A DNA stretch of 64,000 nt from assembly GCF_041227145.1 (NCBI RefSeq), contig NZ_JBGFSP010000003.1, positions 1,798,001-1,862,000 of the forward strand, in the 5' to 3' direction. The translations under genes were made by a program, and so were the position numbers. This document shows, piece after piece, positions 1 to 64,000 of the stretch. The DNA is from Bacteroides sp. AN502(2024) (GTDB lineage: Bacteria; Bacteroidota; Bacteroidia; Bacteroidales; Bacteroidaceae). The notes below the pieces were generated by a model. It did not search any database and was not told the origin of the DNA. It was given only the letters and a program-made list of their open reading frames with translations. How positions within the stretch are numbered: position 1 is the first letter of the stretch; the number at the start of each line of letters is the position of its first letter.

Positions 1-2
1 TA

Positions 3-518
3 TTCTGTTCTGCCTCCGACAACATTGACAAAATGTATTTCGAAAGCGCCAGCCAGATAGGCAAATGGATGGGGCAGACAGGCAAAACCTTGATATATGG
101 AGGAGCCAGTCTCGGATTAATGGAATGCCTAGCCCATGCCGTGAAAGAAAATGGCGGTAAAGTCATTGGAGTAGTTCCTGCCAAACTGGAAGAGAATGGC
201 AAGGTAAGCACTCTGTTAGATGAAGAAATTCATACCCGTAACTTAAGTGACCGCAAGGATATTATAACGGAGAAATCGGAGGTATTGGTTGCACTTCCCG
301 GAGGCATCGGTACCCTTGATGAGATTTTCCACGTAATAGCCGCTGCCTCTATCGGATATCACCGGAAAAAGGTCATTTTCTACAATGAACATGGTTTTTA
401 CAACGAGCTATTAAAAGCACTCCACACTTTGGAAGACAAAGGTTTTGCACGACAGCCTTTCTCAACCTATTACGAAGTAGCAAACACATTGAATGAATTA
501 AAAGAAAAAATAAACTGA
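3..518 (+). CDS. LOG-family nucleotide phosphoribohydrolase, 5' end outside window
   Basis: The reading frame is open to the left edge (FCSASDNIDK precedes the first Met at nt 33), so the true start lies upstream. The protein is a Rossmann-like LOG (lysine decarboxylase-like, TIGR00730) enzyme. The family signature PGGIGTLDE is seen at about nt 297-323, after a glycine-rich YGGASLGLM segment. Family members cleave the N-glycosidic bond of nucleoside 5'-monophosphates, classically cytokinin ribotides, releasing the base and ribose 5-phosphate in the cytosol. The physiological substrate in Bacteroides is not established. The stop is 6 bp before the SIS-domain gene, so the two are probably co-transcribed. 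The family call is firm; the substrate is unknown. Confidence 0.9.
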   Translation, partial: FCSASDNIDKMYFESASQIGKWMGQTGKTLIYGGASLGLMECLAHAVKENGGKVIGVVPAKLEENGKVSTLLDEEIHTRNLSDRKDIITEKSEVLVALPGGIGTLDEIFHVIAAASIGYHRKKVIFYNEHGFYNELLKALHTLEDKGFARQPFSTYYEVANTLNELKEKIN

Positions 519-524
519 TCCTAT

Positions 525-1130
525 ATGATAGACTCCATTAAACAACTTTTGCAACAGGAAGCACAAGCTGTGCTCAACATCCCTGTAACAGATGCTTATG
601 AAAAAGCCGTACAACTGATTGTAGAACAAATACATCAGAAAAAGGGAAAACTGGTAACTTCCGGTATGGGAAAAGCCGGACAGATTGCAATGAACATTGC
701 TACGACTTTCTGTTCCACCGGTATTCCATCCGTCTTTCTGCACCCCAGTGAAGCGCAACACGGGGATTTGGGTATCCTACAAGAAAACGATCTACTTCTG
801 CTGATCTCTAACTCTGGCAAGACACGTGAAATTGTGGAATTAACCCGCCTGGCTCATAATCTGGACCCGGATTTGAAGTTTATCGTCATCACCGGAAATC
901 CGGACAGTCCGTTGGCAAAAGAAGCTGATGTCTGCCTAAGTACCGGCAAGCCTGCAGAAGTCTGTGCGTTAGGGATGACTCCCACTACATCTACCACCGC
1001 CATGACAGTGATCGGAGATATATTGGTAGTGCAGACCATGAAGAAAACCCAATTTACCATAGAAGAATACTCAAAACGCCACCACGGCGGTTATCTGGGA
1101 GAAAAATCAAGATCACTATGCGAAAAGTAA
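525..1130 (+). CDS. SIS-domain arabinose-5-phosphate isomerase (KdsD/KpsF type, no CBS domains)
   Basis: This 201-residue sugar-phosphate isomerase consists of one SIS domain. Visible motifs are SGMGKAGQIA, the phosphate-loop SNSG within ISNSGKTREI, and HPSEAQHGDLG, which matches the conserved active-site block of KdsD/KpsF enzymes. Classical enzymes such as E. coli KdsD are about 320 residues, with two CBS domains after the SIS domain; here the protein ends where they would begin. Single-domain forms are known in Bacteroides. The likely reaction is D-ribulose 5-phosphate to D-arabinose 5-phosphate, the first step to Kdo for lipopolysaccharide. Its 3' end overlaps the PfkB gene by 13 bp, which indicates translational coupling. 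Confidence 0.85.
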   Translation: MIDSIKQLLQQEAQAVLNIPVTDAYEKAVQLIVEQIHQKKGKLVTSGMGKAGQIAMNIATTFCSTGIPSVFLHPSEAQHGDLGILQENDLLLLISNSGKTREIVELTRLAHNLDPDLKFIVITGNPDSPLAKEADVCLSTGKPAEVCALGMTPTTSTTAMTVIGDILVVQTMKKTQFTIEEYSKRHHGGYLGEKSRSLCEK

Positions 1131-2038
1131 TCGGCATCGGAGAGACAATCCTTGATATCATCTTTCGAGGTGACCAGCCTTCCGTTGCCGTACCGGGAGG
1201 TTCTGTATTCAACGGCATTGTCTCATTGGGACGAATGGGGATAAACGTCGGTTTCATCAGTGAAACCGGAAATGACCGTGTAGGCAATATCATCCTGCAG
1301 TTTATGAATGAGAATCATATCCCGACTGATCATGTGAATGTATTTCCGGATGGGAAATCACCCGTGTCTTTAGCATTCCTGAACGAGCAGAGTGATGCTG
1401 AATACATCTTCTATAAAGACTATCCGAAGCAACGTCTGGATGTTCTGTTTCCAAAACTTGAGGAAGATGACATTGTTATGATAGGTTCTTATTACGCACT
1501 GAATCCGGTTCTACGGGAGAAGATTCTCGAATTACTCGACCTGGCACGTGAAAAGAAAGCCATTATCTACTATGACCCGAATTTCCGTTCTTCACACAAG
1601 GACGAAGCCATGAAGCTGGCCCCGACCATTATTGAGAATCTGGAATATGCGGATATCGTACGTGGTTCTTTAGAAGATTTCCTCTATATGTACAACATGC
1701 AGGATATAGATAAGATATACAAGGATAAAATCAAGTTCTATTGCCCCCGGTTCATCTGTACTGCAGGTGGAGAAAAGGTAGCATTGCGCACCAATATAGT
1801 CAACAAAGATTATCCGGTAGAACCGTTACAGGCGGTCAGCACCATTGGAGTCGGTGACAATTTTAATGCAGGACTGATCTATGGATTCATTAAATATGAT
1901 GTCCGATACCGCGATCTAAATAACTTGAATGAAGAAATCTGGGATAAAATAATCCAATGCGGAAAAGACTTTGCAGCGGAGGTTTGTGGAAGTTTCAGCA
2001 ATTCGGTATCCGTGGAGTTTGCACAGAAATACAAGTGA
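1118..2038 (+). CDS. PfkB-family carbohydrate kinase
   Basis: A 306-residue ribokinase/PfkB-fold kinase. The C-terminal signature is seen as TIGVGDNFNAG, with the GVGD anion hole and the catalytic Asp. The N-terminal GGSVFNGIVSLGRMG matches the sugar-binding glycine pair. Members transfer the ATP gamma-phosphate to a sugar hydroxyl (fructose, ribose, adenosine and others). The substrate cannot be told from sequence; fructokinase is the usual automatic name. The ATG at 1118 overlaps the end of the isomerase gene, suggesting a small operon of LOG enzyme, isomerase and kinase. Whether the kinase acts on the isomerase product is speculation. Confidence 0.88.
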   Translation: MRKVIGIGETILDIIFRGDQPSVAVPGGSVFNGIVSLGRMGINVGFISETGNDRVGNIILQFMNENHIPTDHVNVFPDGKSPVSLAFLNEQSDAEYIFYKDYPKQRLDVLFPKLEEDDIVMIGSYYALNPVLREKILELLDLAREKKAIIYYDPNFRSSHKDEAMKLAPTIIENLEYADIVRGSLEDFLYMYNMQDIDKIYKDKIKFYCPRFICTAGGEKVALRTNIVNKDYPVEPLQAVSTIGVGDNFNAGLIYGFIKYDVRYRDLNNLNEEIWDKIIQCGKDFAAEVCGSFSNSVSVEFAQKYK

Positions 2039-2078
2039 CATTACAAATAAGAATTTGAATACTTAAAGAAAAAAAATC

Positions 2079-3242
2079 ATGAATAGTCTATTGCTTAATA
2101 TTATTTGTGCTTTTGCCATTGCAAATGCAAATCCCAATACGGAAAAAGCACAGCAAACGCTGGATGCTCTGTACCAAAACTATGCGGCACCCAACACCTG
2201 TCTTTTACGTGAAAATTATCCTTTTGACCATCATAATGAAGTAACTTACCTGGCATCACAAGAGCAGGCAAAAAGACAAAATGAATACTCTTACCTCTGG
2301 CCATACTCAGGTACATTCTCTGCCGTGAACGCATTACTGGAAACAACAGGAAATAAGAAGTATAAAAAACTTCTGGAAAACAGAGTACTGCCCGGATTGG
2401 AAGAATACTTCGACAAAAAAAGAGAACCATTCGCCTACTCTTCTTATATAAGCAATCAACCGGCTTCCGACCGTTTCTATGATGACAACGTCTGGTTAGG
2501 AATCGATTTTACAGATTCATATCGCATAACAAAGAAACAGGCATATCTGGAAAAAGCCAAACTCATTTGGGAGTTCATCCTTAGTGGAAAAGACGATGTA
2601 CTTGGCGGAGGAATCTACTGGTGTGAACAAAAGAAAGAATCCAAAAATACTTGTTCCAATGCACCGGGAGCTGTATTTGCTCTCAAGCTATTTCAGGCAA
2701 CTCAAGACAAGACCTATTTAAAGCAAGGGAAAGAATTATATGAATGGACTAAAAAGAACTTGGAAGATCCGAAAGATCATCTATATTTCGACAACATCGC
2801 ACTCAATAAGAAAATCGGCCGTGCCAAATTTGCCTATAACAGTGGACAAATGATGCAAGCAGCCGCCCTGCTCTACCAAATTACCAAACAGAAAAATTAT
2901 CTGGAAGATGCTCAGAACATAGCAAAAGCGTGTCATAGATACTTTTTCACGCATTTTACCTCTCCGGATGGACAAACATTCCAATTACTGAAAAAGGGGA
3001 ATATCTGGTTCACGGCAGTTATGCTTAGAGGTTTCATTGAACTTTATCAGATAGACCATAACAAGACTTATCTAACCGATTTTCAAAAAAGCCTCGACTA
3101 TGCATGGGATCATGCCAGAGATGAACGGGGACTATTTCATACAGACTGGAGTGGAACAGATAAAAGCGAAAAGAAATGGCTTCTGACACAAGCTGCTTTC
3201 GTAGAAATGTATGGAAGATTAGGCAGAATCGATTTACAATAA
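2079..3242 (+). CDS. Secreted glycoside hydrolase family 76 (alpha-1,6-mannanase-like)
   Basis: A 387-residue protein with a short hydrophobic N-terminus (LLLNIICAFAIANA) that looks like a Sec signal. It is an (alpha/alpha)6-barrel GH76 enzyme: the paired catalytic aspartates of the family are seen in RFYDDNVWLGID, and aromatic repeats such as GGGIYWCEQ and AKFAYNSGQMMQAA follow. GH76 enzymes are retaining endo-alpha-1,6-mannanases acting on fungal mannan or similar glycans. It lies 40 bp after the kinase gene and may be read from the same transcript. No SusC/SusD pair is nearby, so it is not in a typical polysaccharide-utilisation locus here. Confidence 0.85.
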   Translation: MNSLLLNIICAFAIANANPNTEKAQQTLDALYQNYAAPNTCLLRENYPFDHHNEVTYLASQEQAKRQNEYSYLWPYSGTFSAVNALLETTGNKKYKKLLENRVLPGLEEYFDKKREPFAYSSYISNQPASDRFYDDNVWLGIDFTDSYRITKKQAYLEKAKLIWEFILSGKDDVLGGGIYWCEQKKESKNTCSNAPGAVFALKLFQATQDKTYLKQGKELYEWTKKNLEDPKDHLYFDNIALNKKIGRAKFAYNSGQMMQAAALLYQITKQKNYLEDAQNIAKACHRYFFTHFTSPDGQTFQLLKKGNIWFTAVMLRGFIELYQIDHNKTYLTDFQKSLDYAWDHARDERGLFHTDWSGTDKSEKKWLLTQAAFVEMYGRLGRIDLQ

Positions 3243-3291
3243 CCGCCTTTAATATTCCTCTTAGAGTGATCCTCTCCCTAGTAATTTCGTC

Positions 3292-3410
3292 AAATCCTCT
3301 TTCAACCTATCACCATTGTCTTGAAACGCTTTATTCATCGTGTTTGCAGAGCGGTGATAGGTTGTCACTAACCTATCACCTCATCTGTCACCTATCACCA
3401 CCTATTTTTT
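3292..3410 (+). repeat. Dispersed repeat, copy A (plus orientation)
   Basis: About 119 bp starting AAATCCTCTTTCAACCTATC. It contains a perfect 11-bp stem at 3353-3363 and 3370-3380 (GGTGATAGGTT / AACCTATCACC, 6-nt loop) and further CCTATCACC iterations. Nearly the same sequence occurs inverted at 3661-3770 and direct at 26867-26983. It is not coding; short ORFs through it are incidental. Function unknown. Confidence 0.85.
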
Positions 3411-3415
3411 GAAAG

Positions 3416-3578
3416 CCCGATTTGTTTCAAGATGTTTCAATTGCTTGAAACACTTTGTTCCAAGGCGCTGAACACTTTGTTCCAAGGCGCTGAACACTTT
3501 GTTTCAAAGCGCTGAACACTTTGTTTCAACACGCTGAACACTTTGTTTCAATAAGGTGGAACACTTTGTTTCAATCCT
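3416..3578. repeat. Tandem 22-bp repeat array, CACTTTGTTTCAA type
   Basis: Six units whose CACTTTGTT core starts at 3451, 3473, 3495, 3517, 3539 and 3562, so the period is 22 bp with one 23-bp step. The variable part is mostly the AAGGCGCTGAA type. There are no unique spacers, so it is not CRISPR. The array sits between inverted copies A and B. An inverted counterpart lies at 27021-27153. Confidence 0.88.
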
Positions 3579-3660
3579 TAGCCAAGTGTTACACTACGGG
3601 AAACAAAATGTTGTGGGCAACAAGTATTCGAAAAGAGTATAAATATACACTCTTCGCTCA

Positions 3661-3770
3661 GGTGATAGGTGACAGATACGGGTGATAGGTTAGTGACAAC
3701 CTATCACCGCTCTGTAAATACGATAAATAGGGAGTTTCAGGAAGTCGGTGATAGGTTGAAAGAGGATTTT
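3661..3770 (-). repeat. Dispersed repeat, copy B (inverted)
   Basis: Reverse complement of copies A and C with only scattered differences, including the GGTGATAGGTT / AACCTATCACC stem. With copy A it makes a roughly 480-bp inverted structure around the tandem array. It ends about 130 bp before the promoter of the helicase gene. Confidence 0.85.
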
Positions 3771-3900
3771 CATTTTTATCTATGAGAGAATTGTGATTCC
3801 ATCTCATAAATTGAGAGAACAAACACTCTTTAAATGAAGAAGCCGTGGTATCCTGCTGGAATAAATCGCAAATCGTAATTCGTAATTCGTAATTATTCGC

Positions 3901-3908
3901 TATCTTTG
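3901..3908 (+). promoter_or_regulatory. -7 promoter element of DEAD-box helicase gene
   Basis: TATCTTTG matches the Bacteroides -7 consensus TAnnTTTG and lies 30 bp before the ATG. A triplicated CGTAATT motif sits directly upstream (about 3873-3894). No clear -33 TTG is seen. Confidence 0.6.
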
Positions 3909-3938
3909 CGCTCGAAATAAAAGATATACAGAGATTTA

Positions 3939-5867
3939 ATGAAGACATTTGAAGAGCTTGGTGTTTCTCCGGAGATACGTAGAGCAATTGAAGAAATGGG
4001 ATACGAGAATCCCATGCCGGTACAAGAGGAAGTGATTCCGTACCTTTTAGGAGAAAATAATGATGTAGTAGCTCTTGCACAGACAGGAACAGGTAAAACA
4101 GCCGCATTCGGTCTGCCCCTGATCCAACAGATTGACGTAAAGAACCGAGTCCCCCAATCACTTATCCTCTGCCCCACCCGCGAGCTTTGCCTCCAGATCG
4201 CAGGAGATTTGAACGACTATTCCAAGTATGTTGACGGATTGAAAGTACTACCAGTTTACGGCGGCTCTTCCATTGACAGCCAGATACGCAGCCTGAAACG
4301 CGGTGTACATATCATTGTGGCTACTCCCGGACGTTTACTGGACTTGATGGAACGGAAAACCGTATCCCTGTCTACTATCCGCAACGTAGTGATGGACGAA
4401 GCGGACGAAATGCTGAACATGGGATTTACAGATAGTATCAATGCCATTTTAGCGGATGTTCCACAAGAACGCAACACTTTGCTGTTCTCGGCAACGATGA
4501 GTCCGGAAATTGCACGCATATCTAAAAAATACCTGCGTAATGCGAAGGAAATTACGATCGGTCGCAAGAACGAAAGCACCAGTAATGTGAAGCACGTCTC
4601 TTACACCGTACAAGCCAAAGATAAATTCGAAGCACTGAAACGCATCGTCGACTATTATCCGCAAATTTATGGTATCATCTTCTGCCGCACCCGGAAAGAG
4701 ACACAGGAAATTGCAGATAAGCTGATGCAGGAAGGCTACAATGCCGATTCCCTGCATGGAGAACTTTCACAAGCGCAGCGCGACGCAGTGATGCAAAAGT
4801 TCCGCATCCGCAACCTGCAACTTCTCGTTGCTACTGACGTGGCTGCCCGCGGACTGGACGTAGACGATCTTACCCACGTTATCAACTACGGACTGCCGGA
4901 CGATACGGAAAGTTACACGCACCGTAGCGGACGTACCGGACGTGCCGGAAAAACAGGAACCTCTATCGCCATCATCAATCTTCGTGAAAAAGGAAAGCTT
5001 CGCGAAATAGAGCGTGTCATCGGCAAGAAATTCACTCCCGGAGAGATGCCGACTGCGGCAGGCATTTGCCGGAAGCAGTTGATTAAGGTCATTGACGATC
5101 TCGAAAAAGTAAAAGTAAACGAAGAAGAAATCTCCGAGTTTATGCCGGAAATCTATCGCAAGCTGGAATGGTTGAGCAAGGAAGACCTGATAAAACGAAT
5201 GGTTTCGCACGAATTCAACCGTTTCTCAGAATATTACCGCAACCGCCCGGAAATAGAACAACCGACCATTGAAAGCCGTGGTGAACGTACCGGAAGAGGT
5301 GCCCGCAAAGAAGGAGGCTTCGAAAAGAGAAGTCGGAAAGCTGCTCCGGGCTTCAACCGCCTGTTTATCAATTTGGGTAAAACAGACAGCTTCTTTCCCA
5401 GCGACCTTATCGGCCTGCTGAACAACAACACGCGCGGACGCATCGAGCTTGGACGCATTGATATGATGCAGAACTTCTCTTTCTTCGAAGTGCCCGAGAA
5501 AGAGGCAACCAACGTCATAAAGGCTCTAAGTCGTACCAAATGGAATAACCGCAAAGTGGTAGTGGAAGTATCCAATGAGGAGGGCGGAAAAGGACGTGAG
5601 AACGGTTCGGGTGAACGCAAAGGCGGTAAACGCTCCGGCAAAGGAGAAGAGCATGCGCCACGCAATGAGCATAAGGACGGAAAATCTAAGGATGCGTCTG
5701 CGAAAGGTCCAAAATCCGGCAAGAAGGAAAAACCAAGCCGTGCAGAGCGGGGATATACCAATGCCCGCGGTCCGAAAAAAGAGACGACTGGCAGAAATTC
5801 TTCCAGCAGGAAGAGCCCGACTTCAGTGAAGAGGGATGGGCACGCAGAAAACCGAAGAAGTAAATAA
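3939..5867 (+). CDS. DEAD-box ATP-dependent RNA helicase with DbpA-like C-terminal domain
   Basis: A 642-residue helicase. The core shows motif I AQTGTGKT (47-54), Ia PTRELCLQ, Ib ATPGRLLDL, DEAD (153-156), SAT (184-186), and in the second RecA domain ARGLDVDDLTHVINYGLP and HRSGRTGRAG. An RNA-binding domain of the DbpA type follows (from about residue 450, FNRLFINLGKTDSFF). The tail of about 110 residues is very rich in Lys, Arg, Gly and Ser. Such helicases act in ribosome assembly, mRNA decay and cold adaptation. It is monocistronic: own promoter, and a hairpin terminator after the stop. The exact orthologue (DeaD versus DbpA) cannot be fixed by eye. Confidence 0.92.
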   Translation: MKTFEELGVSPEIRRAIEEMGYENPMPVQEEVIPYLLGENNDVVALAQTGTGKTAAFGLPLIQQIDVKNRVPQSLILCPTRELCLQIAGDLNDYSKYVDGLKVLPVYGGSSIDSQIRSLKRGVHIIVATPGRLLDLMERKTVSLSTIRNVVMDEADEMLNMGFTDSINAILADVPQERNTLLFSATMSPEIARISKKYLRNAKEITIGRKNESTSNVKHVSYTVQAKDKFEALKRIVDYYPQIYGIIFCRTRKETQEIADKLMQEGYNADSLHGELSQAQRDAVMQKFRIRNLQLLVATDVAARGLDVDDLTHVINYGLPDDTESYTHRSGRTGRAGKTGTSIAIINLREKGKLREIERVIGKKFTPGEMPTAAGICRKQLIKVIDDLEKVKVNEEEISEFMPEIYRKLEWLSKEDLIKRMVSHEFNRFSEYYRNRPEIEQPTIESRGERTGRGARKEGGFEKRSRKAAPGFNRLFINLGKTDSFFPSDLIGLLNNNTRGRIELGRIDMMQNFSFFEVPEKEATNVIKALSRTKWNNRKVVVEVSNEEGGKGRENGSGERKGGKRSGKGEEHAPRNEHKDGKSKDASAKGPKSGKKEKPSRAERGYTNARGPKKETTGRNSSSRKSPTSVKRDGHAENRRSK

Positions 5868-5883
5868 AAAGCAAGTAACCGAT

Positions 5884-5922
5884 AGGATGTGTCAAACGCA
5901 TTATGACACATCCTCATTTTTC
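5884..5922 (+). terminator. Rho-independent terminator after helicase gene
   Basis: Perfect 11-bp stem AGGATGTGTCA (5884-5894) / TGACACATCCT (5904-5914), 9-nt loop, then CATTTTTCT. It lies between two convergent genes. The GGATGTGTCA arm resembles the ends of the MITE-like element at 61789-61886. Confidence 0.75.
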
Positions 5923-6070
5923 TAATTACCGCTATTTTTCTAAGCTGTTCTCCTAAAAGTTTTACTTCCGGTCCTATCAGGGTGCATTGAATTTTTCCTT
6001 ATCAATACTCCATCCATCACCACGGTAGCATATCGTTTTAATTACTATTTTTCATTACCATCTCTTGGTT

Positions 6071-8212
6071 TTATCTGGCTATTTTCAGTTCTTGTACAAG
6101 GTTGCCTGCCTTACCGTATTTCTCCATAATAAAAAGCATATACCGCACATCCACTCCGATGCACCGCTGCAAGTCTGGTTCAAAAACAATGTCACTGCTC
6201 ATTGCTTCCCAGTTGCCATCGAAAGCCAGCCCAAGTAATTCTCCTTTGGCATTGAACATGGCACTGCCGGAATTGCCTCCTGTAATGTCGTTATTAGAAA
6301 TGAAGCATACATTCATGTCTCCCTGCGTATTGGCATACCTGCCGAAGTCACCGGAAGAGAGCAAGTCCAACAACTCCGGCTGGACGGCAAAGTCAATATC
6401 ACCCGCATGCTCCTTCACCTTCTCAAAGATGCCTTTCACAGTCGTGTAATAGCCATAAGTAGCTCCATCAAAAGGAGTATATCCCCCCACCGTTCCAAAA
6501 CTCAGACGCATGGTGGAATTAGCATCCGGATAGAAATTACGATCGGCATACATACGACGCATGGCAGCATTGAACAAGCGTTCTCCCTGCTCTATCTGCT
6601 CGGAAGCTTCGGAAATGCTCTGATTCATCTCATAATATTTCACGATCAGGTCCAGACTTAAGGATACGGCAGGGTCTTCGAACAAATTATACGTTGTATC
6701 CCGCTCCAGGAAACGTTTCAAACCTTTCGGAGAAGTAATTTGAGACGTTGCATACAAAGAGTCCACATAAGCCTGAATATTTCCGTTGTAGAGCGTATCT
6801 ATCTTTTCATACATAGCAGGCAGAAACTTTTTATCCACTTTCGTCTGATACTCTTTGAGCATGGCAGCAAAAACCTCCTTATCTATGGAAAGATCGAGAT
6901 TATCATATTTCTCCAATAACTTCTTCATGCGGGCAATCACCAACTTCTCTTCAGCCTCAAAGTCGAAATTGAGAATTTCAATGGCAAGTTGCACCAACTC
7001 GGGACCATTGATAAACGATTCACCGAAATACGCTAACGCACGATTGGTTTCCCGACGATTGCCATAGCCCAACTCCAGAGAAGAGAATAAATGGATCAAT
7101 TTTTCCCTCTCTTCCGGACGAGACAGAATCCAATCACGGAGCACAGTTTCCGCCGCCCTTTTCTTATCCAGCACTTTCAGGTGCCTGATGGCTTTATTTG
7201 TTCCGATGCTATTTTTCCAATAATTGGAGCTTTCGTCGTATTTGGAAGCATATTTGATACGAATATCCGGACGACGGTCCATCTCCCGCTTCCATATCGC
7301 TTGTTTCACTCCCCGTACATCAATCATCGCCTGATTGATTCCATTCATCATTTCTTCAATACCATACGAGGAAAGGGATCGTTCCGTACTTCCCGGATAG
7401 CCGAGTGTCATACAAAACGAACCTTCTTTGTATCCATCCAAAGAGATGGGAGCTACATATTCAGGGTGGTAAGGGACGTTTTCCGGAGAATAATCCGCCG
7501 GTTCGTTCTTGGTGTTGGCATAGATACGAAACACACAGAAATCGCCCGTATGACGCGGCCACATCCAATTATCCGTATCCCATCCGAATTTCCCGACAGA
7601 AGAAGGAGGGGCAAAAACCAGACGGACATCATTATAATCACGGTAAACGGAAAGCCAAAACTCATTACCTGCATAGTAAGCATCTACAATACCGGTCAGC
7701 GTAGAGTCTTTTTCGGAAACTTCCATGCCAATCACATTCATAATCGAATCGACAGCCACCCGACGCTCCGCTTCCGTTTTAGCATACTTGGCGGCAGACA
7801 ATACCCGTTTAGTAACATCTTCCGTACGAAGCAGGAAACGAACATACAACTCCGGATTGGGCAGTTCTTCGTCGAGGCTACGCGCAAAGAAACCATCTTT
7901 CAGATAATCATGTTCCACTGAAGAATGTTGTTGAATACTGCTGAAACCACAATGATGATTGGTAAACACCAAACCGTCTTCGGAAACAACCACTCCCGAG
8001 CAGAAACCTCCGAAGCTCACAACAGCATCTGCCAGACATGGTCTCTTCGGATTATATATTTTATTTACAGGCATCCGCAAACCAAGTTCCTTCATCACCC
8101 GGTCCGTCTGTTTATTCTTTCGAAGATTTCCCAACAGCCACATTCCCTCATCGGCAAACACATTCGACAGACAGAGGGAAAAGACTATCAAGGCAGTTAG
8201 TCTGAATTTCAT
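6071..8212 (-). CDS. S46-family dipeptidyl-peptidase, DPP7-like
   Basis: A 713-residue serine exopeptidase with signal peptide (MKFRLTALIVFSLCLSNVFA). The N-terminal catalytic His block TNHHCGF is at 84-90 and the nucleophile block GGNSGSAMF places the catalytic Ser at 648. The residue 18 positions after it is Gly (FDGNW). In Porphyromonas gingivalis this position is Gly in DPP7 and Arg in the acidic-specific DPP11, so hydrophobic-P1 (DPP7-like) specificity is inferred. It would release dipeptides from peptide N-termini in the periplasm. It lies 19 bp after the DUF389 gene and is likely the last gene of the ruvB operon. It is convergent with the helicase gene. Confidence 0.92.
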   Translation of the reverse strand: MKFRLTALIVFSLCLSNVFADEGMWLLGNLRKNKQTDRVMKELGLRMPVNKIYNPKRPCLADAVVSFGGFCSGVVVSEDGLVFTNHHCGFSSIQQHSSVEHDYLKDGFFARSLDEELPNPELYVRFLLRTEDVTKRVLSAAKYAKTEAERRVAVDSIMNVIGMEVSEKDSTLTGIVDAYYAGNEFWLSVYRDYNDVRLVFAPPSSVGKFGWDTDNWMWPRHTGDFCVFRIYANTKNEPADYSPENVPYHPEYVAPISLDGYKEGSFCMTLGYPGSTERSLSSYGIEEMMNGINQAMIDVRGVKQAIWKREMDRRPDIRIKYASKYDESSNYWKNSIGTNKAIRHLKVLDKKRAAETVLRDWILSRPEEREKLIHLFSSLELGYGNRRETNRALAYFGESFINGPELVQLAIEILNFDFEAEEKLVIARMKKLLEKYDNLDLSIDKEVFAAMLKEYQTKVDKKFLPAMYEKIDTLYNGNIQAYVDSLYATSQITSPKGLKRFLERDTTYNLFEDPAVSLSLDLIVKYYEMNQSISEASEQIEQGERLFNAAMRRMYADRNFYPDANSTMRLSFGTVGGYTPFDGATYGYYTTVKGIFEKVKEHAGDIDFAVQPELLDLLSSGDFGRYANTQGDMNVCFISNNDITGGNSGSAMFNAKGELLGLAFDGNWEAMSSDIVFEPDLQRCIGVDVRYMLFIMEKYGKAGNLVQELKIAR

Positions 8213-8231
8213 GCTATTATTTTTAGATTCA

Positions 8232-9593
8232 TTATTCAGTAATCAGCCTCAACTTTTTCGCACCGACACGGGCTTTCAGCCATTCGCTTATTTTCTCTTT
8301 TTCGGCAACAAACGGATGTCTGGCGAATTTCAAAACAGCCAATGTCACGGTATCCGTCTTCATCGAGTCAACCCGTACTTCGAGCGAACGAGTGATGGAA
8401 AGCGTAGTGACAGAAGGATAAAGCACCTTCAATTCGGGCACCAATGTACGGCTCATAGCATCGTACGTTTTATATTGCTCCAGTGTTGTTTCCAGTTGGG
8501 CAATCTTTACGCCCTGCTGCTGAAGTCGTCGCTCACTGTTTTTATAGAAGTCTTCCATCACCATGGCACGGATAGAAGACACGTCTACCGCTTCATTGTT
8601 CATACCCTGCAATACAATCAGTTTCGTATCTTCCAGCTTATAGTCTTTCATCTTGCTACGGGCAATGGAGATCGAGGCTTCGGGTACTTCAGCACCAATC
8701 AGAACCACCCGTACTTCCTTATGTTCATAACTGATTTTTTTATCAAGCACCTGCGTATTATCGAAGTCCAACTGCTCGTTTACAAAACGATTGGCCGCCG
8801 CTTCATAAAAGGTACTTTTTATGATTCCAAAAGTCAGATAAACAGCAGGGCACATGGTGAGTACGGCAATCAGAACAATGTATTTGCGTACAGTCTTCTC
8901 GCGGGTTTTGTCTACAAACTCTTTCCGTTGGAAATGCATCACGCGAACTCCGAGAAAGGTAGCCAGACTGATAAATACGGAATTGATGAAGTAAAGATAA
9001 AAAGCTCCCAGAAAATAAATAAGATTACCGGATGCCAGTCCGTAACCTGCCGTACAAAGCGGAGGCATCAATGCAGTAGCAATGGCAACACCCGGAATCA
9101 CATTTCCTTTTTCCTTGGTAGAGAGAGCCACCACACCAGCCAATCCACCAAAAAGTGCGATGAACACATCATAAATAGTGGGCGATGTGCGTGCCAGCAA
9201 CTCCGACTGTGAACCGGCAATAGGGGCAAGAAGGAAAAAGATGGTTGCCGTCGTCACACTGAAAGCGGTGGTTATGAGAAAGCTCTTTAAAGAGCGTTTC
9301 ATTAAATCAAAGTCATTCAGCCCGACAGACAGTCCCACTCCCATAATAGGTCCCATCAACGGAGAAATCAACATGGCACCGATAATAACGGCAGTAGAGT
9401 TCACATTCAAGCCAAGTGACGCCATAAATATGGCAAAAATCAGAATCCACAAATTGGCACCTTTGAACTCTACCCCCTTACGGATAGAATCCACTGTGGC
9501 CAGTTCGTTATCCTTATCTTTTCTCAAGTCCAGATATTCTCTCAGGAAGGACTTGATAGCAAACTTATTACGTTCATCTGTCTTCATATTCAT
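8232..9593 (-). CDS. DUF389 polytopic membrane protein
   Basis: A 453-residue inner-membrane protein of the DUF389 (TIGR00341) family. Characteristic segments are NSTAVIIGAMLISPLMGPIMG and GVAIATALMPPLCTAGYGL within about six membrane helices in the first 260 residues. A soluble C-terminal region of about 190 residues carries a coiled-coil-like stretch (RRLQQQGVKIAQLETTLEQYK). No biochemical role is established for the family. Its start overlaps the flippase stop by 4 bp (ATGA), so it is translationally coupled. The family call is firm, the function unknown. Confidence 0.88.
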   Translation of the reverse strand: MNMKTDERNKFAIKSFLREYLDLRKDKDNELATVDSIRKGVEFKGANLWILIFAIFMASLGLNVNSTAVIIGAMLISPLMGPIMGVGLSVGLNDFDLMKRSLKSFLITTAFSVTTATIFFLLAPIAGSQSELLARTSPTIYDVFIALFGGLAGVVALSTKEKGNVIPGVAIATALMPPLCTAGYGLASGNLIYFLGAFYLYFINSVFISLATFLGVRVMHFQRKEFVDKTREKTVRKYIVLIAVLTMCPAVYLTFGIIKSTFYEAAANRFVNEQLDFDNTQVLDKKISYEHKEVRVVLIGAEVPEASISIARSKMKDYKLEDTKLIVLQGMNNEAVDVSSIRAMVMEDFYKNSERRLQQQGVKIAQLETTLEQYKTYDAMSRTLVPELKVLYPSVTTLSITRSLEVRVDSMKTDTVTLAVLKFARHPFVAEKEKISEWLKARVGAKKLRLITE

Positions 9594-11086
9594 TTCTTCT
9601 TTATAAATCGATTGATAACAGGAATCTGACTCAATGGCAAATCCTTTTTGATAATATAAGCTATAAATAGCAATAAGAGTACGGTACGGAAAGCAAGACG
9701 GATCACTATATTAGATATAGGAGCCTGCTCTCCAATAACGTAGAGTACAGCTGCCAGCAGAACATAAAGTCCGAGGCTCTTCAAATCATACCGAATCGGA
9801 TATTCTTTCTGTCCTATCCAGTAAGATAGCAACAAGATGACTGCATAGCCTGCAACAGAAGCCCATGCCGAAGCAAGGTAACCGTAAATCGGAACAAACA
9901 GGATGTTCAACACGACAATAATAACACAACCAATCACCGAGAAGTAGGCTCCCCAATAGGTCTTATCTGTCAGTTTATACCAAAAGGAAAGATTGAAATA
10001 GATCCCTTTACAGATCTCTGCAAGCATTACAATAGCTACGACTCCCAGACCTTCCCAGTAGCCCCTTGCCACCAGATAACGCAACAAATCGAGATAGAAC
10101 ATGACAGCAAGGAAGGCCAGCAAGGAAAATATAAGAAAATACTTCATCGCAGCGGCATACATCTCCCGGTTGTCTCCTTCACGGTCTTTGCCAAAGACAA
10201 ACGGTTCGTAGGCATACCGGAAAGCTTGCGTAAACATTGCCATTACCATCGCAATCTTGCTGGTTGCGGCATAGATACCCAATTGCACCAACCCTTCCTG
10301 CCGGTCTTCATAAAGAAACGGATATATCATCTTATCCACAGTCTGGTTTAGAATACCTACCAAACCCAAGACTAATACCGGGAAAGAATATACGACCATT
10401 CGTTTCAGCAATCCTCGATCCAACTGATAAGCAAAACCCGTCAATTCCGGGATAAAGAAGAACATCTGGACAACCGAGACAATCAGATTACTAATAAAGA
10501 TATAGCCCACTAAATAATCCGGATCATAAAACCAGGAGATGGTCGACGGACAATGTACATTCAGCCACGGGCACACCAGCAGGAAAAATAAATTCAAGCC
10601 GATGCCACCAACGATAGAAAGCAGTTTGATGACTGCAAACTTGATGGGCCGTTTTTTATACCGTAAATAAGCAAAAGGGATGCATTGGAAAGAGTCTAAA
10701 GCTACCACAACAGCCATCATCGCTATGAACTCCGGATGATCGCCATAATCCAGTAAATCGGAAATAGGTTGCAGGAATAACAGGCAAAGGAGAACAAAAA
10801 TCAAAGAGACCCCTCCTACCGATAACAAGGAGTTGGCATATACTTTCATCGGGTCTTCTCCCGATTTATTGGCAAAACGGAAGAATCCCGTTTCCATACC
10901 GAACGTAAGCAGTACAAGCATCAAGGCTGTAAATGCATAAACGTTTGATACCACTCCATAACCTCCGGTGGAAGCCGGCAATACTGCTGTATACAAGGGT
11001 ACCAGCATATAGTTGAGGAATCGTCCGACAATACTACTCAACCCATAAATTGCAGTATCTTTAGCTAATGATTTTAGTCCAGCCAT
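9590..11086 (-). CDS. Wzx/MATE-type polysaccharide flippase
   Basis: A 498-residue protein with about 12-14 hydrophobic segments. It begins MAGLKSLAKDTAIYGLSSIVGRFLNYMLVP in outline, the usual start of the oligosaccharide flippase / polysaccharide biosynthesis family in Bacteroidetes. Such proteins move lipid-linked oligosaccharides across the inner membrane. It lies 65 bp after ruvB and overlaps the DUF389 gene by 4 bp. There are no glycosyltransferase genes beside it, so the glycan it handles is unknown and it is not part of a capsule locus here. Confidence 0.82.
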   Translation of the reverse strand: MAGLKSLAKDTAIYGLSSIVGRFLNYMLVPLYTAVLPASTGGYGVVSNVYAFTALMLVLLTFGMETGFFRFANKSGEDPMKVYANSLLSVGGVSLIFVLLCLLFLQPISDLLDYGDHPEFIAMMAVVVALDSFQCIPFAYLRYKKRPIKFAVIKLLSIVGGIGLNLFFLLVCPWLNVHCPSTISWFYDPDYLVGYIFISNLIVSVVQMFFFIPELTGFAYQLDRGLLKRMVVYSFPVLVLGLVGILNQTVDKMIYPFLYEDRQEGLVQLGIYAATSKIAMVMAMFTQAFRYAYEPFVFGKDREGDNREMYAAAMKYFLIFSLLAFLAVMFYLDLLRYLVARGYWEGLGVVAIVMLAEICKGIYFNLSFWYKLTDKTYWGAYFSVIGCVIIVVLNILFVPIYGYLASAWASVAGYAVILLLSYWIGQKEYPIRYDLKSLGLYVLLAAVLYVIGEQAPISNIVIRLAFRTVLLLLFIAYIIKKDLPLSQIPVINRFIKKK

Positions 11087-11151
11087 GTTTATTAATGATT
11101 ATAGCTTCATCATCCGACTATGCTTTATAAAATTCTTTTATACCGTTTTTA

Positions 11152-12183
11152 TCAGTCACTAAACAGTGTTTTCTGGCTGTTATAAAGACTTTTGCCCAAA
11201 TGTTTATAGGCAAGTTCGGTCACTTCCCGTCCACGGGGAGTACGCTTCATAAACCCTTCTTTTATCAGGAAAGGTTCGTAAACTTCTTCAATGGTTCCCG
11301 CATCTTCTCCCAAAGCCGTAGCAATGGTAGTGATACCTACCGGACCACCTTTAAACTTGTCTATAATGGTGCAAAGTATCTTGTTGTCTATTTCATCCAG
11401 ACCGTATTTATCGATATTCAGTGCTTCCAATGCAAACTGAGCGATCTCCGTATCGATAGAACCGGAGCCTTTCACCTGCGCAAAGTCACGTACCCGACGG
11501 AGCAAGGCATTGGCAATACGAGGCGTTCCCCGACTACGGGAAGCAATTTCCGATGCTGCACGTAGCGAACAAGGCACATCCAGTATGGATGCAGAGCGAC
11601 GGATGATATTGCTCAAAATATCGTCATCATAGTACTCCAAATGAAGATTAATGCCAAAACGTGCACGAAGCGGAGCCGTCAGCAGACCGCTACGCGTAGT
11701 TGCGCCAACCAGCGTAAAAGGATTCAAATCGATCTGGATACTGCGTGCCGAAGGTCCTTTATCAATCATAATATCGATGCGGTAATCTTCCATGGCCGAA
11801 TAAAGATACTCCTCCACCACGGGTGACAACCGATGAATTTCATCGATAAAAAGCACATCATTCGGTTCGAGGCTGGTTAACACTCCTGCCAGATCACCCG
11901 GTTTATCGAGTACCGGACCGGAAGTTACTTTAAAGCCAACTCCCAATTCGTTGGCGATAATATTCGAAAGAGTTGTTTTTCCTAATCCGGGAGGGCCGTG
12001 CAACAGCACATGGTCGAGTGCTTCGCCACGCAAACGTGCCGCCTTCACAAAAATGCGAAGGTTTTCCACCACCTTGTCCTGCCCGCTAAAGTCTTCAAAG
12101 CTTAACGGACGGAGTGCATTCTCGAAATCCCGTTCTTTTGAAGTAAGCTGATGTTCGCGTATGTTAAAATCTTCCTGTTCCAT
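11152..12183 (-). CDS. ruvB: Holliday junction DNA helicase RuvB
   Basis: A 343-residue AAA+ motor. Walker [10 protein letters not shown] (63-71), Walker B LFIDEIHR (DEIHR 114-118), sensor GATTRSGLL and the C-terminal winged-helix block [13 protein letters not shown] are all seen. RuvB pumps duplex DNA through the RuvA-bound junction during branch migration. The length is normal for the family. It is the first gene of the probable minus-strand run ruvB, flippase, DUF389, DPP7-like. A perfect -7 box lies 22 bp upstream of the ATG. ruvA and ruvC are not in the window. Confidence 0.97.
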
Positions 12184-12204
12184 CTATTTCTTGAAAGTAG
12201 GGGA

Positions 12205-12212
12205 CAAAGATA
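12205..12212 (-). promoter_or_regulatory. -7 promoter element of ruvB operon
   Basis: Read on the minus strand this is TATCTTTG, a perfect TAnnTTTG, 22 bp before the ruvB start. The -33 region shows no clear TTG. Confidence 0.6.
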
Positions 12213-12275
12213 GAGATTTACATTCATTTTCAGTATAAGAAAGACGAAGATTTAGTTTATTTGAAACGTAATAAC

Positions 12276-12283
12276 TACTTTTG
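12276..12283 (+). promoter_or_regulatory. -7 promoter element of SpmAB-like gene
   Basis: TACTTTTG, a perfect TAnnTTTG, 27 bp before the ATG at 12310. It stands back to back with the ruvB promoter in the 126-bp divergent region. Confidence 0.55.
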
Positions 12284-12309
12284 CACTATCTATATACACG
12301 TTATCAACT

Positions 12310-13542
12310 ATGGTTCTAAATTACATTTGGATAGGATTCTTCGTCATTGCCTTCATCATCGCTCTTATAAAAGTGATTGTTTGGGGAGACACGGAGATAT
12401 TTACGGCTATCATGAACTCTACATTCGACTCCTCCAAAACGGCATTCGAAATATCGCTGGGACTCACAGGCGTACTGGCTCTTTGGCTGGGCATCATGAA
12501 AATCGGAGAAAACAGCGGACTGATCAATACACTGGCGCGCTTTCTCAGTCCGGTGCTTTGCCGACTGTTTCCGGATATTCCGAAAGGGCATCCGGTGTTA
12601 GGATCAATCTTCATGAATATGTCTGCCAATATGCTTGGCCTTGATAATGCAGCCACCCCATTGGGGCTGAAAGCGATGAAAGAACTGCAGGAACTGAATC
12701 CGAAAAAGGACACTGCTTCCAACCCGATGATTATGTTTTTGGTGATTAATACCTCCGGGCTCATCATTATTCCGATCAGTATCATGGTGTATCGTGCGCA
12801 AATGGGGGCTGCACAGCCTACGGATGTATTCATCCCTATTCTGATAAGTACTTTCCTTTCCACGCTGGTAGGAGTCATAGCAGTGAGCATCGCTCAAAAG
12901 ATAAACTTAATCAATAGACCAATTCTCATTTTAATGGGTGTTATCTGCCTTTTCTTTTCAGGATTGATCTATCTGTTCCTAAGTGTATCACGGGAGGATA
13001 TGGGCACTTACTCTACACTGATAGCGAATATTCTGTTGTTCAGTGTCATCATCCTGTTTATTTTGACGGGAGTCAGAAAGAAAATCAATGTATACGATTC
13101 GTTTGTAGAAGGAGCTAAAGAGGGGTTTACAACGGCTGTACGCATCATCCCTTATCTGGTTGCTTTTCTTGTAGGAATTGCAGTGTTCCGCACTTCGGGA
13201 GCAATGGATTTTCTGGTGGGAGGCATCGGCTATATAGTAGGATTATGCGGGGTTGACACGAGCTTTGTCGGAGCCTTACCTACTGCACTGATGAAATCAC
13301 TGAGTGGCAGTGGTGCAAATGGTCTGATGATCGATACGATGAAAGAGCTGGGACCGGATTCGTTTGTAGGACGTATGAGTTGTGTCGTTCGTGGAGCTTC
13401 AGATACCACATTCTACATTCTGGCCGTTTATTTCGGTAGTGTGGGAATTGCCAAAACCCGTAATGCGGTAACCTGCGGCCTGATTGCAGATTTCTCGGGT
13501 ATCATAGCCGCTATCTTAATCAGTTATTTATTTTTCTTTTAA
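12310..13542 (+). CDS. Nucleoside-recognition (Gate) domain membrane protein, SpmA-SpmB fusion
   Basis: A 410-residue polytopic membrane protein with two Gate (nucleoside recognition) domains. The first half (about 45-155; GLTGVLALWLGIMKIGE, NMSANMLGLDNAATPLG) resembles Bacillus SpmA. The second half (about 260-400; VEGAKEGFTTAVRIIPYLVA, GADTTFYILAVYFGSVGI-like segment) resembles SpmB. In Bacillus the two are separate spore-maturation proteins; fused forms occur in non-sporulating Bacteroidetes, where the role is unknown and a transport function is only inferred. ybeY starts 16 bp after the stop, so they are likely co-transcribed. Confidence 0.85.
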   Translation: MVLNYIWIGFFVIAFIIALIKVIVWGDTEIFTAIMNSTFDSSKTAFEISLGLTGVLALWLGIMKIGENSGLINTLARFLSPVLCRLFPDIPKGHPVLGSIFMNMSANMLGLDNAATPLGLKAMKELQELNPKKDTASNPMIMFLVINTSGLIIIPISIMVYRAQMGAAQPTDVFIPILISTFLSTLVGVIAVSIAQKINLINRPILILMGVICLFFSGLIYLFLSVSREDMGTYSTLIANILLFSVIILFILTGVRKKINVYDSFVEGAKEGFTTAVRIIPYLVAFLVGIAVFRTSGAMDFLVGGIGYIVGLCGVDTSFVGALPTALMKSLSGSGANGLMIDTMKELGPDSFVGRMSCVVRGASDTTFYILAVYFGSVGIAKTRNAVTCGLIADFSGIIAAILISYLFFF

Positions 13543-13558
13543 ATCATCACATTCAATT

Positions 13559-13978
13559 ATGGCTGTAACTTATCAAACAGAAGGCGTAAAAATGCCTGAT
13601 ATCAAGAAACGTGAGACTACGGAATGGATAAAGACCATAGCTGCTTCTTATGGGAAAAGAGTCGGTGAAATCGCTTATATCTTCTGCTCGGACGAAAAGA
13701 TTCTGGAAGTAAACCGCCAATATCTGCAACATGACTACTACACGGATATCATTACTTTCGATTATTGTGAAGGCGACCGTTTATCAGGTGACCTATTCAT
13801 TAGCCTGGACACAATACGCACTAATGCAGAGCAATTTGGCACTTCATACGAAGAGGAACTGCACCGCGTCATTATCCACGGGATTCTTCACCTGTGCGGC
13901 ATCAATGATAAAGGTCCCGGAGAACGGGAGATGATGGAAGCGGCTGAAAACAAGGCATTATCAATACGAAACGTGTAA
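13559..13978 (+). CDS. ybeY: Endoribonuclease YbeY (rRNA maturation)
   Basis: A 139-residue single-domain zinc endoribonuclease acting in 16S rRNA 3'-end maturation and ribosome quality control. The motif HGILHLCGIND carries the first two metal-binding His of the family HGxLHLxGYDH motif, but the third ligand position is Asp. To my knowledge this is common in Bacteroidetes YbeY. ATG 13559 is used; an in-frame Met at 13592 is an alternative. The pilus island begins directly after the stop, and mnmG, a frequent neighbour of ybeY in Bacteroides by recollection, lies about 13.8 kb away. Confidence 0.92.
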   Translation: MAVTYQTEGVKMPDIKKRETTEWIKTIAASYGKRVGEIAYIFCSDEKILEVNRQYLQHDYYTDIITFDYCEGDRLSGDLFISLDTIRTNAEQFGTSYEEELHRVIIHGILHLCGINDKGPGEREMMEAAENKALSIRNV

Positions 13979-13982
13979 GCAA

Positions 13983-14195
13983 GCCTCCACTCATTCCGCA
14001 ACGGAACGAAGTACAACAGTCGGTCATATATCTCGCATTCCTTCTTTCCGGATAAGCCACGTTTCAACAGGTAGAGCGTGGGCTGCGCCTTCGGGGTGTA
14101 GGGCAGTATGCTGATGAAATCGACGAATGCCTGCTCGGTCATCTCCGGCCGATCGATCAGTACCGTGTCGGCAAAGTCGATTTCACATTGTTGTC
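13983..14195 (-). pseudogene. Gene fragment at the island edge, unidentified
   Basis: On the minus strand an open stretch of about 70 codons (including IDFADTVLIDRPEMTEQAF and PTLYLLKRGL) runs from just beyond the 1069-residue pilus gene to the ybeY stop. It has no convincing start, and its frame differs from that of the pilus gene. It then reads into the antisense of ybeY, so only the part outside ybeY could be ancestral protein. It looks like a remnant of a secreted or repeat-containing protein cut at the island junction. I cannot identify the family. Confidence 0.35.
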
Positions 14196-14201
14196 GATGA
14201 A

Positions 14202-17200
14202 TCAGTTCTCCGACAGAAGTACGACTTCATCCCCCTTCTGTTGTGCGGCAAACATTTCAGCCAAAGAGTTGTATCTGGCGTGGTAAACGCGTCCATCCCG
14301 TTCATAGTGGAATGCCACCGGGTACCCATACCAGTTCAGGGGGTATTCCTTGCGCAAGCGCAATTCGTACTGCCCGACGGAAGGGATGTTCACGGCACCG
14401 ATGCGGTTGCTGTTGGTAGTACGCTCGAAAGCCACGAACGCATTGTCAGGTACCTCCTTCAGCGTACCGTCGTCGTCATCTCTGTATTTGATCGTTCCCT
14501 TGATCGATTCGTTGGTCACGCGGAACGTCTTGGCGTAGAACACCACCTTCTCCTCGTTGGAGGAGATGACAATGTCGCCCGCACTCACAATGCTGTTAAC
14601 GATAAACGGCAGAGTTTTGCGTTCGCCGGTCTGGTCTGCCAACCCGCTATCGTCTTTGTTCGCTACATCGTCCGTACCGTACTGCCGTTCAGTATCCCGA
14701 TTGATATCTGCCGTGTAAATGAAACGACCGAGAACCGAAGGGTCGGCTTTCAGCTTGGTTCCGTTCAGTTTATTTTCCGCCAGGCGCGACTCGTCGATCT
14801 TCAGCATCGGCGCATCGATGTAGATTTCGAAATGTTCTCCTCTGTCGAGATTGCCGAAAGAATCGGCAAATGGATGGACGGATACGGATTTACCGTTAAA
14901 TCCCCTGTGATGAAAACTTGTCACATCTATGGCAATGTCCACTTTCTGTTCGGGCTGGTAGGTCCATGTAAGGGGCGTAATCTTCTCCGGGATGTCGTTT
15001 CTGGTCGAAATACGGTCGGGTTCCTCGGCAGCCCCCGCCCAATCCTTGTCGGCATACTTCACCCGTGCACCGAATCGGAACGGATTGTAGTTATACAGCT
15101 CGAATGTCGTGCTTCGGTAAATCTCACCTTTATACAGGCCTGCCTCGTTGGCATCATCCGGAGCAACCGCGGGATAATGGTTCAAGTTGGAAGCGATACG
15201 GACCACCTCGGCACTCTTGGCCCGGTTGGTGTACATGTCAAGGCGGTATTTACCCGTCCCGCCACTCGAGGACGATGGATTTTGTGGTTTGAACATCAGC
15301 ATACGCCCGCCCTCCGGATTGTTCGCCTGCATCCACGCATCGGCCAGGGAATTATATTTCGAAAAGAGACAGTCGGGGGCAGTGATTTCACCGATTTCAT
15401 AATTGTAATTGTTCAGATGCTGCGTGTAGAACAGGAACTCGTCATTCGCTTTGGCATTGATCGCTTTACCCTGCACGTCGCCCATCTCGTCTCCTACTTT
15501 CGTCCGCAGCTGCATGTCGAACTGCACGTGGGCGTATTTTTTCTGCGGCACAACGCAATAATACACGTATTCATCTTTTGCCAAATCGTTGGTGCTCGCA
15601 ATCGCCGTGTATTTATCCAGATTTTCCACCGTTATGGAGTTGCGGGTGTCCGAGAATACGTAGGTACGCTTCATCGTCTCAAAATGTTCAGCCTCGATAT
15701 AAAGCGTCCCCTCGTACCCCGAAGACTGCGTCAGGATATTCTCGAAATAGACACGCTGCACGCCGGGAGATTCGACCCTGTAGACAAACTTGTAGTCCGG
15801 AGCCTGCGGGATGACGCCGCTACTGTACCACTCCGTGTCACCCTTGCGGACTATGGGCAATAACATGCCCGATGCGGCACGTATATCCAGCTCGCTGGCG
15901 GTGATGTATACATTCATCGGGAAGAGCTCCTCGGGACAGGTCTCGGGTATAGTAAACATCAGCGATACGTGGGGACGGTCGGTCTTCGGATCGTCCGAAT
16001 TTAGTCCTCCGTACACCGCCGTGCCGACCCACGAAGGGGCGAACGACTGTTTCTTGAGCAGAACGATCTTGATTTTACGTTGCAGCAGCCCGTGTTTCAC
16101 GAGTAACGTCCCCTCCTGTTTCTCGTTACCCCCCAGAGAACGCAACGAGATGATGATCGTACCTTTACCGACACCGTTCTCGATTTTGAACCCGCCACCG
16201 ATGCCTTGTGCCGCCACCGAGTTGTCCAGCCAGCTGATTTCGGGCTTGTCGGCTTCCGTTATCTCCGTTCCATTCTTGCCTGCAACGGTGTAGACAAACG
16301 TCCTCGTTCTTTCGCTTCCGATGTTGCTATCATCAAACACCTCATAGGTTTTATCAACCGTCAGGATGTAGTTTGTATCCTCCACTTCGTTCACGTCGTC
16401 GGAAATGGAGATCCAGACGTTGTTCGTGGCTGCTGCTGTCAAGGCGTCCTCGAAGGTAGGCTGTCCGAAGGAGAGCGCACCCGCGATGTGCAATATGTAG
16501 CGATGGTTTCTTCGCACCAGTATCTGGTCACCTTTTTCATCGACCAACATCACACGGTAGTACTTGTCGTCGGTCTCGCTTCCACCCGGGGCGTATCCGC
16601 GAATGATGATACTGACCGGATCATCGGAACGATTCTCCTGTTCGAAGATGTACTGGCTCGTGGCTGTGGTTACGTCCATGATATCGCTTTCCTTGGCATC
16701 CTTCTGCGGAAGCGTGACGAAGTCGTCGTTCATCCACTCGTCCAAAGTGAATGTGAAGCCCTTTTCCGGATGGTAAGGAGCCACCGTACCGAAAGCATTG
16801 ATGTTGTAGGCCGCCATTCCCGTTACCACGATAGCACCGTTAGTCGGATTGTCGATGGTAATCAACGCATGGTTGCGGAGCATCGTTATCTTGTTTCCTT
16901 TATCCGCCATCTGGCTGGCAATAGTCGTTTTCGTACCCTCCGCATCCGGTGTGCAGGCGAAACGTGCCCAGTAGATCATGTGACCCGCCGAACCTTCGAG
17001 AAGAGCCATCACCTCAGACTCCGATTTGTTGCGGAAGTGGTCTTCCTTGAAGTCGTTCATGTTCTGGTTGGCGACGAAATGCACTCTCCGGGTATTTTCG
17101 GGTACTTCGGCAGTAAATGTACCCGCCATGTTACCGGTCGATGAAACAGTTGCCGAAACTGTCGTGGTGAAGAGTCCGTAGCCATCGAAACAGAACAGCG

Positions 17201-17411
17201 TCATGTTCTGCACGCCACCCCCGTCGGGATCGACCGCACGTGTCGAGACACTCTGTACCTCCGGAACCGGAATATCAGCATTGAACCGGAGCGCCACGTA
17301 TCCTTTGCGGGCCTCGGGCAGCGTTTCCTGCCAATCGTCCTGCTGACAAGAGACAGACAACACTGCCACGGCGAGCAAGGATATCACTGTATGTATCGCT
17401 TTTTTTATCAT
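14202..17411 (-). CDS. Fimbrillin-like lipoprotein, large (putative pilus tip component)
   Basis: A 1069-residue exported lipoprotein. Its signal peptide ends in a lipobox with Cys22 (LSVSC). The sequence STRAVDPDGG gives an Arg58-Ala59 site after the first beta-strand-like stretch, the arrangement of type V pilins processed by a trypsin-like protease. The next part (QNMTLFCFDGYGLFTTTVSA) resembles fimbrillin beta-domains. The long C-terminal two thirds are beta-rich and not recognisable by eye; DUF4906-like architecture is possible. As last gene of the operon and the largest subunit it may form the tip adhesin. It is 26 bp from the upstream gene and GC-rich relative to its neighbours. Confidence 0.72.
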   Translation of the reverse strand: MIKKAIHTVISLLAVAVLSVSCQQDDWQETLPEARKGYVALRFNADIPVPEVQSVSTRAVDPDGGGVQNMTLFCFDGYGLFTTTVSATVSSTGNMAGTFTAEVPENTRRVHFVANQNMNDFKEDHFRNKSESEVMALLEGSAGHMIYWARFACTPDAEGTKTTIASQMADKGNKITMLRNHALITIDNPTNGAIVVTGMAAYNINAFGTVAPYHPEKGFTFTLDEWMNDDFVTLPQKDAKESDIMDVTTATSQYIFEQENRSDDPVSIIIRGYAPGGSETDDKYYRVMLVDEKGDQILVRRNHRYILHIAGALSFGQPTFEDALTAAATNNVWISISDDVNEVEDTNYILTVDKTYEVFDDSNIGSERTRTFVYTVAGKNGTEITEADKPEISWLDNSVAAQGIGGGFKIENGVGKGTIIISLRSLGGNEKQEGTLLVKHGLLQRKIKIVLLKKQSFAPSWVGTAVYGGLNSDDPKTDRPHVSLMFTIPETCPEELFPMNVYITASELDIRAASGMLLPIVRKGDTEWYSSGVIPQAPDYKFVYRVESPGVQRVYFENILTQSSGYEGTLYIEAEHFETMKRTYVFSDTRNSITVENLDKYTAIASTNDLAKDEYVYYCVVPQKKYAHVQFDMQLRTKVGDEMGDVQGKAINAKANDEFLFYTQHLNNYNYEIGEITAPDCLFSKYNSLADAWMQANNPEGGRMLMFKPQNPSSSSGGTGKYRLDMYTNRAKSAEVVRIASNLNHYPAVAPDDANEAGLYKGEIYRSTTFELYNYNPFRFGARVKYADKDWAGAAEEPDRISTRNDIPEKITPLTWTYQPEQKVDIAIDVTSFHHRGFNGKSVSVHPFADSFGNLDRGEHFEIYIDAPMLKIDESRLAENKLNGTKLKADPSVLGRFIYTADINRDTERQYGTDDVANKDDSGLADQTGERKTLPFIVNSIVSAGDIVISSNEEKVVFYAKTFRVTNESIKGTIKYRDDDDGTLKEVPDNAFVAFERTTNSNRIGAVNIPSVGQYELRLRKEYPLNWYGYPVAFHYERDGRVYHARYNSLAEMFAAQQKGDEVVLLSEN

Positions 17412-17437
17412 ATTCTTATTCGTTTTATCTGTTCTCC

Positions 17438-19705
17438 TTACTGATTAGCAGGCGTCTTGCCGTCGTAGGCATCGCGGATGCAGCGGATGGCAGGAGTTGC
17501 ATTTGGATCTGCTGTGAGGATGGGTTTAAGTATGGGACCCGATGCAGACCAATAGCGATCACCACTAAGAACTTTATCCATGGACGCCGATTCATCCTGA
17601 TATTTATAAATGATGTTTATTTCGGCTGCGGTCGGCAAGCGCCAGTCATCATAGATTACTCCGTTTCGTGAAACTTCTACATATTTTTCACAATGTTCTG
17701 CCACATCATTTACATTCATATCGGAATTTGCAAACACCCCTCCCAACTGCGATGCGATCATAAATGACGGAGACACTAACTGTGCGTTATCGGCATTTGG
17801 ATCGGTTTTACCCTCCGTAATACGAGGACGTCCCAAAGTGTAATTATTGGATGTGGCAGTTATGAATACATGATACATACGATGATTTTTCATGCTCGCC
17901 CAGTCTTCTTCTGCGTATGTGTCATATCTATACTGCCGCTGCCTACCATATTCTCTAGATGTTTCTCGCCAATAATAATAGTCAACAGAGCACAAACCGT
18001 CATCTGTGAAGCCTTGCGCAACCTTGGAACCGAAAAAAATTCCATTATAATCGTTTGTACCATTGTAGTATTCGTTGCTTTTCCATGAATAGCTGCATCT
18101 CCAATTATTTGAGGGAACTTGTCGACTGGAATACCATTGCCCCTTAGTAATCTTCTTTCCTGCAAGCAATTCCCACGTGGTAACGCCACGGTTTCCGTCA
18201 GAAGCCTCGCTCACAAAGTCATCACGATAAGAATACCAGCCTTCGATATTCGTGATATATACAAGCGGATATTGGTCGACTTTCACCGTACGCATCATGC
18301 CGTCATCATTCTTAACCTCGATGTCGATGTAACGTATCGTATTATTCTCCGGCACAGGGCTGTATATTTCGATGCCCCCATTCAGACCCGCTTCGGGCGT
18401 GAGCGTTATCTCTATCTTGTTGCGAATGGTTTGGCTTACCTCCTGCTCCTTTCCGAATTTGTCTATATAATATGCCCTCGTGACCTTAGCAGTGACATCC
18501 GATGACGACACAAACCGCAGGGTCGTGTTATCGGTCGCGATGTTGTGCATCTCCATTTGAGTCCTGTTAAGTGTCAGATATGCCGGACGATCGCCCTCGC
18601 CACCAATATTGATAGTCCTTTCGGACCACTCCTGCACGTCGTACGCTATATTCTCCAGTTTGGCCGGAGCCGACGGAGCGGTACCTCCGGGCACGTTGAG
18701 CGTCAAAGAGACCTGGTAGCAGGTATTACGCTTCAGCTCACTGCCCTCACAGACCGGGATCTGATAATAGTTGCTCTCACATAGTACGGCATCTCCGTCA
18801 GGATTACCGTCCGCATCCAGAGGAGTGTAAGTTATCGGGATATTCACGATCAGACGTATCTCCTTTTCCAATGCACTCAGGTTTTCCCACGAGTGAGCAT
18901 AGGCATACGCCGTTACGGTAATCTGGTTCTCGGTCCATTTGAAATAGGAAGTGTTAGTCTCTATAGTCGTCCGTAACTTCGCCTCACCGTCCACACCTGC
19001 CATCACGGAAGTAGAATAAGGCATGTTGCGCAGGTAGTAACTGGCACCGGAGGAATTGTTGAACGTTACGGATTCGCCCTTGTTGATCCGGATCACGAGT
19101 TTAGCAGCAGCCCGGCGCAACGTAACTTTCAGCTTCGTATCGTCCGACTTGTTCCCGTTGTTCAAAACTACCGTCCCGGCATCCGACGGTTCCGATTCGC
19201 CTTCAGGGTAGGCCGCACCATCCATCAAAAAGGTTTGAGGAATAGTAAGCCCCTCTAATTTCAGCCCCGTTACGTGTATGTATCGGTCTTCCTGCTTCAT
19301 CGCCCGCAACTTTTCCCTATCGAAATCTTCAGCAGCGAACTCCTCCTCGGCAACGGTGCTGTTAGCGATCAAGTAGACCCAGTATCTTGCGTCCATATCA
19401 AAACTGCTCCTTTTAGCCTTCAGAGCAATCGTTCCGCTACCGGTCTCACTTCCACCGATCCGTTCGTGCCACTTTTTGCCACCACCCTCATCGAAGATCA
19501 GCACATCGATATGGTCCACTCTGACTTCCGCTCCCGTGGCCTCCACACCCCGGCTCACGGGCAGTGACCCCGACGAGAGGTGAAGGATGATGCTGTTGCC
19601 ATCCCCTCCCGTGTTATCACCGGAAATGTCACACTCCTTATCGCAAGCGGCAAAAAACAGCACCGCCGAGCAACAGGCCATTATATATAAAATTATCTTT
19701 TTCAT
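17438..19705 (-). CDS. Fimbrillin-like lipoprotein with C-terminal FSL-like domain (putative tip adhesin)
   Basis: A 755-residue lipoprotein with lipobox Cys21 (FFAAC) and an Arg52-Gly53 site (LPVSRGVEA), followed by the fimbrillin-like VRVDHIDVLIFDEGG. The last 70 residues carry WRLPTAAEI (from 688), YWSAS (718-722) and AIRCIRD. This set resembles the Fibrobacter succinogenes major paralogous / DUF1566-type domain found at the C-termini of surface proteins. A C-terminal extra domain fits a tip or accessory pilin that does not polymerise. It lies 6 bp from the next upstream gene in a tight operon. Ligand unknown. Confidence 0.75.
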   Translation of the reverse strand: MKKIILYIMACCSAVLFFAACDKECDISGDNTGGDGNSIILHLSSGSLPVSRGVEATGAEVRVDHIDVLIFDEGGGKKWHERIGGSETGSGTIALKAKRSSFDMDARYWVYLIANSTVAEEEFAAEDFDREKLRAMKQEDRYIHVTGLKLEGLTIPQTFLMDGAAYPEGESEPSDAGTVVLNNGNKSDDTKLKVTLRRAAAKLVIRINKGESVTFNNSSGASYYLRNMPYSTSVMAGVDGEAKLRTTIETNTSYFKWTENQITVTAYAYAHSWENLSALEKEIRLIVNIPITYTPLDADGNPDGDAVLCESNYYQIPVCEGSELKRNTCYQVSLTLNVPGGTAPSAPAKLENIAYDVQEWSERTINIGGEGDRPAYLTLNRTQMEMHNIATDNTTLRFVSSSDVTAKVTRAYYIDKFGKEQEVSQTIRNKIEITLTPEAGLNGGIEIYSPVPENNTIRYIDIEVKNDDGMMRTVKVDQYPLVYITNIEGWYSYRDDFVSEASDGNRGVTTWELLAGKKITKGQWYSSRQVPSNNWRCSYSWKSNEYYNGTNDYNGIFFGSKVAQGFTDDGLCSVDYYYWRETSREYGRQRQYRYDTYAEEDWASMKNHRMYHVFITATSNNYTLGRPRITEGKTDPNADNAQLVSPSFMIASQLGGVFANSDMNVNDVAEHCEKYVEVSRNGVIYDDWRLPTAAEINIIYKYQDESASMDKVLSGDRYWSASGPILKPILTADPNATPAIRCIRDAYDGKTPANQ

Positions 19706-19711
19706 TGCTCA

Positions 19712-21304
19712 TCAGTCATTTATGGTGGATACATCCGTCTGTTTGATTACAATAACCTCGGGAAGGGTACTACCACTCCATTTCAGCTTGTCGGACAAAC
19801 CGTTGATAAGCAGCAAGGCACTGCCGGCGGAACTCCACTCTCGCGTGTAGGCTATGCCCAGCCCCACTTCTTTGTTCACGTTATCACTTTTCAAAGCCTT
19901 CACCGTGATATAATACGGGTCGGAGGAAGCTACGGGTTTTTCGATGTATTTTTTCGTCCCGTCGGACTGGAACTGATATACCTTCACCTCGAAGTTATCA
20001 GGCGTACCCAATTGCCCTACCAGCGTAGGAGTCCATTCCTGCCCGGTCGGGCCTTTGATCTCGAACCGGAACGTGTAGCTTCCCTCGTCGGAACTCCCGT
20101 CCGTATTGTACCATACTGTCGGTTGGGAATATTGTCCTCCGCTTCCCGGTGTAACGGCGACACTCCCCGGCTGTATCGGGTTCGTGTAATCCGGATAGTT
20201 GAACTCGATTACGTATTCGGGAGTTTCATTCCAATCGGCGACGCTGTACTCGACCGTTATCCTGCCATCGTTGTGCATCAGGCAACAGACCGCATAATAA
20301 TGGTTCCTCTCAATCTTCGGCATGTAGACATAACCGGTACGTGCCTCCCCGTCGAAGACATAGTCGATTTTAAGGACATACTCCTTACCGACACCCGGCA
20401 TGTTCCAACTGCCGCCGTTGCCCCACGGATTTTCGAAGGGATAGAACGGTTCGGCCATCACGGGTGTGTAGTTGGCGGGATTCCTTCTCTCATCTGCGGT
20501 GATACCTTCCGCCAGTTCACGCGTCACATCCCCCCCGATAACGGCAATGGGAATGTCGTCTGTGAAGTTTATGATCCCCTCCAACATGGTCTGCGTCGGT
20601 GTCATCAGGTAGTTGCGTGCCCGTGCACCCTGCATGGTGAGTCCCGTTACGCGCAGCATACCGGTTTCGCCGGCAGGCTTGGCTGCGAACACACCGATTT
20701 TAGCTACGGGCCGTTTTAGCTCGAATACAATGTCCGCATAGTCGAGCCATGCATGCCCTTCGTGTCCGGAGGCGGTCGGGGATTCCTGTTTCACCTTTGT
20801 GAAGTCGAGCGTTACCGAAGTCTTATCACAGAACATCGGCAGACCTTTCGCTTCCAGATCGGTCCTTAACAGATTGGAGAACCAGAAGTTTTTCAGCTGT
20901 TCCTCCGTCGTGTTCGCTGACAACACTGCGGGAGCACCCGAACCCGATGCCGACATCGCCGCCTCGTTGGCAACGGTGTAGAAATCCACCGTCTGCTCAC
21001 CGTCCGAGTAGAAAACGAGGTCCATGAAGAACGTGTGCGGAACCGCCGCCACATTATCGGTGAAATAATGTCCTGCCGCCTTTCCGTTGACAAAAGCATA
21101 CACGCGAAGCGTATGGATCGCTTTCTCGACATCGGTCGGTGCACCGTCGGCTTCGCTGACAGCACGTGTCCCCACGCTCAGCCGCACCGCTACATCGTGT
21201 CGCTCACCGAGTGTAGCGACGTCATCCTTAGCACACCCGAACAGCAGCGAGCCGCAGCATACCACCGCGACAGCCATGTAAAGTATCTTTCTTATATTCC
21301 GCAT
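19712..21304 (-). CDS. Fimbrillin family lipoprotein (accessory pilin)
   Basis: A 530-residue lipoprotein with lipobox Cys24 (LLFGC) and an Arg47-Ala48 site (LSVGTRAVS), followed by the typical fimbrillin opening VEKAIHTLRVYAFVNG. A second half contains IERNHYYAVCCLMHNDGRI, the sequence type seen in FimA/Mfa-like proteins before the last strands. It is longer than a standard stalk pilin (about 350-400 residues), so it is probably an accessory or tip-proximal subunit. It lies 12 bp downstream of the anchor gene and 6 bp upstream of the 755-residue subunit gene. Confidence 0.75.
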   Translation of the reverse strand: MRNIRKILYMAVAVVCCGSLLFGCAKDDVATLGERHDVAVRLSVGTRAVSEADGAPTDVEKAIHTLRVYAFVNGKAAGHYFTDNVAAVPHTFFMDLVFYSDGEQTVDFYTVANEAAMSASGSGAPAVLSANTTEEQLKNFWFSNLLRTDLEAKGLPMFCDKTSVTLDFTKVKQESPTASGHEGHAWLDYADIVFELKRPVAKIGVFAAKPAGETGMLRVTGLTMQGARARNYLMTPTQTMLEGIINFTDDIPIAVIGGDVTRELAEGITADERRNPANYTPVMAEPFYPFENPWGNGGSWNMPGVGKEYVLKIDYVFDGEARTGYVYMPKIERNHYYAVCCLMHNDGRITVEYSVADWNETPEYVIEFNYPDYTNPIQPGSVAVTPGSGGQYSQPTVWYNTDGSSDEGSYTFRFEIKGPTGQEWTPTLVGQLGTPDNFEVKVYQFQSDGTKKYIEKPVASSDPYYITVKALKSDNVNKEVGLGIAYTREWSSAGSALLLINGLSDKLKWSGSTLPEVIVIKQTDVSTIND

Positions 21305-21316
21305 ATTCTTTCGGTC

Positions 21317-22216
21317 TTAAAATTCGGGTTTCACATGTTCGATGTACCATTCGGGTACGCTTACCGTGATCTCTCCCGACTTGAATTCGATGCGTATCGG
21401 GATGAGCACCTCGTGTTTGGAACAGTCTATGACGGGATTGTCGGCAAGGAACTTCGCGAGGTTGACTTCCGCCAGCAACTCACCACCGGGAGCGGAACGC
21501 AGGTAGACATTCACGTTCTCGTGGTCCTTATGCCGCATTATATTGGTACGGGCCGTTAGCAATCCGGCCTTGTATTCGGTTTCAAGCAAATAATCGGTCG
21601 CCTCTCCGTAGGCACGGTTTTCGAAATCGGTGCAGGGCGAGACTCCGCATATTTCCAGCACAGGCATCATGCCTGCGCGGTTTCCCGTGGCGGGAACTCC
21701 GGCCACTTCCACCAGCAGGTCGTAGTGAGAGCTGGCGAACTCTATAATTTGAGTCTGGTCGTCCTCTTCACGACCATTGTATGGCAGCACGGTGTAAGAG
21801 GTGGTAGCATAATAGAGCGAATCATTGCCGCTGACCTGCTTCCGGTCGAAATAATCACCGGCGGCGAAGAGCATCCGGTCGTAATCGCCCGTAGCGAGAC
21901 CCTCGACCTTCGTGTCATGGGTGTTCCCCAGACAGATAATCCGGTAATCACCGGGAGTCAGCGGGGGAAGCGTAGCCGTGCGGCTCTCAACTTGTTCCTT
22001 GGGTAAGATACTCGAATTGACGCATCGATTCTCTGCATCGAAAACGAACATCTCCACCCGGCAGATCTTGTCGGGGAATATCTCCGTAGTACCGTCACCC
22101 TTGTAGCTGAGCAGCAACCGGTTGGTGCTCAAACAGTCGTCCAGATCCTCACGGATGCAGGAAGTGGCGACTCCCGCGAGCAACGTCAGGCAGAAAACAA
22201 TATTCGTCAATTTCAT
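21317..22216 (-). CDS. FimB/Mfa2-family pilus anchor
   Basis: A 299-residue lipoprotein with lipobox Cys20 (VATSC). It matches the Mfa2/FimB family: CLSTNRLLLSYKGDG and CRVEMFVFDAENR near the start, LPPLTPGDYRIICLGN for the usual pressure strand, and a late EVLIPIRIEFKSGEI block. In P. gingivalis these proteins anchor the pilus to the outer membrane and limit its length. Unlike the neighbouring pilins it has no Arg-X site soon after the lipobox, consistent with a lipid-retained anchor. A stable hairpin (22242-22276) separates it from the stalk gene upstream. Confidence 0.82.
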   Translation of the reverse strand: MKLTNIVFCLTLLAGVATSCIREDLDDCLSTNRLLLSYKGDGTTEIFPDKICRVEMFVFDAENRCVNSSILPKEQVESRTATLPPLTPGDYRIICLGNTHDTKVEGLATGDYDRMLFAAGDYFDRKQVSGNDSLYYATTSYTVLPYNGREEDDQTQIIEFASSHYDLLVEVAGVPATGNRAGMMPVLEICGVSPCTDFENRAYGEATDYLLETEYKAGLLTARTNIMRHKDHENVNVYLRSAPGGELLAEVNLAKFLADNPVIDCSKHEVLIPIRIEFKSGEITVSVPEWYIEHVKPEF

Positions 22217-22241
22217 ATAAACGTGATTGATAGGATTAAAG

Positions 22242-22276
22242 TCTGTTGTGTGGCGAAGGTCTCGTCACACAACAGA
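22242..22276 (-). promoter_or_regulatory. Intercistronic hairpin between stalk pilin and anchor genes
   Basis: Perfect 11-bp stem TCTGTTGTGTG (22242-22252) / CACACAACAGA (22266-22276) with a 13-nt loop, in the 72-bp gap. In the transcribed (minus) sense it is not followed by a strong U tract. It is therefore more likely an mRNA 3'-protecting or partial-termination element than a full terminator. It would favour the stalk pilin over downstream subunits. Confidence 0.55.
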
Positions 22277-22288
22277 TTGGGTTATTAA

Positions 22289-23446
22289 TTAAAATTCGGG
22301 AGTAACGGGAACGACCGTCCAGTTTGCAACCTTCACGTTCAGTTCCACGCAACGCTCGGGCTGCGAAAGATTTTCATCATCGAACGTAAAGAATACCCGG
22401 TAAATCTTGCCCGACACAAAAGGATCTTTGCTCGTAAATTTACCGTGCAGGTAAAGAGGTGTAGAAGCATTGTCTGCGGTATTGCCACGCAATGCCAGCA
22501 GCAACTCGGGGTTGTTAGTACTGCTCTCTACGTGCGCCAAACCGTAAGTGATAATTCCGGTAGCCTCTTCTCCATCCTCATTAGGATCGGTAATGGTCGT
22601 ACCGTCCACGAACTTCTTATCTCCGGGCTCTAGTGACAAATTGAGGGCATCACACCAATCAGTACGATTTTCGATCCATGTCCATGCAGTTTCTTTCGTA
22701 GGATTATCCCAAACCTTACCGTCCTCCTCAGGAGTCTTAGTCACGAAATCATATTGCGTGTAATAGTGGTTCAACGCAATCTTCTCCAATGCAACAGAAG
22801 TGTACTTGTTCGTGGCAGGAGCTGTTGCCTGCTGATACTCGAATCCGTAGATTTCGAAACGAGATACACGCGGTTCCAGTGTTACGGTTGCCGTATAAAC
22901 ATTCTCATGATTGGCAACATCTTGCTTCGGTTCAGTAGTTTTCTCTGTAAGTTCACTATCACCGTACAGAGAGTAGGTAGGATGTCCGGCTTCGGTATCA
23001 TTCGGTACAGCTTCAGTTTTGGCTGCAAGAGTAGAGTATTCCACATTACCGATGTTACCCACTACAACTACTTTAGAAGTTGCGGCAGGGAGAAAGTGGT
23101 AGGTAATGTCCTTCCCTTGTTCCCCTATTGCTGACCATGAACCGTCGGTAGCGTCACTGCTGAAATAAGTCTGCTGCTCGCTACCTTCATATTTGGGAAC
23201 CGTCTGTACATTGCCGTTAGCATCCACGAAGAATACCTTGAAATTTTTCAGCTCTACTTGTGAGTTGTTAGCCATCGCGTCACCCGTGGAACGTACGCTC
23301 GGGGTCTTTTGGATATTAGGCAACTTGATCGTCACGCTTTTGGGCATCTTGTCCGAATTCGGATTGTCCAGATTCTCGCTTTTGTCACAAGCGACAAGCG
23401 TCATTGAGGCTGCAAAAGCCGTCAAAAGAAAACTTTTAATGTTCAT
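22289..23446 (-). CDS. Mfa1-family major fimbrillin (pilus stalk)
   Basis: A 385-residue lipoprotein, the usual length of a type V stalk pilin. Lipobox Cys20 (TLVAC) is followed by KSVTIKLPNIQ and an Arg52-Ser53 site (TPSVRSTGDAM). Then comes QVELKNFKVFFVDANGN, the fimbrillin core opening, and SRFEIYGFEYQ near the domain boundary. The C-terminus CVELNVKVANWTVVPVTPEF in outline matches the final strand of Mfa1/FimA proteins. In this family protease removal of the N-terminal strand lets subunits polymerise by strand exchange. Its position as the first structural subunit, with a hairpin after it, fits the major pilin. Confidence 0.85.
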   Translation of the reverse strand: MNIKSFLLTAFAASMTLVACDKSENLDNPNSDKMPKSVTIKLPNIQKTPSVRSTGDAMANNSQVELKNFKVFFVDANGNVQTVPKYEGSEQQTYFSSDATDGSWSAIGEQGKDITYHFLPAATSKVVVVGNIGNVEYSTLAAKTEAVPNDTEAGHPTYSLYGDSELTEKTTEPKQDVANHENVYTATVTLEPRVSRFEIYGFEYQQATAPATNKYTSVALEKIALNHYYTQYDFVTKTPEEDGKVWDNPTKETAWTWIENRTDWCDALNLSLEPGDKKFVDGTTITDPNEDGEEATGIITYGLAHVESSTNNPELLLALRGNTADNASTPLYLHGKFTSKDPFVSGKIYRVFFTFDDENLSQPERCVELNVKVANWTVVPVTPEF

Positions 23447-23498
23447 AAGACTTTTTGTTTAAGTGAAAAAATGTATTTATTAGCTCTATTTGTATGGT

Positions 23499-24983
23499 TT
23501 ATAGTTGGTCAATGACCCGACGCACCGCTTCGAGGTTATGACGGGCAGTTTCGGACCCAGCCTCCGAAGCCTTCCGGAACGTTTCCTCCGCCTTGCCATA
23601 TTCTCCGGCTTCGGCGTATGCCACGCCCAAGGTATTGAGCAGTACCGCTGTTCGTGCAGTAACTTCCGCCTTTTCGAGCAACTCAATCGCCACGGTGTAC
23701 TTTTGGTGGAAGATGGCGTTTACGGCATTCTCGTTCAACGCGGCAGGTGAAGAAGGGAAGCAGCGCATAGCCACCCCCATCACCTTATCATATTCGGGTG
23801 TACCTTTGCCGTAAGAGGAGGCCACCTTGTACATCTCAGTCAGGCTCAACAGGTCGGGACGCTCGTCGACCATGCGGCGAGCCTCTTCGAGGTTGAAGTT
23901 GCGCACGTTATACTCCACGCGATACTCATTGCGACGTAGCACGGGATATATTTCGGTGAGCAATTGATGATAGATGGTTGACGGGGCGAGCTTCCGAAAT
24001 TGCTGCTCGCAGAAATCCCGCCGGTTCGGGTAGCGCTCGATGAGTTCGTACACCTCGTCACGTTTCGGCAGTTCCGGGCAATCACCGAGTATATGGATGA
24101 ACCCTTCCCAGTCCTCGCCCTTCCAGTCCACATGCAGTATGTCTGCCGCGATGGCGTCGTGACGACGGATATAGTCCGCCAGTGCTTTGGCGCGGTTCTC
24201 CGACAACGTCATGTTATGTGCCTCGCTACCCTCGGGAGAGGCGTACCCGGTAATGTAAATACCGATAATCTTGACATCGGAGTTTTTCTTTACCAGTTCA
24301 ATCGAATTCGATACCGTGTCCAGTTCGGCACGGTTATTCTTGAAATCGGGCAGAATCTTGTAGCTGTCCTGCCGGAACTGTAAACGCGCGGTACGGGTTT
24401 CGGCACGCACTTTCACAGGTTCGGGTTCCGGGGCAATAGTGTCGATCTTGTAGTCGGGGACATAGGCAGGCAGCACACCGGTCCACAAGTCCCGTTCGGA
24501 TTTACCCTCGCCGCAGTTCGTGCAGCCATGTACCTCCTCACGGATTTCGACCCGCCCGTCGAGCATCCAACGCTCGTAGGGCACCGATGCGGTGTAGTCG
24601 TAATCCTGCTGTTTGCCGTTGCGGCGGCGAATGATTACCCGTGCCGCATCATCATGATAAGGGGGAAGCTCCACGCTTTCGAGACGTCGGGCACGCAGGT
24701 AAACTTTGTTGCGGGTTTTCCCGTCGATCACTATCGGGGGAAAGGCTACCTCACGGTCACCGTTCGCGGAGACAAGTACGGGTGTCAGCGCCACGGTATG
24801 TTGCGTGCGGATGTTCGCATTGCTCAAATCGACGTTCATCGTCAGCTCTACCTTGCGACCCTGCTTGACGACACCTCCTTGACGAATTCCGATCGAAGAG
24901 AGGTAACTTGGTTGGTTTTCGGCATGTAACGCTATGGGGCTACAAGCCAATATCAGTAATAATATGGTATATATGCGTTTCAT
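23499..24983 (-). CDS. DUF3868 / OmpA-like / TPR pilus-associated outer-membrane protein
   Basis: A 494-residue exported protein with a cleavable signal (ALHA before ENQPSYL). The N-terminal about 150 residues look like DUF3868 (IRQGGVVKQGRKVELTMNVD). The middle carries an OmpA-like peptidoglycan-binding motif (IYITGYASPEGSEAHNMTLS, then ENRAKALADYIRR). The C-terminal 90 residues look like TPR helices (LLNTLGVAYAEAGEYGKAEE). DUF3868 proteins accompany type V pilus loci and are thought to act at the outer membrane or cell wall. It lies 13 bp from the DUF3575 gene and 52 bp from the stalk gene. Confidence 0.8.
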   Translation of the reverse strand: MKRIYTILLLILACSPIALHAENQPSYLSSIGIRQGGVVKQGRKVELTMNVDLSNANIRTQHTVALTPVLVSANGDREVAFPPIVIDGKTRNKVYLRARRLESVELPPYHDDAARVIIRRRNGKQQDYDYTASVPYERWMLDGRVEIREEVHGCTNCGEGKSERDLWTGVLPAYVPDYKIDTIAPEPEPVKVRAETRTARLQFRQDSYKILPDFKNNRAELDTVSNSIELVKKNSDVKIIGIYITGYASPEGSEAHNMTLSENRAKALADYIRRHDAIAADILHVDWKGEDWEGFIHILGDCPELPKRDEVYELIERYPNRRDFCEQQFRKLAPSTIYHQLLTEIYPVLRRNEYRVEYNVRNFNLEEARRMVDERPDLLSLTEMYKVASSYGKGTPEYDKVMGVAMRCFPSSPAALNENAVNAIFHQKYTVAIELLEKAEVTARTAVLLNTLGVAYAEAGEYGKAEETFRKASEAGSETARHNLEAVRRVIDQL

Positions 24984-24996
24984 TGTCTTTCCGTTG

Positions 24997-25572
24997 TTAT
25001 TTAATAATGTATATCAGAGATACTCCCGCCTTGGTCGGTCCGAAGTAGTGCTTGTCGTTATTACCCTTGAACTTACCGCAAGTGGCGCACTCGTACTTAT
25101 CGTAATTCGTGTAGATATAACCCAACCCGAGGGTCGCCTCGAGGCTCCAGCGTTCGCCTAAAATCCACGAATACCCGTACGAAAGTCCGACACCCGTAGC
25201 CCAGCCTTGATAACGATGTTCTTTCGTGGATTTGTCCTGGAACAGGACTCTCACGCCACTGATATTGTAGAAAGCATAGCCGCTATGCAGACCGAAAAAG
25301 TGGCCGTTATAGCGTTCGCAGAGCCAGTAGCGAAATTCCGGCATGACCAGCCAGTGCTTGATTTTCTTGTTACTGTCCTTGTTCAGCGTCCATGGGTTGT
25401 AGGCTCCCGTGAGATCGAGGGTCGTGTGTTTGCCCAACCCGAATTCAAGACTCAAGTTAGGCGTGGTACTTGACCAATATAACAGATTGGTCTTTGCTGC
25501 GATATCCTGCGCGTTGGCGGTGCCTGCACACCAGCAAACGGCAAGGAAAACACCGAGGATGATTCTTTTCAT
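24997..25572 (-). CDS. DUF3575 outer-membrane beta-barrel-like protein, first gene of pilus operon
   Basis: A 191-residue protein with a signal peptide (cleavage after GTANA). It has alternating beta-strand sequence (LLYWSSTTPNLSLEFGLG, GHFFGLHSGYAFYNISG, GVGLSYGYSWILGERWSLE) of the DUF3575 family, seen in pilus and OmpA-type loci of Bacteroides. It probably forms a small outer-membrane barrel. It is the promoter-proximal gene: the invertible segment starts 128 bp upstream of its ATG. Two Cys in CATCGKF may form a disulphide. Its exact role in pilus export is not known. Confidence 0.78.
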   Translation of the reverse strand: MKRIILGVFLAVCWCAGTANAQDIAAKTNLLYWSSTTPNLSLEFGLGKHTTLDLTGAYNPWTLNKDSNKKIKHWLVMPEFRYWLCERYNGHFFGLHSGYAFYNISGVRVLFQDKSTKEHRYQGWATGVGLSYGYSWILGERWSLEATLGLGYIYTNYDKYECATCGKFKGNNDKHYFGPTKAGVSLIYIIK

Positions 25573-25665
25573 ATCTTCTTCTTTCTTGTTATCTCATTAA
25601 AACCGGCAAAGCCAACGATACCATTATGTATAAAGGGGATTTATCGTCCTGTCGTTTTTTACGCT

Positions 25666-25691
25666 TCGGGAGATACTTCACACTCTCCCGA
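25666..25691. promoter_or_regulatory. Hairpin in pilus operon leader, next to invertible segment
   Basis: 8-bp stem TCGGGAGA (25666-25673) / TCTCCCGA (25684-25691), 10-nt loop. In the plus sense it is followed by TTTTATACTT, so it could stop rightward transcription entering the invertible segment. In the minus sense it would sit in the 5' leader of the pilus mRNA. Confidence 0.45.
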
Positions 25692-25699
25692 TTTTATAC

Positions 25700-25913
25700 T
25701 TCTCTCTGTAAGAGATATATATCAGGAAAAATCAAGTCATAATTAGCTAATAAACAGTAGTAGAATAGATTATCCGAAGTAGGAATTTGTTCAACATTTG
25801 ATGCATAACTTCGAATAAAGTCGAAAATAATTATAAAAAATAGCCTATTTTTACGCCTTATTTCCAATATTTTTTGTAATTTCGCAAATAATATATATCT
25901 CTTACAGAGAGAA
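25700..25913. promoter_or_regulatory. Invertible promoter segment (inverton) upstream of pilus operon
   Basis: A perfect 23-bp inverted repeat bounds a 168-bp AT-rich segment: left arm 25700-25722 (begins TTCTCTCTGTAAGAGATA), right arm 25891-25913 (ends CTCTTACAGAGAGAA). Each arm contains a small dyad, TCTCT-TAC-AGAGA, as expected for a site-specific recombinase site. Inside, next to the right arm, lies a -7-like box pointing rightward, away from the pilus operon. Inversion would turn it to face the operon. This is the standard layout of phase-variable promoters in Bacteroides. No recombinase gene is in the window, so the enzyme would act in trans. Confidence 0.85.
25877..25884 (+). promoter_or_regulatory. 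Putative -7 element inside the inverton (rightward in this orientation)
   Basis: TAATTTCG differs from TAnnTTTG at one position and is followed by CA. It ends 6 bp before the right repeat arm, so transcription would start in or near the arm. No clear -33 TTG is seen at the expected distance, so the promoter call is moderate. Confidence 0.5.
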
Positions 25914-25960
25914 CGAAGTTTCTACTCAACAGATATTCCGTTCTTGTCATTTCTCTTTCT

Positions 25961-26161
25961 ATGAGAAATAAACAGCACTTACTTTTCTATAAATCAATAT
26001 ATTACATAAACAAAGAATTTGGTTTACTCAGCATTTTCTCTTATTTCGTAGTCTCATGTTTTTGCATAGAAAGGGAGACTTGTTATGTTGCAGGCTTTCT
26101 GACTGTAAACATTTATCAGTTCAGTAGAAAATTAGTGGTGATAAATTCTGTCTTAATCTGA
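25961..26161 (+). CDS. Small ORF downstream of the inverton (doubtful)
   Basis: A 66-codon ATG ORF (MRNKQHLLFYKSIYYINK start) with a hydrophobic middle (GLLSIFSYFVVSCFCIE). It begins about 70 nt after the start expected from the inverton promoter in the sequenced orientation, so it could be transcribed in the pilus-OFF state. The composition is AT-rich and no family is recognised. It may be chance. Confidence 0.2.
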   Translation: MRNKQHLLFYKSIYYINKEFGLLSIFSYFVVSCFCIERETCYVAGFLTVNIYQFSRKLVVINSVLI

Positions 26162-26394
26162 AAAATTGGAGATGGTAAGGCATCCAATAATATGTATATG
26201 AATTGTTCGATCCGGTACTGAAGCAATCCGAATCCTCCTACTAATTACAGTCAAATCTCCCACTAACTATTAAAAAGAAAAACCGCCTTCAGCCTTCAGT
26301 TCTTCACCAAAGTCCCTGTTCATCGGCGTTTGAGCCTGAAAGCACTCCTGAAAGCTAATGTGTATAACTCCGGCTCCTTCTATACTTATTTCCA

Positions 26395-26477
26395 ACAGAG
26401 GCTCTATTATAGCAAAACAAAGCCTGCATTTCATGGTAACAGAGCCTCTGTTATAACCAAACAGAGCCTACATTTCA
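26395..26477 (+). repeat. Two imperfect 39-bp direct repeats with palindromic core
   Basis: Units at 26395-26433 and 26439-26477 both start ACAGAG and end with CATTTCA. The second unit includes the palindrome TAACAGAG-C-CTCTGTTA. It is intergenic. The surrounding 26162-26866 otherwise shows no gene. Confidence 0.6.
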
Positions 26478-26866
26478 CCTCACAATAGATAGGTCTACCG
26501 GCAAGTCTGAAAAAAAAGCTGAAGGCAGATTATAGTATGAAAATTTAATAAGAATATGATTAGATCTATATTAATGTCGGAATTAAAAACCTTAAATTCT
26601 CAACACAAATAACAGATCGCAATGAACTTATCTATTTCAACTGATAATTGGATTTGCCCTGGTATTATTCACGCACTCTTCCTGATGGCTAAACCCGAAC
26701 AAAGGGGATGCTGCTAACACTGAAGCAACGCTTGCTACCCCCCCTGCTCCCACTCCATACTGATTTAGGTGTCTCGTTGACGAATTCGCAAAATGATCTG
26801 ACATCCGCAAGCAAATGTCAGAGAATTCAGTCAATGAGTACACGTCTCTCTCATACAAAAAAACGA

Positions 26867-26983
26867 AAATCCTCTTTCAACCTATCACCGTCTTCCTGAA
26901 ACTCCTTATTCATCGTATTTACAGAGCGGTGATAGGTTGTCACTAACCTATCACCTCATCTATCACCTATCACCGCCTATTTT
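26867..26983 (+). repeat. Dispersed repeat, copy C
   Basis: Nearly identical to the reverse complement of copy B, and close to copy A. It has the same GGTGATAGGTT / AACCTATCACC stem and CCTATCACC iterations. It is followed at once by an array of the AACAAAGTG type. Confidence 0.85.
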
Positions 26984-27020
26984 CCTATAGTAAACAGTCA
27001 TTTAAAACATTTTGTGTCTT

Positions 27021-27153
27021 GAACAAAGTGTTCCACCGTGTTGAAACAAAGTGTTCAGCGCTTTGAAACAAAGTGTTCCACCGTGTTGGAACAAAGTGTT
27101 CAGCGCCTTGGAACAAAGTGTTTCAAGCTATTGAAACATCTTGAAACAAATCG
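27021..27153. repeat. Tandem 22-23-bp repeat array, inverted relative to the 3.4-kb array
   Basis: Five AACAAAGTG cores start at 27022, 27045, 27067, 27090 and 27112. The end (TTGAAACATCTTGAAACAAA) is the reverse complement of the array flank at about 3419-3439 apart from rare changes, so the whole copy C plus array is an inverted duplicate of the left composite. Confidence 0.85.
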
Positions 27154-27205
27154 CATTCTCTGCAAAAAGGCACAAAAAAAGAGCGAATCATTCCGCTCCA
27201 CCTTT

Positions 27206-27235
27206 AAAGAATCCCCTTAATGGGATTCTTTTTTT
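27206..27235. terminator. Hairpin terminator, usable on both strands
   Basis: 10-bp stem AAAGAATCCC (27206-27215) / GGGATTCTTT (27222-27231), 6-nt loop, then a T run. No annotated plus-strand gene precedes it, so it may insulate mnmG or end transcription from the repeat region. From 27240 to 27760 the DNA is AT-rich with four CTAATACCT copies (27274, 27322, 27343, 27371) and no gene. Confidence 0.6.
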
Positions 27236-27766
27236 CATCTTTCATTTACTCGTTACCTGAAAACTACTTTCTACTAATACCTAATCAAAACAATCTTTTT
27301 CTTAAAAACTAATCTTAAAATCTAATACCTTAATTTTATAAACTAATACCTTTCGTATATTACCTTTTTTCTAATACCTAAAAATCTTAGTAGTTTCATT
27401 ATTACGCTGCAAAGTTATAGCTGTTTCAAAAAAAAGACAAGGGCTATGATCGAAAAAATCAAATTTCAACCTGCTTTTTTGATTTATGTCAAGACAAAAG
27501 ACAAATTTAACACTTATCGTTCTAGTTTCATTCGTACTCCGGTCGATTTTCAACTAACAAAAAGCAAGTATAATCCCCCTATTTTAAAACAAAAACATGC
27601 ATTTTAAAAGAGAACAGAGACATATAGATTCAATAAAGTCCACAAACGCCGAACAGCCTGCACATTTTCGAACCGAAATTACGACGATTTTTCAAAGAAG
27701 TCGGACAGCTCCTCGGATTTTCAGAAGCAAAAAGAGCATGGAGATATATTTCTCGCAACTTTTCCG

Positions 27767-27774
27767 TAACTTTG
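27767..27774 (+). promoter_or_regulatory. -7 promoter element of mnmG; decides the start codon
   Basis: TAACTTTG is a perfect TAnnTTTG. It overlaps the TTG that a long-ORF reading would use as start (27772), so translation must begin at the ATG at 27802, leaving a leader of about 20 nt. Confidence 0.7.
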
Positions 27775-27801
27775 CACCGTTTGATAATAAATAAGACAGG
27801 A

Positions 27802-29688
27802 ATGGATTTTAAGTACGATGTAATTGTAATTGGTGCCGGACATGCTGGTTGCGAAGCAGCGGCCGCTGCTGCAAATTTAGGTTCCAAGACTTGCCTCATC
27901 ACGATGGATATGAACAAGATTGGACAAATGAGTTGCAACCCTGCCGTAGGCGGAATTGCGAAAGGACAAATAGTACGCGAAATAGATGCACTGGGCGGAC
28001 AGATGGGATTGGTGACGGACGAAACAGCCATCCAGTTTCGAATACTGAACCGTTCGAAAGGTCCCGCCATGTGGAGCCCCCGTGCCCAATGCGACCGCGC
28101 CAAGTTTATCTGGTCCTGGCGGGAAAAATTGGAGAATACGCCCAATCTTCATATCTGGCAAGATACGGTATGCGAACTTCTCGTTGAAAACGGTATAGTG
28201 ACCGGACTGGTTACCGTGTGGGGGGTTACTTTCAGGGCAAAATGTGTTGTCCTCACCGCAGGAACTTTCCTTAACGGATTGATGCACGTAGGACGATACC
28301 AGTTGCCGGGAGGAAGAATGGCAGAACCGGCTTCTTACAAATTAACCGAATCCATCGCTCGCCATGGCATCACTTACGGAAGAATGAAAACCGGAACCCC
28401 GGTACGAATCGATGCGCGCAGCGTTCATTTCGACCAGATGGAAACGCAGGACGGAGAATGTGACTTCCATAAGTTCTCCTTCATGAACACAAGTGTGCGC
28501 CACTTGAAGCAACTGCAATGCTGGACTTGCTATACGAACGAAGAGGTACACCAGATTCTACGTGACGGATTGCCGGATTCCCCCCTATTCAACGGGCAAA
28601 TTCAAAGCATCGGTCCACGTTATTGCCCGAGCATCGAAACAAAGATTGTGACCTTCCCTGACAAGGCCCAGCATCAATTGTTCCTCGAACCGGAAGGTGA
28701 AACAACGCAGGAATTATATCTCAACGGATTTTCCTCTTCACTTCCGATGAACATACAAATTGACGCTTTAAAGAAAATTCCCGCTTTCAAAGATTTGGTG
28801 ATCTATCGCCCGGGATATGCAATTGAATATGATTATTTCGATCCGACGCAGCTAAAGCATACGCTGGAATCGAAAATTATCGGCAACTTATTCTTTGCCG
28901 GACAGGTAAATGGTACTACCGGATACGAAGAAGCAGGCGGACAAGGATTGATAGCCGGAATCAATGCGCACATCAATTGTCACGGAGGTAAATCCTTCAC
29001 ACTGGCACGCGATGAAGCATATATTGGCGTATTAATCGACGATTTGGTAACCAAAGGTGTCGATGAGCCTTATCGGATGTTTACTTCACGTGCAGAGTAT
29101 CGTATATTGCTCCGGATGGACGATGCCGATATGCGCCTGACTGAACGTGCTTATAAACTCGGACTGGCTAAGGAGAACCGATATCAATTAATGAAAAGCA
29201 AGAAAGAAGCGGTGGAACAGATCATTTCTTTCACCCATGATTATTCGATGAAACCGGCATTAATTAATGATGCACTCGAAAAGATAGGGACTACCCCCCT
29301 ACGTCAAGGATGCAAACTGATAGAAATTCTGAACCGCCCACAAGTGACGATTGAAAATATCTCGAAATATGTTCCGGCATTTCAACGCGAACTGGATAAA
29401 GCTACCGATTCCAACCAGGACCGTAAAGAGGAGATTCTGGAAGCTGCCGAAATTCTAATCAAATATCAAGGATATATCGATAGAGAACGAATGATAGCAG
29501 AAAAACTGGCAAGACTTGAAAGCATCAGAATCAAAGGTAAATTTGATTATGCTTCCATCCAGTCGTTATCGACAGAAGCCCGACAAAAACTAATAAAGAT
29601 AGATCCGGAAACAATTGCTCAAGCGAGCAGAATCCCGGGAGTATCGCCAAGCGATATCAACGTACTACTGGTACTTTCCGGGCGATAA
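27802..29688 (+). CDS. mnmG: tRNA uridine-5-carboxymethylaminomethyl modification enzyme MnmG (GidA)
   Basis: A 628-residue FAD protein that, with MnmE, modifies the wobble uridine (cmnm5U34) of several tRNAs. The dinucleotide-binding GAGHAG is at residues 11-16, and the family blocks CNPAVGGIAKG, GTFLNGLMHVG, AGQVNGTTGYEEAGGQG and the C-terminal IPGVSPSDINVLLV are all present. The start at 27802 is chosen because a -7 promoter box covers the upstream TTG. It leads the run mnmG, apt, uvrC. A parS-like palindrome lies 8 bp after its stop. Confidence 0.97.
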   Translation: MDFKYDVIVIGAGHAGCEAAAAAANLGSKTCLITMDMNKIGQMSCNPAVGGIAKGQIVREIDALGGQMGLVTDETAIQFRILNRSKGPAMWSPRAQCDRAKFIWSWREKLENTPNLHIWQDTVCELLVENGIVTGLVTVWGVTFRAKCVVLTAGTFLNGLMHVGRYQLPGGRMAEPASYKLTESIARHGITYGRMKTGTPVRIDARSVHFDQMETQDGECDFHKFSFMNTSVRHLKQLQCWTCYTNEEVHQILRDGLPDSPLFNGQIQSIGPRYCPSIETKIVTFPDKAQHQLFLEPEGETTQELYLNGFSSSLPMNIQIDALKKIPAFKDLVIYRPGYAIEYDYFDPTQLKHTLESKIIGNLFFAGQVNGTTGYEEAGGQGLIAGINAHINCHGGKSFTLARDEAYIGVLIDDLVTKGVDEPYRMFTSRAEYRILLRMDDADMRLTERAYKLGLAKENRYQLMKSKKEAVEQIISFTHDYSMKPALINDALEKIGTTPLRQGCKLIEILNRPQVTIENISKYVPAFQRELDKATDSNQDRKEEILEAAEILIKYQGYIDRERMIAEKLARLESIRIKGKFDYASIQSLSTEARQKLIKIDPETIAQASRIPGVSPSDINVLLVLSGR

Positions 29689-29695
29689 TCGGCAA

Positions 29696-29711
29696 CGTTT
29701 CACGTGAAACA
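29696..29711. promoter_or_regulatory. parS-like ParB-binding site
   Basis: CGTTTCACGTGAAACA matches 15 of 16 bases of the bacterial parS consensus TGTTTCACGTGAAACA, including the full 14-bp palindrome GTTTCACGTGAAAC (29697-29710). It lies in the mnmG-apt gap. No second copy was seen in the window. Function in chromosome segregation is inferred from the match only. Confidence 0.65.
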
Positions 29712-29738
29712 ATACATTTAAAGAAACGATATAAATCA

Positions 29739-30269
29739 ATGATTATGAGCAAAGAAACGCTAATTAAAAGTATCCGGAAAATACCGGATTTCCCCATTCC
29801 CGGAATTCTGTTCTACGATGTCACCACTCTATTCAAAGACCCGTGGTGCCTGCAGGAATTATCAAACATCATGTATGAAATGTACAAGGATAAAGGCATC
29901 ACCAAAGTAGTAGGTATAGAATCAAGAGGTTTTATCATGGGACCTATCCTGGCTACCCGACTGAATGCCGGTTTCATTCCTATCCGCAAGCCGGGCAAAC
30001 TTCCCGCTGAGACACTTGAGGAGAGCTATGACAAAGAATACGGGAAAGACACCATACAAATTCATAAAGATGCGTTGGATGAAAACGACGTAGTTCTGCT
30101 ACACGATGACTTACTGGCAACGGGCGGAACGATGAAAGCAGCATGCGAACTGGTAGGGAAATTGCGACCCAAGAAAGTATATGTAAACTTCATCATCGAA
30201 CTGAAGGACCTGAATGGAAAGTCTGTATTTGGAGATGATGTAGAAGTCGAATCCGTATTGTCTTTATAA
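29739..30269 (+). CDS. apt: Adenine phosphoribosyltransferase
   Basis: A 176-residue purine-salvage enzyme joining adenine and PRPP to give AMP. The PRPP-binding loop is seen as VVLLHDDLLATGGTMKAA, and GIESRGFIMGP and the flexible-loop region KLPAETLEESYDKEYGKD are typical of Apt. Two starts are close together: ATG 29739 (MIMSKE) or ATG 29745 (MSKE). It lies 50 bp after mnmG and is likely read from the same promoter. uvrC downstream has its own promoter. Confidence 0.96.
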   Translation: MIMSKETLIKSIRKIPDFPIPGILFYDVTTLFKDPWCLQELSNIMYEMYKDKGITKVVGIESRGFIMGPILATRLNAGFIPIRKPGKLPAETLEESYDKEYGKDTIQIHKDALDENDVVLLHDDLLATGGTMKAACELVGKLRPKKVYVNFIIELKDLNGKSVFGDDVEVESVLSL

Positions 30270-30279
30270 TTGTCTGTCA

Positions 30280-30309
30280 TTGTCTTTATAAAGGATTTGA
30301 TTATATTTG
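30280..30309 (+). promoter_or_regulatory. uvrC promoter
   Basis: TTG at 30280-30282, 19-nt spacer, TATATTTG at 30302-30309. This is the best match to the Bacteroides -33/-7 consensus in the window. Confidence 0.75.
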
Positions 30310-30331
30310 CAGGAGGATGTGTCATAGCTCT

Positions 30332-30361
30332 CAAGAGGAGTTTTGGCACCCTCTTTTTATT
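30332..30361 (+). promoter_or_regulatory. Terminator-like hairpin in the uvrC leader
   Basis: Downstream of the uvrC promoter, AAGAGG and CCTCTT can pair around AGTTTTGGCAC, followed by TTTATTTTA. An overlapping alternative pairing CTCT-CA-AGAG just upstream would exclude it. Stems are short, so attenuation is only a suggestion. Confidence 0.3.
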
Positions 30362-30387
30362 TTAGACATCTCCCGGTCCTAACGATT

Positions 30388-32229
30388 ATGAATACAGAAA
30401 CGAACAGCAACGTCAATGAATATTTAAAAGGGATTGTAGCCAACCTCCCCGAAAAGCCCGGTATTTACCAATACCTGAACGCGGAAGGGACCATTATATA
30501 CGTTGGAAAGGCTAAAAATCTAAAGAAAAGAGTCTACTCCTACTTCAGCAAAGAGCATGAACCGGGAAAGACACGGGTGCTGGTGAGCAAAATCGCCGAT
30601 ATTCGTTACATTGTAGTCAACACGGAAGAAGATGCGTTATTGCTGGAGAATAATCTGATAAAGAAATATAAGCCGCGCTACAACGTTCTATTAAAGGACG
30701 ACAAGACCTATCCTTCCATTTGTGTACAAAACGAGTATTTTCCCAGAGTCTTCAAAACAAGGAAGATTATCAGGAACGGTTCTTCCTATTATGGACCGTA
30801 TAGCCACATTCCGTCGATGTATGCAGTACTGGATCTGATAAAGCACTTATATCCTTTGCGTACCTGTAGTCTGAACCTAACTCCGGAAAATATACGGGCA
30901 GGCAAGTTCAATGTATGCCTGGAATATCATATAAAAAATTGTGCGGGACCGTGCATCGGCCTGCAATCGCAGGAAGATTATCTTAAAAACATTGATGAAA
31001 TCAAGGAGATTCTGAAAGGGAATACCCAAGAAATCAGCCGTATGCTACTGGAAAAGATGCAATCATTGGCCGACGAGATGAAGTTTGAAGAGGCACAGAA
31101 AGTCAAGGAAAAATATCTCCTAATAGAAAACTACCGCTCCAAATCGGAGGTAGTAAGTGCTGTATTACATAATATTGACGTATTTTCCATCGAAGAGGGA
31201 GACTCCAATTCCGTTTTCATCAACTATTTGCATATTACAAACGGTGCCATCAATCAAGCATTTACATTCGAATATAAAAAGAGGCTGAATGAATCAAAAG
31301 AGGAGCTTTTGACACTGGGTATTATCGAAATGCGGGAACGTTACAAGAGCCAATCCAGAGAGATCATAGTGCCTTTTGAACTTGATTTGGAGCTAAATAA
31401 CATCGTATTCACCGTTCCACAGCGAGGAGATAAGAAAAAACTGCTGGATCTTTCGATTCTAAACGTAAAACAATACAAGGCCGACCGCCTAAAACAAGCG
31501 GAAAAGCTGAATCCGGAGCAAAGAAGTATGCGGTTAATGAAAGAAATACAGCAAGAGCTACATCTGGATAGACCTCCTTTGCAAATTGAATGCTTTGACA
31601 ATTCAAACATACAGGGTTCCGATGCTGTGGCCGCTTGTGTTGTTTTCAAAAAGGCCAAACCATCTAAGAAAGATTATCGGAAATACAATATAAAAACGGT
31701 TGTAGGGCCTGACGACTATGCATCCATGAAAGAGGTTGTCAAAAGGCGTTACCAACGTGCTATTGAAGAGAATTCCCCCCTACCCGACCTGATTATCACC
31801 GATGGCGGAAAAGGCCAAATGGAAGTCGTTAGAGAGGTAATTGAAGACGAATTGAATCTGACAATCCCCATCGCCGGACTGGCAAAGGATAATCGGCATC
31901 GCACATCAGAACTGCTTTTCGGATTTCCTCCGAAGACCATCGGCATCCAACAGCAAAGTCCGTTATTCCGTTTACTGACACAGATTCAGGACGAGGTGCA
32001 CCGTTTTGCCATCAGTTTCCATCGTGATAAACGTAGCAAACGGCAGGTTGCATCGGCATTAGACAATATCAAAGGGGTTGGAGAAAAGACAAAAAGAGCG
32101 CTTCTGAAAGAATTTAAGAGCGTAAAACGGATAAAAGAAGCCTCTTTTGAGGAAATTGCCGCTGTCATCGGAGAAGCAAAAGCCAAGACTGTAAAAGCTG
32201 GATTGAGCGATGAATCGGCAGAAAATTAA
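30388..32229 (+). CDS. uvrC: UvrABC nuclease subunit C
   Basis: A 613-residue dual-incision nuclease of nucleotide excision repair. The GIY-YIG domain is near the start (GIYQYLNAEGTIIYVGKAKN), then a UvrB-interacting UVR helix pair (MKFEEAQKVKEKY), the RNase H-like domain with IECFDNSNIQGSDAVAACVV and LIITDGGKGQ, and C-terminal helix-hairpin-helix motifs (LDNIKGVGEKTKRALL). The ATG at 30388 (MNTETNSN) is preferred over a TTG at 30343 because the latter lies in a leader hairpin and adds an unrelated stretch. Confidence 0.96.
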   Translation: MNTETNSNVNEYLKGIVANLPEKPGIYQYLNAEGTIIYVGKAKNLKKRVYSYFSKEHEPGKTRVLVSKIADIRYIVVNTEEDALLLENNLIKKYKPRYNVLLKDDKTYPSICVQNEYFPRVFKTRKIIRNGSSYYGPYSHIPSMYAVLDLIKHLYPLRTCSLNLTPENIRAGKFNVCLEYHIKNCAGPCIGLQSQEDYLKNIDEIKEILKGNTQEISRMLLEKMQSLADEMKFEEAQKVKEKYLLIENYRSKSEVVSAVLHNIDVFSIEEGDSNSVFINYLHITNGAINQAFTFEYKKRLNESKEELLTLGIIEMRERYKSQSREIIVPFELDLELNNIVFTVPQRGDKKKLLDLSILNVKQYKADRLKQAEKLNPEQRSMRLMKEIQQELHLDRPPLQIECFDNSNIQGSDAVAACVVFKKAKPSKKDYRKYNIKTVVGPDDYASMKEVVKRRYQRAIEENSPLPDLIITDGGKGQMEVVREVIEDELNLTIPIAGLAKDNRHRTSELLFGFPPKTIGIQQQSPLFRLLTQIQDEVHRFAISFHRDKRSKRQVASALDNIKGVGEKTKRALLKEFKSVKRIKEASFEEIAAVIGEAKAKTVKAGLSDESAEN

Positions 32230-32268
32230 TAAAAGGCGGAGTAGAACCAGCTATCTTTTTATCACTTT

Positions 32269-32327
32269 TAGGCACGGATTTCACAGTTGAATTACCCTAA
32301 ACGCACAATCTGTGAAATCCGTGCCTA
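32269..32327. repeat. 18-bp perfect inverted repeat, intergenic
   Basis: TAGGCACGGATTTCACAG (32269-32286) and its exact complement (32310-32327) around a 23-nt loop, between uvrC and dtd. There is no T run right after it. It resembles the CACGGATTTCAC-type intergenic repeats of Bacteroides, from recollection. It may also end uvrC transcription. Confidence 0.6.
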
Positions 32328-32405
32328 GATAATAAATCAATCAAGTTTTCGACAAAACCTTATAATATTTTCCAATCAATACACCATTTTCTCTTCTGAA
32401 TTTTG

Positions 32406-32413
32406 TAAATTTG
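32406..32413 (+). promoter_or_regulatory. -7 promoter element of dtd
   Basis: TAAATTTG, a perfect TAnnTTTG, 32 bp before the dtd ATG. No convincing -33 TTG. Confidence 0.5.
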
Positions 32414-32445
32414 CCTTTCCTAATCATGAAATAGAATAAAGAACA

Positions 32446-32898
32446 ATGAGAATAGTCATACAACGGGTAACCCATGCGTCAGTAACCATTGAAGGACACT
32501 GCAAGTCTTCCATCGGGAAAGGGATGCTGGTATTAGTCGGCATTGAAGAAGCAGACGGGCAGGAAGATATCGACTGGCTCTGCAAGAAGATTGTAAATCT
32601 ACGTATCTTCGATGATGAGAATGGCGTAATGAACAAATCTATTTTAGAAGATGGAGGTGAGATCCTGGTTATCAGCCAGTTCACGTTACACGCTTCTACC
32701 AAGAAGGGAAATCGTCCTTCCTATATCAAAGCCGCCAAACCGGATGTTTCTATCCCACTCTACGAACAATTCTGCAAAGATTTAAGCAGTGCGTTGGGAA
32801 AAGAAATAGGCACAGGAACCTTTGGAGCAGACATGAAAGTCGAACTTCTAAACGACGGCCCTGTCACTATATGTATGGATACGAAAAACAAAGAATAA
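32446..32898 (+). CDS. dtd: D-aminoacyl-tRNA deacylase
   Basis: A 150-residue proofreading enzyme that hydrolyses D-aminoacyl-tRNAs (and Gly-tRNA-Ala). The active-site motif SQFTLHAST and the Gly-cisPro motif NDGPVTI near the C-terminus are both intact. The length is normal. It starts a compact run dtd, MazG-like, deoC with small gaps (21 bp to the next gene), suggesting one transcript from the -7 box at 32406. Confidence 0.95.
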   Translation: MRIVIQRVTHASVTIEGHCKSSIGKGMLVLVGIEEADGQEDIDWLCKKIVNLRIFDDENGVMNKSILEDGGEILVISQFTLHASTKKGNRPSYIKAAKPDVSIPLYEQFCKDLSSALGKEIGTGTFGADMKVELLNDGPVTICMDTKNKE

Positions 32899-32919
32899 TA
32901 ACCCAAACCATTAACAATT

Positions 32920-33258
32920 ATGACTCTGGAAGAAGCACAAAAACAAGTGGACCAATGGATAAAAACATACGGCGTCCGTTACTTCAGCGAGTTGACCAAC
33001 ATGGCAGTTCTGACGGAAGAAGTAGGAGAACTGGCGCGTGTCATGGCACGCAAATATGGCGACCAGTCCTTCAAAGAAGGAGAAAAAGAGAATATAGATG
33101 AAGAGATAGCAGACGTTTTATGGGTGCTTCTCTGCATCGCCAACCAGACAGGTGTGGACATCACCACTGCTTTCCGGAAAAGCATAGAGAAGAAAACGAA
33201 ACGAGATAATAAAAGACATATCAACAACCCAAAACTGAAAGATCATGGAAGAGAATAA
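32920..33258 (+). CDS. MazG-like nucleotide pyrophosphohydrolase
   Basis: A 112-residue all-alpha NTP pyrophosphohydrolase of the MazG/RS21-C6 type. The metal-binding pattern is visible as LTEEVGELARVMARKYGDQ and then IDEEIADVLWVLLCIANQTG (EExxE, then ExxD). Small MazG-like enzymes clean non-canonical or excess nucleotides, but the preferred substrate is unknown. The 3' end overlaps deoC by 14 bp. Its setting with deoC and dtd suggests a nucleotide and translation housekeeping role. Confidence 0.85.
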   Translation: MTLEEAQKQVDQWIKTYGVRYFSELTNMAVLTEEVGELARVMARKYGDQSFKEGEKENIDEEIADVLWVLLCIANQTGVDITTAFRKSIEKKTKRDNKRHINNPKLKDHGRE

Positions 33259-34147
33259 CTCACAGCTCAACAAATTCGATGCCGCATTGGCAAAGTACAA
33301 TACCAATCTGAGCGATGCAGATATTCAAGCTCGCGTAGCTGAATTGATAGAGAAAAAAGTACCGGAGAACAACACGGAAGAGGTTAAGAAGTTCCTGTTC
33401 AACTGCATCGACCTGACCACCCTGAATAGTACGGACAGCGACGAAAGCGTGATGCACTTTACCGAGAAAGTCAATCAGTTTGACGACGAATATCCTGATC
33501 TGAAAAATGTTGCAGCCATCTGTGTATATCCCAATTTTGCTGCCATCGTTAAAAACACATTGGAGGTAGACGGGATCAATATTGCTTGTGTATCAGGAGG
33601 ATTCCCTTCTTCGCAAACCTTCATTGAAGTAAAAGTGGCAGAAACAGCATTGGCAATCGCAGAAGGTGCAGATGAAATAGATATTGTCATTTCCGTCGGT
33701 AAATTCCTAAACGGAGACTACAAAGGTATGTGCGAAGAAATACAGGAATTAAAGGAGGTTTGCAAGGAACGCCACCTCAAAGTGATCCTCGAAACAGGTG
33801 CACTCAAGAGTGCTTCCAACATCAAGAAAGCCTCTATCCTATCCATGTATTCGGGTGCAGACTTTATCAAGACTTCCACCGGTAAGCAACAGCCTGCCGC
33901 TACTCCGGAAGCCGCTTATGTGATGTGTGAGGCCATCAAAGAATACCACCAGAAGACCGGAATCAAGATTGGATTCAAACCGGCAGGTGGCATCAGCACA
34001 GTGAATGATGCGATTATTTACTACACAATTGTAAAAGAGCTATTAGGTGAAGAATGGCTGGATAACCGACTGTTCCGATTGGGAACCAGCCGTTTAGCCA
34101 ATCTCCTCCTTTCTGACATTAAAGGGGAAGAAATCAAGTTCTTCTAA
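33245..34147 (+). CDS. deoC: Deoxyribose-phosphate aldolase
   Basis: A 300-residue class I aldolase cleaving 2-deoxyribose 5-phosphate to glyceraldehyde 3-phosphate and acetaldehyde. The Schiff-base lysine is in DFIKTSTGKQ and the second conserved lysine in IGFKPAGGIS. DEIDIVISVGKFLNGDY is the central conserved block. It is of the longer form with an N-terminal extension of about 40 residues. It overlaps the MazG-like gene, and a hairpin terminator follows the stop. Confidence 0.95.
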   Translation: MEENNSQLNKFDAALAKYNTNLSDADIQARVAELIEKKVPENNTEEVKKFLFNCIDLTTLNSTDSDESVMHFTEKVNQFDDEYPDLKNVAAICVYPNFAAIVKNTLEVDGINIACVSGGFPSSQTFIEVKVAETALAIAEGADEIDIVISVGKFLNGDYKGMCEEIQELKEVCKERHLKVILETGALKSASNIKKASILSMYSGADFIKTSTGKQQPAATPEAAYVMCEAIKEYHQKTGIKIGFKPAGGISTVNDAIIYYTIVKELLGEEWLDNRLFRLGTSRLANLLLSDIKGEEIKFF

Positions 34148-34181
34148 AAGCTAAAGGCTACATTAGCAATCAAATACGCCT

Positions 34182-34229
34182 TACCGCGCGATTCCCGTAC
34201 TCCGAGAACCGACGCGGTATTTTTTATTT
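34182..34229 (+). terminator. Terminator after deoC
   Basis: TACCGCG (34182-34188) pairs with CGCGGTA (34213-34219) across a 24-nt interior, followed by TTTTTTATTT. It lies between convergent genes. Confidence 0.6.
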
Positions 34230-34277
34230 ATGAAAAAACTAAAGAAAATCCGGAGATCCAAATAAGTACCGGAAGAA

Positions 34278-35252
34278 TCATTTTTCCCGGTCTACCACAT
34301 AATCCAGATAAGACCGGAGAGCTACGCAAACATCTGAATCCGGCAAAGAAGCCAGCAGGTTGAAGGCTTTCTGCTTATATCCATTCATAGTCTGAACCGC
34401 ATATTCAATTCCCCCGTTTTCTTTAATAAACAAAATCAAACGGGCTATTTCATCAAGAGTAGCCGTACCCTCCTTTACCTTGATAGCAATTTCGTGTGCT
34501 TCATCGTCTTGTGTCGTGTTCAGCACATACAAAGCAGGTAAGGTCAGTTTGCCTTCAAGCATATCATTACCCGTAGGTTTACCAAGCTCCTTATTATCAA
34601 AGTAATCGAAAATATCATCCTTTATCTGGAAACAGATACCAATATATTCACCCAGCAAACGGGCAAGTTCAGCTTCCTCCTCGCCCACACCTACCGAGAA
34701 AGCGGCAGCCTTTGTGCATGCAGCAAAAAGAGCGGCAGTTTTCTTGCGGATGACATCAAAATAAACGTCCTCGGAAAAAGTACGATTGCTTACGTTTGAA
34801 AGCTGGAGCAGCTCACCGTCGGCAAGATCCTGTCCAAGAGTAGACACCAGTTGGATAATGCGATGGCTGTTTGTCAATTCGGCATGTACGAGACTGGTTG
34901 CCAATAAATAGTCACCCGTCAACACAGCTACTTTATTATTAAAAATGGCATTTACCGAGAGCTGTCCACGGCGTTCAGTGCTTTCATCCACTACGTCATC
35001 ATGTACCAGACTGGCCGTATGAAGGAGTTCCAGAGAAACAGCCGCATGAAGAGTGGATGGACATATAGCACCATAAAGACGTGCCACGAGCAAAACAAGG
35101 ATAGGTCGCATCATCTTACCACTCCTCTGCCGTATGTGGGATACGACGCTATCGAGCAATGCATTTGAACTGGAGAGAGAACTATCAAAAAGTTTTTTGA
35201 AGTCGCCCAGTTCCGCTTCAATCGGAGTTCTGATAAGTGAGATACTGTCCAT
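34278..35252 (-). CDS. Trans-polyprenyl diphosphate synthase (long-chain, IspB-like)
   Basis: A 324-residue all-alpha prenyltransferase. The first aspartate-rich motif is DDVVD (85-89, in LVHDDVVDEST) and the second is DDIFD (in QIKDDIFDYF). RSGKMMRP supplies the usual diphosphate-binding Lys/Arg. Such enzymes add isopentenyl units to an allylic primer to make the menaquinone side chain. Chain length cannot be read reliably; small residues before the first motif suggest a long product. It is divergent from polA with a short shared promoter region. Confidence 0.9.
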   Translation of the reverse strand: MDSISLIRTPIEAELGDFKKLFDSSLSSSNALLDSVVSHIRQRSGKMMRPILVLLVARLYGAICPSTLHAAVSLELLHTASLVHDDVVDESTERRGQLSVNAIFNNKVAVLTGDYLLATSLVHAELTNSHRIIQLVSTLGQDLADGELLQLSNVSNRTFSEDVYFDVIRKKTAALFAACTKAAAFSVGVGEEEAELARLLGEYIGICFQIKDDIFDYFDNKELGKPTGNDMLEGKLTLPALYVLNTTQDDEAHEIAIKVKEGTATLDEIARLILFIKENGGIEYAVQTMNGYKQKAFNLLASLPDSDVCVALRSYLDYVVDREK

Positions 35253-35271
35253 TTATTACACAATTTGAGCA

Positions 35272-35279
35272 CAAAAGTA
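35272..35279 (-). promoter_or_regulatory. -7 promoter element of the polyprenyl synthase gene
   Basis: On the minus strand TACTTTTG, a perfect TAnnTTTG, 20 bp before the start. It lies in the divergent region shared with polA, where TACTTTTA (35311-35318) may serve as the polA -7 box. Confidence 0.5.
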
Positions 35280-35340
35280 ATAATAAAACGCTTAATACCG
35301 TATTTTTTTGTACTTTTACCATGAAAAATTAATAAAATCT

Positions 35341-38187
35341 ATGGATTCAGGTAATAAATTATTTCTTTTAGATGCTTATGCATTGATATATCGGGCGTAT
35401 TACGCCTTTATTAAGAACCCGAGAATCAATTCCAAAGGATTCAATACTTCAGCCATACTGGGTTTTGTGAATACCCTCGAAGAAGTATTGAAAAAAGAGA
35501 ATCCCACTCATATAGGAGTAGCCTTCGACCCTGCAGGTCCCACCTTCCGCCACGAAGCTTTTGAACAATATAAAGCACAGCGCGAAGAAACTCCGGAGGC
35601 AATCCGTCTTTCCGTACCTGTTATAAAGGAGATTATACGTGCTTACCGCATCCCTATCCTGGAAGTCGCAGGCTACGAAGCCGATGATGTGATAGGTACA
35701 CTTGCCACCGAAGCCGGTCGCCAAGGCATCACGACCTATATGATGACTCCCGACAAAGATTACGGACAGTTGGTCAGTGACAAAGTATTTATGTATCGCC
35801 CCAAACATACAGGAGGCTTCGAAGTGATGGGCGTCGAGGAAGTAAAAGCCAAATTTGGCATTCAAGCTCCGCTACAGGTGATCGATATGCTCGGACTGAT
35901 GGGCGACTCCTCGGATAATATCCCCGGATGTCCGGGAGTAGGAGAAAAGACTGCTCAAAAACTGATCTCCGAATTCGGGAGTATCGAGAACTTATTAGAA
36001 CATACCGACCAACTGAAAGGAGCATTGAAAACAAAAGTGGAAACCAACCGGGAAATGATTATGTTTTCGAAATTTCTCGCCACGATTAAAATTGATGTCC
36101 CCATCCAACTTGAAATGGATTCTCTTGTCCGCGAAAAAGCAGATGAAAATTCACTCCGTAGCATTTTCGAGGAATTGGAATTCAGAACGCTCATTGACCG
36201 GATACTCAAAAAAAACAGTCCCGAAAACGAAATAACCTCTGCCACCGGAAACAAAGTTGGCACTCGGAAAAGCACCCCCTCTCCTCTTCCACTTTTTCCC
36301 GAAGAAGAAGGAATGCAAGGCGATTTATTTGCGAATTTCACGCCCGATGAACCGAGTGAAGCAAAAAAATCGAAGCTACAGACGTTAGAATCGATCCATT
36401 ACGATTACCAACTCATTGATACAGAAGAGAAAATAGAGAAAATTATTCAAAAGTTACTTACATCGAAAATTCTCTCGTTAGATACAGAAACCACCGGAAC
36501 CGAACCAATGGATGCCGAATTAGTCGGGATGAGCTTTTCGATTGCAGAAAATGAAGCTTTTTATGTTCCCGTACCATCAGACCAAGACGAAGCGTTGAAA
36601 ATCGTACATAAATTCCGCCCGGTCTTCGAAAATGAACATTCGTTAAAAGTCGGACAAAATATCAAGTACGATATGATTGTTCTCCAAAATTATGGCGCAA
36701 CAGTAAAAGGTCCGCTTTTTGATACAATGATCGCTCATTACGTTCTTCAACCGGAACTTCGTCACGGCATGGATTACCTTGCAGAAATTTACCTACACTA
36801 CCAGACCATCCACATTGAAGAACTGATAGGTCCTAAAGGAAAAAACCAAAAAAACATGCGCAACCTCGACCCGAAAGAGGTATATCTATATGCCTGCGAA
36901 GACGCAGACGTGACTCTGAAACTGAAAAACATATTGGAGAAAGAGCTGAAAGAGAATGACGCAGAGCGTTTGTTCTATGACATAGAAATGCCACTAGTTC
37001 CGGTATTGGTTCATATAGAACGGAACGGAGTATTGCTGGATACGGAAGCCTTGAAGCAGTCGTCCGCCCATTTCACCGCCCAAATGGAACAAATCGAAAA
37101 AGAGATTTACGAACTGGCTGGTGAGACTTTCAACATCGCCTCACCCAAGCAAGTCGGGGAGGTACTGTTTGACAAACTGAAAATTATAGAAAAGGCGAAA
37201 AAGACCAAGAAAGGACAGTACGTCACCTCGGAAGAAGTGCTCGAAAGCCTCCGCCACAAACACCCGGTAGTAGAAAAGATTCTGGAACATCGCGGACTGA
37301 AAAAGCTACTAGGCACGTATATCGATGCACTTCCCCAGCTTATCAATCCACGTACAGGAAGGGTACACACCTCTTTCAACCAGACTGTAACCGCTACGGG
37401 ACGCCTTAGTTCAAGCAATCCGAACTTACAAAATATCCCTATCCGCGATGAAAATGGAAAGGAAATCCGCAAGGCTTTCATCCCCGATGAAGGCTGTCTC
37501 TTCTTCTCTGCCGACTATTCACAGATCGAATTGCGCATCATGGCACATCTTAGCGAGGATAAGAATATGATCGATGCTTTCCTTAGTAATCACGATATTC
37601 ATGCTGCCACTGCTGCCAAAATTTATAAAATCGACCTAAAAGAGGTAGACTCCGACATGCGCCGTAAAGCCAAGACCGCCAACTTCGGTATCATCTACGG
37701 TATATCTGTATTCGGTCTTGCCGAACGGATGAATGTAGACCGCAAAGAAGCCAAAGAGCTGATCGACGGTTACTTTGAGACTTATCCGAGAGTGAAAGCA
37801 TATATGGATAAAAGCATTCAGGTAGCTCAGGAAAAAGGCTATGTAGAAACAATTTTCCACCGGAAGCGCTTCTTGCCAGACATCAATTCCCGAAATGCCG
37901 TTGTACGCGGCTATGCGGAGCGAAATGCCATCAATGCCCCTATCCAGGGAAGTGCGGCAGATATTATAAAAGTGGCGATGGCACGTATCTATCAACGATT
38001 CCAGGTCGAAGGAATACAAGCCAAAATGATCCTACAAGTGCATGATGAATTAAATTTTAGCGTTCCTGTCAATGAAAAAGAGCGTGTAGAAGAAATCGTC
38101 ATCGAAGAAATGGAGAAAGCATACCGCATGCACGTCCCTTTGAAAGCAGATTGCGGATGGGGCAAAAACTGGCTTGAGGCACATTAA
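35341..38187 (+). CDS. polA: DNA polymerase I
   Basis: A 948-residue enzyme with all three domains. The N-terminal 5'-3' exonuclease/flap domain shows FLLDAYALIYRAYYAF, DDVIGTLA and GDSSDNIPG. The 3'-5' exonuclease keeps the metal motif LSLDTETTG, so proofreading looks intact. The polymerase palm shows DYSQIELRIMAHL, RRKAKTANFGIIYG and QVHDELNF. It acts in Okazaki-fragment processing and repair. ATG 35341 (MDSGNKLF) is preferred; the upstream TTG at 35308 overlaps a promoter-like box. A terminator-like hairpin follows about 210 bp after the stop. Confidence 0.97.
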   Translation: MDSGNKLFLLDAYALIYRAYYAFIKNPRINSKGFNTSAILGFVNTLEEVLKKENPTHIGVAFDPAGPTFRHEAFEQYKAQREETPEAIRLSVPVIKEIIRAYRIPILEVAGYEADDVIGTLATEAGRQGITTYMMTPDKDYGQLVSDKVFMYRPKHTGGFEVMGVEEVKAKFGIQAPLQVIDMLGLMGDSSDNIPGCPGVGEKTAQKLISEFGSIENLLEHTDQLKGALKTKVETNREMIMFSKFLATIKIDVPIQLEMDSLVREKADENSLRSIFEELEFRTLIDRILKKNSPENEITSATGNKVGTRKSTPSPLPLFPEEEGMQGDLFANFTPDEPSEAKKSKLQTLESIHYDYQLIDTEEKIEKIIQKLLTSKILSLDTETTGTEPMDAELVGMSFSIAENEAFYVPVPSDQDEALKIVHKFRPVFENEHSLKVGQNIKYDMIVLQNYGATVKGPLFDTMIAHYVLQPELRHGMDYLAEIYLHYQTIHIEELIGPKGKNQKNMRNLDPKEVYLYACEDADVTLKLKNILEKELKENDAERLFYDIEMPLVPVLVHIERNGVLLDTEALKQSSAHFTAQMEQIEKEIYELAGETFNIASPKQVGEVLFDKLKIIEKAKKTKKGQYVTSEEVLESLRHKHPVVEKILEHRGLKKLLGTYIDALPQLINPRTGRVHTSFNQTVTATGRLSSSNPNLQNIPIRDENGKEIRKAFIPDEGCLFFSADYSQIELRIMAHLSEDKNMIDAFLSNHDIHAATAAKIYKIDLKEVDSDMRRKAKTANFGIIYGISVFGLAERMNVDRKEAKELIDGYFETYPRVKAYMDKSIQVAQEKGYVETIFHRKRFLPDINSRNAVVRGYAERNAINAPIQGSAADIIKVAMARIYQRFQVEGIQAKMILQVHDELNFSVPVNEKERVEEIVIEEMEKAYRMHVPLKADCGWGKNWLEAH

Positions 38188-38397
38188 ATCATAAAGTGAA
38201 TCACATTAAATCATAAAATGAATCAAAGAGACCTAAATAAGGAATTGCCATCTCTTAGACACTGATTATACAGGGAACCTCCATCTTATCCGGAGCCCTG
38301 TTTACAAAATAGCAGCAAGTATAAGTAACAACATTATTTAACTATACATCCAGAAAGCTAGAAAAAAGATTCCTTTTCCGACGAAGTGATTCATTCT

Positions 38398-38432
38398 ATA
38401 TCCGACAGATTGACTGCCGGATATTTTTTTAT
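38398..38432 (+). terminator. Terminator-like hairpin downstream of polA
   Basis: ATATCCG (38398-38404) pairs with CGGATAT (38418-38424), extended by CAG/CTG with one mismatch, followed by TTTTTTTATC. Confidence 0.65.
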
Positions 38433-38529
38433 CATCTATCTTGGCAAAAAGCAAGTTATATTCCACCTGAGTATTTAACATTTTGACAATATTTTATTTT
38501 CCAAAACGCATAAAGTTCAAATTAATATG

Positions 38530-38682
38530 TAGATTTGCAACGAAAAATCAACAATATAGTAGACAAATGAAAGTATAGTCCAAAATACTTAAATACAAAT
38601 ATGTAACACAAACTCTCTCTCATTCTAATATTCTAACAAAAAAGATACGCCGCTCCTGTTGAAGAAGTGGCGTATTTATTAT
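38530..38682 (+). ncRNA. Possible small RNA (promoter box to hairpin)
   Basis: A perfect -7 box TAGATTTG (38530-38537) is followed about 110 bp later by a hairpin ATACGCC (38645-38651) / GGCGTAT (38669-38675) and TTATTAT. Between them is no ORF beyond a few codons. This could be a short untranslated transcript of about 130 nt. The -33 element is unclear and the stem is only 7 bp, so confidence is low. Confidence 0.3.
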
Positions 38683-38773
38683 AAGAGGATTCCAATCTCC
38701 AACGCAAAGCATCAACTGCTGTGCATCCATCGTCAACAATAACTACTTTATACATTCCTTCCGTATCCGTCAT
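38633..38773 (-). pseudogene. Response-regulator N-terminal fragment
   Basis: A 46-codon frame on the minus strand reads MTDTEGMYKVVIVDDGC and then TAVDALRWRLES. This is the start of a receiver domain as in LytTR-type response regulators of Bacteroides (VVIVDD acidic pair, then AVDALRW). After that it runs into the hairpin at 38645-38675 and stops. The phospho-acceptor part and the output domain are missing. It is a remnant left by deletion in this 750-bp intergenic region. Confidence 0.55.
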
Positions 38774-38899
38774 AAATCATAAGAAAATAGTCTCATAGCA
38801 CTCCCTTTATTCGTCAGTCCCCTTATACAACTCATGTTTTGAATGTGATGAAAATACATTATTTATCCTGAACCCCAACGAATTTTATTATTTTTTTAA

Positions 38900-38907
38900 T
38901 ACCTTTG
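38900..38907 (+). promoter_or_regulatory. -7 promoter element of the serine acetyltransferase gene
   Basis: TACCTTTG, a perfect TAnnTTTG, 29 bp before ATG 38937. A three-codon ORF (ATG AGC AAC TGA) sits between them. Confidence 0.6.
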
Positions 38908-38936
38908 TCCCCATATAAATATGAGCAACTGACCTA

Positions 38937-39842
38937 ATGAGTCCACTGAACTTCACCCACATTTTGACACAGGCAGTCGATGAGCTATCGGAAAGCGAAT
39001 CTTATAAAGGACTGTTTCATCAACACAAAGATGGCGAACCACTGCCCTCTGCCAAAGTTTTGCATGAAATCATTGAGCTTTCACGCTCCATTCTTTTCCC
39101 CGGATATTATGGAAATTCTACTATCAACAGCCGGACCATCAATTATCACATCGGTGTAAACATTGAAAAATTGTTTGATTTACTTTGTGAGCAAATCCTG
39201 TCCGGATTATGTTTTAGTGCTTCCATAGAGGGGACATGCAATACCTGCTCCGACTCGAAACGGGAAGAAGCTGCACACCTTGCCGCTAAATTCATCAGTA
39301 AGTTACCCGCCATGAGGAAGATACTGGCAACGGATGTGGAAGCCGCCTACAACGGTGACCCGGCTGCCGAAAGCTATGGAGAAGTCATATTCTGTTATCC
39401 GGCCATTAAAGCGATCAGCAATTACCGCATCGCGCATGAATTGCTGGAGCTGGGTGTTCCTCTGATTCCCCGTATCATCACAGAGATGGCGCATAGCGAA
39501 ACGGGAATCGATATCCATCCGGCCGCAAAGATTGGCACCCACTTCACCATCGACCATGGTACGGGTGTGGTAATCGGTGCCACGAGTATCATCGGAAACA
39601 ACGTCAAATTATATCAAGGTGTCACACTGGGAGCCAAGAGTTTCCCGCTGGATGCCGACGGAAAACCAATCAAGGGAATCCCCCGCCATCCGATCCTGGA
39701 AGACAATGTGATTGTCTATTCCAACGCCACTATTCTGGGAAGAATCACCATCGGGCGTGATGCAACCGTAGGTGGTAATATCTGGGTAACGGAAAACGTT
39801 CCCGCAGGATCAAAAATCGTACAAACTAAAGCCAAAAAATAA
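38937..39842 (+). CDS. Serine O-acetyltransferase
   Basis: A 301-residue acyltransferase forming O-acetylserine from serine and acetyl-CoA for cysteine synthesis. The N-terminal helical domain is about 170 residues. The left-handed beta-helix hexapeptide repeats follow, with the catalytic His block IDHGTGVVIGATSIIG and KLYQGVTLGAKSF. The C-terminal NIWVTENVPAGSKIV is typical of the EpsC/CysE plant- and Bacteroidetes-like group. It is 14 bp upstream of the RNA methyltransferase gene, likely co-transcribed. No cysteine synthase gene is nearby. Confidence 0.9.
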   Translation: MSPLNFTHILTQAVDELSESESYKGLFHQHKDGEPLPSAKVLHEIIELSRSILFPGYYGNSTINSRTINYHIGVNIEKLFDLLCEQILSGLCFSASIEGTCNTCSDSKREEAAHLAAKFISKLPAMRKILATDVEAAYNGDPAAESYGEVIFCYPAIKAISNYRIAHELLELGVPLIPRIITEMAHSETGIDIHPAAKIGTHFTIDHGTGVVIGATSIIGNNVKLYQGVTLGAKSFPLDADGKPIKGIPRHPILEDNVIVYSNATILGRITIGRDATVGGNIWVTENVPAGSKIVQTKAKK

Positions 39843-39856
39843 AATCAAAAATCTAT

Positions 39857-41170
39857 ATGAGCGAACAATTCGAGATGATAGCCAAGACTTTCCAGGGACT
39901 GGAAGAGACACTTGCAGAAGAACTGACAGCATTAGGAGCCAACGACATTCAAATAGGACGTCGTATGGTTTCATTCACAGGAGATAAACGTATGATGTAC
40001 AAGGCAAATTTCTGTCTACGCACCGCTATCCGTATCCTGAAACCCATCAAGCACTTTACGGCCCAAAATGCTGACGAGGTTTACAATCAAATACAGGCTA
40101 TTCCATGGGAAGAATATCTCGATGTGAACAAGACATTTGCTATCGATGCAGTAGTATTCAGCGATGAGTTCCGCCATTCGAAATTCGTTTCGTATAAGGT
40201 GAAAGATGCAATTGTGGACTACTTCCGCGAGAAAACGGGCGAGCGTCCATCGGTACGTATTAACAATCCGGATGTACTTTTAAACATTCATATTGCACAG
40301 ACTACCTGCACCTTGTCTTTGGATTCATCCGGAGAATCACTTCACCGCCGCGGTTATCGCCAGGAAGCGGTAGAAGCTCCGTTGAACGAGGTACTGGCTG
40401 CCGGCATGATTTTAATGACCGGATGGCGTGGAGAATGTGATCTGATCGATCCGATGTGTGGTTCGGGCACCATCCCTATAGAAGCTACCCTGATTGCTAA
40501 GAATATCGCTCCGGGAGTATTCCGCAAAGGATTTGCTTTCGAAAAATGGATGGATTTCGATGCGGATATGTTCGATGAGATTTATAATGACGATAGTCAG
40601 GAGCGTGAGTTTACTCATAAGATTTATGGGTATGACAACAATCCGAAAGCGAATGAGATTGCAACTCACAATATAAAAGCTGCCGGTGTATCGAAAGATA
40701 TCGTGCTGAAACTGCAACCGTTCCAGCAGTTCGAGCAGCCGAAAGAAAAATCAATCATCATTACCAACCCGCCATACGGTGAACGTATCTCGACAAATGA
40801 CCTGTTGGGACTTTACCAAATGATCGGTGAACGTCTGAAACATGCGTTTGTAGGTAACGAAGCATGGGTGCTTTCTTATCGGGAAGAGTGTTTCGACCAG
40901 ATTGGCTTGAAGGCAAGCCAAAAGGTTCCCTTGTTCAATGGACCGTTGGAGTGTGAATTCCGCAAATATGAGATTTTTGACGGAAAGTACAAAGAGTTCA
41001 AGAGCCAGGAAGAGGGTGAATTCAAGCCACACAGAGAAGGTGGTAACTTCAAAGGCAGCGACAGAGATAGAAAGCCACGGGGAGAATTCCGCGGAGGAAG
41101 AGATTCGAGAGGTCCAAGAGAATTTAGGGGGAACCGGGAACCGAGGATTCCGAAGAAGGAAGAGGATTGA
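39857..41170 (+). CDS. THUMP-domain RNA guanine-N2 methyltransferase (RlmL-like) with RG-rich tail
   Basis: A 437-residue SAM-dependent methyltransferase. An N-terminal ferredoxin-like/THUMP region is followed by the Rossmann domain with LIDPMCGSGTIPIEA (SAM loop) and IIITNPPYGERI, the NPPY catalytic motif of N2-guanine methylases. The family modifies 23S rRNA (RlmL) or tRNA, and the exact target is inferred. The last 60 or so residues are unusual: repeats rich in Arg, Gly, Phe and Glu (GEFRGGRDSRGPREFRGN), like an RG/RGG RNA-binding tail. Confidence 0.85.
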   Translation: MSEQFEMIAKTFQGLEETLAEELTALGANDIQIGRRMVSFTGDKRMMYKANFCLRTAIRILKPIKHFTAQNADEVYNQIQAIPWEEYLDVNKTFAIDAVVFSDEFRHSKFVSYKVKDAIVDYFREKTGERPSVRINNPDVLLNIHIAQTTCTLSLDSSGESLHRRGYRQEAVEAPLNEVLAAGMILMTGWRGECDLIDPMCGSGTIPIEATLIAKNIAPGVFRKGFAFEKWMDFDADMFDEIYNDDSQEREFTHKIYGYDNNPKANEIATHNIKAAGVSKDIVLKLQPFQQFEQPKEKSIIITNPPYGERISTNDLLGLYQMIGERLKHAFVGNEAWVLSYREECFDQIGLKASQKVPLFNGPLECEFRKYEIFDGKYKEFKSQEEGEFKPHREGGNFKGSDRDRKPRGEFRGGRDSRGPREFRGNREPRIPKKEED

Positions 41171-41257
41171 GTTGAGTGCTGCCATTCAAATTAAGCAGAC
41201 TCCCTTGGGCAGAGTAAAAATAGAAGGATTTAAAAACTAATAATAAAGAAAAGAGCA

Positions 41258-43453
41258 ATGAGTAAAATTGGAAAAAGAGCCATTCTGTTATTGTTGGCAC
41301 TACCAATCGGATTCAATGTTATGGCACAAGAAACCAAAAAACCGACACTGGAAGAGTTGATTCCGGGTGGCGAGAGTTACCGCTATGCAGACAACCTATA
41401 CGGACTGCAATGGTGGGGTGATGAATGTATGAAACCGAGTGTGGATACGCTCTATTCGATTCACCCCCAAACAGGGAAAGAGACAATGGTCATCACCCGT
41501 GAACAAATCAACAAAGTACTTGCTGAGAACGAAGCAGGGAGATTGTCACACCTATACTCCATCCGCTTCCCGTGGGCAGACAAACCTCAAATGCTATTCA
41601 CCATAGCAGGAAAGTTTGTCATATATGACTTTAAGGACAACCGCATTGTCAGTACCCTCAAATTAAGAGAAAAGGCTAATAACGAGGATTATTGTGCAGC
41701 CAATGGCAACGTAGCTTACACAATAGGCAACAATTTGTATGTAAACGAACAAGCAGTAACCAACGAACCCGAAGGTATCGTTTGCGGGCAATCCGTACAT
41801 CGCAATGAGTTCGGTATCAACAAAGGAACTTTCTGGAGTCCGAAAGGCAGTCTGCTCGCTTTCTACCGCATGGATGAAAGCATGGTCACACAATACCCGC
41901 TCGTAGACATCACCGCACGTGTGGGAAAAGTGAACAATATCCGTTACCCGATGGCAGGGATGACCAGCCACCAGGTAAAAGTAGGCATCTACAACCCCGC
42001 AACAGGCAAGAGCATCTACCTGAATACAGGCGACCCCACCGACCGTTATTTCACGAACATCAGTTGGACACCGGACGAAAAGAGTCTCTATCTCATAGAG
42101 TTGAACCGTGACCAGAATCACGCCAAACTCTGCCAATACAACGCAGAGACAGGCGAGCCAATCGATGTATTATATGAAGAAACTCATTCCAAATATGTAG
42201 AGCCGCAGCATCCAATTATATTCCTGCCATGGGATGATTCCAAGTTTATCTACCAAAGCCAACGTGACGGATACAACCACCTCTATTTGTTCGACACACA
42301 TACTAAGGTATATCCCGAGACTCACTCCACTCCTATCGGTGGTACCTATCGCCAATCTTACAAAGTGAAACAACTGACCAAAGGCGACTGGCTGGTCAGT
42401 GAAATTCTGGGATTCAATGCAAAACGTAAAGAGATTATCTTCACAGCCGTAGAAGGCTTGAGAAGCGGACATTTCGCTGTAAACGTAAGAAATGGAAAGA
42501 TAAGCCAACCGTTCGAAAGCTGCAAAGAAAGCGAACATAACGGCATACTTAACGCTTCCGGGACTTATCTTATCGACCGTTATTCCACCAAAGACCAACC
42601 TCGCATCATCAACCTGGTAGAGACTAAAAACTTCAAAGAAACAGCCAATCTGCTGACTGCTGAAAACCCTTACGAAGGCTATCAGATGCCAAGCATCGAA
42701 ACCGGAACAATCAAAGCGGCAGACGACACCACCGACCTGCATTACCGCCTGATGAAGCCGGCAGACTTCGACCCGGCAAAGAAATATCCCGTCATCGTAT
42801 ACGTCTATGGAGGTCCTCACGCACAATGTGTCACCGGAGGATGGCAGAACGGTGCACGCGGATGGGACACTTACATGGCAGGCAAAGGCTATATCATGTT
42901 CACCATCGACAATCGCGGTAGCAGCAACCGTGGACTGACATTTGAAAATGCCACCTTCCGCCACCTCGGCATCGAAGAAGGCAAAGACCAGGTAAAAGGC
43001 ATTGAATTTCTGAAATCCCTCCCCTACATAGACAGCGAGCGCATCGGCGTACACGGATGGAGCTTCGGAGGTCACATGACTACCGCCCTGCTGCTCCGTT
43101 ACCCGGAGATATTCAAAGTAGGCGTTGCCGGAGGCCCGGTAATCGACTGGGGGTATTATGAAGTGATGTACGGCGAACGCTATATGGACACACCCCAAAG
43201 CAATCCGGAAGGCTACAAAGAATGCAACCTGAAGAATCTGGCCGGTCAGCTGAAAGGACACCTGCTGATTATTCACGACGACCATGACGATACCTGCGTA
43301 CCACAACACACCCTGTCGTTCATGAAAGCCTGTGTAGATGCCCGCACTTATCCCGATCTGTTTATCTACCCGTGCCACAAGCACAACGTAATAGGTCGTG
43401 ACCGTGTACATCTGCACGAGAAAATCACCCGGTACTTTGAACAGAATTTATAA
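41258..43453 (+). CDS. S9-family dipeptidyl-peptidase IV-like serine protease
   Basis: A 731-residue exported peptidase with signal peptide ([16 protein letters not shown]). An N-terminal beta-propeller (about 80-480) precedes an alpha/beta-hydrolase domain. The catalytic triad is visible: Ser in [10 protein letters not shown], Asp in [11 protein letters not shown] and His in [15 protein letters not shown] enzymes remove Xaa-Pro dipeptides from N-termini and act in the periplasm of Bacteroides, so it complements the S46 enzyme at 6-8 kb. There are no signs of truncation. Confidence 0.92.
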
Positions 43454-43512
43454 AACCGTCCACCGCACCCATACGAATCATAGATAACAGTATAACTTAT
43501 AATAGCACAAAG

Positions 43513-44787
43513 ATGAAGATATTATTACTAGGCTCGGGCGGCCGCGAACATGCACTGGCATGGAAAATTGCCCAAAGTCCGAAAGTTGAAAAACTATACA
43601 TTGCTCCGGGAAATGCCGGAACAACTGCCGTAGGCGAGAATGTCAACATCAAAGCAACCGATTTTGAAGCCATCAGTGCTTTCGTCCTGAAAGAGAACAT
43701 TCAAATGGTAGTGGTAGGCCCCGAAGATCCGTTGGTAAGAGGAATCTACGACTACTTCCAAAACCGACCGGAGCTAAAGCACATTGCCGTGATCGGTCCT
43801 TCCGCTCAAGGAGCACAACTGGAAGGCAGCAAGGAGTTTGCCAAAGGCTTCATGATGCGCCACAACATCCCGACAGCCCGTTACAAAAGCATCACTTCCG
43901 AAAACATCGAAGAAGGTCTTGCTTTCCTCGAAACGCTGGAAGCTCCCTACGTATTGAAAGCCGATGGCCTTTGTGCCGGAAAAGGAGTGCTCATCCTCCC
44001 TACGCTTGACGAAGCTAAGAAAGAACTGAAAGAAATGCTGGGCGGAATGTTCGGATCCGCGTCGGCAACCGTTGTCATCGAAGAGTTCTTGAGCGGTATC
44101 GAATGTTCTGTATTCGTACTGACAGACGGAGACAACTACAAAATCCTCCCTGTAGCCAAAGACTACAAGCGCATCGGTGAAGGCGATAAAGGACTGAACA
44201 CAGGTGGTATGGGTAGCGTAACCCCTGTTCCGTTTGCCGATGAAGTGTTTATGGAGAAAGTACGCACACGCATCATCGAGCCGACCATCAACGGCCTGAA
44301 AGAAGAAAATATCACCTACAAAGGTTTCATCTTCCTCGGTCTTATCAAGGTGAAAGGCGAACCGATGGTAATCGAATACAACGTCCGCATGGGTGATCCG
44401 GAAACAGAAAGCGTGATGCTCCGTATCCAAAGCGACTTGGTAGAACTGCTTGAAGGCGCTTCCGCAGGCAATCTGAACGAAAAAACACTGGTGATGGACC
44501 CACGTTCAGCAGGCTGTGTGATCCTTGTCAGCGGAGGTTATCCCGAAGCTTACGAAAAAGGATTCCCCATCAGCGGACTGGAACAGGCGGCCGCTACCGG
44601 TAGCATCATTTTCCATGCTGGAACAGCCATGAAAGACGGACAAATCGTAACAAACGGAGGACGGGTGATTGCCGTTTGCTCTTACGGTGCAACGAAAGAA
44701 GAGGCACTGGCACAGAGCTACAAAGTGGCAGACATGATCGACTTCGACAAGAAGTACTTCCGCCGCGATATCGGATTCGATTTGTAA
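43513..44787 (+). CDS. purD: Phosphoribosylamine-glycine ligase
   Basis: A 424-residue ATP-grasp enzyme making glycinamide ribonucleotide in purine synthesis. It starts [19 protein letters not shown], the PurD signature, and shows [10 protein letters not shown], the ATP-grasp loop [24 protein letters not shown] and [11 protein letters not shown]. The length is normal for the family. It lies 60 bp after the DPP-IV-like gene and 53 bp before a membrane-protein gene. No other pur genes are nearby. Confidence 0.97.
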
Positions 44788-44839
44788 CCGCCCAAGCGAT
44801 GATATATGCTCACCGAGCGACAAAAGAACGAATGGAAAA

Positions 44840-45850
44840 ATGAGAAATAAGAGACTACAAAGTCAAGTGACGGCAGGACGGTGGACTCTGCCTGCCGTTA
44901 TCTTTATCTGCGCCCTGTGCTGGGTGTTGACTTACTTTTTATTTCCCGGTTCCACAGCCTCAATCGTACTCGAAGGCAGCCCTTCCGCCTGGCACCCCAC
45001 CCACGATTTTCTGCTTCCGGGATGGGCAGACCGGATTATCAGCTTCCTGATTTATGCAACTATCGGCTACTTTCTGATAGAGCTGAACAATCAGTTCAGC
45101 ATTATCCGTATGAGGGCATCCATGCAGACAGCTATTTATTTCCTGCTGGTCACCGTTTGCCCGAAAATGCATTTCCTACATACAGGAGATATTGTTGCCT
45201 TGTGCTTTCTCATCTCCATTTATTTTCTGTTTAAAAGTTATCAGCAAACCCAAGCTGTGGGTTATTTATTCAATTCCTTCTTCTTTATCGGAGCAGGAAG
45301 TATTCTATTCCCACAGTTCACCATCCTCTCGGTACTTTGGTTGCTCGAAGCCTACCGTTTCCAGTCGCTCACCCTGCGTAGTTTCTGCGGTGCGCTGATC
45401 GGATGGATACTGCCATACTGGATGCTGTTCGGACACGCCTTCTTCTACAACGAGATGGAGTTGTTCTATCGCCCTTTCAATCAGCTATTAACTTTCGGGG
45501 AATTCTTCAACCTGCCAATCCTCCAGCCTTGGGAACTGGCCATACTCGGCTATCTGCTGGTGATGTTCATTGTCAGTGCGGTCCACTGCATCGCTGCGGG
45601 ATTTGAGGATAAGATACGCACACGGGCCTATCTCCAATTCCTGATAGACCTGACGATATTCCTGTTCCTGTTGATTGCCCTGCAACCGATATATTGCAGT
45701 ACCCTATTGCCTTTGCTTATCATAAGTAACAGCATCCTGATCGGACATTTCTTTGTACTGACCAATAGTAAAAGTTCGAATGTCTTTTTTAGCATTTCAT
45801 TGGCCGGTCTCATCCTCTTATTTGCTTTTAATATATGGACGCTTTTATAA
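44840..45850 (+). CDS. Polytopic membrane protein of unknown function
   Basis: A 336-residue inner-membrane protein with about 8-10 hydrophobic helices (TLPAVIFICALCWVLTYFLF, FFFIGAGSILFPQFTILSVL, LTIFLFLLIALQ and others). The N-terminus is basic (MRNKRLQSQVTAGR). I do not recognise the family; it resembles unnamed Bacteroidetes membrane proteins found beside purD. Its end overlaps the DedA-like gene by 16 bp, so the two are coupled and perhaps work together. Confidence 0.7.
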   Translation: MRNKRLQSQVTAGRWTLPAVIFICALCWVLTYFLFPGSTASIVLEGSPSAWHPTHDFLLPGWADRIISFLIYATIGYFLIELNNQFSIIRMRASMQTAIYFLLVTVCPKMHFLHTGDIVALCFLISIYFLFKSYQQTQAVGYLFNSFFFIGAGSILFPQFTILSVLWLLEAYRFQSLTLRSFCGALIGWILPYWMLFGHAFFYNEMELFYRPFNQLLTFGEFFNLPILQPWELAILGYLLVMFIVSAVHCIAAGFEDKIRTRAYLQFLIDLTIFLFLLIALQPIYCSTLLPLLIISNSILIGHFFVLTNSKSSNVFFSISLAGLILLFAFNIWTLL

Positions 45851-46314
45851 ATTCAACGATACAACTCCTGATAGAATGGGGACTCCCGGGATTATTCATC
45901 TCGGCTTTGTTGGCCGGAAGCATCGTGCCTTTCAGTTCCGAACTGGTACTGGTGGCACTGGTGAAACTCGGTCTGCCCCCGATAGCCTGTCTGGTCTCCG
46001 CCACTCTGGGTAACACTGCAGGAGGAATGACCTGCTACTCTATGGGGCGTCTGGGCAAAATCAGCTGGATTGAGAAATACTTCAAGGTAAAGAAAGAGAA
46101 AGTAGACAAGATGGTGAAATTCCTGCAAGGGAAAGGAGCATTGATGGCCTTCTTTACCTTCCTTCCCGCCATTGGGGAAGTAATAGCCATTGCATTGGGA
46201 TTTATGCGAAGCAACACATGGCTCACCATCATTTCCATGTTTGTCGGCAAACTGATACGTTATATCCTTCTCCTGTATGCACTTGAAAGTGCCTGGAACG
46301 CTATAGCAGGATAA
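45835..46314 (+). CDS. DedA/YqaA-type membrane protein
   Basis: A 159-residue protein with about four membrane helices of the VTT/SNARE-associated (DedA) superfamily, YqaA-like branch. Visible blocks are SIVPFSSELVLVALVKLG and FFTFLPAIGEVIAIALGFMR; the phenylalanine/proline/acidic core typical of DedA proteins is kept. DedA proteins are linked to undecaprenyl-phosphate or phospholipid recycling and envelope integrity. That role here is inferred. It overlaps the upstream membrane protein gene. Confidence 0.82.
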   Translation: MDAFINSTIQLLIEWGLPGLFISALLAGSIVPFSSELVLVALVKLGLPPIACLVSATLGNTAGGMTCYSMGRLGKISWIEKYFKVKKEKVDKMVKFLQGKGALMAFFTFLPAIGEVIAIALGFMRSNTWLTIISMFVGKLIRYILLLYALESAWNAIAG

Positions 46315-46377
46315 GGATTTGGGGTATCAACCGGTAGCTATAAATAGTAGATTCAGGTAGTAAGTATTAGAGATTGC

Positions 46378-47103
46378 ATGATGGAAAGAATAATTGAGAG
46401 AACTGATGACGGAAGCGCTACGCTGTTTGTTCCGGAATTGAATGAGCATTATCACTCGACAAAAGGAGCACGCACGGAGTCACAACATATTTTCATCGAT
46501 ATGGGGCTGAAAGCTTCTTCTGCCGCCTCTCCACGCATTCTTGAAATCGGTTTCGGGACAGGACTAAACGCCTGGCTCACCCTCAAAGAAGCAGAGAGAA
46601 GCGGACGGAATATACACTATACAGGGTTAGAACTCTACCCGCTGGACTGGCAGACAGTAGAACAACTAAGCTATATCTCCGGTGATGAGCAGCTTACCAT
46701 ACATCGGAAGCAATCAGTAACCGATGAGCCATCTACCTCGAATGGAGAACAACAACCGGCTATCGAATTGTTTAAACAGCTTCATACATCACCCTGGGGA
46801 AAAGACGTGCAGCTGACGTCCCACTTCACCTTACGGAAAATAGAAACAGACGTGAATCAATGGATAACGGAAAAGCGATTTGATACCATCTATTTCGATG
46901 CCTTCGCTCCGGAAAAGCAACCGGAAATGTGGTCGCAAGAACTATTCAACCGTCTCTACGTTTTATTAGATAAAGGCGGAATACTGACTACTTACTGTGC
47001 CAAAGGTATCGTCCGCCGAATGTTACAGTCAGCCGGATTCACGGTAGAACGCCTCCCCGGCCCCCCGGGTGGTAAACGGGAAATATTACGAGCCCGGAAA
47101 TAA
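46378..47103 (+). CDS. mnmD: tRNA wobble-uridine methyltransferase MnmD
   Basis: A 241-residue SAM methyltransferase of the DUF752/MnmD family. Visible are ILEIGFGTGLNAWLTL (SAM loop) and FDTIYFDAFAPEKQPEMWS (catalytic block). It methylates the aminomethyl group at U34 of certain tRNAs, completing the pathway that MnmG (at 27.8 kb) begins. In E. coli this domain is fused with an FAD oxidase (MnmC); here it is stand-alone, as is usual outside gamma-proteobacteria. Two tandem ATGs (46378, 46381) are possible starts. Confidence 0.88.
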   Translation: MMERIIERTDDGSATLFVPELNEHYHSTKGARTESQHIFIDMGLKASSAASPRILEIGFGTGLNAWLTLKEAERSGRNIHYTGLELYPLDWQTVEQLSYISGDEQLTIHRKQSVTDEPSTSNGEQQPAIELFKQLHTSPWGKDVQLTSHFTLRKIETDVNQWITEKRFDTIYFDAFAPEKQPEMWSQELFNRLYVLLDKGGILTTYCAKGIVRRMLQSAGFTVERLPGPPGGKREILRARK

Positions 47104-47140
47104 GAATAGAAAGAAGATAAAAAACGAAATAGAAGAAGTC

Positions 47141-48094
47141 ATGAAAAAACAACTGAAAGATATGAGAACCCTTCTCCTCCTTAGCACCTGCCTCCTAATG
47201 GTAGCCTGCACAGGACGATCCTCCCAAGCAAGCAATGATGACGAAGCAAAACCAACGTTAACCGTCACCCTGGAACCGCAACGTTATTTCACGGAAGCTA
47301 TTGCCGGAGATAAATTCAACGTAGTCAGCATGGTTCCCAAAGGCTCCAGCCCGGAAACTTATGATCCTGTCCCCCAACAACTGGTTTCTCTGGGAGACAG
47401 CAAAGCCTATTTCCGCATCGGATACATCGGTTTCGAACAGACCTGGATGGACCGTCTGATGAACAATACTCCCCATATCCGAGTATTCGACACCTCCAAA
47501 GGGATCGACCTCATACTCAATAACGATGATCACGATCACGACCACGTCCACGGACGTAACAGCCACGCAAGGCATATCCACGCTGTAGAGCCGCACGTAT
47601 GGAATTCCACGGGTAATGCTTTAATCATTGCCGGGAACATCTACAAAGCCCTTAGCCAACTGGATAAAGCAAACGAAGCGTACTATAGGAACCGTTACGA
47701 TTCACTCTGCCAACGCATCCAGCATACCGACAGTCTGATCCGCCGTCAACTCTCCGCTCCCGAAGCAGCCAAAGCCTTCATGATTTATCATCCGGCCCTC
47801 TCCTACTTCGCCCGCGACTACGGATTGCATCAGATTTCTATCGAAGAGGGTGGCAAAGAGCCTTCTCCCGCCCATCTGAAAGCTCTGATAGACCTCTGCA
47901 AAGAAGAAGATGTACGGGTAATATTCATCCAACCGGAATTTGACAAACGCAATGCGGAAACCATCGCGCAGCAAACCGGAACGAAAGTGGTCCCCATCAA
48001 TCCGCTAAGCTACGATTGGGAAGAAGAGATGCTGAATGTAGCACGGGCACTGGCCTCCGGCAATGAAAGAAGCCATGCATACATAGAAAAATAA
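47141..48094 (+). CDS. Zinc/manganese ABC transporter substrate-binding lipoprotein (ZnuA-like)
   Basis: A 317-residue periplasmic binding protein of the cluster A-I metal type. The lipobox is LLMVACTGR. The metal ligands are expected among the conserved EPQRYF, AVEPHVWNS and MIYHPALSYFA blocks. A histidine/aspartate-rich loop (DDHDHDHVHG, then HARHIH) is typical of zinc-specific members. The ATG at 47141 is chosen; upstream in-frame codons overlap mnmD and add a charged stretch before the signal peptide. The ATPase gene follows after 238 bp. Confidence 0.88.
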   Translation: MKKQLKDMRTLLLLSTCLLMVACTGRSSQASNDDEAKPTLTVTLEPQRYFTEAIAGDKFNVVSMVPKGSSPETYDPVPQQLVSLGDSKAYFRIGYIGFEQTWMDRLMNNTPHIRVFDTSKGIDLILNNDDHDHDHVHGRNSHARHIHAVEPHVWNSTGNALIIAGNIYKALSQLDKANEAYYRNRYDSLCQRIQHTDSLIRRQLSAPEAAKAFMIYHPALSYFARDYGLHQISIEEGGKEPSPAHLKALIDLCKEEDVRVIFIQPEFDKRNAETIAQQTGTKVVPINPLSYDWEEEMLNVARALASGNERSHAYIEK

Positions 48095-48106
48095 AGATCT
48101 TTCTTT

Positions 48107-48137
48107 TTGTTTTCTATTACAAAAAAAACGACCTTTG
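48107..48137 (+). promoter_or_regulatory. Promoter upstream of short ORF and ZnuC-like gene
   Basis: TTG at 48107-48109, 20-nt spacer, GACCTTTG at 48130-48137 (one base off TAnnTTTG). It suggests the ATPase gene has a promoter separate from that of the binding protein. Confidence 0.45.
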
Positions 48138-48166
48138 CCCTGAAAAAAAATAAAATTTAGAGTCAA

Positions 48167-48250
48167 ATGATAAGGGATAACATTCGATGGATCGCAGGAG
48201 GATGGGTATGCTTATTTTTGCTCATTACGCATGCACAGACGATGATTTAG
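48167..48250 (+). CDS. Short ORF, 27 residues, possible leader peptide
   Basis: ATG at 48167 about 30 nt after the promoter box. The peptide starts MIRDNIRWIAGGWVCLFLLI and ends in THAQTMI, so it is one basic stretch plus one hydrophobic helix. It lies 82 bp before the ZnuC-like gene. It could be a membrane microprotein, a leader peptide or a chance ORF; no homologue is known to me. Confidence 0.3.
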   Translation: MIRDNIRWIAGGWVCLFLLITHAQTMI

Positions 48251-48332
48251 ACGATCTGAATTACCAATGATTACCTATTAAACCCGTATCAATGAAACAG
48301 TTAATCAACAAAACCGAAGACATAGTAAAATC

Positions 48333-49157
48333 ATGCCATATCCTATCATCGAAATAAAGAATCTCTCCGCCGGATACGACGGACGCACAGTGTTGCATGA
48401 TATCAACCTCACCGTTTACGAACGTGACTTTCTCGGTATCATCGGCCCTAACGGAGGGGGAAAGACAACACTCGTCAAATGCATTCTCGGACTGTTGAAA
48501 CCCACCGCAGGCGAAATCATTTTCCACACCTTGTCTCAGGAGGTACAAAAAGAGCGGACACCGCAAATGTCACAAATGTCACAAAAGAAACAAGCGAACG
48601 CAAACGGACGCCCCTCGTTGGGGTATCTGCCGCAATACAGCAGCATAGACCGGAAGTTCCCCATTTCCGTGGAAGAAGTGATCCTGTCCGGATTGAGCAT
48701 ACAGAAGTCGCTCACCTCCCGATTCACTTCCGAACAGAGAGAGAAAGGCAGACAGATCATTGCCCGTATGGGGCTCGAAGGACTGGAACACCGATCCATC
48801 GGTCAGCTGAGCGGCGGGCAGTTACAACGCGCCCTCCTGGGACGTGCCGTCATTTCCGACCCCTCGGTGCTCATCCTCGATGAACCCAGCACGTACATCG
48901 ACAAACGTTTTGAAGCGCGCCTTTACGAATTGCTGGCTGAAATCAATAAGGAGTGTGCCATCATTCTCGTCAGCCACGACATCGGCACTGTGCTGCAACA
49001 GGTGAAATCCATCGCTTGTGTCAATGAAACACTGGATTATCATCCGGACACGGGCGTCACTACCGAATGGCTGGAAAGGAACTTCAACTGCCCTATCGAG
49101 CTGCTCGGACACGGGACATTGCCTCATCGGGTTTTAGGGGAACATCATCACCACTGA
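48333..49157 (+). CDS. Metal ABC transporter ATP-binding protein (ZnuC-like)
   Basis: A 274-residue ABC ATPase. Walker A GPNGGGKTT, signature LSGGQLQRALLGRA, Walker B VLILDEPS followed by TYID, and the switch His in LVSHDIGTVL are intact. The C-terminus ends in GEHHHH, a natural poly-His end that could bind metal. It belongs with the ZnuA-like protein upstream. No membrane permease gene follows, which is unusual for this transporter type; the next gene is an unrelated lipoprotein. Confidence 0.9.
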   Translation: MPYPIIEIKNLSAGYDGRTVLHDINLTVYERDFLGIIGPNGGGKTTLVKCILGLLKPTAGEIIFHTLSQEVQKERTPQMSQMSQKKQANANGRPSLGYLPQYSSIDRKFPISVEEVILSGLSIQKSLTSRFTSEQREKGRQIIARMGLEGLEHRSIGQLSGGQLQRALLGRAVISDPSVLILDEPSTYIDKRFEARLYELLAEINKECAIILVSHDIGTVLQQVKSIACVNETLDYHPDTGVTTEWLERNFNCPIELLGHGTLPHRVLGEHHHH

Positions 49158-49275
49158 CAAGCTATAGCGAAGGTGAATTCAAAACTATCCCCTATCTCTT
49201 ACGTAGTCACCAAATGATACCTATATCCTCAATAAACATGTTTTTCATCACAATTTCTCATTTTTCACAAACGAA

Positions 49276-49308
49276 TTGATACAACATTTATTTTTATTAC
49301 TATCTTTA
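49276..49308 (+). promoter_or_regulatory. Promoter of the HExxH lipoprotein gene
   Basis: TTG at 49276-49278, 22-nt spacer, TATCTTTA at 49301-49308 (one base off consensus). The gene pair downstream therefore seems independently transcribed. Confidence 0.45.
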
Positions 49309-49395
49309 GGGCAATGTAACTTGCAAGTATTACAAAGGACGTGATTCATTGACATCACTTCCATTATTATTAACCTCACTAATACAAATTTGCCT

Positions 49396-51111
49396 ATGAA
49401 AGTTGAACGCTTGTTGTTCGTTTGTTTTATGCTTATCAGTTTGACAACCTGTACAAAAGATGAATCTTTGGCAGAAGCCAACCTTCCTTCCCCCAATGAA
49501 GTCAACTCTTTGGTGGGTAACCTGTTTATCAAACAAATGCGCTCACAAATAGGTAGGAGCGAATGTTTTACAAGAAGTCTTGGTGGCACCCCCTTGTATG
49601 AATACACCATTTTGGCCGTTGGATACAATTGGGGACTCCATTATGCGATTCCTTATACTGACGAAAATGGAATAATAAATGGATGTTTGATTTTTCCAGT
49701 TGATGAATCGCTGCCAACAGAGGAGAAAAGTCCGGAGGGAACGCTGGGTACTCCTATTCGATTGGACGAAACATTATTGGCGCAGACCCCTATTACATCA
49801 CTATATGTTTGTATGGCTCCCTTTCTGAATTGGAAAAATAAAGGACTTACTGTGAAATCATACTTGATAGATAAGGCAGAATTATTAGAAAAATGCGTTC
49901 GAATAGTAGATGATGAAAACAGCCAAACACGCAGTAGTGTATCAATCCTTTCAGGCAATAGTTGGGAAGAGGGCGATGCTGTTAATATTACTTTACAAAT
50001 ATATAGCGAAGCCATTGTGGATGTCGATGCAAAAGGCTATAATTACACAATAGTAAATTTAAACAGGATAGAGGATTTAATGCGTGACCGGTTCCGCAAT
50101 CCTGAGAAGCCTGGTTTTATTGCATATTCACAACACTATAATCATTACCAAGATGGAAATCGAAGAGGAATAAGCAAGGCAGAGATACAATTTTTCCGGG
50201 TTATATACGGATTAATAATGCAACAAGAAATTGATGATTTTTTAAAATATCTGATTAATCGTGAATATAGAAAATTCCATCTTTCCATACAATATTCTTA
50301 TCATATGAAACATGGAATGTTTTACAGAGGAAAGCCTAGCAGACCTGGCAGTGGAGGAACCGGCACAGGAGGAGTCAGCACAGGAGGAACTAGCTCCAAT
50401 AATGGTGAAACGTCATCCCCCCAAACCCCTAATACAGATAAAATAGTTGAAGATACAAGTGGTTTAACACCTGAACAATTAGGGAAATTAGAAGATGCAT
50501 TGAGCGAACTTAACGACAAGTTCTGCTTTGCAGGGAAAATCATAGATTATTTAGCAGAGAAAAACTATAAATACACCTCTGTTAAAATTGATTCAACGAT
50601 GTTTGGCAGTGCAGGAGCAGGAATTTTATGGAAGGATGGAAAAGTAGTGGGCGTTAATTTGAAATTTCAAACAAAAGAAGATATTGATTTTCAAGCAGTA
50701 GGGCATGAATTGATTCATCTACTCCAAGTAGAACAAGGTGTATATTCAGGACAGGAAGTCCGTGGTATGATGGAATATGAACGAGTCTTGATTGATGATA
50801 TATTATATTATGCCCATGTAACAACAGAGCAACTTTTTAACGGTGTTAATGGAGGCTCGTGGGGTTACATCTCGAACGAGAAAAGAGACAAATGGAAAAG
50901 TTTGTCTAAGGAATATAACAGTTGGCTAGAAAAAACAATATCAAAAGGATTACCGGAATCTATTTCGGCTGACGATTTTAAGAAATGGGCCGATCTGTTT
51001 GCAATAAGCAAAAACGGTTATCTAGCAGATGGTGGCTACAATTATAACATAGATTATGCACCCAAGGCCTTACAGAAAGTTCTAAACCTATCAAAAGGAT
51101 GTATCAAATAA
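49396..51111 (+). CDS. Unrecognised lipoprotein with C-terminal HExxH metallopeptidase-like domain
   Basis: A 571-residue protein, start MKVERLLFVC (ATG 49396), lipobox SLTTC with Cys19. The N-terminal part to about residue 310 is of unknown fold. A linker of roughly 30 residues rich in Gly, Ser and Thr follows (about 316-345). The C-terminal domain carries GHELIHLLQ (HELIH 437-441), the zincin HExxH motif, and a possible third ligand at Glu460 or Glu462 (MMEYERVL). It resembles a surface or secreted zinc peptidase, but I recognise no family. AT-rich by eye compared with neighbours, which suggests acquisition. A small secreted protein gene follows after 16 bp. Confidence 0.6.
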   Translation: MKVERLLFVCFMLISLTTCTKDESLAEANLPSPNEVNSLVGNLFIKQMRSQIGRSECFTRSLGGTPLYEYTILAVGYNWGLHYAIPYTDENGIINGCLIFPVDESLPTEEKSPEGTLGTPIRLDETLLAQTPITSLYVCMAPFLNWKNKGLTVKSYLIDKAELLEKCVRIVDDENSQTRSSVSILSGNSWEEGDAVNITLQIYSEAIVDVDAKGYNYTIVNLNRIEDLMRDRFRNPEKPGFIAYSQHYNHYQDGNRRGISKAEIQFFRVIYGLIMQQEIDDFLKYLINREYRKFHLSIQYSYHMKHGMFYRGKPSRPGSGGTGTGGVSTGGTSSNNGETSSPQTPNTDKIVEDTSGLTPEQLGKLEDALSELNDKFCFAGKIIDYLAEKNYKYTSVKIDSTMFGSAGAGILWKDGKVVGVNLKFQTKEDIDFQAVGHELIHLLQVEQGVYSGQEVRGMMEYERVLIDDILYYAHVTTEQLFNGVNGGSWGYISNEKRDKWKSLSKEYNSWLEKTISKGLPESISADDFKKWADLFAISKNGYLADGGYNYNIDYAPKALQKVLNLSKGCIK

Positions 51112-51127
51112 TTAAACACTTACAATT

Positions 51128-51667
51128 ATGAAAGCAACGATTCTTTTATTATTCCTGTTTCTGAGCCTGAACGCTTCAGCGTATGTGAAAGACACTACAT
51201 TTGTAGTTAATACGGCTGAAAATACGTATGAGGTAAGTTTTTTCTCTCAACATGTCAGAATTGATAACGTAAAAATCCGCAATTTCCCATCCAATGATGC
51301 AGATGAGCGAGAACATACTATTAGAAAAATATCTATTGGCAATGAAAGCATCGGAGCCTGCATCCGGAAATATTGCAAAATTCCTTTAATGAACGTGTCG
51401 TTTGAAAAGTACGATAGCATGAGAATCGGAATCAAATATGATTTGCAAGGAAAGCCATTCTGCACCTGTTTCAGTTATCCTGCCAAATTGATGATACCCA
51501 TTGAGACCATCGAGCAGCTTGAAAAGGTGTTGATGGAAAAGGTAAAAATAACGGTTAAACTTACAGGGTCGTCTTCTTGCAAAAGAATCTACGGAGTGGA
51601 AGTAAAGATTGTTCTTAATTTACCTAAATTGCAGCAAGGAATAGATACAGAAGAACGGGTATGGTAA
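51128..51667 (+). CDS. Small secreted protein of unknown function, partner of the HExxH lipoprotein
   Basis: A 179-residue protein with a clear Sec signal peptide (ATILLLFLFLSLNASA). The mature part is beta-rich, with a run of Cys residues (CIRKYCKIPL, FCTCFSYP, SSCKR) that may form disulphides in the periplasm. No known family is recognised. It starts 16 bp after the lipoprotein gene and shares its AT-rich composition, so the two form one unit. A role as inhibitor, immunity or accessory protein for the peptidase is speculation from arrangement only. Confidence 0.5.
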   Translation: MKATILLLFLFLSLNASAYVKDTTFVVNTAENTYEVSFFSQHVRIDNVKIRNFPSNDADEREHTIRKISIGNESIGACIRKYCKIPLMNVSFEKYDSMRIGIKYDLQGKPFCTCFSYPAKLMIPIETIEQLEKVLMEKVKITVKLTGSSSCKRIYGVEVKIVLNLPKLQQGIDTEERVW

Positions 51668-51736
51668 TGTACCTACTCCATAACATTCCATTCAAACACT
51701 TGCAATTACTTTTGTGCTAAAGCAAAGTAAACACAA

Positions 51737-51772
51737 AGGGCTGAATCCCGAATAGGTGACAGCCCTAATTTT
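51737..51772 (+). terminator. Terminator after the HExxH gene pair
   Basis: AGGGCTG (51737-51743) pairs with CAGCCCT (51760-51766), then AATTTTT. Confidence 0.65.
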
Positions 51773-51931
51773 TCATCGCCTCTTTTTTTATCGGACAGCA
51801 ACCCGAGTATTAACACCCGAAATCTCAACCATTAACACCTAACGGCCAGGATATTAATAGAAAACTCCCGTTGTCTTGATAGCAAACTTACTCTTCCCTA
51901 ACAGGAAAGTTATGCTTGACTAAGGATAATC

Positions 51932-52017
51932 TATAAACGCAAGTTGCGTTTATAAAATTGCAAGCTTTGTTTTTATAATTGCAAGCTTCATTTATAAAAA
52001 CAAAACTTGCAATTATA
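51932..52017. repeat. Nested AT-rich palindromes with TTGCAAG motifs
   Basis: First, TATAAACGCAA-G-TTGCGTTTATA at 51932-51954. Second, 22-bp arms at 51957-51978 and 51992-52013 with one mismatch and a 13-nt loop. An alternative 12-bp pairing TATAATTGCAAG (51974-51985) / CTTGCAATTATA (52006-52017) shares the DNA. The rest of the 51668-52246 gap shows no gene. Confidence 0.7.
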
Positions 52018-52246
52018 GTTTATGACGAATGAAAAGAAAGTTTGTAATTAAGGCAAAAGATGTTGACTAACAGGATAAAGGAAGTTTATCCTTAATACAT
52101 CAGAGCTTATTCATTAAAGGGCTAAAAACAAATTCCTCACTTGCCAACACACAAGTCCCCGCCTTCCGGAAAAGGAAAGAGATAGTAAATCAGCCTTCCG
52201 TTACTTAATATTTCTTACTTTCTTCCTCATTATCCTTACAAATCAC

Positions 52247-52254
52247 TATCTTTG
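52247..52254 (+). promoter_or_regulatory. -7 promoter element of the DUF2723 gene
   Basis: TATCTTTG, a perfect TAnnTTTG, 44 bp before ATG 52299. Confidence 0.6.
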
Positions 52255-52298
52255 CGACCTCATAATTTGTTTTTAACGAATAAACTACGATAGTGCTG

Positions 52299-55200
52299 AT
52301 GAAACAATACAGAACCGTAAACAACCTTATGGGTTGGCTTGCATTTATCATTGCGGCAACCGTCTACTGCCTGACAATAGAACCGACGGCAAGTTTCTGG
52401 GATTGCCCGGAGTTCATAACTACCGGCTATAAACTGGAAGTCGGACACCCGCCCGGCGCGCCTTTCTTCATGCTGATGGCTAACTTGTTCACCCAATTTG
52501 CTTCCGATGTGACTACCGTAGCAAAAATGGTGAATTACATGAGTGCCCTGATGAGTGGCGCCTGTATCCTGTTTCTTTTCTGGAGCATCACCCATCTGGT
52601 ACGCAAACTGATTATCACTGATGAAAACAATATCACCAAAGGACAGCTTATCACGGTGATGGGTAGCGGACTGATCGGTGCACTGGTCTATACATTCAGT
52701 GACACGTTCTGGTTCTCGGCCGTAGAAGGTGAAGTATATGCCTTCTCCTCCCTGTTTACCGCTGTCGTTTTCTGGTTGATCCTGAAATGGGAAGACGTGG
52801 CCGACCAACCGCATAGCGACCGCTGGCTCATCCTCATCGCCTATCTGACGGGATTGAGTATCGGTGTCCATTTGCTGAACTTGCTTTGTCTACCCGCCAT
52901 CGTGCTGGTTTACTACTATAAGAAAACTCCGAACACCACTGCAAAAGGCTCGCTGCTGGCACTCATCGGTTCCGGTGTATTGGTAGCTGCCGTTCTCTAC
53001 GGTATCGTACCGGGTATTGTGAAAGTAGGCGGCTGGTTTGAACTGCTGTTTGTCAACGGACTTGGCATGTCGTTCAACTCCGGCGTAGTAGTTTATATCT
53101 TCCTTCTTGCAGCCACTCTGATCTGGGGTGTGTACGAAAGCTATACCGAAAAGAACAAGATGCGCATGGCCATCTCCTTTATCCTGACGATTGCCTTACT
53201 GGGTATCCCGTTCTACGGACACGGAGCCAGCAGTATCATCATCGGTATTTTGGTTATCGCTGTACTGGGACTTTACCTCGCTCCGAGTGTCCAGACTAAG
53301 ATCAAAGAAAGATGGCGTATCACCGCCCGCACCATGAACACGGCTTTGCTGTGCACCATGATGATCGTAATCGGATATTCTTCTTATGCACTGATTGTTA
53401 TCCGCTCCACTGCCAACACTCCGATGGACCAGAATTCACCGGAAGATATATTCACACTGGGCGAATACCTCGGTCGTGAACAATACGGAACCCGCCCGCT
53501 TTTCTACGGTCCCGCCTTCTCTTCGAAAGTGGCGCTCGACGTAAAAGACGGATATTGCATTCCGCGTCAGTCGGAAACAGGAAGCAAGTATGTCCGTAAG
53601 GAAAAGACCTCTCCCGACGAAAAAGACTCTTACATCGAACTTCCCGGACGTGTAGAATACGAATATGCACAGAACATGCTTTTCCCGCGTATGTACAGCT
53701 CGTCACACGCTCCGTACTACAAGCAATGGGTGGACATCAAGGGATATGATGTTCCTTACGACCAGTGTGGAGAAATGGTAATGGTAAATATGCCTACCCA
53801 ATGGGAGAATATCAAGTTCTTCTTCTCCTACCAGTTGAATTTCATGTACTGGCGTTATTTTATGTGGAACTTTGCCGGACGGCAGAATGATATGCAAGGT
53901 AGCGGAGAAATCGAGCACGGCAACTGGATCACCGGTATTCCGTTTATCGATAACCTGCTGGTAGGTAATCAGGAATTACTCCCGCAAGATCTCAAAAACA
54001 ATAAAGGTCACAATGTATTCTACTGTCTGCCACTGATTCTCGGTCTGATCGGACTTTTCTGGCAGGCTTATCATAGCCAACGAGGAATCCAACAATTCTG
54101 GGTGGTCTTCTTCCTGTTCTTTATGACAGGTATCGCCATTGTACTCTACCTCAACCAGACTCCTACACAACCTCGTGAACGAGACTATGCATACGCCGGA
54201 TCGTTCTATGCCTTTGCCATCTGGGTAGGTATGGGAGTGACGGGCATCATCCGCATGTTGCGAGATTACTGTAAAATGCAGGAACTCCCGGCAGCCGTAT
54301 TGGCTTCTGTGCTCTGTTTATTCGTTCCCATCCAGATGGCGGGACAGACGTGGGATGACCACGACCGCAGCGGACGCTTTGTTGCCCGTGACTTCGGACA
54401 GAACTACCTGATGACCTTACAGGAGAAAGGGAATCCGATCATCTATACCAATGGCGATAATGATACTTTCCCATTGTGGTACAACCAGGAAACGGAAGGT
54501 TTCCGTACAGATGCCCGCACCTGTAACCTGAGCTACCTGCAAACAGACTGGTATATCGACCAGATGAAACGTCCTGCATACGATTCTCCATCACTTCCTA
54601 TCAACTGGAATCGTGTGGAATATGTGGAAGGACAAAACGAATATATTCCTGTCCGACCGGAAATGAAGGCCCTCATCGACAGCTATTTCAAACAGGCAAA
54701 CGAACTGGCAGCACAGGGAGACACTACCATATTGTCCCTCGTTCATTCCATCTTCGGTGAGAATCCATACGAACTGAAGGAGATCATCAACCGCTGGATG
54801 CTCGGCAAGAACGACCAGCTGAAAGAGCTTCTTAAAAAGACAGGAAAAGATATCCAACTGCCGCTTATCCCTACGGACAGCATCGTAATGAAGGTGGACG
54901 AAGAAGCTGTACGCCGCTCCGGCATGAAGATACCGGAAGCTTTGGGCGACTCTATCCCCGAATACATGACAATCACCCTCAGAGACACCAACGGCAACCC
55001 GAAACGCGCCCTCTACAAGAGTGAACTGATGATGCTCGAAATGCTTGCCAATGCTAACTGGGAACGTCCTATCTATATGGCAATCACCGTAGGAAGCGAC
55101 AATCATCTGGGTATGGACAACCACTTTATGCAGGAAGGTCTTGCCTACCGTTTCACTCCGTTCGATACGGACAAGCTGGACAGCAAGATCGACAGTGAAA

Positions 55201-55712
55201 AGATGTATGACAACCTGATGAACAAGTTCAAGTTCGGCGGTATCGACCAGCCGGATATCTACATCGACGAGAACGTGATGCGCATGTGCTACACACACCG
55301 CCGTATCTTCACGCAACTCGTAGGCCAGCTCATCAAAGAAGGCAAAAAGGACAAGGCACTCGCCGCGCTCGATTACGCTGAAAAGATGATTCCGGTATAC
55401 AACGTACCGTATGACTGGGCAAACGGCGCCTTCCAAATGGCAGAATCTTACTATCAACTGGAGCAGAAGGAGAAAGCCGACAAGATCATCGACGAGCTTG
55501 CCAATAAGTCGCTCGAATACATGACCTGGTATCTTAGCCTGAATGATAACCAGCTTGCTATCGCCGGTGAAAACTTCGTATACAACGCCAGCTTGCTCGA
55601 TGCCGAAGTCCGCCTAATGAGAAAATACAAATCGGAAGAACTCGTGAAACATTACTCTACGCAACTCGAACGGCTGTACAACGAGTACGCAACGAGAATG
55701 GAAGGGAAATAA
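52299..55712 (+). CDS. DUF2723 membrane protein (protein O-mannosyltransferase-like)
   Basis: A 1137-residue protein. The N-terminal half has about 12 membrane helices and the GT-C-like opening block (ASFWDCPEFITTGYKLEVGH), where the acidic residue in the first periplasmic loop resembles that of PMT/ArnT glycosyltransferases. TPTQPRERDYAYAGSFYAFA is a family hallmark. The C-terminal 450 residues are soluble, ending in TPR-like helices. DUF2723 proteins are near-universal in Bacteroidetes and are proposed to take part in glycan transfer, but I know of no proof for this subfamily. ATG 52299 is preferred to the GTG at 52293. A deacetylase gene follows after 23 bp. Confidence 0.85.
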   Translation: MKQYRTVNNLMGWLAFIIAATVYCLTIEPTASFWDCPEFITTGYKLEVGHPPGAPFFMLMANLFTQFASDVTTVAKMVNYMSALMSGACILFLFWSITHLVRKLIITDENNITKGQLITVMGSGLIGALVYTFSDTFWFSAVEGEVYAFSSLFTAVVFWLILKWEDVADQPHSDRWLILIAYLTGLSIGVHLLNLLCLPAIVLVYYYKKTPNTTAKGSLLALIGSGVLVAAVLYGIVPGIVKVGGWFELLFVNGLGMSFNSGVVVYIFLLAATLIWGVYESYTEKNKMRMAISFILTIALLGIPFYGHGASSIIIGILVIAVLGLYLAPSVQTKIKERWRITARTMNTALLCTMMIVIGYSSYALIVIRSTANTPMDQNSPEDIFTLGEYLGREQYGTRPLFYGPAFSSKVALDVKDGYCIPRQSETGSKYVRKEKTSPDEKDSYIELPGRVEYEYAQNMLFPRMYSSSHAPYYKQWVDIKGYDVPYDQCGEMVMVNMPTQWENIKFFFSYQLNFMYWRYFMWNFAGRQNDMQGSGEIEHGNWITGIPFIDNLLVGNQELLPQDLKNNKGHNVFYCLPLILGLIGLFWQAYHSQRGIQQFWVVFFLFFMTGIAIVLYLNQTPTQPRERDYAYAGSFYAFAIWVGMGVTGIIRMLRDYCKMQELPAAVLASVLCLFVPIQMAGQTWDDHDRSGRFVARDFGQNYLMTLQEKGNPIIYTNGDNDTFPLWYNQETEGFRTDARTCNLSYLQTDWYIDQMKRPAYDSPSLPINWNRVEYVEGQNEYIPVRPEMKALIDSYFKQANELAAQGDTTILSLVHSIFGENPYELKEIINRWMLGKNDQLKELLKKTGKDIQLPLIPTDSIVMKVDEEAVRRSGMKIPEALGDSIPEYMTITLRDTNGNPKRALYKSELMMLEMLANANWERPIYMAITVGSDNHLGMDNHFMQEGLAYRFTPFDTDKLDSKIDSEKMYDNLMNKFKFGGIDQPDIYIDENVMRMCYTHRRIFTQLVGQLIKEGKKDKALAALDYAEKMIPVYNVPYDWANGAFQMAESYYQLEQKEKADKIIDELANKSLEYMTWYLSLNDNQLAIAGENFVYNASLLDAEVRLMRKYKSEELVKHYSTQLERLYNEYATRMEGK

Positions 55713-55735
55713 ATAGTAAGTATCAACAGACTCTC

Positions 55736-56350
55736 ATGTTTATAGAACAACCACCTTGGCTTTTCCGGATGTTGTATCCACAAGCCATTTTCCGAATGGA
55801 CCCGAATGAGCCGGCAGTCTATCTGACTTTCGATGACGGTCCCATTCCCGAAGTGACTCCCTGGGTACTGGAAATACTGGAGAAGCATCATATTAAAGCT
55901 ACCTTTTTCATGGTAGGCGATAATATACGCAAACATCCGGATGAATACCGAATGGTGGTAGAGCACGGACACCGCATTGGCAACCATACTTTCAACCACA
56001 TCCGTGGATTTGAATATTCCAATCCGGACTACCTTGCAAACGCCCAAAAGGTAGACGAAATCATTCATTCCGAGCTCTTCCGTCCGCCACACGGACACAT
56101 GGGATTCAGGCAGTATTATACGTTACGCCATCATTACCGCATCATTATGTGGGATCTCGTGACTCGCGATTACAGTAAGCGGATGCGCCCGGAACAAGTG
56201 CTGGACAATGTGAAACGCTATGTACGAAACGGTTCTATCATCACTTTTCACGATTCGCTCAAGTCATGGAACAACGGTAACCTGCAATACGCACTTCCCC
56301 GTGCCATCGAATTCCTGAAAGAGGAAGGTTATGAATTCAAGGTTTTATAA
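55736..56350 (+). CDS. Polysaccharide deacetylase (NodB-homology) family protein
   Basis: A 204-residue single-domain carbohydrate esterase family 4-like protein. Motif 1 is LTFDDGP (catalytic base and metal Asp), motif 2 HRIGNHTFNH supplies the metal His pair, and motif 3 is FRPPHGHMG. Members remove N- or O-acetyl groups from peptidoglycan or other glycans. There is no signal peptide, so it may act on cytosolic or membrane-linked intermediates. It probably shares a transcript with the DUF2723 gene. Confidence 0.88.
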   Translation: MFIEQPPWLFRMLYPQAIFRMDPNEPAVYLTFDDGPIPEVTPWVLEILEKHHIKATFFMVGDNIRKHPDEYRMVVEHGHRIGNHTFNHIRGFEYSNPDYLANAQKVDEIIHSELFRPPHGHMGFRQYYTLRHHYRIIMWDLVTRDYSKRMRPEQVLDNVKRYVRNGSIITFHDSLKSWNNGNLQYALPRAIEFLKEEGYEFKVL

Positions 56351-56456
56351 TTAAGAACCTTTGAGAAAACAGAAACTTCGAAAAGGACAAAAAGTCATGA
56401 TGGAAAAAGAAGGGCTCTGATGAATAAAAAAAGTTCCCTGACAAGCGAAAAAATAT

Positions 56457-56554
56457 AAGGCTGTCTAACAAGTCCTATTTTAACGATTTTACCCCTGCCA
56501 GAATATGCTTTGGCAGGGGTGACTTTTAATTACTGATACCTGTTAGACAGTCTT
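56457..56554. repeat. MITE-like nested inverted repeat, about 98 bp
   Basis: Outer arms 56457-56470 and 56541-56554 (AAGGCTGTCTAACA against its complement, one mismatch). The inner perfect stem ACCCCTGCCA (56491-56500) / TGGCAGGGGT (56511-56520) has a 10-nt loop. The core GATTT(T)ACCCCTGCCA recurs in the element at 61789-61886. The rest of the 56351-56836 gap shows no convincing gene. Confidence 0.65.
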
Positions 56555-56836
56555 TTGTCGTATAAGCCCCGTTTTTTGCCCAAATTTGAAAGATTCCTTC
56601 TCTTTCTTATAAGATATCAGCGCAACCGCATTTCGCCCGGTAAAGGGCAAAAAGAGGGAAAAACAACCTACATTCAGAAAGTTTCTGATTCACACCACGA
56701 TTACAGTAGTAGGTTATCCCGGTATCTTCGTCAACTGGCATTCTACCACCCAGGACGATTACGAACAACGCGCTTTTACGAGATAACCCAAGGGCATTAT
56801 AACGCAAAGAATGAGGAGAGCAGACAATTTGCGCCC

Positions 56837-58135
56837 TCATTTCAACATCCATTTCCAAGCAGGAAGCACGCGGATAACCATATCCTGTTCCTGCCATTCA
56901 GTTTCCATATCCATCGTTACAATAACAAGTTCCCGGCAGTCTGTTGCCTGAGCAGCCTCCAGCAGTCCATCTACTTCCCGCTTACGAGTTTCCTCATCGT
57001 TCATCTGATAACTAACCTGAATCAACCGGGTCACTTTGTCATATTCTACAACCACAAAATCACATTCCTTCTTGCCTTTATAATAATGCAATTCTTCCTG
57101 AATCCGCAAATTTCTCCGCAGGTAAAGAAAAACAGCATTCTCCAAAAGCTTTCCATGATCCTCACTCTGTGGGTTCAGAAGTACGGAACGCAAACCATTA
57201 TCAATGCAATAATATTTTTTATCTCCTGTATTCTCTTTCACAAGTGACGGGTCATACTTTGTCAGAGAGAAGAAGAGATAAACAGACTCGGTCTGAACAA
57301 TCACATCATACAATGTATTCTTCCCAATACTGATTCCCTGCGACTTTAATTCATTATAAATCCGATTGATAGAAGTAGGTTTAGTCAAGTTACTCATCAC
57401 TCTTTTAATGAAATAACGTATCGGTTCCGGATTCTTTATCTCATATCTCTCCACAAGATCTTTGTAGAGCATCACAAAGAAGTACTCTTGTAAAATTCGA
57501 TCTTTATATAACGGAGCTGCCAATACAACTTCCGGAAAACCTCCTCCATGCAAATATGCTTTAAACGCATTGATAAGTCTGGCTCGATTTTCAGGCACAT
57601 AATGATTTGTATCCACTTCAGTGAAGCTGCAAAATTCGTTGAACGACAATGGAAATTCTTCATATTGCAATGTCCGTCCACGCAGAGAAGTTGCCAGCTC
57701 TGAAGAAAGCATCCGGGAGTTACTCCCTGTTAGAAAGAGATGTTTGCATTCATGTTCGTAAACTCTCCGCACAAAAGGTTGCCAATCGTCTGCCATTTGC
57801 ACTTCGTCAAAGAACATATACACTTCTTTCAATGGAATGGCAGGGTAAAGTTCTCGGTATGCTTGAAGAATTTCATCCAAATTATCTGCATTCAGATGCA
57901 AGCGTTCATCATCAAAATTCAGAAATAAGATCTGTTCCTTAGTTATAACCTGCTCACTAACAAGTTGATTGATTATCAACAGGAAAAGAGAAGACTTACC
58001 GCATCTTCTCACGCCAGGCACTGTTATGATCTTCCCGCTATCAACAGGCAGAGTGAGCTCACGAGGACGTACCTCTACTGGTAGTGAGGCTTGAAATCCT
58101 GCAATCAGTTGCTTTAATAGTTCTTTCTTTCCCAT
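56837..58135 (-). CDS. AAA-family ATPase with DUF4143 domain
   Basis: A 432-residue cytosolic protein. Walker A GVRRCGKSS (41-49), Walker B VYMFFDEVQ and sensor LFLTGSNSRML define the AAA_14 domain. The C-terminal half is DUF4143-like with the nuclease-resembling block LENAVFLYLRRN, then KKECDFVVV. Such ATPases are scattered in Bacteroides genomes in many paralogues, and their role is unknown. The ATG at 58135 (MGKKELLKQ) is chosen since an upstream frame adds a low-complexity stretch crossing a terminator hairpin. It stands alone. Confidence 0.8.
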   Translation of the reverse strand: MGKKELLKQLIAGFQASLPVEVRPRELTLPVDSGKIITVPGVRRCGKSSLFLLIINQLVSEQVITKEQILFLNFDDERLHLNADNLDEILQAYRELYPAIPLKEVYMFFDEVQMADDWQPFVRRVYEHECKHLFLTGSNSRMLSSELATSLRGRTLQYEEFPLSFNEFCSFTEVDTNHYVPENRARLINAFKAYLHGGGFPEVVLAAPLYKDRILQEYFFVMLYKDLVERYEIKNPEPIRYFIKRVMSNLTKPTSINRIYNELKSQGISIGKNTLYDVIVQTESVYLFFSLTKYDPSLVKENTGDKKYYCIDNGLRSVLLNPQSEDHGKLLENAVFLYLRRNLRIQEELHYYKGKKECDFVVVEYDKVTRLIQVSYQMNDEETRKREVDGLLEAAQATDCRELVIVTMDMETEWQEQDMVIRVLPAWKWMLK

Positions 58136-58177
58136 AAAGACGCATTCTTTATTATCTTTCTTTTTCAGAAAGACAAA

Positions 58178-58220
58178 AATAAGCAAAAGTTTCTTTTTAT
58201 CAAAGAAACTTTTGCTTATT
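58178..58220 (-). terminator. Strong terminator after the kdu operon
   Basis: Perfect 19-bp stem with arms 58178-58196 and 58202-58220 (AATAAGCAAAAGTTTCTTT and complement), 5-nt loop, followed on the minus strand by TTTTGTC. It lies between the DUF4861 gene and the ATPase gene. Confidence 0.75.
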
Positions 58221-58259
58221 CTATTTGAAAGGACCAATGATATTCAATAATTCAACACA

Positions 58260-59501
58260 TTAATACGCCACCGCCAGCGGAGTACGCAATTTCTGCGCAT
58301 ATTCAGCCATGTATTTATTCCAGGCATCCGGAGTCTTGATAGCCGCCTTATCCCAGGCAGATCCCCAGTAATAAGTATATTCGGAACCCGGCTCATATTC
58401 GCTGATAGCCAGCACATGACCATCGGCGCCGCCACGCTCTTTTTTCTCATCTTCCGAGAAAAGAATAGTTTTGGCATCTTTTACCTGTACAGGGAATGCG
58501 GCACCGACAAATATCTTACCGTTTCCACCTGCCCTGTCGGTTGTAGGATCAACGTAAGTGATATAACCGTTTGCGGCATCTGCTACAACCGCACCGTCCG
58601 GTTCACGCAGGACGATTCCTGTAACTACGGGCATTGCCTCTTTCAGACTGGTATATGAAATGACTGCTTTATTAAGATACGATCCTGCATCCAGAGATAT
58701 AACACGTGTTTCCACTACATTAGAATCGCCACGGACTACCAGCGGGGTAAATTCCAGCTTTACAGTAAAGCGTAATGGACCGTTATCAAGAATTTCCTGA
58801 GTGCGATAGCAATAAGGGTAGATAATCGTATCGCCTGCCATCAAAGCAGCCGTACCGCCACCCAATGTAGGACCTACAGCATAACAGTCCATTCCGTACC
58901 CATGATCAATATGATAAGAAATGGCACGCCCCAATTCGGCAGCCGCTTTCGGGTCTGTCTTTTTCAGTTCGGCTATCTTAGCACGCTTCTCCTTATTCAG
59001 CTCTTCAGCATACATACTTTCCAAAACAGGCTCGGTAGTATTATACTTCGTGAAGATATCGTAGCCAAAGCCACGCTCGTTTCTTGCCTGCAAAGCAGGG
59101 CCATACGCACGGAAACCTACGAGGTCGTTCTCCCAGGCAACATCGTCCAAGCGTTCAGGATAATATTTGCCGCAGGCTATTACATTAAAAGGAGCCGGAG
59201 TGCCCGGCTGGATAGTATAAATAGCTGTACCGTTTGCCTTTACCATAACCGGGAAAATGACTTTTTCGTCATATGTCATTTGGTAAGGTACTTGTTGACC
59301 GTCAGCGTCAAGTACTACAATCTGTGCTGTATCTGCCAGTTTCAGCTTGGCAACTACATCGCTCATCGGTACTTCAACCATCTCTCCTGCGCATTCTAAA
59401 GCCAATGGATTGGTCACCGTAACCGTCATTGCCTGTTTACTGTCGACACAGGAGGCAAAAGCCGTCAAAGCAACAGCAAGCAGAATAAATATCTTTTTCA
59501 T
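58260..59501 (-). CDS. DUF4861 lipoprotein, probable uronate/pectin catabolism accessory
   Basis: A 413-residue lipoprotein with lipobox FASC and Cys18. The sequence matches the DUF4861 type: early VTVTNPLALECAGEMVEVP, central YHIDHGYGMDCYAVGPTLGG and late YYWGSAWDKA. DUF4861 genes often sit in pectin or uronate loci of Bacteroidetes. The activity is not proven; a lyase or hydrolase for unsaturated uronides is a reasonable guess. Gap of 95 bp to kduD upstream, same strand, followed by a strong terminator, so it is probably the last gene of the kdu operon. Confidence 0.8.
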   Translation of the reverse strand: MKKIFILLAVALTAFASCVDSKQAMTVTVTNPLALECAGEMVEVPMSDVVAKLKLADTAQIVVLDADGQQVPYQMTYDEKVIFPVMVKANGTAIYTIQPGTPAPFNVIACGKYYPERLDDVAWENDLVGFRAYGPALQARNERGFGYDIFTKYNTTEPVLESMYAEELNKEKRAKIAELKKTDPKAAAELGRAISYHIDHGYGMDCYAVGPTLGGGTAALMAGDTIIYPYCYRTQEILDNGPLRFTVKLEFTPLVVRGDSNVVETRVISLDAGSYLNKAVISYTSLKEAMPVVTGIVLREPDGAVVADAANGYITYVDPTTDRAGGNGKIFVGAAFPVQVKDAKTILFSEDEKKERGGADGHVLAISEYEPGSEYTYYWGSAWDKAAIKTPDAWNKYMAEYAQKLRTPLAVAY

Positions 59502-59596
59502 GATTGGTTCTTATTAAATAAAAAAATAAGGTGACAGATGAAAAGAGGATGCTCTTTGCCATTCTATCACCTTAGCGAAATCTCTTCTATTATCTA

Positions 59597-60400
59597 TTAT
59601 TTCGGTTGTTTTCCGATATAAGCAAGAATACCACCATCTACGTAGAGAATGTGACCGTTAACAGCGTTAGAAGCTTCAGAAGCAAGGAACACGGCAGGGC
59701 CAGTCAGTTCTTGCGGATCCAACCAACGACCGGCAGGAGTCTTAGCGCAGATGAATGAATCGAATGGATGACGGCTTCCGTCTGCCTGCGGCTCACGAAG
59801 AGGAGCAGTTTGCGGAGTAGCGATATAACCCGGGCCGATACCATTACACTGGATGTTGTATTCACCATATTCAGAACAGATATTGCGAGTCAGCATCTTC
59901 AAACCACCCTTAGCAGCAGCGTAAGCAGATACTGTTTCACGGCCCAATTCAGACATCATAGAACAGATGTTAATGATCTTACCTGCACGCTTTTCCATCA
60001 TAGCCGGCAAAACGGCCTTAGCAACGATAAAAGGAGCATTCAAGTCGATGTCGACTACACGACGGAAATCAGCAGCATCCATCTCGTGCATAGGAATACG
60101 ACGAATAATACCTGCATTATTCACAAGGATATCAATGGTACCTACTTCTTTTGCAATCGTAGCAACCATCGCCTGAACAGCCGATTCGTCTGTCACGTCG
60201 CATACGTAACCGTGAGCTTTGATACCTTTTGCAGTATAAGCAGCCATACCTTTGTCTACCAACTCTTGATTGATGTCGTTAAAACAAATTTTAGCGCCTT
60301 GTTCTGCAAATGCAGAAGCAATAGCAAATCCGATACCATAAGAAGCACCTGTAACGAGAGCTACCTTACCTTCCAAAGAAAAATTCAAAAACTGATTCAT
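59597..60400 (-). CDS. kduD: 2-deoxy-D-gluconate 3-dehydrogenase / gluconate 5-dehydrogenase (KduD)
   Basis: A 267-residue short-chain dehydrogenase. The cofactor loop is TGASYGIGFAIA, NNAGIIRR is the NAG motif, and the catalytic Ser-Tyr-Lys are seen in ICSMMSELG and SAYAAAKGG. With kduI upstream it is best read as KduD, reducing 2,5-diketo-3-deoxygluconate to 2-keto-3-deoxygluconate with NADH. Gluconate 5-dehydrogenase is the alternative automatic name for the same group. The gap to kduI is 40 bp. Confidence 0.9.
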   Translation of the reverse strand: MNQFLNFSLEGKVALVTGASYGIGFAIASAFAEQGAKICFNDINQELVDKGMAAYTAKGIKAHGYVCDVTDESAVQAMVATIAKEVGTIDILVNNAGIIRRIPMHEMDAADFRRVVDIDLNAPFIVAKAVLPAMMEKRAGKIINICSMMSELGRETVSAYAAAKGGLKMLTRNICSEYGEYNIQCNGIGPGYIATPQTAPLREPQADGSRHPFDSFICAKTPAGRWLDPQELTGPAVFLASEASNAVNGHILYVDGGILAYIGKQPK

Positions 60401-60440
60401 AATTCTTTTTGTTATTAAATTAGGAAAACTATTGTAGTTG

Positions 60441-61283
60441 TTATTTCAAATCTGTTATTAATGAGAAGTCCTGGTCACCGTAGTCGAGGTTCTCACCACC
60501 CATACCCCAGATAAAGGTATAGTTGTGGGTAGCGGCAGCCGAGTGGATAGACCATTCGGGAGAAAGAACCGCTTGGTCGCCTTTCATCCAGATGTGACGC
60601 GTTTCGCCTACCTCACCCATAAAGTGGCAGATGGCATGATCTTCGGGAATCTCGAAATAGAAGTAAGCTTCCATACGACGACTGTGTACATGGGCCGGCA
60701 TCGTGTTCCACACACTTCCCGGAGCCAGTTCCGTCATACCCATCTGCAACTGGCAAGTTGGCAATACCTGATTCACCAGCATCTTATTGATGTTGCGGTG
60801 ATTGGAACCTTCCAAAGACCCCATTTCGGCCACTACAGCATCGGCTTTCGCCACCTTGCGGTTGGGATAGTTGCGGTGTGCAGTCAGCGAGTTGAAGTAG
60901 AATTTGGCAGGATGAGCAGCGTCTTTGCTTTCGAAAGTCACTTCGCGGTCGCCCGAACCCAGATAAAGAGCTTCTTTATAGTCCAGTTCGAACTCTGCGT
61001 CGCCTGCTTTCACAATACCGGGACCGCCGACATTGTAGATACCCATTTCACGACGGGTGAGGAAGAACGGAGCTTTCAGCGGATCAATCGCTTCAAGCGT
61101 CAGCACCTCTCCTACCGGCAGCGCGCCACCTACTACCATACGGTCGTACATGGAATATACCATATTTACTTCATTGGGAACAAATATGTTTTCGATTAAG
61201 AAATCTCTGCGGATTCTTGCTGTATCATAACTTTTGGCATCTTCCGGATGCGCAGCATAGCGAATTTCATAGTTCGTCTTCAT
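60441..61283 (-). CDS. kduI: 5-keto-4-deoxyuronate isomerase
   Basis: A 280-residue cupin enzyme converting 5-keto-4-deoxyuronate, from unsaturated uronides, to 2,5-diketo-3-deoxygluconate. Typical blocks are NYEIRYAAHPEDAKSYDT near the start, GREVTFES-like strands, and the metal-binding cupin HVHSRRMEAYFYFEI. The length is standard. It is the first gene of the operon kduI-kduD-DUF4861. The operon serves breakdown of pectin, glycosaminoglycan or similar uronate polymers, though no lyase gene is in the window. Confidence 0.95.
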   Translation of the reverse strand: MKTNYEIRYAAHPEDAKSYDTARIRRDFLIENIFVPNEVNMVYSMYDRMVVGGALPVGEVLTLEAIDPLKAPFFLTRREMGIYNVGGPGIVKAGDAEFELDYKEALYLGSGDREVTFESKDAAHPAKFYFNSLTAHRNYPNRKVAKADAVVAEMGSLEGSNHRNINKMLVNQVLPTCQLQMGMTELAPGSVWNTMPAHVHSRRMEAYFYFEIPEDHAICHFMGEVGETRHIWMKGDQAVLSPEWSIHSAAATHNYTFIWGMGGENLDYGDQDFSLITDLK

Positions 61284-61349
61284 ACCTTATTTATTTATAG
61301 TTATTGAATAAGCTCTCTTTCTAGGTGCACTTCGTTTACGTACACGATG

Positions 61350-61357
61350 CAAAAATA
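61350..61357 (-). promoter_or_regulatory. -7 promoter element of kdu operon
   Basis: On the minus strand TATTTTTG, a perfect TAnnTTTG, 66 bp before the kduI start. No clear -33 at the expected spacing. Confidence 0.5.
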
Positions 61358-61519
61358 GCAAAAGAAAACGGGTTTACCTTGCAATTTCGTTCCAATTATC
61401 CACCAAAAATGTCCAGAATCTGTGTTATGTACACTTTTTTAACGAACTATAATACGTTTGGGGAGAGATTTCGGGTCACCGGTAAAGTCTTGTGGGGTCA
61501 TCGATAAAATCCTGTGGTT

Positions 61520-62584
61520 TTATGCATAAATTTTAGTTAGTCTATACAAGAAAAAGGGTATGTCTATAACCCCTCTAAGTTGTGCTCTGAACTGTTTAAC
61601 TTTCGCATTAAATGATTCTGCTGCAGCATTTGATGCCCTATTAATATAGAAGTTTAGTATCTCCTCACTTCTGTCATATAATGTAGCAGCTATTGTGCTA
61701 AACGAGTCAAATCCAGATTGCTCTACTTCTTGATACCACTTCGCTAAATTGGTTCTTGCTCCTGCCTTTATCGATCGTTTATTAAAAAGAGGGTGTGTCA
61801 TAATGCCTGAATATAAAGATTTACCCCTGCCACAGATAGCTATAGCAGGGGGAATTTCCTCAAAAAGGGAATTTTGACACACCCTCCTAAGTGAATATGC
61901 CCGTTTAATATCCGGATATTCTCTGAATAAGACTGTAGCTCTGAGCTTCTGTGCCTCAGTCTATTTTTCAGCAGATTTGAAAAGCAGATACCGGCTCCTT
62001 GCCAATAATTCCTTGCGTGTATCACCATTCTCAAAGGTAAAAGGGGTATATTTCTTTTTCAGACCTTTAGCTTCCTGCCTGACATCAGTCTCTTCTTGTA
62101 TAGCTTCCCAACGGTGTCCGATTCTAATTTCCTGTACAGCATCACACGCCAGCTTTTGAATATGGAAGCGATCTATCACACGGATAGCCGAGGTGAAACA
62201 TCTGCGAACGATCTTGCGCATACTTTCTGACAAATCAAGAGTGACCTCCCGCACCATCCGAAGTGCTTCTTCAGGGATTTGTTCTAGCACAGCTATGACA
62301 TCGTCAGCCTTGGTACCCTTGACAATAGCCACGATAGCACCTTTACCACCGTGTGCCTCTCTGTTGATGATTATAGTATATAACTCACCATTAGAAAGGG
62401 AAGTTTCATCAATACTCAAGTACGGTCCCAGGTTCTCGGAAAACAGCAGCCAGTTTGCGGCATGGGACAGTTGATCCCACATGCGGTAGTCACTTAGATA
62501 CTCTTTATATTGCCGCTCAAACTGATCACCGTCAATATGATAATAACGTTCAAGAGAGCGGGCCGTAATCGGGTATTTCTCCAA
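61520..62584 (-). pseudogene. ISAon1-family transposase, interrupted
   Basis: The frame shows the ISL3-type DDE transposase: SIDETSLSNGELYTII (first Asp region), VTLDLSESMRKIVRRCF, VIDRFHIQKLACDAVQEIR, and after the breaks the terminal FYINRASNAAAESFNAKVKQ (ASNAAAESFNAKVK is the family hallmark). A TAG replaces the expected codon in SAEK-stop-TEAQKL at 61961. About 75 bp later a MITE-like element (61789-61886) is inserted, with the frame continuing open through it. The 5' end overlaps the upstream ORF in a different frame. Non-functional as it stands. Confidence 0.8.
61789..61886. mobile_element. MITE-like 98-bp element inside the transposase pseudogene
   Basis: Perfect 12-bp terminal repeats GAGGGTGTGTCA (61789-61800) / TGACACACCCTC (61875-61886). 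The inner stem is CCCCTGC (61824-61830) / GCAGGGG (61845-61851). It interrupts the transposase coding sequence between YSL and FNKRSIKAG. It shares the core GATTTACCCCTGCCA with the element at 56457-56554. Confidence 0.65.
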
Positions 62585-62936
62585 GCAATCCTTTTAAAAA
62601 AGACGCGAATTCTTTTGAATGTCGCGTTCCCTGAGCGGTAAGCTCAAAAGTGTTACAGATGATAGAACCAGTTTCCTTGTCGAGCCATTTACAACGCCGT
62701 ACACATAAGCTTACCTTACGGTCACGGATAGGAAAATCACGAATATAAACCGGAGGAAGAAAACCTTTGGACTCTAAAGAGTGAACCCTAGAGGACAAGG
62801 GAGGAAGATTTTGCTCATCTAAATGAATGGTTAACATTTCAGCGGTGTTCTCTATTTTAACAATATCAAAACACTCCAACAGGTCAGCTGGGAGTATGAA
62901 GCGAGCAAGAACTAAAAGAGTATCGTAACTAGTCAT
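62550..62936 (-). CDS. ISAon1-family N-terminal region protein (ORF A)
   Basis: A 128-residue protein, start MTSYDTLLVLARFILP (ATG 62936), with a compact DNA-binding-like region containing two Cys near VSLCVRRCKW and GSIICNTFEL. In ISAon1-type elements this short ORF precedes the DDE transposase and probably contacts the terminal repeats. It overlaps the transposase frame by 35 bp; joining the two would need a +1 shift near TTTTTTAAAAGG. The ORF itself looks intact. Confidence 0.75.
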   Translation of the reverse strand: MTSYDTLLVLARFILPADLLECFDIVKIENTAEMLTIHLDEQNLPPLSSRVHSLESKGFLPPVYIRDFPIRDRKVSLCVRRCKWLDKETGSIICNTFELTAQGTRHSKEFASFLKGLLGEIPDYGPLS

Positions 62937-63055
62937 AAGAGTTTTTTGAAGGCAAAGATAAGAATTGGAGAGAAGAAGACCACATGATTTTACCGGTGAA
63001 CCGAGATTTCTACCGAATGAAGTTCTTAATAAGCGACTTTGCATCCATCCAAAAC

Positions 63056-63095
63056 AAAGAAATCTCCGAAAGATATCTCTTTCGGGGATTTCTTT
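63056..63095 (-). terminator. Terminator after tRNA-Gln
   Basis: 18-bp arms 63056-63073 and 63078-63095 with one mismatch (AAAGAAATCTCCGAAAGA type), 4-nt loop. Located 1 bp after the tRNA 3' end in the minus sense. Confidence 0.7.
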
Positions 63096-63096
63096 G

Positions 63097-63167
63097 TTGG
63101 ACTACCAAGATTCGAACTTGGACAAACAGAACCAAAACCTGTTGTGCTACCATTACACCATAGTCCA
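63097..63167 (-). tRNA. tRNA-Gln (anticodon UUG)
   Basis: On the minus strand a full cloverleaf can be drawn: acceptor TGGACTA / TAGTCCA, D-arm with AATGGTAGC, anticodon arm ACAGG-TTTTGGT-TCTGT giving anticodon TTG, T-arm CAAG-TTCGAAT-CTTGG in outline, discriminator A. CCA is not encoded. It reads CAA (and CAG by wobble). It lies 107 bp downstream of tyrS on the same strand. Confidence 0.92.
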
Positions 63168-63274
63168 AACTTATGCGCTTTCTGTTAAAAAGCGGTGCAA
63201 AGATAGAGGTTTGCAAGCAAACCTCCAAATATTTCGTTCACTTTTTTACAATCTATCGAGTGAATTGCACATTA

Positions 63275-64000
63275 TTATTTTGCAATCAGTAGATAATAGT
63301 TCTTTTTACCGCGTTGAACAAGCAGATATTTATCATCGAGCAGATCGGCTGCTGTAATCACCTGATCAAAGGCCGCCATTTTCTCCTTATTCAACGAAAC
63401 GCCACCGCCCTGAACCAACTTACGCATTTCACCTTTCGATGCAAATACAGACGCATTATCCACGAATAAATCGACTGCCTTCACTCCTTCTGCCAGTGCG
63501 TCACGGGAAATCTCAAATTGAGGCACTCCCTCGAATACAGCAAGCAGCGTATCTTCATCCAGCTTGCGCAAAGCTTCCGAAGTCGCATTGCCGAACAAAA
63601 TATTCGATGCATCTACCGCTGCGTTATAATCATCTTCAGAGTGCACCATCACAGTCACTTCCTTGGCCAGGCGTTTCTGAAGGAGACGCAAGTGGGGAGC
63701 TGCCCGATGTTCGGCAATCAATGCTTCAATTTCTTCTTTTTCGATAGAAGTGAAGATTTTGATATAACGTTCGGCATCGGAGTCGCTTACATTCAGCCAG
63801 AACTGATAGAACTTGTAAGGTGAAGTATAACGGGCGTCCAACCAGATATTTCCGGATTCTGTCTTACCAAATTTACCGCCGTCAGCTTTCGTAATCAACG
63901 GGCAAGTCAATGCGAACACCTCTCCCCCACTGGTACGGCGGATCAATTCGGCACCGGTAGTAATGTTTCCCCACTGGTCGGAACCTCCCATCTGAAGCTT
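63275..64000 (-). CDS. tyrS: Tyrosyl-tRNA synthetase, N-terminal part outside window
   Basis: The visible C-terminal about 240 residues of TyrS; the frame runs through the right edge ([12 protein letters not shown]). GGSDQWGNI is part of the tyrosine-binding pocket and KFGKTESG is the KMSKS-like class I signature of bacterial TyrS. The C-terminal S4-like RNA-binding domain ([17 protein letters not shown]) is complete. It charges tRNA-Tyr; tRNA-Gln lies just downstream on the same strand and may share its transcript. Confidence 0.95.

Follow-up and report, generated by a model that had tools for sequence, protein, structure and literature searches.

A probable invertible promoter upstream of a type V pilus operon in Bacteroides, with a recombinase likely acting in trans

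Phase-variable fimbriae are known in Bacteroides. The available text of PMC12632263 cites a surface-protein/fimbrial locus of B. fragilis that varies in phase through tyrosine recombinases (Weinacht et al. 2004) and states that the binding targets of type V pili in gut Bacteroidota are mostly unknown. Also in B. fragilis, a single tyrosine recombinase, Tsr19 (BF2766), serves both a local and a distant promoter of the form TAnnTTTG, and the local promoter was OFF in culture media and in most faecal samples tested, according to the available sections of PMC4747536. Sequencing reads of defined strains placed invertons of gut Bacteroidota preferentially before fimbrillin-family genes, with the direction of nearby invertases precluding their transcription from the promoter (available part of PMC11892184). 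Invertible promoters before antibiotic-resistance genes of Bacteroidales (IP-ARG) were predominantly ON in 4 of 96 cases (available part of PMC8748976).

The locus described here lies in the window, the whole stretch of 64,000 nucleotides of Bacteroides DNA that was analyzed, and is a further case of such phase-variable fimbriae; its special features are a missing neighboring recombinase and a rule that its recombination sites obey. It resembles the B. fragilis fimbrial locus, as far as PMC12632263 describes it, in that DNA inversion by a tyrosine recombinase would control outer-surface/fimbrial genes; it differs in species and locus and in having no adjacent recombinase. Tsr19 is similar in its TAnnTTTG promoter and local OFF bias, and unlike the window locus it controls exopolysaccharide genes and another cluster (PMC4747536, in part). 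The inverton groups of PMC11892184 are alike in fimbrillin placement and invertase direction. IP-ARG shares a switch just downstream of its invertase and the scarcity of predominantly ON cases, has one class with two adjacent switches, and differs in cargo (PMC8748976, in part).

We consider it quite probable that a 168-bp segment of the window is an invertible promoter (inverton) that confers phase variation on a type V pilus operon, with an enzyme likely supplied in trans. An earlier note on this DNA had proposed an invertible promoter, and this interpretation is supported by inverted segments in relatives and by a recombinase family that co-occurs with the sites.

The inverted repeat, its promoter and the pilus operon

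As previously noted, a perfect inverted repeat surrounds 168 nt. Its arms, each of 23 nt and 100% complementary, occupy 25700-25722 (operon side, plus strand) and 25891-25913 (far side, minus strand) and enclose a segment at 25723-25890 to which no strand is assigned. The repeat lies just ahead of the first gene, and the leader between the arm and the first pilus ATG (25573-25699, minus strand) measures 127 bp. Each arm had also been credited with a TCTCT-TAC-AGAGA dyad. Relatives preserve the register TCTCT-N5-AGAGA, with CTGTA as N5 in the window, and because their spacer is 5 bp long we dropped the 3-bp-spacer dyad as a recombinase site. The site core TCTCT-CTGTA-AGAGA lies at 25701-25715 in the operon-side arm and at 25898-25912 in the far arm, and the CTGTA center is identical in both, in inverted orientation. 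No exact second copy of the arm occurs in the 4.8-Mb genome, and a 16-nt arm core with up to two mismatches found one further genome match compared with three for a reversed-pattern control. Mononucleotide shuffling of upstream regions produced arms of at least 15 nt in none of 880 trials.

Promoters were located with a weight matrix built from 45 promoters of other invertons, each within 45 bp of an arm; the window was excluded from its construction. A -7 box, TAATTTCG, at 25877-25884 on the plus strand is the sole strong match in the segment. It scores 23.5, the next best match scores 7.9 and the matrix members themselves score 12.4-36.8; none of 1000 shuffles of the segment reached its score. 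Between 25400 and 27800 a single other match exceeded 8.5, one of 11.7 at 27767 ahead of gidA; 100 shuffles of this 2.4-kb region reached at most 15.4, and the leader held no match above 6. The description of a lone promoter-like box near the operon, inside the segment and facing away, was accurate. The box deviates from TAnnTTTG at one base. In 44 of 45 invertons of relatives the promoter lies 3-16 bp from an arm, in a search limited to the 45 bp next to an arm. The window locus shows the arrangement by which an inverton is recognized, a promoter ahead of a gene and between inverted repeats. Because the promoter is directed away from the operon, the sequenced orientation of the switch is OFF. 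The earlier note had called the molecule locked OFF; the OFF orientation stands for the assembly, whereas "locked" is not supported, given perfect arms and two intact family recombinases elsewhere in the genome.

The operon runs on the minus strand from an ATG at 25572 and comprises seven co-directional reading frames, all open, with intergenic gaps of 6-72 bp. It begins with a DUF3575 protein (24997-25572; PF12099, 252 bits) and a DUF3868/OmpA-domain protein (23499-24983; PF12984 and PF00691). These are followed by a 385-aa protein (22289-23446), an Mfa2-type anchor pilin (21317-22216; PF08842, 123.8 bits), a FimA-like pilin (19712-21304; PF06321, 23.7 bits with a cut-off of 21.4, its FimD likeness falling below cut-off), a FimD-type tip adhesin (17438-19705; NF052322, 541 bits with a cut-off of 170) and, last in the cluster, a 1069-aa protein (14202-17411). 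Searches of Pfam, NCBIfam and PDB sequences at E 0.001 matched neither the 385-aa nor the 1069-aa protein. Anchor (PF08842), stalk-type (PF06321, just above cut-off) and tip (NF052322) pilins stand together in one operon, which marks it as type V and bears out its previous description as a seven-gene type V pilus operon behind the repeat.

The window operon aligns to its B. finegoldii and P. coprocola counterparts at 75-80% DNA identity in stretches of 2.3-2.4 kb, interrupted across most of the third gene. Similarity stops close to where the first gene begins (window 25719 and 25599), and the inner segments of these two species had no match to that of the window at E 1e-4. Judged from these alignments, switch and operon appear to evolve separately.

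Recombination sites and inversion among relatives

Alignment of loci revealed a common site, TCTCT-N5-AGAGA, with a 5-bp center. Among 13 DUF3575 relatives in named genomes, four have such sites (in B. finegoldii, Phocaeicola coprocola, a Porphyromonadaceae bin and a Muribaculaceae bin), two have another repeat and seven have none of at least 12 nt. The repeats of the four loci follow the same plan just upstream of DUF3575 with different bases, and G012, a genome of the same genus as the window, likewise carries a repeat of this plan upstream. That many DUF3575 operons go without such a repeat weighs against the inverton interpretation. Across 30 DUF3575 matches examined, two of them with less than 100 bp upstream, the site type was absent except in the window and B. 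finegoldii. Bacteroides sp. 519 (L017) was left out of the family, since its repeat is of another kind and its recombinase is more distantly related (34-38% identical).

A search of 158 Bacteroides genomes at a core spacing of 165-195 bases (up to 300 in the search of neighborhood loci) found 47 TCTCT-N5-AGAGA pairs in 33 genomes and none for a reversed-pattern control. The window genome contains one strict pair, namely that of the window. The centers of the two arms were identical in 44 of the 47 pairs, whereas 10,000 shuffles of partners averaged 2.9 and never exceeded 10; 23 different 5-bp centers were represented. The three unmatched pairs come from G019, G026 and G080, and those of G019 and G026 pair sites of neighboring switches. 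Fixed half-sites around a center that is free to vary but matched between arms are what a tyrosine recombinase requires. The window center differs from that of G012 by one base, with the same change in both arms.

Tandem double switches occur at single loci (L055, 6156-6417; L012, 4303-4498; L078; L083; L109; L113; L133) and would be consistent with a need for differing centers in such tandems. A separate repeat type, GTTAC...GTAAC, stands inverted upstream of DUF3575 at L039, L042, L043, L048, L050 and L052, its copies 280-289 bp apart in four of these six; it suggests that pilus switches are also served by another type of recombinase.

Comparison of inner segments by local alignment found both orientations. 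The segment of the window aligns with that of G132 in inverted orientation (score 99, compared with 29 direct and a shuffle maximum of 39; 76% over 100 bp) and with that of G012 directly (126, compared with 29 inverted; 72% over 163 bp). G012 and G132 are inverted relative to each other (118 inverted, 18 direct) between flanks that match on both sides (78% over 852 bp and 73% over 353 bp). The same holds for G036 and G048 (143 inverted, 29 direct), whose flanks are 88% identical on both sides. L102 (G039) and L104 (G002) are also mutually inverted (133 inverted, 22 direct), but their flanks match solely on the side of the recombinase. By blastn, the 1.5-kb flanks of the window had no match to G132 on either side and none to G012 beyond 51 bp on the far side, so the orientation of the window rests on gene order (the DUF3575 side) and these 51 bp, which weighs against the inverton interpretation. 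The earlier note had proposed comparing orientation in related genomes; run across species, this comparison found the inverted form, both between the window and G132 and in three species pairs, so that the refuting outcome named in the note, a lack of related genomes in the inverted orientation, did not arise. The genomes compared belong to different species; at the level of sequence comparison the three pairs indicate that segments of this kind invert, and present-day inversion in the window's own species is presumed. A 25-base query from the inner segment found no match to the inverted form in viral contigs.

Recombinases near and far, and competing explanations

In P. coprocola, G012 and the Muribaculaceae bin, the far arm is followed by a tyrosine recombinase. 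Members of its family (E <= 1e-100) are present in 62 of the 158 Bacteroides genomes: 30 of the 33 with site pairs compared with 32 of the 125 without (Fisher p 6e-12, relatedness ignored). We sampled the neighborhoods of 30 loci from the site-pair genomes (one per genome, 30 of the 33) and of 30 loci from a longer list of recombinase matches. In these sampled loci, 40 recombinase matches lie within 2.5 kb of an inverton; every one of them faces the switch, at a distance of 19-680 bp, and 14 of the 40 end within 50 bp of the arm; some invertons in this count share an enzyme and one enzyme is counted twice. Because some other family invertons also have no recombinase in the sampled flanks, an adjacent enzyme is usual rather than strictly defining. 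Near two family recombinases there is a relaxase gene (PF03432; L013, 1371-4622; L075, 5418-8414), hinting that switch enzymes derive from or travel with mobilizable elements.

No family recombinase or recognizable remnant was found beside the window switch, where 25914-27771 gave chance-level matches only. The window genome does encode family members. The closest, at G000:C12:60500-61705, is 62% identical to the adjacent recombinase of G012, and the next, at G000:C3:1481423-1482622, is 55% identical; both are full-length, have no stops and keep the R, RH and GH...Y motifs. Because no site pair was detected beside either enzyme, where transposase genes are found, their presumed site preference is read from relatives 55-67% identical. 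With the adjacent recombinase missing and two intact relatives elsewhere, switching of the window locus in trans by the C12 or C3 recombinase is likely. In B. finegoldii, too, the sites have no family recombinase in the surrounding 10.6 kb, and the same contig carries a family member at a distance of about 86 kb. The C12 region also holds a second pilus-type cluster of the same genome that begins with DUF3575 and has its own family recombinase (L074, G000:C12:57000-76500, at 3471-9615). The C12 recombinase is upstream of this other DUF3575 gene, with PD-(D/E)XK and rve/HTH transposase genes now in between.

Beyond the far arm, 51 bp (25917-25967) are alike in G012, where G012 has a site of a second, tandem inverton; the likeness of the window to the far flank of G012 ends after these 51 bp. 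Within them, 25951-25967 (plus strand) reads TTCTCT-TTCTA-TGAGAA, which appears to be the remaining, decayed site of a second, neighboring switch. Much of the 2.2-kb non-coding gap before gidA consists of dispersed repeats (26121-26587 and 26785-27155) with 82 matches in the genome, the window copy included. At several places the second repeat is split into halves that run in opposite orientations, and a short tandem array with a 22-45 bp unit (AACAAAGTGTTC...) lies within the repeat region at 27018-27138. Rfam at gathering thresholds returned nothing for 25400-27900.

We propose that a tyrosine recombinase of this family binds the TCTCT/AGAGA half-sites of both arms and that strand exchange within the matching CTGTA centers, a position in the site that we infer, would turn the 168 bp round. 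In the present orientation the promoter would fire away from the operon (OFF); after inversion it would fire across the arm at 25700 into DUF3575 and the six further genes (ON), so that the turned promoter presumably drives the pilus genes. The enzyme, often encoded just past the far arm and facing the switch in relatives and gone from the window, would most likely come in trans from C12:60500-61705 or C3:1481423-1482622.

The most serious competing explanation is that the switch is dead: a former inverton, frozen OFF when its adjacent recombinase was lost, leaving the pilus genes silent or under a different promoter. Several features would fit such decay, namely the absence of recombinase and remnant beside the segment, the dispersed repeats that begin at 26121 where relatives carry the recombinase, the decayed site of the neighboring second switch, and a -7 box one base off consensus. 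Yet both arms are still perfect over 23 bp, with the same single-base difference from G012 in each, and all seven pilus frames are open. Two intact family recombinases remain in the genome, and B. finegoldii likewise combines sites with a recombinase about 86 kb distant. We therefore regard a dead switch as unlikely, though the likeliest of the competitors.

The same repeat might instead serve a dimeric repressor that binds the two palindromes and loops the DNA with no recombination, as the dyad within each arm would allow. A repressor would not need a center that varies by locus yet matches between arms; nor does it account for inner segments inverted between relatives with matching flanks, or for a tyrosine recombinase adjoining the switch in many relatives, and we hold this explanation to be very improbable. 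There is equally little probability, in our view, that the segment is a small mobile element with terminal inverted repeats whose position ahead of the operon is accidental. It is short and sits between inverted repeats, and species differ in their switch although large parts of the operon are 75-80% identical in DNA; but it is single-copy in the genome, and in relatives the repeats separate the recombinase from the target gene, and 44 of 45 promoters sit 3-16 bp from an arm. An invertible promoter remains our preferred explanation.

Predominance of the OFF orientation

The sampled loci contain 54 distinct invertons, 40 of which could be scored: 36 are OFF and 4 are ON (L084 in G132, L102, L126 and L118). 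In the other 14 the promoter side or the target side was indeterminable. An automatic rule scored 38 of the 40 (35 OFF, 3 ON); the remaining two were added by hand, the window (OFF) on the strength of the weight matrix and L118 (ON) on that of its inner site pair. When grouped by sequence, 27 clusters are OFF only, 1 is ON only, 3 are mixed and 10 are unscored (31 scorable). The excess of OFF has a binomial p of 2e-7, relatedness ignored.

The adjacent recombinase genes of the sampled loci all face the switch, and an OFF-oriented promoter would therefore fire antisense into the recombinase gene. It is conceivable, if rather doubtful, that the OFF state reinforces itself in this way. Were this so, recombinase expression would be lowered in OFF cells only, which could account for the 36 of 40 OFF, and loci without an adjacent recombinase, such as the window, would have lost the feedback and should switch differently.

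The site rule, fixed half-sites with a private 5-bp center matched between arms, finds switches and scores their orientation from assemblies alone, and the comparison makes both the OFF bias and trans-acting recombinases testable. A switch that is mostly OFF would help to explain why type V pili are hard to see in culture.
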